A DNA stretch of 35,677 bases. Source: an uncultured Ruminiclostridium sp. Lineage in GTDB: Bacteria > Bacillota > Clostridia > Oscillospirales > Ruminococcaceae. Below are positions 1 through 35,677 of this stretch, one piece after another. The DNA lies in contig CANRFO010000023.1 of assembly GCA_947629925.1 (NCBI GenBank), positions 1 to 35,677 on the forward strand. The letters are read 5' to 3'. The position numbers were made by a program, and so were the translations under genes. The notes under the pieces were generated by a model. It was not told the origin of the DNA. It ran no database searches and worked only from the letters and a program-made list of their open reading frames with translations. Position 1 is the stretch's first letter. The number at the start of each line of letters is the position of its first letter.

Positions 1-240
1 TTGCCGCCGATCTTCCCGTATTCGGCGGTCAGCTTCCCGACAGCGGCAAGCAGCTCGTCGTTGACCGGGGAGACGGTAATGATAGGTCGGACGGTGGCCT
101 TGGTGATCGCCTGCCGGATAAACTCGGATTGGCTCATTTCATAAGCCGCAAGCCGCTCGGTGAAGTCGGCGTATTCTTCCTCGGTCATGCGGGTCTTGAC
201 TACCCGGCTGCGGTGCGGCGTGGCGTATCGTTTTCTCATG
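1..240 (-). CDS. MobC-like plasmid mobilization relaxosome protein, N-terminal part (runs off left edge)
   Basis: An open frame reads from an ATG at 240 down to base 1 with no stop, giving 79 residues that begin MRKRYATPHRSRVVKTRMTEEE. The basic N-terminus followed by TRMTEEEYADFTERLAAYEMSQS and SEFIRQAI is the ribbon-helix-helix pattern of MobC/MbeC-type relaxosome accessory proteins, which sit just upstream of a relaxase gene in integrative conjugative and mobilizable elements of Clostridia. A strong GGAGG lies nine bases before the ATG. The GC content is clearly higher than in the downstream core genes. The relaxase would be expected left of the window. The family assignment is from pattern recognition and is fairly secure; the element type is inference. 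Confidence 0.75.
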
Positions 241-257
241 GTCGTAAAACCTCCATT

Positions 258-498
258 CACTATACAACGGACATAAATTGCCCGAAACGCAGGTATCGGC
301 AGAAGAAAATTTTAGCTTCCACTTTACAACGGACATTTCGATACGGTTTTTTAACACACGGAAAGAGAAAATTTTCAAACGACGAACATCCCTTCTACTT
401 TATAACGGACATTTTCTTGACAAATGAGGGGGTACTCACGGAGGAAATTATAATCATCCCTCACTTTGCAACGAACAGAATTTGCCCGAAAAGCAGGA
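258..498. repeat. Four direct repeats of about 17 bp upstream of mobC (candidate oriT/iteron region)
   Basis: Near-identical copies matching CACTTTACAACGGACAT occur at 258-274, 320-336, 396-412 and 462-478, spaced 62-76 bases apart. The first and last copies also share an extension resembling AATTTGCCCGAAANGCAGG (275-293 and 479-497). A weaker relative lies at 372-389. The repeats fill the region just upstream of a relaxosome gene, where origins of transfer and relaxosome-binding repeats are usually found. The repeats are seen directly; the oriT role is inferred. Confidence 0.6.
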
Positions 499-542
499 GT
501 GGGCGGGAAACATTTTTGTGGCGCAAGCCGTATAAGCAGGGT

Positions 543-562
543 TTGGGGAAGGCACTCCCCAA
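543..562. other. Hairpin next to the repeats, candidate part of oriT
   Basis: A perfect 7-bp inverted repeat, TTGGGGA and TCCCCAA, surrounds the loop AGGCAC. It lies about 300 bases upstream of the MobC-like gene and just beyond the direct repeats. Relaxase recognition hairpins commonly look like this, with the nick site on one side. No nick sequence can be assigned from the window alone. Confidence 0.4.
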
Positions 563-600
563 CAAGATTCCCACGGGACAAAATGAGCGCAGAAGCGAAT

Positions 601-998
601 TTTGGCACCGTGGTAGAATCTTGCTCTTAGAAACCGATGCTTTCCTCCGTCCTCGTTCCCCTTTGCTCCCTACACCACTGAAAAATGCAAAAATGCCAAA
701 CTCACAGCAATTTTTCCTTTACCTCTAACACGGATGCGGTAGGCGTTTTGTCAAACGGGGAGAGAAATTTTCCTTTCGCATAAGGAACACCGACAAAATG
801 ATTTTTACAACCGCAGAAACAAAAAAGCAGCAAATCTTTTGGAAAGACTTACTGCTTCATGGTATGGGAGACGCTCTTTTTCAGACTTGTGGGAGAGGAA
901 TATTACATTTTACTGCTCACCTTTCTTTGCTTGGATATGTTTATACAGTTCCCATAGTGAAGGTAAATAATTTATCTAATATTCACAGGGGGGGAACA
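601..998. other. Gene-poor stretch between the transfer region and the HTH gene
   Basis: No convincing gene is seen here. Frames that stay open in this stretch lack a good ribosome site and a recognisable protein. The only structure noted is an imperfect hairpin, AAGCAG (825-830) with CTGCTT (852-857). On the minus strand it is followed by six T, so it could stop leftward transcription, but no minus-strand gene feeds into it. Confidence 0.4.
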
Positions 999-1027
999 TT
1001 GCTTTTATTCGGCGCGCCGTATATAAT
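999..1027 (+). promoter_or_regulatory. SigA-type promoter with palindromic spacer, before the HTH/two-component genes
   Basis: TTGCTT at 999-1004 and TATAAT at 1022-1027 are separated by exactly 17 bases. The spacer contains the 10-bp palindrome CGGCGCGCCG (1010-1019), placed where a repressor would occlude RNA polymerase. The first gene starts 35 bases after the -10 box. Confidence 0.7.
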
Positions 1028-1061
1028 GATACTGATAGATTTTGAGAGAGGATGGGTGAAT

Positions 1062-1235
1062 ATGGAATATATGTCTTGCGCCGAAGCTGCGGGCAAATGG
1101 GGCATTTCAGAAAGACGGGTACAGAAACTTTGCGAGGGAAACCGCATACCGGGAGTTGTAAAGTTTGGGAACGTGTGGCTGATACCAAAGAATGCGGAAA
1201 AACCGACCGATAAACGAAAGAAAAGTAAATTTTAG
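1062..1235 (+). CDS. Small helix-turn-helix (excisionase/MerR-like) DNA-binding protein
   Basis: This 57-residue protein reads MEYMSCAEAAGKWGISERRV at its start and contains VVKFGNVWLIPKNA later. That is the winged HTH of small Xis/MerR-like proteins carried by clostridial conjugative elements: helix-turn-helix at residues 4-25, a wing around residues 32-42 and a basic tail. The ATG at 1062 is chosen because the GAGAGAGG just upstream fits a ribosome site; the same frame stays open further upstream without a plausible start. It lies directly after a strong promoter and 55 bases before the response-regulator gene, so it is probably co-transcribed. It may act as an element-borne regulator or excision factor, and the sequence cannot decide between these. 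Confidence 0.7.
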   Translation: MEYMSCAEAAGKWGISERRVQKLCEGNRIPGVVKFGNVWLIPKNAEKPTDKRKKSKF

Positions 1236-1290
1236 AATTTCATATTGGTACAACATAGCTATGATATATTATACCGAGGAGGTAGCAGAA

Positions 1291-1959
1291 ATGGCAAAAA
1301 TTATGATTGTTGAAGATAATAAGGGAACCAACAAGGCTATATGCGAGTATATGAAAACAGCCGGACACACACTTGTTTCTGCTTACGACGGAGCAGACGC
1401 ATTGAAACATTTTCGTGAGGACGAATTGGATTTGATCGTCCTTGACATTATGCTTCCGTTAATGTCCGGAATGGCAGTGTTACATGAAATCAGAAAAAGC
1501 AGTAATATTCCCGTAATCATGCTTACAGCTATCGAAGATGAATATACCCAATCTAACAGCTTTGATGAATTAGCTGACGACTATATAACCAAACCTTTTT
1601 CTATGCTTTTATTGGGAAAGAGAATAAATGCTTTGCTTCGCAGGAGCTGCAATAAAGCTGCTTTGAATAAAATACAATTAGGCGGGGTTTGTATAGACTT
1701 TTCCGGCTATACAGCTTTTGACGAGAACGGGAAAATTGATATTACACCGAAAGAGCTTGAAATATTAAAATTGCTAATTGAAAATAAGGGACTGGTATTA
1801 TCGCGCTCTCAGATACTTGATGATATATGGGGTTATGACTGTGCAATTATAGATCGGACAATAGACGCTTATATTCGCAATTTGAGAAAAAAACTGAAGC
1901 TAAATTGCATAACAACCGTCAAGGGAATAGGATATAAATTTGAAGCGGGGGTATTGTAA
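1291..1959 (+). CDS. OmpR/PhoB-family response regulator, VanR-like
   Basis: This 222-residue protein has a receiver domain with acidic pocket E8/D9, phospho-acceptor D52 in LIVLDIMLP, T79 and K101 in ITKPF. A C-terminal winged helix follows, with ITPKELEILKLLIENKG, the DIWGYD segment and TIDAYIRNLRKKL typical of the OmpR/VanR class. The start at 1291 is fixed by GAGGAGG at 1276-1282; an in-frame upstream extension lacks one. The stop abuts the ATG of the histidine kinase, indicating coupled translation. Its likely target is the direct-repeat box at 3119-3138. There is no vanH/A/X, so this is a VanR-type regulator of something else. Confidence 0.9.
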   Translation: MAKIMIVEDNKGTNKAICEYMKTAGHTLVSAYDGADALKHFREDELDLIVLDIMLPLMSGMAVLHEIRKSSNIPVIMLTAIEDEYTQSNSFDELADDYITKPFSMLLLGKRINALLRRSCNKAALNKIQLGGVCIDFSGYTAFDENGKIDITPKELEILKLLIENKGLVLSRSQILDDIWGYDCAIIDRTIDAYIRNLRKKLKLNCITTVKGIGYKFEAGVL

Positions 1960-3078
1960 ATGAAGCTGAAAATATTTCCTAAAGTATTTCTGTTTACATT
2001 CAGCATGATGTTAATAATCACACTTTTTGCACATTGCTTAATATTCTATATTGCCCCTACGCAGAATGTGCTGATTACATCAAATTATGTCACAAATGTT
2101 GGCGCATTGTCTTATTCCGAGGTTGATATGCAACAACTCATTACAAATACAATATTGCAGTCTTTCCCTATTTCATTTTTGGGGTGTTTTGTAATATCTT
2201 TCATATTTTCCTTTTTGTTTTCTAAAAGGCTAACGTCTCCTATTCTTTCGATTGCAAAGACTGTAAAAGAAATGACTGAATTAAATACCAACGCAAAAAT
2301 AAAAATAACTTCAACAGACGAAATAGGATTTTTGGCTAATGATATAAATCAGCTATATCGTTCTCTTATCTCTACCATTCAACATTTAGAGATTGAAAAA
2401 GAAAATGTTAGCAAAGCCGAACAAGAGAAATTAGATTTTTTGCGCATTGCTTCCCATGAACTAAAAACGCCGGTTACGGAGTTAAATGCAACGCTGGAAA
2501 ATATGATACTTGGTATCGGAGAATATGCAGATTATGATGTATATCTTCCAAAATGCAAAGAAGTGGTAGAACAGCTTGGCAAAATGATTAAGGATATATT
2601 GAGTATGTCGCGCTTACATTTAGACGGGGCAAATGATTGTGAGCAAGATATTTCCCTCAAAAAAGTAATATCTGAAATGTGTGAACCATTTAAGTTAATA
2701 GCAGAAACAAAAGCAATACGGTTTGTTGTTATGCTTGAAAATGATATATCGCTTCACATATCAGAACAACTACTAAAAAAGGCACTATCTAATATTCTGC
2801 TTAATGCTGTCAATTATACAGAAGCCGGGAAGAATATAACGGTTTCAATCAGCGGGCAATCGTTATCAGTTATAAATGAATGTACCCCGATACCGCCAGA
2901 ACATTTGAAACATATCTTTGAGCCGTTTTATCGTACAGATTATTCAAGAAATCACGATACAGGCGGCAATGGATTAGGATTATATATTGTAGATACAATT
3001 CTTAAAAAATTAAAATTAAAATATCGGTTTTTTCCTTTAAGCACTAATAACGGAATGTGCTTTACTATTCAATTCTAA
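1960..3078 (+). CDS. Membrane sensor histidine kinase, VanS-like
   Basis: This 372-residue kinase is the partner of the upstream response regulator; its ATG directly follows that gene's stop. Two membrane helices (about residues 8-31 and 68-88) enclose a short extracellular loop of about 36 residues, too small for a large ligand-binding domain. A HAMP-like segment follows. The dimerisation/phosphoacceptor motif is FLRIASHELKTPV with H166, then the N box SNILLNAVNYT (277-287) and the glycine box GGNGLGL (335-341). The short loop suggests sensing within or at the membrane, as in antibiotic or peptide sensors of the VanS/BceS kind; the signal itself is unknown. A terminator follows the gene. Confidence 0.9.
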   Translation: MKLKIFPKVFLFTFSMMLIITLFAHCLIFYIAPTQNVLITSNYVTNVGALSYSEVDMQQLITNTILQSFPISFLGCFVISFIFSFLFSKRLTSPILSIAKTVKEMTELNTNAKIKITSTDEIGFLANDINQLYRSLISTIQHLEIEKENVSKAEQEKLDFLRIASHELKTPVTELNATLENMILGIGEYADYDVYLPKCKEVVEQLGKMIKDILSMSRLHLDGANDCEQDISLKKVISEMCEPFKLIAETKAIRFVVMLENDISLHISEQLLKKALSNILLNAVNYTEAGKNITVSISGQSLSVINECTPIPPEHLKHIFEPFYRTDYSRNHDTGGNGLGLYIVDTILKKLKLKYRFFPLSTNNGMCFTIQF

Positions 3079-3083
3079 ATTCG

Positions 3084-3114
3084 CTGCCTTGCATTTCAGC
3101 AAGGCAGTTTTTTT
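3084..3114 (+). terminator. Rho-independent terminator after the histidine kinase
   Basis: A 9-bp perfect stem, CTGCCTTGC/GCAAGGCAG, with loop ATTTCA is followed by seven T. It begins six bases after the kinase stop codon. Confidence 0.93.
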
Positions 3115-3118
3115 GTTC

Positions 3119-3174
3119 ATTCAACATATATTCAACATTGGCTTTATACTGATACAACTTTGATAGCCTATACT
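3119..3174 (+). promoter_or_regulatory. Candidate response-regulator box and promoter for the secreted protein
   Basis: ATTCAACAT occurs twice, at 3119-3127 and 3130-3138, with an 11-bp period. This is the classic arrangement for two OmpR-family monomers on one face of the helix. A -10 box TATACT lies at 3169-3174, but no good -35 sits 17 bases before it. The repeats end just upstream of the expected -35, which fits an activator-dependent promoter. The element lies between the two-component terminator and the next gene. Confidence 0.6.
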
Positions 3175-3199
3175 ACGCAATGTAAGGAGGGCACAGAAA

Positions 3200-3226
3200 A
3201 TGTTCAATAAAGGAGGCAGCCTATGA
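3200..3226 (+). CDS. Eight-codon leader ORF overlapping the secreted-protein start
   Basis: After AAGGAGG at 3184-3190, an ATG at 3200 opens the mini-frame MFNKGGSL. It stops at TGA 3224-3226, overlapping the ATG of the next gene in an ATGA arrangement. The ribosome site of the main gene (AAAGGAGG) lies inside this mini-frame, so translation of the leader could couple to or modulate the main gene. Two good ribosome sites in a row are seen directly; function is inferred. Confidence 0.4.
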   Translation: MFNKGGSL

Positions 3227-3828
3227 AAGGCAAAATATTATCGAGTTTGGCCGCATTGCTCTTGGTTAGTGGTAGTTTAACTGGTTTTGCAAGCTCCACT
3301 GATACTCCCAATATCTTTACAGAGCAATCTGCGCCTACGCAGCTATCCACCGTTATGATTAGGCAAGATGAAGATACTTTAACATCAAGCTATGACGGTG
3401 GAAACACATGGAACCCTTTTTCTTATGAGGAAACACATGATTTTTACAGCCATAATGAGTTTTCCTCATGGATCAAGGAACAGGAAGCTGAAATATCAGC
3501 GTTAGTGGAAGCCGGGGAATGGACACAGGAAAACGCTGACGCGGTTATACAGCACTACTATGAACTACTGGAAAGATTAGATGACGGTTTGCTTATAGGA
3601 AAAAGAGAAAGCGACACTGACGACCAGTATTTCGTAAGTTACCCCAATGCTGCTCATACAGAGGGATTTCAGACAGTGATTTGTACCGAAAACGGATATG
3701 AATTTATCGGCACCTATGATACGGAAAAGGAACTGTATGAGGCATTGGAAGCATACACCGAGCTTCAAGTGGAAGCAGGAAACATGACCGCTGATGAAGC
3801 GAAAACAATTTTGAAAAAATATGAATAG
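3223..3828 (+). CDS. Secreted protein of unknown function with one Asp-box motif and a duplicated VEAG motif
   Basis: This 201-residue protein starts with a basic n-region, a hydrophobic core (residues 5-22) and GFASS, a likely signal peptidase I site near residue 24; there is no lipobox Cys. SSYDGGNTW at 55-63 matches the Asp-box S-x-D-x-G-x-T-W of beta-propeller enzymes, but only one copy is present, so no propeller is implied. Two helical segments share a motif: LVEAGEWTQENADAVI (94-109) and QVEAGNMTADEAKTIL (182-197), suggesting internal duplication. It follows a two-component system and an apparent response-regulator box, so it is probably the system's output, perhaps a surface sensor or resistance factor. 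I do not recognise a family. The start is fixed by AAAGGAGG. Confidence 0.8.
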   Translation: MKGKILSSLAALLLVSGSLTGFASSTDTPNIFTEQSAPTQLSTVMIRQDEDTLTSSYDGGNTWNPFSYEETHDFYSHNEFSSWIKEQEAEISALVEAGEWTQENADAVIQHYYELLERLDDGLLIGKRESDTDDQYFVSYPNAAHTEGFQTVICTENGYEFIGTYDTEKELYEALEAYTELQVEAGNMTADEAKTILKKYE

Positions 3829-3843
3829 TTAATGGTTTGCCGG

Positions 3844-3944
3844 ACGACGGCAAAAGAAAAAAGCCGTCGTACAGCAAATGTCTTTTCATGTGCCTATTCT
3901 TATAGAAAACGCTCCGGCGATTTATTTTCGCCAGAGCGTTTTTT
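3844..3944. terminator. Two tandem hairpins ending the secreted-protein transcript
   Basis: The first hairpin is ACGACGGC/GCCGTCGT (3844-3851, 3863-3870), without a T run. The second is a strong hairpin, AACGCTCCGGCGA with TCGCCAGAGCGTT (3908-3920, 3928-3940), running into six T. The second also has T residues on the minus strand, so it may work in both directions. Confidence 0.85.
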
Positions 3945-4345
3945 CACATTTGCCTTGCCCGGAATAGCGCGGGCGACTGTCTGTATCTGTTTTATCTGTC
4001 CTGCTTCTTTACCATACATGAGCATTATGACAATGTTTATTGCAACTTTCCTCGCAAAGAAAGGAGCTATAACCAATGCTCCATAGAGTTATGATTATAG
4101 CTCCTGATATGTTGACAGCAAGCATAGCCTTTGTGGCCGCACTTTGACTTTTTTGTGAAAAGTCGATCGTTGCCGCTTCGGCATTTTCTGAAAATTTCGG
4201 CTTCCTCAATTTATCAGAAAGTCACTTGCTGTGGAAATCCCCCGAATTCCTTTTAATCAGTGTTAATAACCGAACTAATACGGTAACACATATATTTTCA
4301 CAAGAAGTCATCTGCCACGAAACTATGGGGATTTTCAAAACAGCC
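3945..4345. other. Gene-poor junction between accessory module and sirtuin operon; possible decayed ORF on minus strand
   Basis: No intact gene with a ribosome site is seen. On the minus strand a frame at 4009-4209 ends in ATKAMLAVNISGAIIITLW. A -/+1 shift near 4080-4090 would continue it as GALVIAPFFARKVAINIVIM and on to about 3908, which looks like two membrane helices. This could be a frameshifted relic, but it would run through the terminator hairpin at 3908-3944, so confidence is low. An imperfect inverted pair, GGAAATCCCC (4233-4242) and GGGGATTTTC (4327-4336), bounds about 105 bases. Confidence 0.3.
4063..4104 (-). terminator. Possible terminator downstream of the sirtuin operon
   Basis: A perfect 10-bp inverted repeat, GGAGCTATAA (4063-4072) and TTATAGCTCC (4095-4104), is followed on the minus strand by TTTCTTT. 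It lies about 240 bases past the SirTM stop. No closer terminator for that operon was found, but the loop is long (22 bases). Confidence 0.4.
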
Positions 4346-5218
4346 TCAAGCCCGCCGCAGGTCTTCAAGAACAGCCCCGATATCCCCATCAATGCAAATA
4401 CTTTGCGCGGCAATTTCCGTCGGGCAGGCAGCTTCGCCGTAGTTGATACAAGCATATGTCGCCTGCGGATTCTGCGCGGTCATTTGCCAGAACGGGTACT
4501 TGATAATAACAGGCGTGTTGTAGCCGACGCCGAGTTCAAGGTACAGCACCTTGCCCGTGTGGGTTCGGATAAAATCACTGTATCTCGCGGCGGCAGCGTG
4601 CCAGCCCTCGTCCTCGACAAAGCGGTCGTCAGAGCGCAGGTTCATCGTCATCGGCTTGCCGCAGTGCGGGCATTTCGGCAGCAGCTCGGTGGGGATCCGC
4701 ATATCCTTTTGCCGCTCCATCATCTGCCTGATGGTGTCCTCATTGTCAAATGTTTCCTGACAGCAGGGCTGAGAACACTGGAGCAGCCCGTAGTCGCCCT
4801 GGGTGTAGAAAAGCCGCTTTTTATCAACTCCCGATTTTTGAAAGCAGTGATCCACGTTTGTGGTGATCACAAAATAGTCCTTGTCTTTGACTAACGCCAA
4901 CAAATCGCTGTAAACAGGTTTCGGAGGATCTGTATAACGGTTGACGAAGATGTATCTCGACCAATACGCCCAGAATTCTTCATACGTTTTGTATGGATAA
5001 AATCCGCCCGAGTACATATCCGAAAAGCCGTATTTTCGGGCGAAATCGGAGAAATATTTATTGAATCGCTCGCCCGAATAGGTAAAGCCCGCCGAGGTGG
5101 ATAAGCCCGCTCCTGCGCCTATCACGACTGCGTCGGAGGTGTTCAGAAGCTCCTTGAGCCGCTTGATTTTATCGGAGTAATCTTTGATATATCCTACGGT
5201 CATCATCTTTAAAGACAT
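4346..5218 (-). CDS. Class M sirtuin (SirTM), protein ADP-ribosyltransferase
   Basis: This 290-residue protein has the sirtuin NAD-binding motif GAGAGLSTSAGF (34-45), RFNKYFSDFARKYG and DMYSGGFYPY, which mark the SirTM branch. ITTNVD carries N121, and TQGDYG carries Q140 where ordinary sirtuins have the catalytic His; both are SirTM hallmarks. Zinc ligands are C148, C152/C153, C183 and C186. Family knowledge: SirTM proteins of staphylococci and streptococci ADP-ribosylate a lipoylated GcvH-L, are encoded beside a macrodomain, and respond to redox stress. Here the gene overlaps the macrodomain gene by 50 bases and ends an operon with radical SAM, nitroreductase and ferredoxin-type genes. No GcvH-L or lipoate ligase is in the window. 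The start at 5218 is supported by GAGGTGAT; ATGs at 5206 and 5203 are alternatives. Confidence 0.9.
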   Translation of the reverse strand: MSLKMMTVGYIKDYSDKIKRLKELLNTSDAVVIGAGAGLSTSAGFTYSGERFNKYFSDFARKYGFSDMYSGGFYPYKTYEEFWAYWSRYIFVNRYTDPPKPVYSDLLALVKDKDYFVITTNVDHCFQKSGVDKKRLFYTQGDYGLLQCSQPCCQETFDNEDTIRQMMERQKDMRIPTELLPKCPHCGKPMTMNLRSDDRFVEDEGWHAAAARYSDFIRTHTGKVLYLELGVGYNTPVIIKYPFWQMTAQNPQATYACINYGEAACPTEIAAQSICIDGDIGAVLEDLRRA

Positions 5219-5930
5219 TGAATATCACCTCGGTATTTTTCTTAAACTCCTTAACGGTTTTAATCGCAATCTCCGCCGCAAGCTCGTTCGGAAAATGAAA
5301 TTCACCTGTGGAAATGCAGCAGAACGTCACGCTTTTTATACTGTTTTTCTGAGCCAGTTCAAGGCAGGAACGATAGCAGGAAGCGAGCAGTTCACGGTCT
5401 TTATCAGTCACACCGCTGTATACTATGGGTCCGACTGTATGGAGAACATAGTCGCAAGGCAGGTTATAGGCGGGTGTGATCTTTGCCTGACCTGTCGGTT
5501 CCTCATGTCCTTGCTTTTCCATCATTTCGGCGCAGGCAAGCCGAAGCTGTACCCCCGCAAAAGTGTGGATCGCATTGTCGATACAGCCGTGACAGGGTGC
5601 ATAACAGCCTGTCATACCGCTGTTGGCGGCGTTGACGATCGCCCCGCATTTCAGGGTGGTGATGTCGCCCTGCCAGAGATATATTCCATCTGCAACGGGT
5701 GATAATACATCAATATTCGTTATCCCCTTAGCGGCGGTCAAAGCCTGCAAATAATCATCTTGAACCGAAAGGAAATCTTCGCTTACAGCCTGCGCAGGAC
5801 GGACATTTACAAGCGAACGAAACAGCTTGAACCGCTCCGATTCGCTTTGTGGAATCGTGATTGTGCGGTACTCGTTACGCTCCGAAATAAGATAATTTAT
5901 CAAAAAATCAAGTCGCTCCGATTGTGTCAT
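5169..5930 (-). CDS. Zinc-dependent macrodomain, ADP-ribosyl hydrolase
   Basis: This 253-residue protein has an N-terminal helical region of about 85 residues and then a macrodomain: LWQGDITTLKCGAIVNAANS (85-104), the Zn-macro signature GCYAPCHGCIDNAIH (108-122) with probable ligands C109, H114 and C116, HTVGPIV (164-170) and ISTGEFHFP (206-214). Family knowledge: Zn-macro proteins remove ADP-ribose installed by the SirTM usually encoded next to them. The gene follows the ferredoxin-fusion gene by two bases, with its ribosome site inside that gene, and overlaps the sirtuin gene. Writer and eraser should therefore be made together. All key residues appear intact. Confidence 0.92.
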   Translation of the reverse strand: MTQSERLDFLINYLISERNEYRTITIPQSESERFKLFRSLVNVRPAQAVSEDFLSVQDDYLQALTAAKGITNIDVLSPVADGIYLWQGDITTLKCGAIVNAANSGMTGCYAPCHGCIDNAIHTFAGVQLRLACAEMMEKQGHEEPTGQAKITPAYNLPCDYVLHTVGPIVYSGVTDKDRELLASCYRSCLELAQKNSIKSVTFCCISTGEFHFPNELAAEIAIKTVKEFKKNTEVIFNVFKDDDRRIYQRLLR

Positions 5931-5932
5931 AT

Positions 5933-6550
5933 TTACCTCTTTTCTACCGCTCCGACAGGGCAGACTGCAAGACAGTTTCCGCAGTGCAGGCAGTTCTCCT
6001 GCTTAATTATAGCACGCCTTGCGGAAAAGTCAATGCAGCTTTGAGGGCAATTTTTCAGGCACTTACCGCAACCGATACATTTTTCGGAAAAGACGTATCC
6101 TTTTTGCGTGAGATTTCCCGCGCCGATGGTGTAGCTTTCCCGAAAAATCGGGTTGACGCCTAAGTTGAAATACTCGATTTCCGCGTCCTTGATCTCAAAA
6201 ACGATTCCCGCCAGTTTTCGCGTGTTGCCGGGATAGACGTTCGAGAGATAGGGCTGCTCCTCAAAAATCGTGTCTATCCACTTCTCCTGTTCATTCTCGC
6301 AAACGGGAACCGCCTTTGCTGACAGGCGTATCATCTCTTTATACCTGGTATATCCCAACACCTGCACGCGTCCGTCGGTCAGAAGCTCCTCGCAAAAGGC
6401 CTTTCCTTTTGCGGTGAAAAAGATCATTTTGTCAGGCTCATAGTGGATCGCGGAAATATTGCGTATTTGCGGCGCGCCGTTTTTGTCCACTGTGGCGAAA
6501 GCCAGCACGCCGACATATTCTAATTTTTTCAGACAGGTTTGTGCGTCCAT
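5933..6550 (-). CDS. PNPOx-like flavin-fold protein fused to a 2[4Fe-4S] ferredoxin domain
   Basis: This is 205 residues. The first 130 or so form a pyridoxamine-5-phosphate-oxidase-like split barrel (LAFATVDKNGAPQIRNISAI, MIFFTAKGKAFCEELL). The C-terminal part carries two cluster motifs, CIGCGKCLKNCP and CLHCGNCLAVCP. The fusion suggests electron transfer between a flavin and iron-sulfur clusters. In this operon it could reduce the radical SAM enzyme or act on the modified peptide, with the nitroreductase as a flavin partner; this is inference. It starts nine bases after the nitroreductase stop and is followed two bases later by the macrodomain gene, so it is translationally tied to both. 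Localisation is cytoplasmic, with no signal or membrane segment. Confidence 0.88.
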   Translation of the reverse strand: MDAQTCLKKLEYVGVLAFATVDKNGAPQIRNISAIHYEPDKMIFFTAKGKAFCEELLTDGRVQVLGYTRYKEMIRLSAKAVPVCENEQEKWIDTIFEEQPYLSNVYPGNTRKLAGIVFEIKDAEIEYFNLGVNPIFRESYTIGAGNLTQKGYVFSEKCIGCGKCLKNCPQSCIDFSARRAIIKQENCLHCGNCLAVCPVGAVEKR

Positions 6551-6559
6551 TTTTACACC

Positions 6560-7138
6560 TCATTCTATGATTTTGCTTCGCTGTGATTTTCTCGGCTTTT
6601 CTTTCGGGTATTCCCCATCGCAATACCCCAAAAGCACAAAGCAGCGGGCAATATAGTTTTCGGGAATACCCCACTCCTGCAAAAGCTCCGCACCGAGGTC
6701 GCCCTCAAACGTTTCCTCGCCCCTTGCGACTATGCAGGAGGAAATGCCGAGCTTCGTAGCCATCAGCACCATATTTTCGGCGCAGCAAAAGGCGTCGGGG
6801 ATACTGTAAAGAAAATTTTTCACCGCAAAAACAATGCAGACTGCGGGCGCGCCATAGAACCCGCCTTTAATTGTCGGGTCGTCGATAATGCTGGGCTGGT
6901 CAGCTGAAACATAGCTCCCCGACAGCTTTGAGCGGTCGAATTTAACGACGTTCAGCCTGCCGATCTTCTCCGCAAGCTCCGCGTTATGTACGCCGACAAT
7001 AATGCTCCGCTGACCGCCTCCTGCGCTCGGCGCGTAAGTCCCCGCCTCGATGATTTTTTCCATATCCTCGCGGGGGATCTGCCTGCGCTGATATTTTCGG
7101 ATAGAGCGGCGGTATTTCATAAGCTCCAGAAGCTCCAT
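6560..7138 (-). CDS. Nitroreductase-family flavoprotein
   Basis: This 192-residue protein has FMN contacts in RRSIRKY (9-15) and APSAGGGQ (36-43), GAPAVCIVFA in the middle, and ISSCIVARGEE and VLLGYCDGEYP in the second half, as in small NADH/ferredoxin-type nitroreductases. The start at 7138 is chosen because its ATG overlaps the radical SAM stop (TAATG), a standard coupling arrangement; the longer frame to 7225 would run deep into that gene. The substrate is unknown. Position between the maturase and the ferredoxin fusion suggests a redox role in peptide maturation or in a linked stress pathway. Its GC content is above that of the flanking core genes. Confidence 0.88.
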   Translation of the reverse strand: MELLELMKYRRSIRKYQRRQIPREDMEKIIEAGTYAPSAGGGQRSIIVGVHNAELAEKIGRLNVVKFDRSKLSGSYVSADQPSIIDDPTIKGGFYGAPAVCIVFAVKNFLYSIPDAFCCAENMVLMATKLGISSCIVARGEETFEGDLGAELLQEWGIPENYIARCFVLLGYCDGEYPKEKPRKSQRSKIIE

Positions 7139-8169
7139 TATTCCACCTCTTTCCAGCACTGCGGGTCGGCGGCATAAAAGTCGCCGTACGTCCCCTTTGC
7201 AACGGCAGGACAGCCACGACACCATGCCTTTAATTCACATTTACTGCATTTGACGAATTTGTCATACTCCCTATACTGCTCCATTTCACACACCCAGACG
7301 TCGGCAAGGCGGTCAGTGAACACGTTCCCGATCCTGCTGTCAGCAACCCGACGGCAGGCGTACACGTCGCCTGTCGGCAAAATCGTGATATGGCAGTTCC
7401 CGCAGTTGCACCCGCCGTAGATCATGTCCTCTTTCGCTTCCTCGGGGATCTTGAAAGCTCCTGTTTCGTATTCGTAAAGCGTCCAGAGGTGGTCTTTTCT
7501 GTTGAAACAGGTTTGGCAGCCTGCCGCCTCATACTCCTTGAATTTCTTATCGCAGATCTCAAGCAGCTCGCGGTATTCCTGCGGCGTCATTGAAGCGTCC
7601 AGTTCGCCGCCGCTTGGTACATACCGAGAAAAGGCGAATACGTTTGCTCCCGCCGCTACCACTGTATCAATAATTTCGGGGACTTCCAAGCGATTTGTTT
7701 TCGACACCGTCGTCATAACCACGCTTCGCATTCCCGAGCGGTTGATACAGCCGATTTTTTCAATCGTGCAGTCGAACGAGCCCGCTTTGCGAAACCAGTC
7801 GTGAGTGTCGCGAAGTCCGTCGATCGAGAGCTGATATTTCTCGCAGCCGTATGACCTGAGCTTTTTGCACACCTCGTCGTCAAGGTGAAACGGATTGCCC
7901 ATAACCGTAAACGGGATATTGTGTTTTTTGAAGAGCGCCAAAAGCCGCCGGAAATCCGTATGTAAAATCGGGTCGCCGCCTGTCAGGTAGAAGGGCAGGC
8001 GGTCATAGACCTCACAAAAATCAAGACAGTTATAGAATGTGTCTTCTATCTGAGCCCAGCTCATTGAATCAGGCTTTTTGCGCAGGTCACCTGAGAAGAT
8101 ATAACAGTGCTTGCGCCTTTGGTCGCACTCGTCGGTGATGTGCCACTGAAAAGAAAAATACTGTTTCAT
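7138..8169 (-). CDS. Radical SAM/SPASM peptide maturase, ACGX-system type, with an altered cluster motif
   Basis: This is 343 residues. The N-terminal radical SAM domain starts QWHITDECDQRRKHCYIF, has GGDP (64-67) in the GGE position and LSIDG on the fifth strand. The C-terminal SPASM domain has GGCNCGNCHITILPTGDVYAC, then CSKCELKAWCRGC and a final C near the end, enough Cys for auxiliary [4Fe-4S] clusters. Radical SAM enzymes need CxxxCxxC; here it reads C15-D-Q-R-R19-K-H-C22, so the middle Cys is Arg (CGC at 8115-8113, one transition from TGC). All else looks intact. From memory this matches the family annotated as the ACGX-system radical SAM/SPASM protein. It lies 93 bases after the precursor gene; ribosome site ACGAGG. 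It may be inactive, a sequencing error, or a real variant. Confidence 0.9.
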   Translation of the reverse strand: MKQYFSFQWHITDECDQRRKHCYIFSGDLRKKPDSMSWAQIEDTFYNCLDFCEVYDRLPFYLTGGDPILHTDFRRLLALFKKHNIPFTVMGNPFHLDDEVCKKLRSYGCEKYQLSIDGLRDTHDWFRKAGSFDCTIEKIGCINRSGMRSVVMTTVSKTNRLEVPEIIDTVVAAGANVFAFSRYVPSGGELDASMTPQEYRELLEICDKKFKEYEAAGCQTCFNRKDHLWTLYEYETGAFKIPEEAKEDMIYGGCNCGNCHITILPTGDVYACRRVADSRIGNVFTDRLADVWVCEMEQYREYDKFVKCSKCELKAWCRGCPAVAKGTYGDFYAADPQCWKEVE

Positions 8170-8191
8170 GTTTTCCTCGTTTTATATTAAA

Positions 8192-8204
8192 TCGGCTGCG
8201 CCGA
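8192..8204 (-). other. Small hairpin between precursor and maturase genes
   Basis: TCGGC and GCCGA enclose the loop TGC, followed on the minus strand by TTTAATATAAAA. It lies in the 93-base gap between the peptide gene and its maturase. Such gaps in RiPP operons often hold a leaky attenuator or processing site that lets the precursor outnumber the enzyme. The stem is short (5 bp), so this is tentative. Confidence 0.3.
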
Positions 8205-8262
8205 ATAATAATCGTGGTTCCCGACGGGATCGCTCCCACCGAGAACGGTTTGGAACGGATGG

Positions 8263-8478
8263 TTACTTATTGTCGCCGGCGCCACAGGCAGTTCCGCAAG
8301 CAGCAGGTTTTTCTTCCGACTTATCGGCAGCTCCGCAGGCGGCAGGAGCTTCGGCGGGCTTGTCGGACGCACCGCAGGCGGCAGGCTTTTCCTCCTTAGT
8401 GTCGGCAGCTCCGCAGGCTGTTCCACATGAAGAAGCCGTCTTTTCCTCGTTCCATTCGGCAAGATTTGAAAGTGCCAT
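8263..8478 (-). CDS. ACGX-repeat peptide, probable radical SAM (RiPP) precursor
   Basis: This 71-residue peptide has a leader-like N-terminus, MALSNLAEWNEEKTA, then six Cys-Gly units: C18, C22, C35, C48, C61, C65. The spacings are 4-13-13-13-4, a mirror-symmetric pattern, with core units (S/A)-C-G-(T/A) separated by charged Ala/Lys/Glu/Pro linkers such as DKSEEKPA. From memory this matches the ACGX-repeat peptides paired with a dedicated radical SAM/SPASM enzyme. The strong AAAGGAGG nine bases before the ATG points to high expression. It is the first gene of the operon, read from the divergent promoter region shared with the HxlR regulator. Composition (Ala, Lys, Glu, Pro, Cys) is strongly biased. 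The mature product and its modification are unknown. The longer overlapping frame at 8187-8462 is a shadow. Confidence 0.85.
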   Translation of the reverse strand: MALSNLAEWNEEKTASSCGTACGAADTKEEKPAACGASDKPAEAPAACGAADKSEEKPAACGTACGAGDNK

Positions 8479-8526
8479 GATCGTTTCCTCCTTTACGGGA
8501 TTCGGGATTTTGCCCCCGTAATTATT

Positions 8527-8581
8527 ATTTTACATGTTTTTCAAAACCGCACAAGTACGCACTTTATTGTGAGATACGCAC
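8527..8581 (-). promoter_or_regulatory. Promoter of the peptide operon with TACGCAC direct repeats
   Basis: On the minus strand TTGTGC (8554-8549) and TAAAAT (8532-8527) are 16 bases apart. Just upstream, TACGCAC (plus-strand sense) occurs at 8556-8562 and 8575-8581, 19 bases apart, overlapping and preceding the -35. That is a likely regulator-binding site, possibly for the divergent HxlR protein. The -35 is weak, which would suit an activated promoter. Confidence 0.5.
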
Positions 8582-8633
8582 CTTTTTGTAACTTTTGCGT
8601 GATTGCGGGCTTTATAAAGAAAATTTTTTTGCC

Positions 8634-8664
8634 TGTTGCATTTTCGGAAATGTTGCAGTATAAT
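8634..8664 (+). promoter_or_regulatory. Promoter of the HxlR regulator gene with TGTTGCA repeats
   Basis: TTGCAT (8636-8641) and TATAAT (8659-8664) are 17 bases apart. TGTTGCA occurs twice, at 8634-8640 and 8651-8657, so one copy covers the -35 and the other abuts the -10. This layout fits autorepression by a dimeric regulator. Confidence 0.7.
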
Positions 8665-8704
8665 ATGAGTGTAACATTCTTTTTTGAAGTAACGGAGGTG
8701 CCAT

Positions 8705-9034
8705 ATGAAAACAAAAGCCGAGCTATTGCCCGAGTGTCCTGTTGCGACGACCGTTCAGCTAATCGGAAACAAGTGGAAGCTTCTTATCATACGCAACCTG
8801 TCTGCTCGCTCGTGGCGATTTAACGAGCTTCAGCGGGATCTGGACGGAATCAGCCAAAAGGTACTCACAGACAGCCTGCGCTCTATGGAAGCGGACGGGA
8901 TCATCACCCGCACCGTCTATGCCGAAGTCCCGCCGAGGGTGGAATATGCCCTGTCGGAGCTGGGCGAGAGCTTAAAACCGATACTTGAAGCGATGAGGGT
9001 GTGGGGAGAGATGTATAAGAAAGAAAAAGAGTAA
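8705..9034 (+). CDS. HxlR-family (MarR-like) winged-helix regulator, possible thiol sensor
   Basis: This 109-residue protein has ECPVATTVQLIGNKWKLLII (10-29), FNELQRDLDGISQKVLTDSL and the wing YAEVPPRVEYALSELG, the HxlR/YodB/HypR pattern. C11 is in the conserved N-terminal position; in YodB and HypR the corresponding Cys senses quinones, diamide or hypochlorite. No other Cys is present, so sensing would need an intersubunit or mixed disulfide. It is divergently transcribed from the peptide operon across a 226-base region with repeat boxes, and so probably regulates that operon in response to electrophile or thiol stress. The ribosome site GGAGG is well placed. It is followed by a strong terminator. 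Confidence 0.9.
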   Translation: MKTKAELLPECPVATTVQLIGNKWKLLIIRNLSARSWRFNELQRDLDGISQKVLTDSLRSMEADGIITRTVYAEVPPRVEYALSELGESLKPILEAMRVWGEMYKKEKE

Positions 9035-9038
9035 ACAA

Positions 9039-9070
9039 ATCGGGGCTTTGCAAGAAAGTCCCGATTTTTT
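9039..9070 (+). terminator. Rho-independent terminator after the HxlR gene
   Basis: AATCGGGGCTTT pairs with AAAGTCCCGATT (one mismatch), with a 5-base loop and a T run, starting four bases after the stop codon. Confidence 0.9.
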
Positions 9071-9543
9071 AAATATTGGTGATAGTAAAATAACCCGCCC
9101 AAACCCGCATAATGCAGAAAAGGGCGGTTTTGGATTTCTGATCACTCCGCACTGCTTATGTTTTTGTCATGTTTTATGCGGGGTGTCATTTGACAATTTG
9201 TATATCGCAAATCATGTAAATCAAAATGTTTCAGTAGAAAGTAGTTGCCAATAGAAACAAATCCGTTTCGCTCAGCTTTCAGCATAGTTATATTTGATGA
9301 AAAACGCGCCGTTCCTTATGGAAAAGCAGAGAGCTATGTCATATTTGAATAAAACAACAATTGATTTATACATAAAAAGAGCAGTTACCGCAATTAAACG
9401 ATGCTGCTCTTTTCTTTTTTACATCAACCGACGATTGCCTTAAACATTTGGGTGAAAACTTCTTTGTGGATAGCTCACTTTGGGAAACGCCTTTATTTAT
9501 CTTCACCATGAAATAATAAAGAAATAATCTTTTCATATATCTA
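9071..9543. other. Intergenic junction between the GC-richer island and the core operon
   Basis: No gene is supported. There is an imperfect hairpin AACCCGCCC/GGGCGGTTT at 9092-9129. A short frame from TTG 9245 to 9352 encodes 35 residues ending AVPYGKAESYVIFE; it reads like the tail of a lost protein but has no recognised family. A terminator is listed separately at 9374-9420. Composition drops from GC-richer to AT-rich here. Confidence 0.35.
9374..9420. terminator. Bidirectional-looking terminator in the island/core junction
   Basis: AAAAGAGCAG (9375-9384) pairs perfectly with CTGCTCTTTT (9404-9413), followed by a T-rich tail. No intact gene lies immediately upstream, which supports the idea that a gene has been lost from 9245-9352 or thereabouts. 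Confidence 0.75.
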
Positions 9544-9572
9544 TTGAAATATTTATAAAAATATGGTATAAT
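9544..9572 (+). promoter_or_regulatory. Strong SigA promoter of the Ddl-like/argS operon
   Basis: TTGAAA (9544-9549) and TATAAT (9567-9572) are exactly 17 bases apart, in a very AT-rich setting. The start codon is 34 bases further on. Confidence 0.88.
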
Positions 9573-9605
9573 TTTTTATCAATATTTTATATGAGGAGCA
9601 GACAA

Positions 9606-10673
9606 ATGGCTAAAATCAAAGTTGCTGTTTTGTTTGGCGGGCAGACAAAAGATCATGCAGTTTCACTCCGTTCGGCATATTCGGTGATAAAAACTTTGTC
9701 TGAGGGAAATTATGAGGTTATTCCCATTGGAATTACCCGTGCAGGACGATGGCTATATTATCCCGGAAATTATGATTCCATAACAGACGGAAGCTGGGAG
9801 AACGATTCTGACTGTTGTCCTGCGGTTATCAGTCCTGACGCTGTTCATCACGGAGTAATAAAGCTTATAGACGGCGACAGTCTAGCGCTTCAGCGTATTG
9901 ATGTTATTTTTTCATTACTTCACGGGAAATTCGGCGAATGCGGAAGGATACAAAGCTTATGTAAACTTGCCGGCATTCCCTTCTTAGGCAGCAATCCCGA
10001 ATCATCAAATACCGCTTTGGATAAAGCTATGACTCATCTTGTTCTTGATGAAGCGGGAATAAAGACGATAAATTATTTTTGCGTAGAGCGTTCAGATATG
10101 CCTGATATTGACTTGATAATTCAGCAGCATAAAAATTCAATACATTATCCCATGTTTGTAAAAGCGTCAAGCTGCAGCTCTTCTATTGGTTTAAACATCG
10201 CATTTGATCAAAATGAACTTAAATCCGCATTGAAAATGGCTTTCTCTCATCATCATAAGGCTGTTGTTGAAGATGCGTTGTCAGGACGAAATATATGCTG
10301 CTGTGTTTATGAAAATGAAGGTCTTGTCGCAGTTACGGGAATAGGCGAAATCGTAAAACTTAACAGTGCAATTGATGACCTGAACAATTACATAAGCAAA
10401 ACATCAAGCTTTGAATGTCCTGCTGATATACATGAATTATTGGTAAAGGAAATACAGAATACGGCAATACGTGCTTTCAGGGTAATGAACTGTCAAGGAT
10501 TTGCGGTTATAGATTTTCTGCTTAATGAAGATAATTATTATTGCACAAATGTTGCTACTGTTCCGGGATTTACGGAAGAAAGCATAATAAGTCGACTTAT
10601 GGCAGCAGATGGGATATCATACTCGGAAATGCTGAACATAATGCTTAACAATGCTTTGGAATCAAAGGTATGA
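9606..10673 (+). CDS. D-alanine-D-alanine ligase-like ATP-grasp protein, probably catalytically altered
   Basis: This 355-residue protein has overall Ddl architecture: LFGGQTKDHAVSLRSAYSVI (9-28), LLHGKFGECGRIQSLCKLAG (104-123), GSNPESSNTALDKAM, an ATP-grasp lysine in MFVKASSCSSSIG, and VATVPGFTEES. Compared with E. coli DdlB, E15 is D16, R255 is V301, and the metal ligands E270 and N272 are N315 and A317 (TNVATVPG instead of NEINTxPG); only D257 remains (D303). This looks like a paralogue with weakened or lost ligase activity, or with a different substrate. The ATG at 9606 is preferred over 9591 because AGGAG (9594-9598) then sits at the right distance. It heads an operon with DUF1934, argS and others. 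Confidence 0.82.
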   Translation: MAKIKVAVLFGGQTKDHAVSLRSAYSVIKTLSEGNYEVIPIGITRAGRWLYYPGNYDSITDGSWENDSDCCPAVISPDAVHHGVIKLIDGDSLALQRIDVIFSLLHGKFGECGRIQSLCKLAGIPFLGSNPESSNTALDKAMTHLVLDEAGIKTINYFCVERSDMPDIDLIIQQHKNSIHYPMFVKASSCSSSIGLNIAFDQNELKSALKMAFSHHHKAVVEDALSGRNICCCVYENEGLVAVTGIGEIVKLNSAIDDLNNYISKTSSFECPADIHELLVKEIQNTAIRAFRVMNCQGFAVIDFLLNEDNYYCTNVATVPGFTEESIISRLMAADGISYSEMLNIMLNNALESKV

Positions 10674-10685
10674 GAAAGGAATAAA

Positions 10686-11117
10686 ATGGAGAAAAACGTC
10701 TGTATCAACATAAAAAGCATACAACGTGCCGATGATGACGAAGATGTTACGGAATTGTTTACCTACGGAACGCTTTCGCCCATGCCGAACAACAACGGAT
10801 ATATTGTAAAATATGAAGAAAGTGAAGCGACAGGCTTTCAGGGAAATAATGTTACCCTTGATATAAAAGACGAAGTTGTGAGAATGTCAAGGCATGGAAA
10901 CTCCGAGTCCAGTCTTATAATTGAAAAAGGCAAGAAACATCATTGTCATTACGGAACACAATACGGAGATTTTATGATAGGCATTAACGCTGATGATATC
11001 AGATCCACGATCACTGACAATGGCGGAGATTTGTATTTAAAATATACCGTAGATATAAATTCAGATTTTCTTTCAGAAAATGAAATGTTTATAAACATAT
11101 GTGAAAGAACAGAATAA
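10686..11117 (+). CDS. DUF1934/YwiB-family beta-barrel protein
   Basis: This 143-residue protein has the pattern of the YwiB/DUF1934 family: GTLSPMPNNNGYIVKYEESE, VTLDIKDEVVRMSRHG, a HCHYGTQYGDFMIGI segment and LYLKYTVDIN near the C-terminus. The fold is lipocalin-like; the biochemical role is unknown. Its position just upstream of argS is the same as for ywiB in Bacillus, which strengthens the assignment. It starts 12 bases after the Ddl-like gene with a GAAAGGA site. Confidence 0.85.
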   Translation: MEKNVCINIKSIQRADDDEDVTELFTYGTLSPMPNNNGYIVKYEESEATGFQGNNVTLDIKDEVVRMSRHGNSESSLIIEKGKKHHCHYGTQYGDFMIGINADDIRSTITDNGGDLYLKYTVDINSDFLSENEMFINICERTE

Positions 11118-11149
11118 ATTTAAAAGTATTTGCACAGAAAGGAACAATA

Positions 11150-12835
11150 ATGATAAACACCATAGAAAACGCAAAAAAAGAAGTAAAAGAAATTGTAATG
11201 AACGCTTTGGGAAGACTTATTGCCGAAGGAAAGCTTCCCGCTGAACCCATTCCTGCTTTTGCGGTCGAGATACCTAATGATAAAACCCATGGGGATTTTT
11301 CATGTAATGCCGCCCTCGTGTCAGCGAAGGCTTTTAAACAAAACCCGAGAAATATAGCAGCGTTGATTGTTGAAAATGCAGTTCTTGAAGGAACAGCGTT
11401 TGAAAGAGCCGAGCTTGCAGATCCTGGTTTTCTGAATTTCTTTGTTGGAAAAGATTGGTTTGCAGGTACAGTAGAAGCTGTGCTTACAGAAAAAGAAAAT
11501 TACGGAAAAACAAACGACGGTGAAGGCAAACGTGTTTTAGTCGAATTTGTTTCCGCAAATCCTACCGGACCGATGCACATAGGTAACGCAAGAGGAGGAG
11601 CTTTGGGCGACTGTCTCGCTTCCCTGCTTCAATATGCGGGTTATTATGTTGAGAGAGAGTTTTATGTAAACGACGCAGGAAATCAGATAAATAAATTTGC
11701 GCTCAGCCTTGACATACGTTATCGTCAGTATTTCGGAGACAATGTTGAAATGCCTGAAGACTCATATCACGGTCAGGATATAATCGATCATGTGGAAAAT
11801 TTCATAAAAATCCACGGTGATAAATATTTGAATGTTTCCGATGAAGAACGCAGCCGTGCGCTCGTTGAATATGCACTGCCTTTAAACATAAAAAGACTGG
11901 AAGACGATCTGCTGAAATACAGGATAAAATATGACACATGGTTCAGAGAAAGCACGCTTCATAAAGATGGTTCTGTAAAAGAAATAATCGATATTCTCAC
12001 AAAAAACGGATACACTTATGAGCAGGAAGGCGCTATTTGGTTCAAATCCTCCGAACTCGGTGATGATAAGGACAGAGTACTTGTAAGAGCCAACGGTATT
12101 CCTACCTATTCTGTTCCTGATATGGCTTATCATTATAATAAACTTATAAAAAGAAACTTCGATATTGCAATTGACGTACTCGGAGCGGATCATCATGGTT
12201 ATGTGCCCAGAATGAGGGCGGCAATGAAAGCGCTCGGTATTGACGAAAACAGGCTTCAGGCTGTTATTTATCAGATGGTAAGCCTTATAAGCAACGGTGA
12301 AGCTGTAAAGCTGTCAAAAAGATCGGGTAAAGCTATCACATTGGCTACTCTGCTTGACGAAATACCGATGGACGCAGCGCGCTTTTTCTTTAATCTCCGC
12401 GATGCAAATACACATTTTGATTTTGACCTTGACCTTGCAGTGGAGGAAAGCTCTAAAAACCCGGTATATTATGTGCAGTATGCTCATGCAAGAATATGCC
12501 GTATTCTTGAAAAGCAGCGTGAAGAAGGAAAAGAGTGCAAGTTACAGCCTGCCGATAAGCTTGTGTATACAGAACAAGCTGAATATGAGCTTATAAGACA
12601 TATTGCTACGCTTCCCGATGTTATAAGTGAAGCGGCAAAAAATTATAATCCTTCTGCCATTACCAAATATCTTTATGAACTTGCTCAGCATTTTCATAAG
12701 TTTTATGATTCCTGCCCTATAAAAGGCACGGAAGAAGCTGTATTGCAATCTCGTCTTTCACTTTGTACTGCTACTAAGATCGTACTTAAAAATCTGCTTG
12801 ATATGCTAAAAGTTGAAGCTCCTGAAAAAATGTGA
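11150..12835 (+). CDS. argS: Arginyl-tRNA synthetase
   Basis: This 561-residue class I synthetase charges tRNA-Arg. Motifs: FVSANPTGPMHIGNARGG with the HIGH-type HIGN, and the KMSKS counterpart VKLSKRSGKAITL. An N-terminal Add-1 domain (first 110 or so residues) is present, as is the C-terminal helical anticodon domain with YVQYAHARICRIL. The length is normal. No T-box leader precedes it; it is read from the operon promoter at 9544. The ribosome site AGAAAGGAAC precedes the ATG at 11150. Confidence 0.97.
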   Translation: MINTIENAKKEVKEIVMNALGRLIAEGKLPAEPIPAFAVEIPNDKTHGDFSCNAALVSAKAFKQNPRNIAALIVENAVLEGTAFERAELADPGFLNFFVGKDWFAGTVEAVLTEKENYGKTNDGEGKRVLVEFVSANPTGPMHIGNARGGALGDCLASLLQYAGYYVEREFYVNDAGNQINKFALSLDIRYRQYFGDNVEMPEDSYHGQDIIDHVENFIKIHGDKYLNVSDEERSRALVEYALPLNIKRLEDDLLKYRIKYDTWFRESTLHKDGSVKEIIDILTKNGYTYEQEGAIWFKSSELGDDKDRVLVRANGIPTYSVPDMAYHYNKLIKRNFDIAIDVLGADHHGYVPRMRAAMKALGIDENRLQAVIYQMVSLISNGEAVKLSKRSGKAITLATLLDEIPMDAARFFFNLRDANTHFDFDLDLAVEESSKNPVYYVQYAHARICRILEKQREEGKECKLQPADKLVYTEQAEYELIRHIATLPDVISEAAKNYNPSAITKYLYELAQHFHKFYDSCPIKGTEEAVLQSRLSLCTATKIVLKNLLDMLKVEAPEKM

Positions 12836-12853
12836 CCTACTCGGAGGATAATA

Positions 12854-13891
12854 ATGAATACTGATGACTGTCATCGAGATATAAAACCTGTAAAAACAAA
12901 TGATAATTGGATCACGGAATATTTATTTTCCGCAGATAAGAAAAAATTTTTTTCAGATTTCTTTTCAAAAACTGAAAATGCAAAAACTGTTGTTTTGCCC
13001 ACAGAAAATCTTAATAAATATGCTGTTGAAAAATTAAACTGCGATATTGATTATAAAACTTTAAACGAACAATTTGCTGTTTATGCAAAGGAATATGTAA
13101 AAGATAAAGATGTAAAATTTGCTGCGTCTATCGGTCCTTCACAAGTTCAAATCGAGCCGTTCGGCGATATCAGCTTTACTGAGCTTATATCTGCTTACGA
13201 TGAGCAAATAAATATTATTGACCAATATGTTGATGTTTATGTTTTAAAAAATATGCGTTCAATGGCAGATATTCGTGCAGCTCTTATTTCATGCAAAAAA
13301 GCTGATAAGCCTGTATACGTATTTATAGATACTGATGATGACGGATCAACGATCGAATATGAAGTTCCTGCGTTGGGTGCTCTTATAACTGTGCAGGAAA
13401 TGGGGGCAGACGGATTCGGGATAAACTCCCCTGATGAAAAAATATGCTCAGGTATTGAACAGGAGCTGTTACAATACGCAAAAATTCCTGTTATTAAGCA
13501 TTGCACAGAAATATGCGAGCCGTTAAAAAAAATAAAAGATGATTTTTTCATCTTTACACATTACAATAATATATATTTTCTTGAAGCTGACACTACTGAA
13601 ATATCATCTCCAATCAGGTGTCAACCTGAAATGGAGGAAATAATTTCTGATGTTTGCGAAACGTCATGTGATATTTTACGCGTTGAGATCATTTCATCCG
13701 ACGATGCTATTGATTTTGCACGAAACGCTCACATGTCCACTCTGCCTGTAATGTTTTTGTCCGATAATGAAATAGCGCTCAAAATGGCTCTTATGTTGTA
13801 TCAGGGAATCGCAATGATAGACAGTTCCACTATGATCCCGGAAAACATTCTTTCAGATATATGTAAAAAATACGGCGCTGTAATTTATTGA
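12854..13891 (+). CDS. Homocysteine S-methyltransferase-like barrel protein lacking zinc ligands
   Basis: This is 345 residues. ASIGPSQVQIEPFGDISFTE (91-110), VDVYVLKNMRSMADIRAALI, PVYVFIDTDDDGSTIE and ALITVQEMGADGFGINS (176-192) match the homocysteine-methyltransferase (MetH N-domain/BHMT) barrel. In active enzymes GIN is followed by Cys, and a later GGCCG supplies two more zinc ligands. Here the first is S192 and no GGCCG-like motif follows, so methyl transfer to homocysteine is unlikely. The N-terminus is also divergent. It follows argS by 18 bases with GGAGG. A binding or regulatory role is conceivable. It is the second apparently inactivated enzyme homologue in the same operon. Confidence 0.7.
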   Translation: MNTDDCHRDIKPVKTNDNWITEYLFSADKKKFFSDFFSKTENAKTVVLPTENLNKYAVEKLNCDIDYKTLNEQFAVYAKEYVKDKDVKFAASIGPSQVQIEPFGDISFTELISAYDEQINIIDQYVDVYVLKNMRSMADIRAALISCKKADKPVYVFIDTDDDGSTIEYEVPALGALITVQEMGADGFGINSPDEKICSGIEQELLQYAKIPVIKHCTEICEPLKKIKDDFFIFTHYNNIYFLEADTTEISSPIRCQPEMEEIISDVCETSCDILRVEIISSDDAIDFARNAHMSTLPVMFLSDNEIALKMALMLYQGIAMIDSSTMIPENILSDICKKYGAVIY

Positions 13892-13921
13892 AAAATCTTT
13901 ATTATTCAAAGGGGAGATTTT

Positions 13922-14467
13922 ATGCATCTCGAAGAAAAAACACTCACAAGTGATCTTATTTATGACGGAAAAGTGGTTAAGCTGTATAAGGACAACGTGT
14001 TACTGGAAAACGGCTGTAACACATCAAGAGAAGTAATAAAACATCCCGGAGGGGTCTGTGTCGTTCCTCTTACTGAAAAAGATGAAGTTATATTTGTAAC
14101 TCAGTTTCGCTATCCTTCAAAATCGGTGCTGACAGAAATACCTGCAGGTAAGCTTGAATGGGGAGAAGATCATTTTACCTGCGGTAAACGTGAATTAAAA
14201 GAAGAAACAGGCTGTACGGCGGAAAGGTATGATTATCTCGGTTATTTGCTGCCTACCCCTGCATATGATACAGAAGTGATACATATGTACCTTGCAAGGG
14301 GACTTTCTCAATCTGAACAGGATCTTGATGATGATGAATTTCTTGATGTCAGGAAAATCCCCTTTGATAAAGCAATAGAAATGGTTATGAACGGCGAAAT
14401 AACAGACGCCAAAACGCAGCTTGCTCTTCTTAAGACAAAACACCTTCTTGAGGCTGAGCGGAAATAA
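13922..14467 (+). CDS. Nudix hydrolase, ADP-ribose pyrophosphatase type
   Basis: This 181-residue protein has an intact Nudix box: GKLEWGE, seven residues, then RELKEETGC (G-x5-E-x7-RE-U-x-EE-x-G-U). The upstream segments TREVIKHPGGVCVVPLTE and FVTQFRYPSKSVLTEIPAGK match the NudF/YqkG ADP-ribose pyrophosphatase group, which splits ADP-ribose into AMP and ribose-5-phosphate. It is the last gene of the argS operon. It converges on spoVG and overlaps it by 38 bases. An ADP-ribose-clearing enzyme would complement the macrodomain/sirtuin pair elsewhere in the window, but there is no operon link. Confidence 0.92.
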   Translation: MHLEEKTLTSDLIYDGKVVKLYKDNVLLENGCNTSREVIKHPGGVCVVPLTEKDEVIFVTQFRYPSKSVLTEIPAGKLEWGEDHFTCGKRELKEETGCTAERYDYLGYLLPTPAYDTEVIHMYLARGLSQSEQDLDDDEFLDVRKIPFDKAIEMVMNGEITDAKTQLALLKTKHLLEAERK

Positions 14468-14714
14468 ATCCTCTGTAAGCTGAAAGGATTTTATCTTCTA
14501 TCACTTCCCTTGCCTCAGGACTGATAGGGTGAACGATATCCCTAAAATTTCCTGCGTCATCTCTGCGGCTCGGCATCGCGACAAAAAGACGTTCATCTCC
14601 TTGAATTATCTTTATGTCATGAATGGCGATAGCGTCTTCTATTGTCAATGAAACTACTGCACGAAGGCGCGCTTCATTCATAGTTTTTCTTATTCTTACG
14701 TCACTGATTTTCAT
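14430..14714 (-). CDS. spoVG: Septation/sporulation regulator SpoVG
   Basis: This 94-residue protein starts MKISDVRIRKTMNEARLRAV, with DAIAIHDIKIIQGDERLFVA, MPSRRDDAGNFRDIVHPI and SPEAREVIEDKIL, the canonical SpoVG sequence. It is an RNA/DNA-binding regulator acting in asymmetric septation, capsule and other stationary-phase processes. Its 3' end overlaps the Nudix gene in convergent orientation, so antisense transcripts are likely. It has a TATAAT promoter and an inverted repeat upstream, shared with the region leading to murC. Confidence 0.96.
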   Translation of the reverse strand: MKISDVRIRKTMNEARLRAVVSLTIEDAIAIHDIKIIQGDERLFVAMPSRRDDAGNFRDIVHPISPEAREVIEDKILSAYRGFISAQPQEGVLS

Positions 14715-14734
14715 TATTTTGATTTTCCTTTCAT

Positions 14735-14789
14735 ATTATAGTCATAGTTTAAACACAGAAAACAGAATTATTCATGATTGTGAATAATT
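14735..14789 (-). promoter_or_regulatory. spoVG promoter with upstream inverted repeat
   Basis: On the minus strand a TATAAT -10 box (14740-14735) lies 21 bases before the spoVG start; its -35 (GTTTTC) is poor. A perfect 9-bp inverted repeat AATTATTCA/TGAATAATT with a 6-base spacer lies at 14766-14789, just upstream of the -35 and within the murC leader region. A DNA-binding protein acting on spoVG, murC or both is plausible. Confidence 0.5.
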
Positions 14790-14848
14790 GAAATGAAACG
14801 CTCAATACTCAAGCTGATATACCGCATCCAATTAAGGAGAAAAAGCTT

Positions 14849-16225
14849 ATGGAAGATTTTCTGACAGGAAAAAAACATATTCATTTTATAGGAATAGGCG
14901 GAAGCGGTATGTATCCGCTGGCTCAGATACTTCATACAAAGGGATATTATCTTACAGGTTCTGACAATAACGAGACCGAAACGGTGGAGCTTGTACGTAA
15001 AATGGGTATCGAAGTACAAATCGGTCAGAGTGCCGAAAACATAGGCGATGCTGACCTTATTGTTTACACTGCCGCAATAATGGACGACAACCCTGAGCTT
15101 ATTGCAGCAAGACAAAGCGGTGCAGAAGTTATTGAGCGCTCTGTTCTGCTTGGTCTTATAACCGAACATTACAACAATGCAATATGCATATCGGGCACTC
15201 ATGGAAAAACCACCACCACTTCTATGCTGACGCAGATCTTTCTCGCTGAAAATATAGATATTTCTGCTGTGATAGGTGGAAAGCTGAAAGCTATCGGCGG
15301 GAGCGGCATTGCAGGAAAGAGCGATACATTAGTGTGTGAGGCTTGCGAATTTCAGGATCATTTTCTTAATCTCGCCGTTGACGTAGCAGTTATACTCAAT
15401 GTAGATGAAGATCACCTTGACTATTTCAAAAATCTGGATAATATAATAAAATCTTTCCATAAGTTCAGTGAAAATGCAACCAAAGCTGTAATAATAAACG
15501 GCGATGATCAAAATTCAATGAAAGCCGTTGAAGGAATAAGCGGAAAAGATATAATAACTTTCGGAAAAAATGACACAAATGACTGGTACCCTGTCAATAT
15601 TCAGCATATTGAAGCGATGAAAACTTCATTTACAATAATGAACAAAGGAAAAGCTATATGTGACGCAGTAATAAATGTAGCAGGCGAACATAATGTTATA
15701 AATGCAGTTGCGGCAGCATGTACAGCGTTTTATTCAGGAGTATCTGTTGAAGCAATAAAAAAAGGACTTTATGATTTTACAGGTGCGGGAAGGCGCTTTG
15801 AAAAATATGGAGAGTACGGTGGTATAACCGTTGTAGACGATTATGCTCACCACCCTGCTGAAATAAAAGCCACTCTTACAGTAGCAAAATCAATGGATTT
15901 TAAGCGTGTATGGGCTATCCATCAGCCGTTCACTTATTCAAGAACATACGCACTTATGAATGATTTTGCCGAAGTCTTATCCATAGCTGATAAGGTAGTT
16001 CTTTCTGAAATAATGGGAAGCCGCGAAAAAAATACATTTAATGTTTATGCAAAGGATTTATGTGATAAAATTGAAGGTGCGGTGTGGTTCCCAGATTTTG
16101 AACAAATAGCTGATTATGTCGTAAAAAATGCAGAAGCAGGAGATTTGATAATCACAATGAGCTGTGGCGATGTGTATAAAGTTGCGAGAATGATATGTGA
16201 AAAACTGAAAAATAAATTCAACTGA
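14849..16225 (+). CDS. murC: UDP-N-acetylmuramate--L-alanine ligase
   Basis: This 458-residue Mur ligase adds the first residue of the peptidoglycan stem peptide. Motifs: IHFIGIGGSGMYPLAQIL for the UDP-binding N-domain, the ATP loop GTHGKTTTTSM, the FQDHFLNL and DEDHLDYF segments of the central domain, and VVDDYAHHPAEIKATL in the C-domain. Length and all motifs are normal. The ribosome site AAGGAG precedes the ATG. It is a single-gene unit between spoVG and a terminator. Confidence 0.97.
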   Translation: MEDFLTGKKHIHFIGIGGSGMYPLAQILHTKGYYLTGSDNNETETVELVRKMGIEVQIGQSAENIGDADLIVYTAAIMDDNPELIAARQSGAEVIERSVLLGLITEHYNNAICISGTHGKTTTTSMLTQIFLAENIDISAVIGGKLKAIGGSGIAGKSDTLVCEACEFQDHFLNLAVDVAVILNVDEDHLDYFKNLDNIIKSFHKFSENATKAVIINGDDQNSMKAVEGISGKDIITFGKNDTNDWYPVNIQHIEAMKTSFTIMNKGKAICDAVINVAGEHNVINAVAAACTAFYSGVSVEAIKKGLYDFTGAGRRFEKYGEYGGITVVDDYAHHPAEIKATLTVAKSMDFKRVWAIHQPFTYSRTYALMNDFAEVLSIADKVVLSEIMGSREKNTFNVYAKDLCDKIEGAVWFPDFEQIADYVVKNAEAGDLIITMSCGDVYKVARMICEKLKNKFN

Positions 16226-16234
16226 TTTTAAATA

Positions 16235-16270
16235 AAAATTCCCCTGCTCTCTTAAAGCAGAGGAATTTTT
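16235..16270. terminator. Bidirectional terminator between murC and the glycosylase gene
   Basis: AAAATTCCCCTGCT pairs with AGCAGAGGAATTTT (one mismatch) around a short loop. T runs lie on both strands, serving murC from the left and the minus-strand glycosylase gene from the right. Confidence 0.9.
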
Positions 16271-16792
16271 TTATTTTGATATTCCGATTATAAATCTCCA
16301 TGGCTTATTTTTCCATTCTTCACCTGCATAATCTATTCCTACTCTGGGTGCAGTGAAAATATCAAAATTTTTACCGTCGTCCTCTATCCAAAGTTCTGCA
16401 TTATCACATATAGACAATCCGTTAAATCGCTTATCCACACCTAATGCTTTTGTCAGTCTGGCAGGACCGTTGAAATTTTCTCCTGCTCTGAGCAAAACAC
16501 CCTCAGGATGTCCCTCTTCTCCTGTTATGACGTTCATAAGCCAATGCATACCGTAACACAAATATACATAAATTATTCCTGATCTTCCGTAAAGAAGCTC
16601 TGTTCTCGGAGTTCTCCCTTTTGAAGCGTGGCAGCCCTTGTCTTCATCTCCGCAATACGCTTCCGTTTCGGTTATGCGGATCTTCCTTACTTCCCCGTTT
16701 TCAAATTTTCGTACTACGATTTTCCCTGCCAACTCTCTTGCAACGATCAATGCATCCCTATGGAAAAAATCTTCGCCCAGCTTTTCCGACAA
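16271..16792 (-). CDS. DNA-3-methyladenine glycosylase (AAG/MPG type)
   Basis: This 173-residue protein has ITETEAYCGDEDKGCHASKG (39-58) with the catalytic Glu region, RTELLYGRSGIIYVYLCYGM and HWLMNVITG, GPARLTKALGV and APRVGIDYAG. These are the motifs of the alkyladenine glycosylase family, which removes 3-methyladenine, 7-methylguanine and hypoxanthine from DNA. It is slightly short compared with the usual 190-200 residues but has the full core. The start codon is TTG at 16792, preceded by GGGAAGTGATGGG; no in-frame ATG is available nearby. It follows the AAA ATPase gene by 14 bases. Confidence 0.93.
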   Translation of the reverse strand: MSEKLGEDFFHRDALIVARELAGKIVVRKFENGEVRKIRITETEAYCGDEDKGCHASKGRTPRTELLYGRSGIIYVYLCYGMHWLMNVITGEEGHPEGVLLRAGENFNGPARLTKALGVDKRFNGLSICDNAELWIEDDGKNFDIFTAPRVGIDYAGEEWKNKPWRFIIGISK

Positions 16793-16806
16793 AACCCATC
16801 ACTTCC

Positions 16807-17667
16807 CTATTTTTCAAACTCATTCATATGAAACTTAAAGAAATCATAATATGCTCTTACATTTTCAAGCTCGGTCCAATTTCTTTTTCTTACTGGTACA
16901 CTGTCAAAATCATATATTTCAGCATTTTTTGCAGCCAGCAAAAAAGGAGAATGAGTAGAAATAATAAACTGACATCCGAGTTTTGACGCCGAAGTTTCTA
17001 TCAATTCAAGAAGAGACAACTGCCTTTGAGGCGACATACTGTTTTCAGGCTCATCCAAAAGGTACAACCCGTTTTCAACTATTTTATCGAAAAAATAATT
17101 ATATGCGCTTTCACCATTGGAATATTCACGTATATTTCCAGCCATATTTTTCCTTACATATTGCGACATTGACTTACTTTGAGCCATATTTACCTTTACC
17201 AGCATTTCAAAGTCGTCCATAGACCGCATTTGAAAACTGCTGTGTTTCAGTTCTCTGTATTCGTCGAACATTTGTTCTCTTCTGTTATCTATCCTTCTAT
17301 TTTTGTCCCTTATACTCAGAACATATTCAAAAATATCATCACTTGTTATTATACAACTATTTTCAGGTACAGATGTGTTAAGTTCATACTTGCACATATG
17401 GACATAATTTTCAAAAAAGTTGCTGCGATTATATAAAGTTTCCCTTTTAAGCGAAAGCGTTTCTGCTATTATATTAAGAGCGGTTGTTTTCCCGCTCCCG
17501 TTACCGCCGTATAAAAAAGTAATATGATCAAAGGATAACTCAGTAATATTCTTTTGCGATAAAATGCCAAAAGGATAATATGTATCAAAACAAGTTCTTC
17601 GTTCTGAAAAAAATAAATCGCTTTCCCTTTCTCTGTCAGGAAAATAAAATGATGAAAGATAAACCAT
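16807..17667 (-). CDS. AAA-family (ABC-type) ATPase of unknown role
   Basis: This 286-residue protein has Walker A GGNGSGKTT (54-62), the signature-like YSNGESAYNYFF, Walker B LYLLDEPENSMS and the switch STHSPFLLA. This is the compact SMC/RecF-like ATPase architecture without a long coiled coil or a TOPRIM domain. The N-terminus carries TELSFDHITFLYGGNG. Such proteins occur alone or with nucleases in defence and repair. Here the neighbours are a GGDEF gene upstream (18 bases) and a DNA glycosylase downstream (14 bases), so a repair connection is possible but unproven. Confidence 0.85.
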   Translation of the reverse strand: MVYLSSFYFPDRERESDLFFSERRTCFDTYYPFGILSQKNITELSFDHITFLYGGNGSGKTTALNIIAETLSLKRETLYNRSNFFENYVHMCKYELNTSVPENSCIITSDDIFEYVLSIRDKNRRIDNRREQMFDEYRELKHSSFQMRSMDDFEMLVKVNMAQSKSMSQYVRKNMAGNIREYSNGESAYNYFFDKIVENGLYLLDEPENSMSPQRQLSLLELIETSASKLGCQFIISTHSPFLLAAKNAEIYDFDSVPVRKRNWTELENVRAYYDFFKFHMNEFEK

Positions 17668-17685
17668 ATTTGCACCTTTTAACGT

Positions 17686-18885
17686 CTATCTCGCTTTAAA
17701 TACATTTCCCATATATCCTACGCAGTTTTTGCCGTTATTTTTGGCAAGTGAAAGGCTGTCTTCCGCTTCATTGAAAAGCTTTGTGTAATCCGTAAAATCG
17801 TCTTCAATTATAGATGAAATTCCCACAGTTATTGTAACAGGCTTACCGTCTCTAAAGGGCAAGGCCATTGTTTCAACGCTTTTTCTTATCTGCTCGGCAA
17901 AATACACCAAATCGTATTCTGATATATCCTGTACTATTATTACGAACTCATCACCACTCAGACGGGAAATAATGTCGGTTTTGGATTTTGCTATTATACG
18001 GACACAGTTGCAAACATTGTAAAGACATTCGTCGCTTTGCGTATCTGTATAAATGTGATTATATTGCCTGAAATCATCAATATCAAAAAATATTGCCGCT
18101 ATATTTTTATCTGTACCGCGGTCTATAATATCCATAAGTCTTCTTATCAGACCTTTTTTATTTAAAAGTCCTGTAAGAGAATCTTTTTCATTTATCTGAC
18201 GGCAGCGTTCATTTGCCGTATTAAGCTGACGATCGCTTATAAAAATACAGCAATATGAGCTGTAAACTAATGTTGAGATCATAAAATATGCTGCTGTAAA
18301 TGCAACAGAAATCATAAGTATGTAAAAATCAATGCCGAAAATAACTCCGATAACAATATTTAAAAGTGAAAACGGTATAATAAAAACTATCGACTTTTTG
18401 ATATCGAATAAAGGGAAAACAGTCATTGTTATAAGGTATAAATAAAACCTGTACGGAAATACATTTATTGAAAAATCAGAAATACACAGCAATAACATTC
18501 CGACAGAAAAAACAGACCAGAATATCATTACATATCTATCCTGCTTTTTTATATCGGATTTTTTATTTCGATATTCACGAAAAACCATTATAGCAGTGAA
18601 ACTGCACCCAAAAAGGATCACCAAAACACCCAGTAAAGAAATAATTCCTGCTGCCAAAGAGGAAAGATTCATATTTATAAGTATAAAAACAGCAGATACA
18701 ATTGCGATCACAGCAATCGGAACAGACAATGATATTATCCTTTTACTGTTTGCAGCACAAAGATTTTGCTGAAGAAGTGTTTTAGATAATGGATCCTCTG
18801 ACTCAAATTCTTTAATTTTTGATCCCGTAACATGTCTTCCGTAATCGGAAACAACACTTTTTAAAATTTTAAAAAACTCCGACAA
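17686..18885 (-). CDS. Membrane-bound GGDEF protein, putative diguanylate cyclase
   Basis: With a TTG start this is 399 residues: an N-terminal soluble segment of about 45 residues, six or so membrane helices grouped in pairs, and a GGDEF domain (NEKDSLTGLLNKKG, AIFFDIDDFRQYN, RLSGDEFVII, VTITVGISS). The signature is SGDEF, a variant often found in active cyclases; there is no clear upstream RxxD inhibitory site. The start at 18885 is chosen because AGAGGG lies eight bases before the TTG. An in-frame ATG at 18963 would overlap rnfB by 62 bases and has no ribosome site. It follows rnfB by 16 bases and is likely read from the rnf transcript. Confidence 0.85.
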   Translation of the reverse strand: MSEFFKILKSVVSDYGRHVTGSKIKEFESEDPLSKTLLQQNLCAANSKRIISLSVPIAVIAIVSAVFILINMNLSSLAAGIISLLGVLVILFGCSFTAIMVFREYRNKKSDIKKQDRYVMIFWSVFSVGMLLLCISDFSINVFPYRFYLYLITMTVFPLFDIKKSIVFIIPFSLLNIVIGVIFGIDFYILMISVAFTAAYFMISTLVYSSYCCIFISDRQLNTANERCRQINEKDSLTGLLNKKGLIRRLMDIIDRGTDKNIAAIFFDIDDFRQYNHIYTDTQSDECLYNVCNCVRIIAKSKTDIISRLSGDEFVIIVQDISEYDLVYFAEQIRKSVETMALPFRDGKPVTITVGISSIIEDDFTDYTKLFNEAEDSLSLAKNNGKNCVGYMGNVFKAR

Positions 18886-18901
18886 TTCAACTTCCCTCTT
18901 T

Positions 18902-19699
18902 TTAACTGCATTTTGCAAGTATTTCAACACATTTTGCAGGACACGCTTCGGCACATATTCCACAGCCTACACACTTGTTGTAATCTATTTCAGCATGATT
19001 ATTATTGATCGTAACAGCACCTTGAGGGCATTTTTTTGTGCATATTCCGCAGCCTATGCAGCCGTTCTTGCATGCTGCACGTGTTATTTTTCCTATATCC
19101 TGTGATGAGCAGCGTACTGCAACAGTAGAAGATATTTTTCTGAGTGAAATAAGATGGTTAGGACATGTTTTGACGCACTTGCCGCAACCGCCGCATTTAT
19201 GAGGATTTACTACTGCGACTCCGTTTACGATCTCAATAGCGTCATTATCGCATACGGATATGCAATCTCCAAATCCGATACAGCCAAATGAGCAGTTTCC
19301 TTTTCCGTTATAAAATTTTTCAGCAGCTATACAACGTTTTGAACCGACGTAAATGTATTTATCCTCAGTTGCTCCCTGACAACCGTTACAATGTACATAT
19401 GCAACAAGAGGTTCAGCTTCTTCGACAGCTACTCCGAGAATGCTGCTTATTTTTTTATTCACTTCAAGTCCGCCGGGAGAACATTGATTTGGTTTTGCTT
19501 CACCTTTTGCTATGGCTTCAGCGTAAGCCTCACAGCCTGCAAAACCACAGCCGCCGCAATTTGCCCCGGGAAGTGCGTCAATTATCTTTTCAACGGTTTC
19601 GTCTGTTTCCACAAAAAAGAGTTTGCCTGCTATCGTAAGCAATCCCCCGGCCACAGCACCGATGATAAGAAAAAACAATATGCTTAATACGATCTCCAT
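18902..19699 (-). CDS. rnfB: Rnf complex subunit RnfB, multi-cluster ferredoxin subunit
   Basis: This is 265 residues: one N-terminal membrane helix, the [4Fe-4S] domain ANCGGCGFAGCEAYAEAIA (46-64), a central CxxC region, and several ferredoxin motifs: CGGCGKCVKTCP, CIGCGICTKKCP and CVGCGICAEACP. RnfB is the likely entry point for electrons from reduced ferredoxin in the membrane ferredoxin:NAD+ oxidoreductase. It is last in the rnfCDGEAB order typical of Clostridia and is followed closely by the GGDEF gene. Confidence 0.96.
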   Translation of the reverse strand: MEIVLSILFFLIIGAVAGGLLTIAGKLFFVETDETVEKIIDALPGANCGGCGFAGCEAYAEAIAKGEAKPNQCSPGGLEVNKKISSILGVAVEEAEPLVAYVHCNGCQGATEDKYIYVGSKRCIAAEKFYNGKGNCSFGCIGFGDCISVCDNDAIEIVNGVAVVNPHKCGGCGKCVKTCPNHLISLRKISSTVAVRCSSQDIGKITRAACKNGCIGCGICTKKCPQGAVTINNNHAEIDYNKCVGCGICAEACPAKCVEILAKCS

Positions 19700-19700
19700 T

Positions 19701-20303
19701 TTATCCTCCGAAAATATTATCTACTATACCGCCAAAGCCGATGAATGCAAGAGAAACGATCGACGCCGCCATAAGAGTTATGGGAGTTCCCTGTAAAGCC
19801 TTCGGTATATTGCAGCGTTCGATCCTGCCTCTGACTCCTGAAAAAATAAGCATTACGAGCAAGAATCCTATTCCTGCGCTTAAAGCGTTTACAATAGAAT
19901 CGCCGAAATTATATTCATTGTCTATATTAAGTATAGTGACACCCAAAACCGCACAGTTAGTAGTAATAAGAGGCAGATATACGCCGAGAGCTTTATAAAG
20001 CGGAGGTATATATTTTTTCATAGCCATCTCTACAAGCTGAACAAGCAGCGCAATAATAAGAATAAACGCCACTGTCTGCATATATTCGATCTTAAGCGGT
20101 ACAAGTACGCCGTAATATATCGGATATGTAGCTACGGTAGCAAATACCATTACGAATGTTACGGCAATTCCCATTCCGAGAGAGCTTTTTGTCTGCTTTG
20201 AGACTCCTAGAAACGGACAAATGCCCAGAAATTTACTGAGTACAAAGTTTTCAGTTAGAATGCCTGTCAATAAAATTACAACAACATTTTTGAAAATATC
20301 CAT
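19701..20303 (-). CDS. rnfA: Rnf complex membrane subunit RnfA
   Basis: This is 200 residues with six membrane helices. LLTGILTENFVLSKFLGICP (16-35) and the inverted homologous half ending GIGFLLVMLIFSGVRGRIER match RnfA, with the conserved Cys residues (C29, and C117 in TTNCAVLGV) that hold the intramembrane [2Fe-2S] cluster with RnfE. It is one base from rnfB. Confidence 0.96.
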   Translation of the reverse strand: MDIFKNVVVILLTGILTENFVLSKFLGICPFLGVSKQTKSSLGMGIAVTFVMVFATVATYPIYYGVLVPLKIEYMQTVAFILIIALLVQLVEMAMKKYIPPLYKALGVYLPLITTNCAVLGVTILNIDNEYNFGDSIVNALSAGIGFLLVMLIFSGVRGRIERCNIPKALQGTPITLMAASIVSLAFIGFGGIVDNIFGG

Positions 20304-20329
20304 TATATCAACAAACTCCTATTAAGTAA

Positions 20330-21001
20330 TTATGCTTTTTCATCAGCCGCCTCATCAGGCGCAAATTTGCATGCTTCCCTGTTTGGGCATGATGTACATG
20401 TGATGTCCTTCGGTTTTCTTTTGGTTATTTTTCCTACAATAGCTATTATAACACCAAGGGAGAAAAATCCGCCTGCGGGTAGGATGAATATTGTCATGGG
20501 TTCAATAATGTCAGGCATAAGCTGAATACCAAACCATGTTCCTGAACCCAATATTTCTCTGAATGAACCGACAACAAGCAAAGAAAGAGTAAAACCTATG
20601 CCCATTCCGAGTCCATCGAGGATAGACGGTATGACCTTGTTTTTGCAGGCAAACATCTCTGCTCTTCCCAAAATAATGCAATTTACTGTAATCAAACTGA
20701 GAAAGAGCCCTAAAGCGTCATACAATGACGGGATAAATTTCTGCAACAGCATACCTACCAATGTAACAAACCCTGAAATGATAACAATAAAGCTTGGCAG
20801 TCGAACCTGCGGAGGAATAACTTTCTTCAAAAGTGAGATCGCCATATTTGAACATACAAGAACAAATGTGGTGGCAAGGCCCATTCCCAAACCGTTTTCT
20901 GCCATGGTAGTAACAGCGAGGGTAGGACACATACCGAGAAGCATTACTAAATTCGGATTTTCTTTAAGTATGCCTTTGGTAAATTCATTTAAATAACTCA
21001 T
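20330..21001 (-). CDS. rnfE: Rnf complex membrane subunit RnfE
   Basis: This 223-residue protein begins MSYLNEFTKGILKENP, has LLGMCPTLAVTTMAENGLGM and LITVNCIILGRAEMFACKN, the RnfE/NqrD pattern with two conserved Cys facing RnfA, and at least six membrane helices. The C-terminus has an extra Cys pair in CTSCPNREACKF. The start at 21001 is preferred over the longer frame to 21058 because GGGGAGG lies seven bases upstream. Confidence 0.95.
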   Translation of the reverse strand: MSYLNEFTKGILKENPNLVMLLGMCPTLAVTTMAENGLGMGLATTFVLVCSNMAISLLKKVIPPQVRLPSFIVIISGFVTLVGMLLQKFIPSLYDALGLFLSLITVNCIILGRAEMFACKNKVIPSILDGLGMGIGFTLSLLVVGSFREILGSGTWFGIQLMPDIIEPMTIFILPAGGFFSLGVIIAIVGKITKRKPKDITCTSCPNREACKFAPDEAADEKA

Positions 21002-21017
21002 AATAATGCCTCCCCTC

Positions 21018-21584
21018 TTAATTCTGTATGCCCAGTTCAGGATAAACCGATAAAGCAATATTTATCGCTTCTGTAACACCTGTTGAAGAATATGTTGCAC
21101 CTGTTACTGCCTGAACTTCATTATCAGCAGACGGTGCATGCTTCACAAGTTCAACTTCTTCTGTTTTTCCCGAATACTGAAGCAGAAAATCTTTGTTTTG
21201 AACCTTTGTACCCAATCCCGGAGTTTCGCCGAGCGAAACAACGCTTATTGCTTTTATGCTTCCGTCACCATTCATTGTGATAAGAACGTCAATTCCTTTT
21301 TTTGAATATCCGTTGGTAATTATTTCAAATGAAATCGTTCCATCGGATTTTTTTATCATCTTTTCAATATTTTCAGGCTTATCTATTGCATATCCTTCCG
21401 CTTTCCAATCGCTGACGATTTCAAACTCTCCTTCACCCATTGCTTCAATACAAGCGGACATAAGCTTATCTGTTATCATATTTGAAGTATCAACATATGT
21501 AAATGCATGTGTAACTATAAGAAGAAGTGAAATGATAGTAGTAATTGCAGTAAGCACTATAACAGGCTTTAATTTGTTGATCAT
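21018..21584 (-). CDS. rnfG: Rnf complex flavoprotein subunit RnfG
   Basis: This is 188 residues with one N-terminal membrane helix and an FMN-binding domain facing outside. VTGATYSSTGVTEAI carries the SGAT-like motif whose Thr receives covalent FMN, and SLGETPGLGTKVQNKDF matches the family. The start ATG overlaps the rnfD stop (ATGA), so translation is coupled. Confidence 0.95.
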   Translation of the reverse strand: MINKLKPVIVLTAITTIISLLLIVTHAFTYVDTSNMITDKLMSACIEAMGEGEFEIVSDWKAEGYAIDKPENIEKMIKKSDGTISFEIITNGYSKKGIDVLITMNGDGSIKAISVVSLGETPGLGTKVQNKDFLLQYSGKTEEVELVKHAPSADNEVQAVTGATYSSTGVTEAINIALSVYPELGIQN

Positions 21585-22507
21585 TTGCTTACCTCCTTTT
21601 TGGCGCCAAACGGATGTGTGACAGTCAGTTTATCAATAAAAGGAGTAATTATATTCATTATAAGTATTGAATATGAAACGCCTTCAGGCATTGTTCCGAA
21701 GTTTCTTATAAGAAATGTAAGCAATCCGCACCCTATTGCAAAAATAACTTTTCCGAAAGTTGTTATAGGTGTTGTAGCATAATCGGTCGCCATGAAAAAT
21801 GCTCCTAAAATAAGACCTCCTGATAAAACCTGAACAGTAACATCTCCGCCGAAGGCAAATGTCAACAAGGCAACCGTACCTATATAAGCTATCGGAGTAA
21901 TGGGATTTATTATCCTCATCACAATAAGATATAGTCCGCCAAGCAAAAGCGCAGCGGTACAACATTCACCAATACAGCCGGATCTTGCAAAAAACAACTC
22001 AAATAAACCCGGTGTTTCTTCTGCTACAAGAGGAGTAGCCGTAGAAACGGCATCAGCCGACATGGTATAATAAAAAGGCTTGACCCATGTAGTCATATAG
22101 GAAGTAAAAGAAAGCATAAGAATAATTCGCGCTGTAATAGCAGGGTTTGCAAAATTCTGCCCTATACCTCCGAAGAAATTCTTTACAAATACTATGGCGA
22201 TCACGCTTCCGATTATTGCCATATAAAGCGGAATTGTAGGAGGCAGGTTAAACGCAAGCAAAATGCCTGTAACAACAGCGGAAAGATCATTTATCGTTCT
22301 TGGGCGTTTCGTGATTTTTTCAAACAAAAGTTCGGAAACAACACATATTGACGAACAAATAACGACTACCAATAGAGCCCTGAGCCCGTATATAACAGTA
22401 GACGCAACAACTGCAGGCATAAGTGATATAATAACATGAAGCATTATTTTTTGCGTGGTTATTTTGCTCTTTATATGGGGAGCGGGTTCAATAAGATAAC
22501 TATTCAT
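21581..22507 (-). CDS. rnfD: Rnf complex membrane flavoprotein subunit RnfD
   Basis: This is 308 residues with about nine membrane helices. It has APHIKSKITTQKIMLHVI, FFGGIGQNFANPAITARIIL and DAVSTATPLV, where the Thr of (S)-T/G-A-T-P is the covalent FMN site; the usual Gly is Thr here (STATP), a mild substitution. YATTPITTFGKVIFAIGCG is in the C-terminal half. It forms the ion channel core with RnfA and RnfE. It lies two bases after rnfC. Confidence 0.95.
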   Translation of the reverse strand: MNSYLIEPAPHIKSKITTQKIMLHVIISLMPAVVASTVIYGLRALLVVVICSSICVVSELLFEKITKRPRTINDLSAVVTGILLAFNLPPTIPLYMAIIGSVIAIVFVKNFFGGIGQNFANPAITARIILMLSFTSYMTTWVKPFYYTMSADAVSTATPLVAEETPGLFELFFARSGCIGECCTAALLLGGLYLIVMRIINPITPIAYIGTVALLTFAFGGDVTVQVLSGGLILGAFFMATDYATTPITTFGKVIFAIGCGLLTFLIRNFGTMPEGVSYSILIMNIITPFIDKLTVTHPFGAKKEVSK

Positions 22508-22509
22508 TT

Positions 22510-23796
22510 TTATCCTCCGTTCCTCAATAAGATTTTTGCAAGCTGATTTTTTTCAGAAAGATTTCTCTTTGCAGGGCAAACAAAAGAACATGCTCCGCAG
22601 TTCATGCATATATTTACCTTGAGTTTTTTAAGCTTTTCTATATCTCTCGCATCATATGCCGCTTCCAGTTCTGTAGGCATAAGGTTCATAGAGCATGCTC
22701 TCACACAACGTCCGCAGCGTATGCAAGGAGTAGGTTCCTGTCCTGCTGCTGTGTTTTCAAAAAACAAAACTGCGTTATTGGTTTTTAAAATAGGAGTTTC
22801 AGGATCATAAACGCTGCTTCCCATCATAGGACCGCCAAATACGACTCGGTTAGGCTGTTTTCTCACATTTATAAAATTCAAAAGTTCGGATAGTTGGGTA
22901 CCGATGGGAACTATTACATTAACAGGTCGATTTATTATGTTTCCGTCAAGTGTAATGCGTCTGTTTATAAGCGGAATGCCTGTCTTTATATATTTACTTA
23001 TGAAAATGACTGATGAGCAGTTCATTACAAGACAATGGACTGATACAGGAAGCTCACCTTCTTTCAGGATTCGTCCGGTGGTATTGTATATCAATACCTT
23101 TTCAGCGCCCTGAGGATATGCAGACGGAAGTTTTTTTACATGTATTCCCTGCTCTTTGCTGCACATCATTGTAAGCTGTTCGATAGCTTTCGGTTTGTCA
23201 GCTTCAATGCCTATATATGCGTTATCTATCTCAAGATAGGATTTTATCAGCTTAATACCTTCTATAAGCTCTTTTCCTTCTTCGATTATAGCGCGGTAGT
23301 CAGAAGTTATGTAAGGTTCGCATTCGGCAGCATTTATAAGCAGAGTGTCAACATTTGACAGCTTTCGGTCATAATTAAGCTTCACATATGTAGGAAAACC
23401 TGCTCCGCCAAGACCGACCGAGCCACTTTCTTTAACAGCCTGAATAAAGCTTTCTCTGTCATTTACAATAGGAGGTTTCACGCTTTCGTGCATAACCTGC
23501 TCATCAGCTGTTTCAATTACAACAGCTTTATTGCGCTTGCCCATTATGTTTATTATTTCCGTTATTCCTGTGACAGTTCCCGTAACACTCGAATGAACAG
23601 GTGCAGAAATAACCGCGTCGCTCGTACCTATAAGCTGTCCTGTTTTTACCGTATCTCCTTCCTTGACCAAAGGCGTACATGGTACACCGCCATGCTGTGA
23701 CATACTTATCACTACTTTAGAAGGCATTATTGTTTTTACAGTAAGAATTTCCGCAGAATCATTAAAGTGCGGAAGCCTGATGGAATGTAATTTCAT
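22510..23796 (-). CDS. rnfC: Rnf complex NADH-binding subunit RnfC
   Basis: This 428-residue protein begins the rnf operon. It has the Gly-rich nucleotide/FMN region VGLGGAGFPTYVKL, the VVFGGPMMGS segment, and two [4Fe-4S] motifs, CIRCGRCVRACSMNLMP and CMNCGACSFVCPAKRNL. RnfC passes electrons to or from NAD on the cytoplasmic face. The complex couples ferredoxin oxidation to export of Na+ or H+. The ribosome site (AAGGGTG) is modest. Confidence 0.96.
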   Translation of the reverse strand: MKLHSIRLPHFNDSAEILTVKTIMPSKVVISMSQHGGVPCTPLVKEGDTVKTGQLIGTSDAVISAPVHSSVTGTVTGITEIINIMGKRNKAVVIETADEQVMHESVKPPIVNDRESFIQAVKESGSVGLGGAGFPTYVKLNYDRKLSNVDTLLINAAECEPYITSDYRAIIEEGKELIEGIKLIKSYLEIDNAYIGIEADKPKAIEQLTMMCSKEQGIHVKKLPSAYPQGAEKVLIYNTTGRILKEGELPVSVHCLVMNCSSVIFISKYIKTGIPLINRRITLDGNIINRPVNVIVPIGTQLSELLNFINVRKQPNRVVFGGPMMGSSVYDPETPILKTNNAVLFFENTAAGQEPTPCIRCGRCVRACSMNLMPTELEAAYDARDIEKLKKLKVNICMNCGACSFVCPAKRNLSEKNQLAKILLRNGG

Positions 23797-23938
23797 ACAA
23801 ACACCCTTAATCCATATTTATTTTCAATACAAGCAGCATTTTGCTGCGATAAAACATATAATTGTCACAAGCACCACAGAATATTTTACATTATTTGACA
23901 GTAAAATTTAATTAAAAGACAAAAAGGACGGTACTTAT
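23797..23938. promoter_or_regulatory. Divergent intergenic region rnfC/sigK with a leader hairpin
   Basis: This region must hold promoters for the rnf operon (minus) and for sigK (plus). A candidate rnf promoter is weak: TAAAAT with TTAAAT 17 bases upstream near 23884-23912. A hairpin GCAGCA/TGCTGC (23833-23838, 23842-23847) would lie in the rnfC 5' leader. TTTGACAG near 23894 does not have a matching -10. No SigE-type motif could be assigned for sigK with confidence. Confidence 0.35.
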
Positions 23939-24646
23939 ATGTTTATGCTTGTTATACAAATGGTATTAAAAAATCTTATGTTTTTTGCCTTATATTTTGA
24001 CGGCAACAATAATTTTCCAAAACCTCTTTCAAAAAAAGAAGAAGCAGAATGCATAAAAAAAGTTGCTGAAGGCGACATAAAAGCAAGAGAAAAGCTTATA
24101 GAACATAACCTGAGATTAGTAGTATACATAGTAAAGAAACATTACTCAGAGTCGAAGGAACAGGAAGACCTTATCTCAATAGGAACTATCGGACTGATTC
24201 GCGCGGTGGAAACATTTTCGGAAAACAGAAATACAAATTTTTCCACATACGCGGGAAAATGTATTGATAATCAGATAAAAATGTACTTCAGGAAAATAAA
24301 ACACCAACAGACCGAAATATATCTTGACGCACCGATAGAGGTGGATAAAGACGGAAATGCTCTTACAATTGCAGATATTTTCAAGGATATGACAGATGTT
24401 TCCAAAGAAGTGGATTTAAGAATAGATCTTCAGAAACTGTACAGATACATTAACGAAAGCCTTGATGAACGTGAAAAAATGATACTTTGCAGCAGATATG
24501 GGCTTAACTCCACCAAAGGCTTTCCAAACAAAGCAATGACGCAGCGTGAGGTAGCAGAAAAGCTTAATATTTCACGTTCTTATGTAAGCAGGATAGAAAA
24601 AAGGGCATTAAAGAAACTGGCAGATCGTTTTGAGAAAAATGAATAA
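23939..24646 (+). CDS. sigK: Sporulation sigma factor SigK (uninterrupted)
   Basis: This is 235 residues. A hydrophobic pro-sequence-like N-terminus (first 20 or so residues) is followed by NFPKPLSKKEEAECIKKVAE and EKLIEHNLRLVVYIVKKHY (region 2.1), EDLISIGTIGLIRAVETF (2.2) and NFSTYAGKCIDNQIKMYFR (2.4). The C-terminal ISRSYVSRIEKRALKKL is nearly identical to B. subtilis SigK region 4.2. SigK directs late mother-cell genes for the spore cortex and coat. The gene is whole; there is no skin-type insertion. It implies sporulation capacity, consistent with spoVG. Confidence 0.92.
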   Translation: MFMLVIQMVLKNLMFFALYFDGNNNFPKPLSKKEEAECIKKVAEGDIKAREKLIEHNLRLVVYIVKKHYSESKEQEDLISIGTIGLIRAVETFSENRNTNFSTYAGKCIDNQIKMYFRKIKHQQTEIYLDAPIEVDKDGNALTIADIFKDMTDVSKEVDLRIDLQKLYRYINESLDEREKMILCSRYGLNSTKGFPNKAMTQREVAEKLNISRSYVSRIEKRALKKLADRFEKNE

Positions 24647-24728
24647 ACATCATTTCGTCAAAATTCTACATAATACATTGTACTCCATTCTGCGTAAAAT
24701 GTCAATCAAAACAATATTTTTCCAAATT

Positions 24729-24755
24729 AAAAAGCGCAGATTTTACTGCACTTTT
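24729..24755. terminator. Bidirectional terminator between sigK and the YihY gene
   Basis: AAAAAGCGCAG (24729-24739) and CTGCACTTTT (24746-24755) form a stem with one mismatch and a six-base loop. T-rich tails are present on both strands, serving the convergent genes. Confidence 0.8.
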
Positions 24756-24773
24756 AATATTGCTATTATAGGC

Positions 24774-25679
24774 TTATTGGCGTAATTTGGCTTTTATCGC
24801 TTCTTCGCTTTTTATTATACGGCTTCTTTTTATCAGTTCATAAAAGTTGTGAACACGAATCATGTCATTAACTTCAGCACCGAAAAAAAGAATTATCATA
24901 CATATATACAGCCACAAAAGAAAAAGCACTACTGCTGTAAGGCTTCCGTATATAATTGACTGATTTCCAAAATTATCTATATAAAAAGAATATAAAGCAG
25001 AAAAGCCGATCCATCCTATTGCGCTTATCAATGCACCGGGCAGTTCATTTTTCATTTTTGTTTTTCGTTCAGGTATAACTGTATATATGAACATAAAAAA
25101 CAAAACCAAAAATCCCAAAGCAACAAGCCAGCGTATGATTTTGACCATTTGTGCAAGGCTTGCCAAAAAAGGCATCTGTATCAATATAAAATCAAGGATC
25201 TTATTTCCGAACACCATAAGTATCAAAGCTATCGTAAGGGCAATAATAAATCCTATCGTATAAAATACTGCGATAGCACGAAGCCTTATATATCCCCTTT
25301 TTTCAGTAGTCTTATACACAGAATTAAGACCGTATATTATTCCGAGCACCCCTTTGGAACATGCCCATAAAGCTGCAATAGTAGTAATTGAAATGAGAGC
25401 GCCAGACCCGCTTTCTCCGGCTTCGTAAATTATGCTTTTTAACAGCTCAGCGATTTTCGGACTTAAAAAATCCATATTCCACATCTCGATATTTTCATTA
25501 CTGAAAAAGGGAATATATTTTATAAGATTGAGAAAAAGCATAAGAAAAGGAAATACCGAAATAAAAATAAAGAAAGCTGCCTGAGCGGCATATGCGGTAA
25601 GCTTATCCGTTTCAAAACGTTTCGCTAATCGTTTGACAGTATAAAAACACAAAGCAACAATATTTGACAGTTTTTCCAT
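24774..25679 (-). CDS. YihY/BrkB-family membrane protein
   Basis: This is 301 residues with about six membrane helices. AAQAAFFIFISVFPFLMLFL, SKGVLGIIYGLNSVYKT, RLRAIAVFYTIGFII and PGALISAIGWIGFSALYSFY with GSLTAVVLFLLWLYICMIIL are the conserved blocks of the YihY/BrkB family. Once called ribonuclease BN, it is now regarded as a membrane protein of unknown transport or envelope role. The start at 25679 is preferred because AAGGAGAG lies eight bases upstream; the ATG at 25700 has no ribosome site. It follows mreB. Confidence 0.92.
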   Translation of the reverse strand: MEKLSNIVALCFYTVKRLAKRFETDKLTAYAAQAAFFIFISVFPFLMLFLNLIKYIPFFSNENIEMWNMDFLSPKIAELLKSIIYEAGESGSGALISITTIAALWACSKGVLGIIYGLNSVYKTTEKRGYIRLRAIAVFYTIGFIIALTIALILMVFGNKILDFILIQMPFLASLAQMVKIIRWLVALGFLVLFFMFIYTVIPERKTKMKNELPGALISAIGWIGFSALYSFYIDNFGNQSIIYGSLTAVVLFLLWLYICMIILFFGAEVNDMIRVHNFYELIKRSRIIKSEEAIKAKLRQ

Positions 25680-25705
25680 CAAACTCTCCTTATTTTGCAT
25701 GGCAA

Positions 25706-26725
25706 TTATTTATAACGATAAAGCGATATCTTCTCAAAACCGTCAAGCAATTCTTCTGATAGGCCAAATGCTGCCTCTACGCCCCTGGCAACACATTCAA
25801 GAGGATTATCCGCCACACGGCACGGAGCACCGATCGCATCGTGGATATATTTATCGAATCCTTTAAGTAGTGCTCCGCCTCCGGTCATTATAATGCCGCT
25901 GTTGAGTATATCACCTACAAGCTCAGGCGGAGTACGTTCAAGCACATTTTTTATGCCTAATGATATTTCTTCAACTAAATCCTTAAGCGCTTCATAAGTA
26001 TCTTTTTCGCTTATTTCTATTGCTTCCGGAAGACCTTTTATAAGATTGCGGCCCTTGACCACCATCTTTTTGTTTTCGTCCGGATCATAAACGTTTGATA
26101 TCTGCATTTTTGCCTGCTCGGCGGTTTTTTCACCGATCAAAACTTTATATTTATACGAAATATATTTTATAATCGCTTCGTCAAAAGTATTTCCCGCAAT
26201 CTTCAAAGAAATGTCCTGAACTATACCGTTAAATGATGTGACGGCAATATCTGTGGTTCCGCCGCCAATATCCACCACCATTGTACCTGCCGCTTTTGAA
26301 ATATCCACACCTGCGCCTATCAAAGCAGCGATCGGTTCTTTAATGATATAAACCTTTCTTGCTCCGGCAGACAATGCAGCTTCAATAACCGCCCGATTTT
26401 CAACATCTGTTATTGATGAGGGAACACAAAGAATTATGCGCGGTTTAAGCATCATACTGCCGCTTACTTTTTTGATAAACGCCGCAACCATTGCTTCTGT
26501 CGTCTCATGATCCGAAATAACACCGTCACGAAGCGGCTTTACTGCCACTATATATTCAGGCGTACGCCCTATCATCTTATATGCATCAGAACCAACGGCA
26601 AGCACTCTGTGTTTTTTCTTATCATATGCCACGACACTCGGTTCATTGATAACAATACCTTTACCTCCGATAGTAATTATAGTGTTGGCAGTTCCCAAAT
26701 CAATTCCTATATCAAAAGATGACAT
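25706..26725 (-). CDS. mreB: Rod-shape protein MreB/Mbl
   Basis: This 339-residue actin homologue has the ATP-binding motifs IGIDLGTANTIITIGGKGIV, TMVVDIGGGTTDIAVTSFNG and NSGIIMTGGGALLKGFDKYI, with EPIAALIGAG. It polymerises beneath the membrane to organise elongation. It stands without mreC/mreD here. The start is ATG 26725 after GAAGGGA; an in-frame TTG six codons upstream overlaps that site and is less likely. Confidence 0.95.
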   Translation of the reverse strand: MSSFDIGIDLGTANTIITIGGKGIVINEPSVVAYDKKKHRVLAVGSDAYKMIGRTPEYIVAVKPLRDGVISDHETTEAMVAAFIKKVSGSMMLKPRIILCVPSSITDVENRAVIEAALSAGARKVYIIKEPIAALIGAGVDISKAAGTMVVDIGGGTTDIAVTSFNGIVQDISLKIAGNTFDEAIIKYISYKYKVLIGEKTAEQAKMQISNVYDPDENKKMVVKGRNLIKGLPEAIEISEKDTYEALKDLVEEISLGIKNVLERTPPELVGDILNSGIIMTGGGALLKGFDKYIHDAIGAPCRVADNPLECVARGVEAAFGLSEELLDGFEKISLYRYK

Positions 26726-26761
26726 TATATTACTTCCCTTCAAATTATATTTTTATTCTTA

Positions 26762-28117
26762 TCATATGAATTTTATTTCTTCAGAATGATCATCAAGGTA
26801 TTCTGTAAGTTTTCCCGTATCATTTTCACATTTTCCTTCGATCACACTTGAAAGAAGAAAATCAAGCGCCTTTCCTATATTTTTTCCTTCATATCCTTTC
26901 TGCTTTATTACATTTCCGTTTATTGCAAGGTCTTTAAGGGAAAAACAATCCTTTTCTTCTATAATTTCTTCAGCAATTTTTGCAGCAGAGTAATAAACAG
27001 GTATTCTTCCCATAGCGACAGGGGCTTTGGCGTTATCGTCAGCAATATGGACTTTCAGTAAATCAAAATAAAGTTCTTTTACGAATTTGTTAAGATGTTT
27101 TTTTATAATCACAGGGTCATCAGTCATTAACATATCATGTCGTTCCACCAAAAAAATTGTCTTTTTTAAAGTTTCATTATCATAATGAAGTTTCTCAGCC
27201 GTTCGTTTACAAATATCCGCGCTTACATAAGCGTGACCTTTAAAGTGTCCTACTCCGTCAGAAAGCATAAAAGATGCAGGCTTACCTAAATCATGCATGA
27301 GCATTGTAAGACGCAGGTGCTTTATAGGTTCAATTGAGCAAACCGCTGCTATCGTATGCTCCCATACATCACGATTGTGATACTTTGTATGCTGCTCGAA
27401 ACCATGACAATCTTTTATTTCGGGAATTATCACCGCGAATATATCCCAGTATTCTCTCAAAACGAACTCCAGAAATTCAGATTTTCCGCATAATATTTTA
27501 TTAAGCTCGCTTTGAATCCGTTCAGCGGATATATCGTTAAGCAGTTCCTTTTTATGGTGAAGTGCTGACGCTGTTTTTTCTTCTGCTTTAAAACCGTAAA
27601 CGGACATGAACCTTAATGCTCTGAGTATTCTCAATGCGTCTTCTTCAAAACGTTTTTCGGGTTCTCCTATGCATTTGAGTATATTGTTTTTTAAATCTTT
27701 CAGTCCGCCATAAAGATCTTTTATTCCGTTTTTTTCGGAATATGCGATTGCATTTACTGTAAAATCTCGTCTTGACAAATCTTCATCTATATCAGACGTA
27801 AAAGTCACATGCTCAGGATGACGTCTGTCCTCATATACTCCGTCTGTCCTATAAGTTGTTATTTCTGCGGAAAAGCTATCGGAAATAACTGTGACTGTGC
27901 CATGCTTTATTCCTGTTTCAACAATTCGCATATCGGAAAAAATATGCTTTATCTGTTCGGGCAAAGCATTCGTTGTTATATCGTAATCGTCTGTTTCCAA
28001 CCCCATAAGTTTATTACGGACACAACCGCCAACAGCATATGCCTCATATCCTGCTTTTTGCAGCTTTTCCAATGCTGAAACAATATCATCAGGAAGAGAA
28101 ATGCTTATCTCGCTCAT
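26762..28117 (-). CDS. cca: CCA tRNA nucleotidyltransferase with HD domain
   Basis: This is 451 residues. The class II nucleotidyltransferase head has YAVGGCVRNKLMGLETDDYD (residues 27-46) with the catalytic D-x-D, then EITTYRTDGVYEDRRHPEHV, RRDFTVNAIAY and EDALRILRALRF. The middle HD domain (LTMLMHDLGKPASF, GHAYVSADICK) suggests added phosphohydrolase activity. It adds or repairs the tRNA 3' CCA end. The start overlaps the amidohydrolase stop (ATGA), so the two are coupled. Confidence 0.95.
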   Translation of the reverse strand: MSEISISLPDDIVSALEKLQKAGYEAYAVGGCVRNKLMGLETDDYDITTNALPEQIKHIFSDMRIVETGIKHGTVTVISDSFSAEITTYRTDGVYEDRRHPEHVTFTSDIDEDLSRRDFTVNAIAYSEKNGIKDLYGGLKDLKNNILKCIGEPEKRFEEDALRILRALRFMSVYGFKAEEKTASALHHKKELLNDISAERIQSELNKILCGKSEFLEFVLREYWDIFAVIIPEIKDCHGFEQHTKYHNRDVWEHTIAAVCSIEPIKHLRLTMLMHDLGKPASFMLSDGVGHFKGHAYVSADICKRTAEKLHYDNETLKKTIFLVERHDMLMTDDPVIIKKHLNKFVKELYFDLLKVHIADDNAKAPVAMGRIPVYYSAAKIAEEIIEEKDCFSLKDLAINGNVIKQKGYEGKNIGKALDFLLSSVIEGKCENDTGKLTEYLDDHSEEIKFI

Positions 28118-29382
28118 CTTATTCTCTCCGCAATTTTGTTTGCTTTATAATAAATTTCATCAGGTTTGATTCCTGTTAAAAATTCACCGTTTTCATATAG
28201 AATTTTACCGTTTATCATTGTCATTTTAACATTTTCTTTGCTTCCGCTGTAAACGATATTCTTGGAAATATTATTCAAAGGCTGCATATTTGGACGGTTC
28301 AGATCAATCATTACAATATCGGCTTTTTTGCCTTCTTTAAGACAGTCACATTCTTTCAAACCAACTGCCAGCGCTCCTCCGCTTACAGCCATTTTCAAAA
28401 CGGAATCAGCTCCGCAGGCAGCCGCATCTTTATTAAGCAGTTTCTGAAGTCCTGTGACAAGGAACATCTCTCTGAACATATCAAGGCAATTGTTGCTTGC
28501 AGGCCCGTCAGTGCCTATCGCAAGATTTATTCCTTTTTCCTGCATAGTGCATATAGGTGCTATACCGCTGGCAAGCTTTGTATTTGAACCGGGATTTGTA
28601 ACTGCCCAAAGATTTCTTCTTTTGAAAATATCCATGTCGTTATCGTTCAGATAAACACAATGGAACCCACCGCCGCCGTATTCCAACATACCGAGATCTT
28701 CAAACAATGCAGTCGGCGTTCTTCCATAGCGCTCGATACATTCTTTTACTTCTTTTTCAGTTTCTGAATTGTGTGTATATACAGGAGCTTTCAGGCTTTG
28801 AGATAATTTTGCAATTTCTTTCATCAGTTCAATATCTGCCGTATATTCAGCATGAAAACCAAGCTGATAACTTATAAGCTCGTCATAATTGTTGAACTTT
28901 GAATATTCATCTTGAAGTCTGGTTACATTTGAAGCCTGTCCGCTGACCGAACCGCATAAAACCATTCGGAACCCTATATCTTTTGCCGCAGCCGCAATAG
29001 AGTCAGCAAAAAAATACATATCAAAACAGGAAGTTATTCCGCTTGTAAGATATTCAAGTACAGCAAGCTGAGTAAGTACATATATATCATCAGGCGTCAG
29101 CTTGTCCTCACGCGGAAAAACGCAGTTAAAGAGCCAATCATGCAAAGGAAGATCATCAGCATAGGAACGCAAAAAAGTCATCCCTGAGTGAGTATGAGCA
29201 TTTTTAAATCCCGGCATTAAAAGATTTCCATGGCAATTGATTTCTCTATCATATTTTTCCTTTATATTCCTTTCCTTGCCTACATAATAAATAGAATCAT
29301 CACAAGTGCAAAGCTCGCCTTCTGTTATTGAACAATCAGTTTCGGCTGTCAATATTTTTGTATTATAAAATCTTATTTTCAT
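28114..29382 (-). CDS. Amidohydrolase, SAH/MTA-deaminase or related aminohydrolase
   Basis: This is 422 residues. NLLMPGFKNAHTHSGMTFLR (54-73) has the metal ligands H63 and H65. YTHNSETEKEVKECIERYG, FHCVYLNDNDMDIFKRRN and IGTDGPASNNCLDMFREMFL supply the remaining His/Asp ligands. The pattern is that of the MtaD/SAH-deaminase branch of the amidohydrolase superfamily (TrzN/AtzA-like). The next gene downstream in the genome order of transcription is CCA; the one upstream is purine nucleoside phosphorylase, so purine-nucleoside salvage is the likely context. The exact substrate cannot be read from sequence. Confidence 0.87.
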   Translation of the reverse strand: MKIRFYNTKILTAETDCSITEGELCTCDDSIYYVGKERNIKEKYDREINCHGNLLMPGFKNAHTHSGMTFLRSYADDLPLHDWLFNCVFPREDKLTPDDIYVLTQLAVLEYLTSGITSCFDMYFFADSIAAAAKDIGFRMVLCGSVSGQASNVTRLQDEYSKFNNYDELISYQLGFHAEYTADIELMKEIAKLSQSLKAPVYTHNSETEKEVKECIERYGRTPTALFEDLGMLEYGGGGFHCVYLNDNDMDIFKRRNLWAVTNPGSNTKLASGIAPICTMQEKGINLAIGTDGPASNNCLDMFREMFLVTGLQKLLNKDAAACGADSVLKMAVSGGALAVGLKECDCLKEGKKADIVMIDLNRPNMQPLNNISKNIVYSGSKENVKMTMINGKILYENGEFLTGIKPDEIYYKANKIAERIR

Positions 29383-29400
29383 AATTATTCCTTTTAAATT

Positions 29401-30240
29401 TTATGATAACTCAAATTGTTCTGATATGTTTATTATAGACTGTGTAATAAGCTTTTTAAACAGCGGAGCCGCTTTGTCAGCCGCTTCCATCACTTCCTTG
29501 TGACTCAAAGGCTTATCAGTAAGTCCACAACCAAGATTTGCAACGCAGCTTATTCCGCAGACCTTCATTCCGCAATGATTAGCCGCGATAGCTTCACAAG
29601 CGGTACTCATACCTATAACATCTGCTCCTAAAAATCTGCACATTTTAACTTCGGAAGGAGTTTCAAAGTTAGGACCTGTAAGCTGTATATATATTCCTTC
29701 GCGAAGTTTTATATCAAGCTGTTTCGCTGTTTTTCTGATTATATCACATAATTTTTTGTTATATATTTCACTCATATCGGGGAATCTTGTTCCAAGAGAG
29801 TCAAAATTTGCGCCTGTAAGCGGACTTGGTACGAAATTTGATATCTGGTCTTTTATGAGCATAAAATCTCCTGCGCAAAAATCGGGATTAGCAGCACCTG
29901 AAGCATTCGTCAGAAATAAAACCTCAGACCCCATTTTTTTCATAAGCCTTGTAGGCAAGACAACATCCTGCATTGAATATCCTTCATAGTAATGAACTCG
30001 TCCCTGCATAATAACAACGGGTACTTTTTCAATATATCCGAAAACGAAGCGACCTTTATGTCCCGGAACAGTTGAAGTGGGAAAATTATCAATATCGCTG
30101 TAATTCAATACTGATGTTACATTGATCTCATCTGCCAACGCACCTAAGCCTGAACCTAATATCAACGCAACAGAAGGTTTAAAGTTGATTTTGCTCTTAA
30201 AGCTCTCATAACATTTCTCTAACTTTTCTTCAGGCGTCAT
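29401..30240 (-). CDS. Purine nucleoside phosphorylase (trimeric type)
   Basis: This is 279 residues. VALILGSGLGALADEI (24-39), STVPGHKGRFVFGYI, VVIMQGRVHYYEGYSMQDVV, LFLTNASGAANPDFCAGDFM and the purine-pocket region GADVIGMSTACEAIAANHCG match trimeric PNP (PunA/DeoD-II), which splits guanosine and inosine with phosphate. It overlaps the HAD gene by four bases (ATGA) and precedes the amidohydrolase by 18 bases, suggesting one salvage unit. Confidence 0.95.
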   Translation of the reverse strand: MTPEEKLEKCYESFKSKINFKPSVALILGSGLGALADEINVTSVLNYSDIDNFPTSTVPGHKGRFVFGYIEKVPVVIMQGRVHYYEGYSMQDVVLPTRLMKKMGSEVLFLTNASGAANPDFCAGDFMLIKDQISNFVPSPLTGANFDSLGTRFPDMSEIYNKKLCDIIRKTAKQLDIKLREGIYIQLTGPNFETPSEVKMCRFLGADVIGMSTACEAIAANHCGMKVCGISCVANLGCGLTDKPLSHKEVMEAADKAAPLFKKLITQSIINISEQFELS

Positions 30241-30896
30241 AAATCATCTTCTCCTATTACAATATTATAAAGTTTTTCTGAATTTTCAGCTATATAAACA
30301 GCTCCATTTTCAATTAACTCCTCTTTGGTGCGAAATCCCCATAGTACACCACACGAAACTACTCCTGCATTTTTGGCGACCTGCATATCAACACTACTGT
30401 CACCGACATATAAAACATTATTTTTTTCAACATTAAGTTTTTTAATGATGTAATTTACCGAATAAGGATCAGGCTTTTTGGGAATATCATCTCTGCTGCC
30501 ACAAACTATATCTACATTTTCGCCAAAAAAAGTCTTTATCAGCTTTTCGGAAAAAACATGGTCTTTATTTGTTGCTACGCCAATTTTAATGCCTTTTAAT
30601 TTTAATTTTTGCAGTAATTCGGCTATTCCGTCGTAAGGTCTTGTCATATCCATATTATGCTGCTGATAATATTCAGAAAAAATTTTGTGAAGTTTTTTAA
30701 ACAATTTCTCATTATCATTTTGGGAAAGGATCCGATGTATCAGCATCGGTATTCCGTTTCCCACAAAATATTTATATTTTTCTGTTTCATAAGTGGGAAG
30801 TCCAAGCGAGGCAAGTGCGTAATTCCCTGCTGCTGCCAAGTCGTCAAGGGTATTAAGCAGTGTTCCGTCCAGATCGAAAATAACACAACTATACAT
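30237..30896 (-). CDS. HAD-superfamily phosphatase, Gph/PGP-like
   Basis: This 219-residue protein begins MYSCVIFDLDGTLLNTLDDL with the nucleophile motif DLDGT. The helical cap is followed by IGVATNKDHVF (motif II), a Lys, and VLYVGDSSVDMQVAKNAGV (motif IV acidic pair). This is the phosphoglycolate/pyrophosphatase-like group; the substrate is unknown. The start at 30896 is chosen for AAAGGAGG six bases upstream; the track to 30953 adds a basic tail with no ribosome site. Overlap with PNP hints at nucleotide or sugar-phosphate dephosphorylation. Confidence 0.9.
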   Translation of the reverse strand: MYSCVIFDLDGTLLNTLDDLAAAGNYALASLGLPTYETEKYKYFVGNGIPMLIHRILSQNDNEKLFKKLHKIFSEYYQQHNMDMTRPYDGIAELLQKLKLKGIKIGVATNKDHVFSEKLIKTFFGENVDIVCGSRDDIPKKPDPYSVNYIIKKLNVEKNNVLYVGDSSVDMQVAKNAGVVSCGVLWGFRTKEELIENGAVYIAENSEKLYNIVIGEDDL

Positions 30897-30912
30897 ATAA
30901 ACCTCCTTTGAT

Positions 30913-31725
30913 TTACTTTTTTCTGTATATAAGAAGTATAAATTCAGTTTCAACGCTAAGTCTGTTTAAATCGTCAAGCTTTTTCTGGTCTGCCTGTGAT
31001 GTTTTATAATAATAAGGTGTCATCATAAACAGATTTTTAATATCAGCGTTACAATCAAGCTGTATAATATTACTTATTTTCTCGGATTTTATAAGTTCAA
31101 AACCACATAACTCAGTATTTTCAGGTTTATTTTTATACGGCGTATCATATATTGCGGCTTTTAATGAATACAAATGGTTCTCATCAGGTATTGCAGTTAT
31201 AAAAATCCCGTCTTTTTTCAGAACTCTGTAAAACTCTTCCTTTGCCAAAGGAGCAAAAAGAGATATTACTATATCAAAACTTTCATCAGAAAAAGGAAGT
31301 TTATATGCGCTGGCCACAGCTAATTTAACATTTGTACAGCTTCTTGAAGCAAATTTCAAAGCCTCTTTTGAAACATCTATCGCATATACTTTCCCGTCTT
31401 TTTCACTTAAAATTTCATATATGCCTTTTGTGTAATAGCCTTCGCCGCAGCCCGAATCAAGGCAGAAAAATCCGTTTGATGAATACTGCTCTATAATTTT
31501 GCACAATTTGTTTTTTAAATGTGCATAATATCTCTTTTGCAAAAATTCCCGTCTGGCATTTATCATCAGCTTATTATCGCCGTGACCTTTCTGACTGTTT
31601 GAAGAAAGAAGATTTACATATCCTTGCTTAGCTTTGTCAAAGCAATGATTATTTTCACATTTATATGATTTTTCTTCTTCAATCAACAGCTCCCCGCAAA
31701 CGGGACACAAAAAACCTTTTACCAT
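30913..31725 (-). CDS. RlmA-like 23S rRNA (guanine-N1) methyltransferase
   Basis: This is 270 residues. The N-terminal zinc finger CPVCGELLIEEEKSYKCENNHC (7-28) is followed by DKAKQGYVNLL, the RlmA/TlrB hallmark. The SAM domain has CLDSGCGEGYYTKGIYEIL, VYAIDVSKEALKFAS and FDIVISLFAPLAKEEFYRVL. RlmA methylates 23S rRNA near the peptide exit tunnel; the TlrB branch gives tylosin resistance, so drug tolerance is possible but not indicated here. It sits 16 bases upstream of the HAD gene. Confidence 0.9.
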   Translation of the reverse strand: MVKGFLCPVCGELLIEEEKSYKCENNHCFDKAKQGYVNLLSSNSQKGHGDNKLMINARREFLQKRYYAHLKNKLCKIIEQYSSNGFFCLDSGCGEGYYTKGIYEILSEKDGKVYAIDVSKEALKFASRSCTNVKLAVASAYKLPFSDESFDIVISLFAPLAKEEFYRVLKKDGIFITAIPDENHLYSLKAAIYDTPYKNKPENTELCGFELIKSEKISNIIQLDCNADIKNLFMMTPYYYKTSQADQKKLDDLNRLSVETEFILLIYRKK

Positions 31726-31733
31726 AATTCCCT

Positions 31734-32570
31734 TTAATAAATTCTCTTATTTACATATGTATTTTCAGGAAAGCCATATTTCTTTGCTTCATTGTAAAGT
31801 TCCAGAGCGCGCTTCTTCTCGCCTATATCAATAAGAGAATTTATTGCCGCCGTTATACCGACGACAGTCTGATTTCTCTTACTTCTCAAACGATTAAGGT
31901 ATTCCCATTCTCCTACTGCATAAACAGTCACTGTATCCTTACTTCCAAGTGTTTCAAAAAATTCAGCGCACATATCTTCAATATAAATATCATTGCGCTT
32001 AAACGCTTTAATTTGTGCTGAAAGAAAAATAAGCTTGTAAAAGTTATATTCTTCTCTCAATTTATTGCTATCAATAAATTCTGAAAATTTGTTATTATAA
32101 TATTCTATATGTTCATGAGGAATATCTAAGTCAGAATGAACGGATAAAGCGGCTCTATGGGTTTCATATGCTATACGGTAATTCTCATTTGTAACTGATG
32201 TACTCTCAATAGCTGCTTTATACAGATCGTGCCAAAAATTCTCGTAACCTCCTGAAATAAGCGTAAAACGCTGTGTGCAGTCTGATATTGGCCAAAATCC
32301 GTATATTTTGTCATCCATAGAAACATATTCGACAAATTTCAAATGATTTTTATAAAGCTCATCGGGTTTTCTCAGCATAGCATAGCTGTCGGAAATATTC
32401 CAAAAGCAAAAGCATTTATCCTTAAAATCTGTTGCCTTACCGCTGCGTAACAATAGATCCATATACTCTATAACAGAAAAATCGGATTTTTCCTTTTCTT
32501 CATGCGTTAAAGCATTCCGCTGACCTGTGTGTTTGATACGCATAAATTCATCTCTGACAGCTTGTGTCAT
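31734..32570 (-). CDS. Unknown 278-residue protein, probably helical repeat
   Basis: I do not recognise this gene. It is rich in aromatic and charged residues and mostly helical, with spaced segments such as SVIEYMDLLLRSGKATDFKD, CFWNISDSYAMLRKP and KKRALELYNEAKKYGFPE that resemble TPR/SEL1-like units. The last unit has the TPR-like spacing of small and large hydrophobic residues. There are no signal peptide, membrane helices or catalytic motif. The ribosome site GAGGGGG precedes the ATG at 32570. It lies between the SDR gene and the RlmA-type gene in a same-strand block. Confidence 0.7.
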   Translation of the reverse strand: MTQAVRDEFMRIKHTGQRNALTHEEKEKSDFSVIEYMDLLLRSGKATDFKDKCFCFWNISDSYAMLRKPDELYKNHLKFVEYVSMDDKIYGFWPISDCTQRFTLISGGYENFWHDLYKAAIESTSVTNENYRIAYETHRAALSVHSDLDIPHEHIEYYNNKFSEFIDSNKLREEYNFYKLIFLSAQIKAFKRNDIYIEDMCAEFFETLGSKDTVTVYAVGEWEYLNRLRSKRNQTVVGITAAINSLIDIGEKKRALELYNEAKKYGFPENTYVNKRIY

Positions 32571-32589
32571 GCGGCTACCCCCTCAGCCT

Positions 32590-33279
32590 TTAAAATCCTC
32601 CGTCAACGCCAAGCACCTGTCCTGTTACAAACTCTGCTTCAGAAAGATACCTTGCGGCTTGCGCCACATCCTTTGGAGAACCTATTTTGCAAAGAGCTGT
32701 TGAATTTAAAAAATCGTTTATTTCCTCATCAGATAAATGAGAATTCATCTTGCTGTCTATCATTCCGGGGGCTATACAGTTAACTCTGACGCCTGAAAGT
32801 CCCACTTCCTTTGATAATGCTTTTGTAAAACCTATCATACCGGCTTTTGCAGCAGAATAAACGACTTCACAGGAAGCTCCGTATATCCCCCAAATAGAAG
32901 AAATATTTATAATACAACCTTTTTTTTGCTTTATCATAATTGGAAGAACAGCTTTTGTCAAAAGCATTGCGCCTGTCAGGTCAACGTCTGTTATCGTCTT
33001 TAGATCATTGTACGGAACATCTGTAAAAAGTCGAGTATCACTTATTCCTGCATTATTTATAAGCAAATCGCACGATGAAAGTGTATTGCCAAAACTGATT
33101 ATATCATCAGCAACGCTTTGATCCATACAGTATGACTTTGCATTATATTTATCTGCAATTTCATCAGCCGCAGCCTTATTAGTATGATAGGTGAAGATCA
33201 CATGATAGTCTTTTGCAAATTCTTCTACAAGTGCTCTACCGATTGCTCCGCTTCCTCCTGTAATAACAGCTGTTTTCAT
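32590..33279 (-). CDS. Short-chain dehydrogenase/reductase, FabG-like
   Basis: This 229-residue Rossmann enzyme has TGGSGAIGRALVEEF for NAD(P) binding, NNAGIS, the catalytic Ser in INISSIWGIYG, YSAAKAGMIGFTKAL with Tyr/Lys, and VRVNCIAPGMIDSKM. The C-terminus VTGQVLGVDGGF is characteristic of 3-oxoacyl-ACP reductase-type SDRs. It is not in a fatty-acid gene cluster, so the substrate is open. The start ATG at 33279 overlaps the clpE stop (TGATG), which shows coupling. Confidence 0.92.
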   Translation of the reverse strand: MKTAVITGGSGAIGRALVEEFAKDYHVIFTYHTNKAAADEIADKYNAKSYCMDQSVADDIISFGNTLSSCDLLINNAGISDTRLFTDVPYNDLKTITDVDLTGAMLLTKAVLPIMIKQKKGCIINISSIWGIYGASCEVVYSAAKAGMIGFTKALSKEVGLSGVRVNCIAPGMIDSKMNSHLSDEEINDFLNSTALCKIGSPKDVAQAARYLSEAEFVTGQVLGVDGGF

Positions 33280-35585
33280 CAAGATACCACCAATTCTCCT
33301 GCTTTAGAGGATACATTTATTTCGGAAATTCCGCTTTCGCCTTTCTCTACCACCAAATTTGCGACTTTATCTTCCAGCTCACGACGTATAACACGTCTTA
33401 TATCTCGGCCGCCGTATTTTCCGCCATAAGCCTTTGAAGCTATTGTTTTGTAAGCTGCTTCCGAAATTTTTAAAGAAATATTTTTTTCCGCAAGCGCTTT
33501 CTTCATTTCCTCCAGCATAAGCTTTGCAATCTTTACATAATTGTCCTCAGTAAGTGGATTAAACACCACTATTTCATCAATTCTGCCTAAAAACTCAGGA
33601 CGAAGGAACTCACGAAGGGCATTCATAGCCTTTTCTTTTGAAATATCTGCTTCTGTTTTTCCGAAGCCAAGACCTCCGCCCGAAGTATTTGAAGAACCTG
33701 CGTTTGACGTCATGGCAATAACAGTATTTTCAAAGCTTACAACTCTGCCGTGGGAATCAGTCACCTTTCCTTCATCAAGTATCTGAAGCAAAATGTTCAG
33801 AACATCGGGATGAGCCTTCTCAATTTCATCAAACAATATTACAGAATATGGTTTTCTTCTTACTTTTTCAGTGAGCTGACCTGCTTCATCATATCCTATA
33901 TAACCAGGGGGTGAGCCTATGATCTTACTTACACTATATTTTTCCATATATTCGCTCATATCAAGCCTTATAAGCGGATCAACAGTATCAAAAAGTTCTT
34001 CGGCAAGTACCTTTACAAGCTCGGTTTTACCAACGCCTGTCGGTCCTACGAATATAAACGAAGCGGGACGACGGCGGGATGAAAGCTGAACACGAGTTCT
34101 TTTGACTGCTGCCGCAACAAGCTCGCACGCCTTATCTTGACCTATCACCTTGCTTTTCAACGATTCTTCAAGCCTTGATATTTTTTTGAACTCCGTTTCC
34201 ATGATTTTGCTGGCAGGTATTCCTGTCCACAGCTCAATCACTTTGGAAACATCTTCTTCAGTAACAGTAATATGTGTAACTAACGGTTCCAACTCTTTGA
34301 TACGAAGCTCATTTTTAGACAATTGGGTTTTCAGGTCTGCTATTTGGGCATAGTCTGTATCATTGGCTTCGGAAGAAATTTCAACTATCTTTCTTTCCAG
34401 TTCCTTGTTATCTGCTTTTAAGCCTTCATACTCCGCAAGATCCGTACTTTTAATACTTGCGCATGCAGCGGACTCATCCAAAAGATCTATTGCTTTATCG
34501 GGCAGATATCTGTCGGTTATATATCTTTCAGAAAGCACTACACAGGAACGCAGAATATTATGAGGTATATTTATCTCATGATGTTTTTCATAGTAATCTT
34601 TTATTCCTTCAAGCAATTTTACGGTATCTTCGATGCTTGGTTCATTTACCGTTACAGGCTGAAAACGGCGCTCAAGCGCACTGTCTTTCTCAATATACTT
34701 TCTGTATTCGTTGAACGTAGTAGCTCCTATGACCTGAAGCTCCCCTCTTGATAAAGCAGGTTTAAACATATTGGCAGCATTCATCGTGCCTTCGCTATCG
34801 CCTGTTCCCACGAGATTATGGACTTCATCAATAAAAAGTATTATGTTTCCCGCATTTTTTATTTCTTCAATCAAAGCCTTCACACGGCTTTCAAACTGCC
34901 CTCTGAACTGCGTTCCTGCAATAAGGGCCGTAAGGTCAAGAAGATACAGTTCCTTTCCTCTAAGCCTAAAAGGAACATCACCTTCTGATAATTTCTGAGC
35001 AATTCCCTCCGCTATTGCAGTTTTGCCTACCCCAGGCTCACCGATAAGGCATGGATTATTTTTCGTGCGCCGTGAAAGGATTTGCGTAACTCTGTATATC
35101 TCCTGCTCACGTCCGATTATTCTGTCAAGTTCGCCACGCTTGGCTTTGGAAGTGAGATTTGTACAGAATGTCTCAAGAAATTTACGTTTTTTATTGGGTC
35201 TTTCTACCCTTTTTTCTGTTGATTGCTCTGATTTTTTCTCAGCAGCATCGGAATTTTCAGAAGAATTTGATGAAAAATTGTGCAGCATATTACGGAACAA
35301 AGGAGGAATTGCTGTGTTTGCGCCTCCGCTTTTAAATCCATCTACATTCTCTTCATCGTCTGTTTCCTCATCACTGTCCTGATCCTGTGTTCCGAATAAA
35401 AGTTCAAATTCGCTTTCAAGCTCTTCTTCATTAAGACCAAGCTGCTTTATATATTCAGACACCTGAGGGACATTAAGCTCTCTTGCACATTTAAGGCAAA
35501 GTCCTTCGTTACGTTTTTCATTTCCGCTCATTGTACTTATGAATACCACAGCAGGTCTTTTTTTACATCTACTGCACAGCATCAT
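33279..35585 (-). CDS. clpE: ClpE-type Clp ATPase with N-terminal zinc finger
   Basis: This 768-residue AAA+ unfoldase starts with a C4 zinc finger (C4, C7, C30, C33; [18 protein letters not shown]), the ClpE mark, and lacks the double Clp-N repeat of ClpC. An acidic/Ser-rich linker (65-130) follows. The first AAA module has GEPGVGKTA (182-190) and [11 protein letters not shown]; then a short middle region carries the UVR-like coiled coil and [20 protein letters not shown]. The second module has [19 protein letters not shown] and the ClpP-docking-type loop GLGFG. It partners ClpP in heat/stress protein turnover. No clear CtsR operator was seen upstream. The ribosome site AAAGGAG precedes the ATG. 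Confidence 0.93.
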
Positions 35586-35677
35586 GCTATCATCTCCTTT
35601 AAATAATATTTATAGCCTTGAGCAAAACCGTACAAACGCAGTAAATAAGCGGTGTTGCAAGACATAATAAATAAATT
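35586..35677. other. clpE upstream region at the window edge
   Basis: No gene is seen. On the minus strand a TTGTAC/TATAAA pair exists but with only a 15-base spacer. A CtsR heptad pair (GGTCAAA type) is not visible in this short piece. Confidence 0.3.

Follow-up and report, generated by a model that had tools for sequence, protein, structure and literature searches.

The window, that is, the whole stretch of 35,677 nucleotides that was analysed, carries a tightly packed string of six minus-strand genes with a divergently transcribed regulator gene beside it (Table 1). The positions and spacing that an earlier note on this DNA had given for the six genes were reproduced: the SirTM and Zn-macrodomain (Zn-macro) genes overlap by 50 bases, gaps of 2 and 9 bases lie between Zn-macro and PNPOx-ferredoxin and between PNPOx-ferredoxin and nitroreductase, the nitroreductase and radical SAM genes overlap by 1 base, and the widest gap, 93 bases, separates the radical SAM gene from the ACGX peptide gene. 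The six-gene operon is real. Family assignments were made for the peptide (TIGR04341, target_ACGX, 68.1 bits, cut-off 28), the Zn-macro (NF003163, protein-ADP-ribose hydrolase, 363.8 bits, cut-off 272) and the HxlR regulator (PF01638, 109.9 bits, cut-off 20.8). A strong RNA stem-loop is predicted for the spacer between acgA and acgM: its minimum free energy is -28.6 kcal/mol, with z at -2.09, and a fold as stable was reached by 7 of 200 shuffled sequences. A scan of the window against Rfam returned no RNA family at gathering scores, and promoter and terminator scans of the window gave a result no better than shuffles.

Table 1. Features of the ACGX/SirTM locus in the window
Feature	Position	Strand	Basis
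SirTM (class M sirtuin, ADP-ribosyltransferase type)	4346..5218	-	5a3a E 7.6e-75
Zn-dependent macrodomain, protein-ADP-ribose hydrolase	5169..5930	-	NF003163, 8rsi, 5kiv
PNPOx-like flavin domain fused to two-[4Fe-4S] ferredoxin domain	5933..6550	-	PF01243, Fer4 families
Nitroreductase-family flavoprotein	6560..7138	-	PF00881 E 4.5e-21
ACGX-type radical SAM/SPASM maturase (acgM)	7138..8169	-	TIGR04340
acgA-acgM spacer, predicted RNA stem-loop	8170..8262	-	folding vs shuffles
ACGX-repeat peptide (acgA), 71 aa	8263..8478	-	TIGR04341
Predicted two-part HxlR operator AGTTACAAAAAGGTGCGTA...AAAGTGCGTACTTG	8552..8593	-	conserved motif
Divergent HxlR/DUF24-type regulator	8705..9034	+	PF01638

The AcgA peptide of the window contains six Cys residues, every one within a Cys-Gly unit. 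Among 95 AcgA relatives, Gly follows Cys in 604 of 616 cases. The Cys residues keep a strict spacing, with 13 or 4 residues in 478 of 521 intervals. A role for AcgA in export or killing was considered and rejected, as no transporter or peptidase was recognised in the span from acgA to the SirTM gene, where genes were grouped by crude ORF clustering and HMM scans covered some clusters only.

The earlier reading of the adjoining gene as radical SAM/SPASM holds for the family (TIGR04340, rSAM_ACGX, 566 bits, cut-off 400), but an Arg in the cluster motif had been overlooked. An intact CX3CX2C [4Fe-4S] motif marks a radical SAM enzyme, and the window's maturase reads C-x3-R-x2-C, with Arg19 at the second Cys position. 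This position is Cys in 222 of 224 aligned maturase rows; the two that deviate are the window's own row and that of a database protein identical to it. Because of this Arg, a one-residue deletion before GGDP and a W74R exchange, the AcgM copy in the window is probably inactive, so that AcgA would be predicted to remain unmodified in this genome; the window is therefore a poor site for studying the peptide chemistry. Relaxed selection on the copy was rejected: its own lineage shows 15 nonsynonymous and 27 synonymous changes, against 7 and 23 for L003, so nonsynonymous changes are merely mildly raised and the loss would consequently be recent.

The active-site motifs of the ADP-ribosylation pair are intact in the alignments. 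The SirTM scored 21.4 bits against SIR2 (PF02146), under the cut-off of 24, and matched 5a3a, a SIR2 family protein that we take to be the SirTM of S. pyogenes. It is close to this enzyme, its gene adjoins that of a Zn-macrodomain, and the canonical sirtuin His is replaced by Gln140, a Gln in all 102 aligned rows. The Zn-macro matched the structures 8rsi (E 6.3e-78) and 5kiv (E 2.9e-74), and its residues C109, H114 and C116, presumably the Zn ligands, are invariant in 101 of 101 rows.

GcvH-L is described as the sole known SirTM target, Zn-Macros as the only known hydrolases cleaving Cys-S-ADP-ribose, and the Zn-Macro of a lone pair as unable to act on GcvH-L; the target of such pairs outside the lipoyl operon was stated to be open in the same 2024 study (PMC11490716). 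Among the 16 genomes in which an ACGX maturase is linked to the pair, the lipoate ligase fold PF21948 was found in none and GcvH above 100 bits in none. The GcvH family PF01597 gave three short partial matches (29.1, 22.2 and 21.3 bits, cut-off 22.2), two of them, in two genomes, at or over the cut-off and none a full-length GcvH. By comparison, of the 34 genomes that have a SirTM but no linked maturase, 11 carry PF21948 (p 0.0099, relatedness ignored). The genome of the window has no match to either family, and GcvH-L with LplA, the mark of the extended (lipoyl) SirTM operon, was found neither in the operon nor in the genome. The two ACGX genomes that hold both a lipoate ligase and GcvH (G098 and G529) are not linked. 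With lipoate ligase and full-length GcvH not found in the 16 linked genomes, the only published target is unavailable there, and GcvH-L was rejected as a very unlikely target of these SirTMs. The peptide or the partner flavoprotein is therefore a candidate new target.

Conservation of the regulatory region was assessed across loci. The divergent HxlR is present in 60 of 61 loci, and its Cys11, corresponding to the conserved N-terminal Cys of DUF24/HxlR thiol sensors, is invariant (110 of 110 rows). The predicted operator core was found in 88 of 93 ACGX loci (shuffle mean 0.2) and in 13 of 19 SirTM loci without a maturase (shuffle mean 0.1); the HxlR and its predicted operator are thus common to operons with and without the ACGX half. 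In the genome of the window this HxlR is the only HxlR-family gene found at E <= 1e-10. A wider regulon was rejected for that genome, which has one exact copy of the operator 14-mer and a single one-mismatch site, the latter falling inside a coding gene that was named OppA-like by eye.

For linkage, 80 ACGX maturase loci were collected, 22 were set aside for having under 3 kb downstream and 58 were retained. ABC-transporter ATPases (cluster c17, named by eye) occur at scattered places outside the acgA-SirTM span in 7 of the 80. SirTM and/or Zn-macro lies within 7 kb of the maturase in 46 of the 58 loci, both genes in 41, and 13 of 16 maturase genomes in a class-level sample are linked to the pair, which rules out chance adjacency of the two halves. 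Viewed from the other side the linkage is sparse, as in an order-level sample just 5 or 6 of 45 Zn-macro genomes have the maturase beside Zn-macro and the majority of SirTM/Zn-macro pairs are without the ACGX half. The co-occurrence proposed in the earlier note thus stands from the ACGX side and not from the Zn-macro side. Its picture of a single operon with an HxlR of the thiol-sensor type is borne out, the operon being conserved and recurring across many Clostridia. The acgA-acgM-reductase set is recurrently linked with Zn-macro/SirTM, also on a plasmid of Roseburia sp. 831b, where the same gene order is annotated acgA-acgM-nitroreductase-4Fe4S protein-protein-ADP-ribose hydrolase-Sir2.

Taken together, the locus can quite possibly be read as an HxlR-linked, conserved redox operon, apparently horizontally moving, that parallels the extended SirTM operon without its lipoyl part and in which SirTM and Zn-macro gate AcgA. 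Thiol or electrophile stress would alter HxlR via Cys11 and open the promoters, and AcgM would modify the Cys-Gly units of AcgA. The modified thiol array could then carry electrons or electrophiles, together with the nitroreductase (or MDR quinone reductase) and the PNPOx-ferredoxin. SirTM would mono-ADP-ribosylate matured AcgA, at Cys or at Asp/Glu beside the Cys units, and thereby park it, and Zn-macro would free the parked peptide, as the two enzymes do for lipoyl-GcvH-L in Lactobacillales and Staphylococcaceae. We infer that AcgA is a target of SirTM. The narrower form, S-ADP-ribosylation of the radical-SAM-matured Cys-Gly array written by SirTM and erased by Zn-macro, giving an ADP-ribose-gated thiol carrier independent of lipoyl and a first RiPP under ADP-ribosylation control, is improbable.

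AcgA cannot be the only target, because L115, L126 and L140 have no ACGX gene and L116 has neither an intact peptide gene nor a maturase. In L115 and L126 the HxlR directly adjoins Zn-macro-SirTM with the same operator; in L140 it directly adjoins Zn-macro, with SirTM 1.5 kb further; L116 retains HxlR, Zn-macro and SirTM beside a truncated peptide gene. Maturase distances also speak against the gating of AcgA, correlating slightly better with HxlR (r 0.63, n=80) than with SirTM (r 0.52, n=56), and the operons without the peptide urge caution on AcgA as target. Such operons also fit a shared regulon, in which ACGX maturation and SirTM/Zn-macro signalling are separate, co-transcribed HxlR outputs with no mutual action; HxlR and operator are the constant parts, whether ACGX is present or not. 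Pairs without ACGX and ACGX loci with neither SirTM nor Zn-macro nearby (12 of 58) both exist, as this explanation expects. It is nevertheless somewhat unlikely, given that in the window the pairing sits in one tightly packed, overlapping string, that in the order sample SirTM is present in 8 of 9 ACGX-maturase genomes and far less often, in 40 of 236, elsewhere, and that the two halves joined or parted repeatedly: the ACGX label is gained or lost at least 7 times along the SirTM tree and at least 4 times along the Zn-macro tree (starred SH-aLRT branches, quick trees). Row length in the alignments and trees was limited to between 0.85 and 1.6 times that of the window protein, and the trees dropped L145, L146, L148 and L152 as long branches and L155, L167-L172, L174 and L175 as copies of other loci.

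A different assignment of the target is offered by the redox partners. Of 78 loci, 57 have a nitroreductase starting <=400 bases after the maturase and 16 have an MDR quinone-reductase-like protein there, so that some reductase starts within this distance of acgM in 73. The PNPOx-ferredoxin combines PF01243 with two 4Fe-4S motifs whose eight cluster cysteines are each conserved in 90 to 93 of 93 rows. SirTM and Zn-macro might act on this flavoprotein, a redox partner common to ACGX and many non-ACGX SirTM operons, or on the reductase partner, and the same electron chain would serve AcgA separately. Of 27 SirTM/Zn-macro loci that have no maturase, 10 indeed carry PNPOx-ferredoxin relatives (34-68% identity) <=4 kb upstream of Zn-macro, and 42 of the 46 ACGX loci with the pair have the protein close to the maturase. 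This is unlikely, however, since ACGX loci that lack the pair have the protein just as often (11 of 12), so that the idea of it as an obligatory companion to the pair within such loci was rejected, and the pair occurs without it in four of the 46 (L039, L052, L067 and L072) as well as in L115 and L126.

A role of AcgA as a buffer for metals or thiophilic stress in the cytosol, e.g. through thiooxazole-like Cys derivatives, with SirTM/Zn-macro incidental, is very improbable: the strict Cys register, the maturase's runner-up among NCBIfam families (SbtM, which bears the label thio(seleno)oxazole maturase) and the copper binding of bufferins through Cys-derived thiooxazoles (PMC12452194) point towards it, but the SbtM relation is distant kinship, not membership (136.7 bits, cut-off 350), bufferin precursors are described with Sec signals (PMC12452194) whereas none was seen by eye on AcgA, and among the crude clusters, some of which were scanned, no metal gene was recognised in any that recurs in the operon span. 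A literature search on SbtM returned, among the matches listed, other meanings of the word.

As far as gene content tells, many gut Clostridia carry one redox-type set, a cysteine-rich peptide and a radical enzyme beside a reversible ADP-ribosylation pair. The operon offers two or three concrete candidate SirTM targets in genomes where the known one is very unlikely, and Roseburia sp. 831b and Butyrivibrio sp. INlla14 (the latter holding L072) are strain genomes usable as experimental entry points. If the gating of AcgA by SirTM/Zn-macro is true, orphan ACGX peptides would gain a cellular role, and RiPP chemistry would be tied to NAD+-based signalling in anaerobic gut bacteria. The earlier note's view that the combination is undescribed stands, as a literature search found no paper joining ACGX or SirTM with radical SAM.

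The extended SirTM operon of Lactobacillales and Staphylococcaceae, described as GcvH-L, LplA2, Zn-Macro, SirTM, OYE and LLM (PMC4518038, PMC11490716), resembles the present one in its adjacent Zn-macro and SirTM, its redox-stress setting, its two flavin-type oxidoreductases and its small sulfur-bearing carrier (here a candidate) with a dedicated carrier-modifying enzyme. Unlike it, the ACGX operon is without GcvH-L or LplA and has an HxlR regulator; as carrier candidate it has a ribosomal peptide of Cys-Gly repeats, as modifier a radical SAM enzyme, and as oxidoreductases a nitroreductase and PNPOx-ferredoxin. Lone SirTM/Zn-Macro pairs, as described in PMC11490716, comprise the same two enzymes, whereas the pair in the window lies within an HxlR redox operon that also holds candidate targets. 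The NCBIfam ACGX system (TIGR04340/TIGR04341; RefSeq acgM/acgA) shares the peptide and maturase families, both over cut-off, but the maturase of the window is without one cluster cysteine and the NCBIfam labels are silent on ADP-ribosylation, HxlR control and redox partners. The YodB, CatR and HypR regulons of Bacillus subtilis, in the account of PMC6943732, agree in regulator family, N-terminal Cys and the control, predicted for the window, of nitroreductase-type enzymes; unlike these regulons, the HxlR-linked set of the window includes a RiPP-type peptide and ADP-ribosylation genes.

The genome to which the 35,677-base window belongs, as contig C23, measures 2.37 Mb and is 99.75% complete. 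The six tightly packed minus-strand genes that the earlier note had read from ACGX peptide to SirTM were borne out, each part being backed by family models. Gln140 stands where sirtuins have His in all 102 aligned SirTM rows, and C109, H114 and C116 of the Zn loop are kept in 101/101 Zn-macro rows; both alignments hold approximately full-length proteins only, some near-copies among them. The operon is very probably real and conserved, linked to HxlR and independent of lipoyl groups. The acgA-acgM spacer holds a strong predicted stem-loop (z -2.09); as a candidate attenuator it would raise peptide output relative to that of the enzyme. Rnf-type ferredoxin:NAD oxidoreductase genes, recognised by eye from translations and lying ~10 kb from the operon, are a possible source of reduced ferredoxin. 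Past the operon's 3' end lies a two-component system, followed by a gene whose small product matches DUF2680 below the cut-off.

Features of the window discussed in the text
Feature	Positions	Strand	Remarks
acgA peptide	8263-8478	minus	
acgM radical SAM/SPASM	7138-8169	minus	
nitroreductase	6560-7138	minus	
PNPOx-ferredoxin	5933-6550	minus	
Zn-macro	5169-5930	minus	alignment to 8rsi and 5kiv
SirTM	4346-5218	minus	residues 17-280 of 290 align to 5a3a, E 7.6e-75
HxlR	8705-9034	divergent from operon	
predicted stem-loop	8170-8262		
Rnf-type genes	18902-23796		RnfB-like to RnfC-like
two-component system	1192-3078	opposite to operon	
gene with DUF2680 match below cut-off	3223-3828	opposite to operon	

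The proposed union of the ACGX cassette with the SirTM/Zn-macro pair stood in the neighbourhood survey when read from the maturase, but not from the pair. The scan for maturase relatives gave 333 loci, of which the best 80 were kept for neighbourhood counts; many read as rabbit-gut MAGs ('Lapin'), and some bin labels are doubtful. Where at least 3 kb followed the maturase, SirTM and/or Zn-macro lay within 7 kb in 46 of 58 of these loci, both in 41; over all 80, 45 had both, 12 one and 23 none, 'none' often being a contig end. With upstream room, a divergent HxlR gene was present in 60/61 and the peptide gene in 57/61 of the same set. Class-wide sampling of 391 genomes gave 16 with a maturase over the cut-off, 13 of them linked; G036 and G529 were unlinked and G563 was cut by a contig end, and G419 carries an unlinked maturase below the cut-off (308 bits). 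The order-wide sample of 245 genomes (SirTM E <= 1e-30, Zn-macro E <= 1e-60) had a maturase over the cut-off in 9, SirTM in 48 and Zn-macro in 45, with SirTM in 8/9 maturase genomes versus 40/236 others (Fisher p 1e-5, relatedness ignored; G191, with a 220-bit maturase fragment at a contig end, is counted as lacking the maturase). Both pair genes are linked in the window's genome (G000), G067, G031 and G161, and Zn-macro in G076; the linkage in G094 probably spans a contig break, G036 and G098 carry the pair away from the maturase, and G151, its maturase at a contig end, gave no SirTM match. The reverse direction is weak: 5 or 6 of the 45 Zn-macro genomes have a linked maturase, most having none.

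Region 7140-10024 of the archaeal Methanosphaera plasmid pNP174 (L182) marks a locus with an ACGX-type maturase (57.6% identity, annotated as two pieces), accompanied by genes for an HxlR-like protein and a zinc-binding dehydrogenase; SirTM was not found in the 17 kb examined. Two short contigs with all or part of the operon are titled Prevotella (L071) and Succinivibrio (L078), pointing to either misbinning or a recent transfer.

Cys11 of HxlR is present in 110/110 rows, and those DUF24 regulators of Bacillus subtilis that conserve an N-terminal Cys are sensors of quinones, diamide or HOCl (PMC6943732). The predicted operator GTGCGTACTT (at most one mismatch), part of a bipartite site in the HxlR-acgA intergenic region, occurs in 88/93 ACGX loci and also in 13/19 SirTM/Zn-macro loci lacking the maturase (dinucleotide-shuffle means 0.2 and 0.1; copies of some loci included). 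In the window's genome the exact 14-mer occurs once, between HxlR and acgA, with one near match inside a coding gene, and at E <= 1e-10 the genome yielded no HxlR-family member other than the operon's. Of 10 SirTM genomes picked by hand, 8 had an HxlR gene no more than 5 kb from SirTM; counted systematically, a divergent one lay within 4 kb in 13/27 SirTM/Zn-macro loci without maturase that had 3.5 kb upstream.

A lipoate ligase (PF21948, the LplA/LipB catalytic fold) was found in two of the 21 ACGX-maturase genomes searched, G098 and G529, which alone also had GcvH above 100 bits; in neither is the maturase beside SirTM. Three linked genomes gave short partial PF01597 matches (G490 29.1, G346 22.2 and G523 21.3 bits; cut-off 22.2). 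Since neither ligase nor GcvH above 100 bits was found in linked genomes, the known means to lipoylate GcvH-L is absent from 16/16 of them, including the partly linked G076 and G094, whose linkage is inferred. Order-wide, among the 40 SirTM genomes without a maturase over the cut-off, 34 were searched and 11 had a ligase over its cut-off, never on the SirTM contig.

The maturase alignment comprised 224 rows (104 for the window and loci together, and 120 database proteins), one of which, L122, is distantly paralogous. At the position of the second cysteine of CX3CX2C, on which radical SAM chemistry depends, 222 rows have Cys; the two with Arg are the window and the identical database protein P0001 (3 sequences on 4 contigs), which is either an independent observation or the window's assembly deposited twice. 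One residue before GGDP is missing in the window's maturase and otherwise only in P0001, plus a gap in L122, and a Trp kept in 219/224 rows is Arg in the window. The closest relatives (P0002-P0004, 96-97% identity) are intact at the altered positions; the same check on SirTM, Zn-macro, PNPOx-ferredoxin, nitroreductase and HxlR found one departure in total, Zn-macro residue 202. Because the chemistry needs the replaced cysteine, the window's acgM copy is, judging from its sequence, probably inactive.

The SirTM tree (90 rows, SH-aLRT support only) was built after dropping long branches (L145, L146, L148, L152) and copies of other loci (L155, L167-L172, L174, L175). On it the ACGX label needs 14 changes versus 26.6 in shuffles, and well supported branches force at least 7 of them; the Zn-macro tree needs 19, at least 4 so forced. 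The modules were therefore joined or separated several times. The maturase occurs in 1/6 sampled congeners and the operon on two bacterial plasmid records, which fits horizontal movement. Distance matrices agreed best for Zn-macro/SirTM (r 0.77, n=49); for the maturase, r was 0.63 with HxlR (n=80), 0.62 with PNPOx-ferredoxin (n=68), 0.59 with Zn-macro (n=53), 0.52 with SirTM (n=56) and 0.21 with nitroreductase (n=64).

Across 95 recovered peptides (a few cut short by contig ends, and some of them copies), 604/616 cysteines are followed by Gly, spacings are 13 or 4 in 478/521, and median net charge is -3. In 73/78 loci the maturase is followed, within 400 bases, by the start of a reductase gene, which encodes a nitroreductase in 57 and an MDR quinone-reductase-like protein in 16; PNPOx-ferredoxin takes that place in two of the remaining five loci, and three have none of these. 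Further genes that appear repeatedly on the same strand as the operon encode DUF5131, radical SAM mobile pair B, DUF1848, a fusion of ferredoxin and nitroreductase, and small protein c31. Among the crudely clustered genes within the operon span, with some of the clusters scanned by HMM, none was recognised as a transporter or peptidase; ABC ATPases lie outside it, at scattered positions, in 7 of the best 80 of 333 loci. TIGR04470 radical SAM mobile pair B (e.g. L038, L042, L119), PF07505 DUF5131 (e.g. L027, L031, L046, L051, L057, L115) and PF08902 DUF1848 (e.g. L039, L071, L072, L116, L125, L176) seem to alternate beside Zn-macro/SirTM, and each may serve the pair as an alternative partner.

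The combination, for which the earlier note knew of no described system, was likewise not found in a literature search, subscription papers being mostly outside its reach. No paper joining ACGX with radical SAM was found in the literature searched; among the matches listed, none paired SirTM with radical SAM, and all those for acgM, acgA, ACGX, TIGR04340 or TIGR04341 were unrelated. A 2012 survey reportedly covered NAD-linked gene neighbourhoods. The gene string is already visible, uncommented, in the RefSeq-style annotation of Roseburia sp. 831b.

We tentatively favour a reading in which ADP-ribosylation by SirTM/Zn-macro would gate the matured AcgA peptide. Several loci count against it: HxlR directly adjoins Zn-macro-SirTM without a peptide in L115 and L126, it adjoins Zn-macro with SirTM 1.5 kb further in L140, and L116 keeps the pair despite a truncated peptide gene and a missing maturase. 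That the two modules share a regulon and nothing more is a somewhat less likely alternative, and PNPOx-ferredoxin as the target is unlikely. Peptide gating is placed ahead of both, by analogy, because its components parallel those of the known lipoyl operon (GcvH-L, LplA2, Zn-Macro, SirTM, OYE, LLM; PMC4518038), a likeness that is close in parts: AcgA would be the carrier here and GcvH-L there, AcgM its modifier in place of LplA2, and nitroreductase with PNPOx-ferredoxin the flavin redox partners in place of OYE and LLM, whereas writer and eraser, SirTM and Zn-macro, are the same in both.
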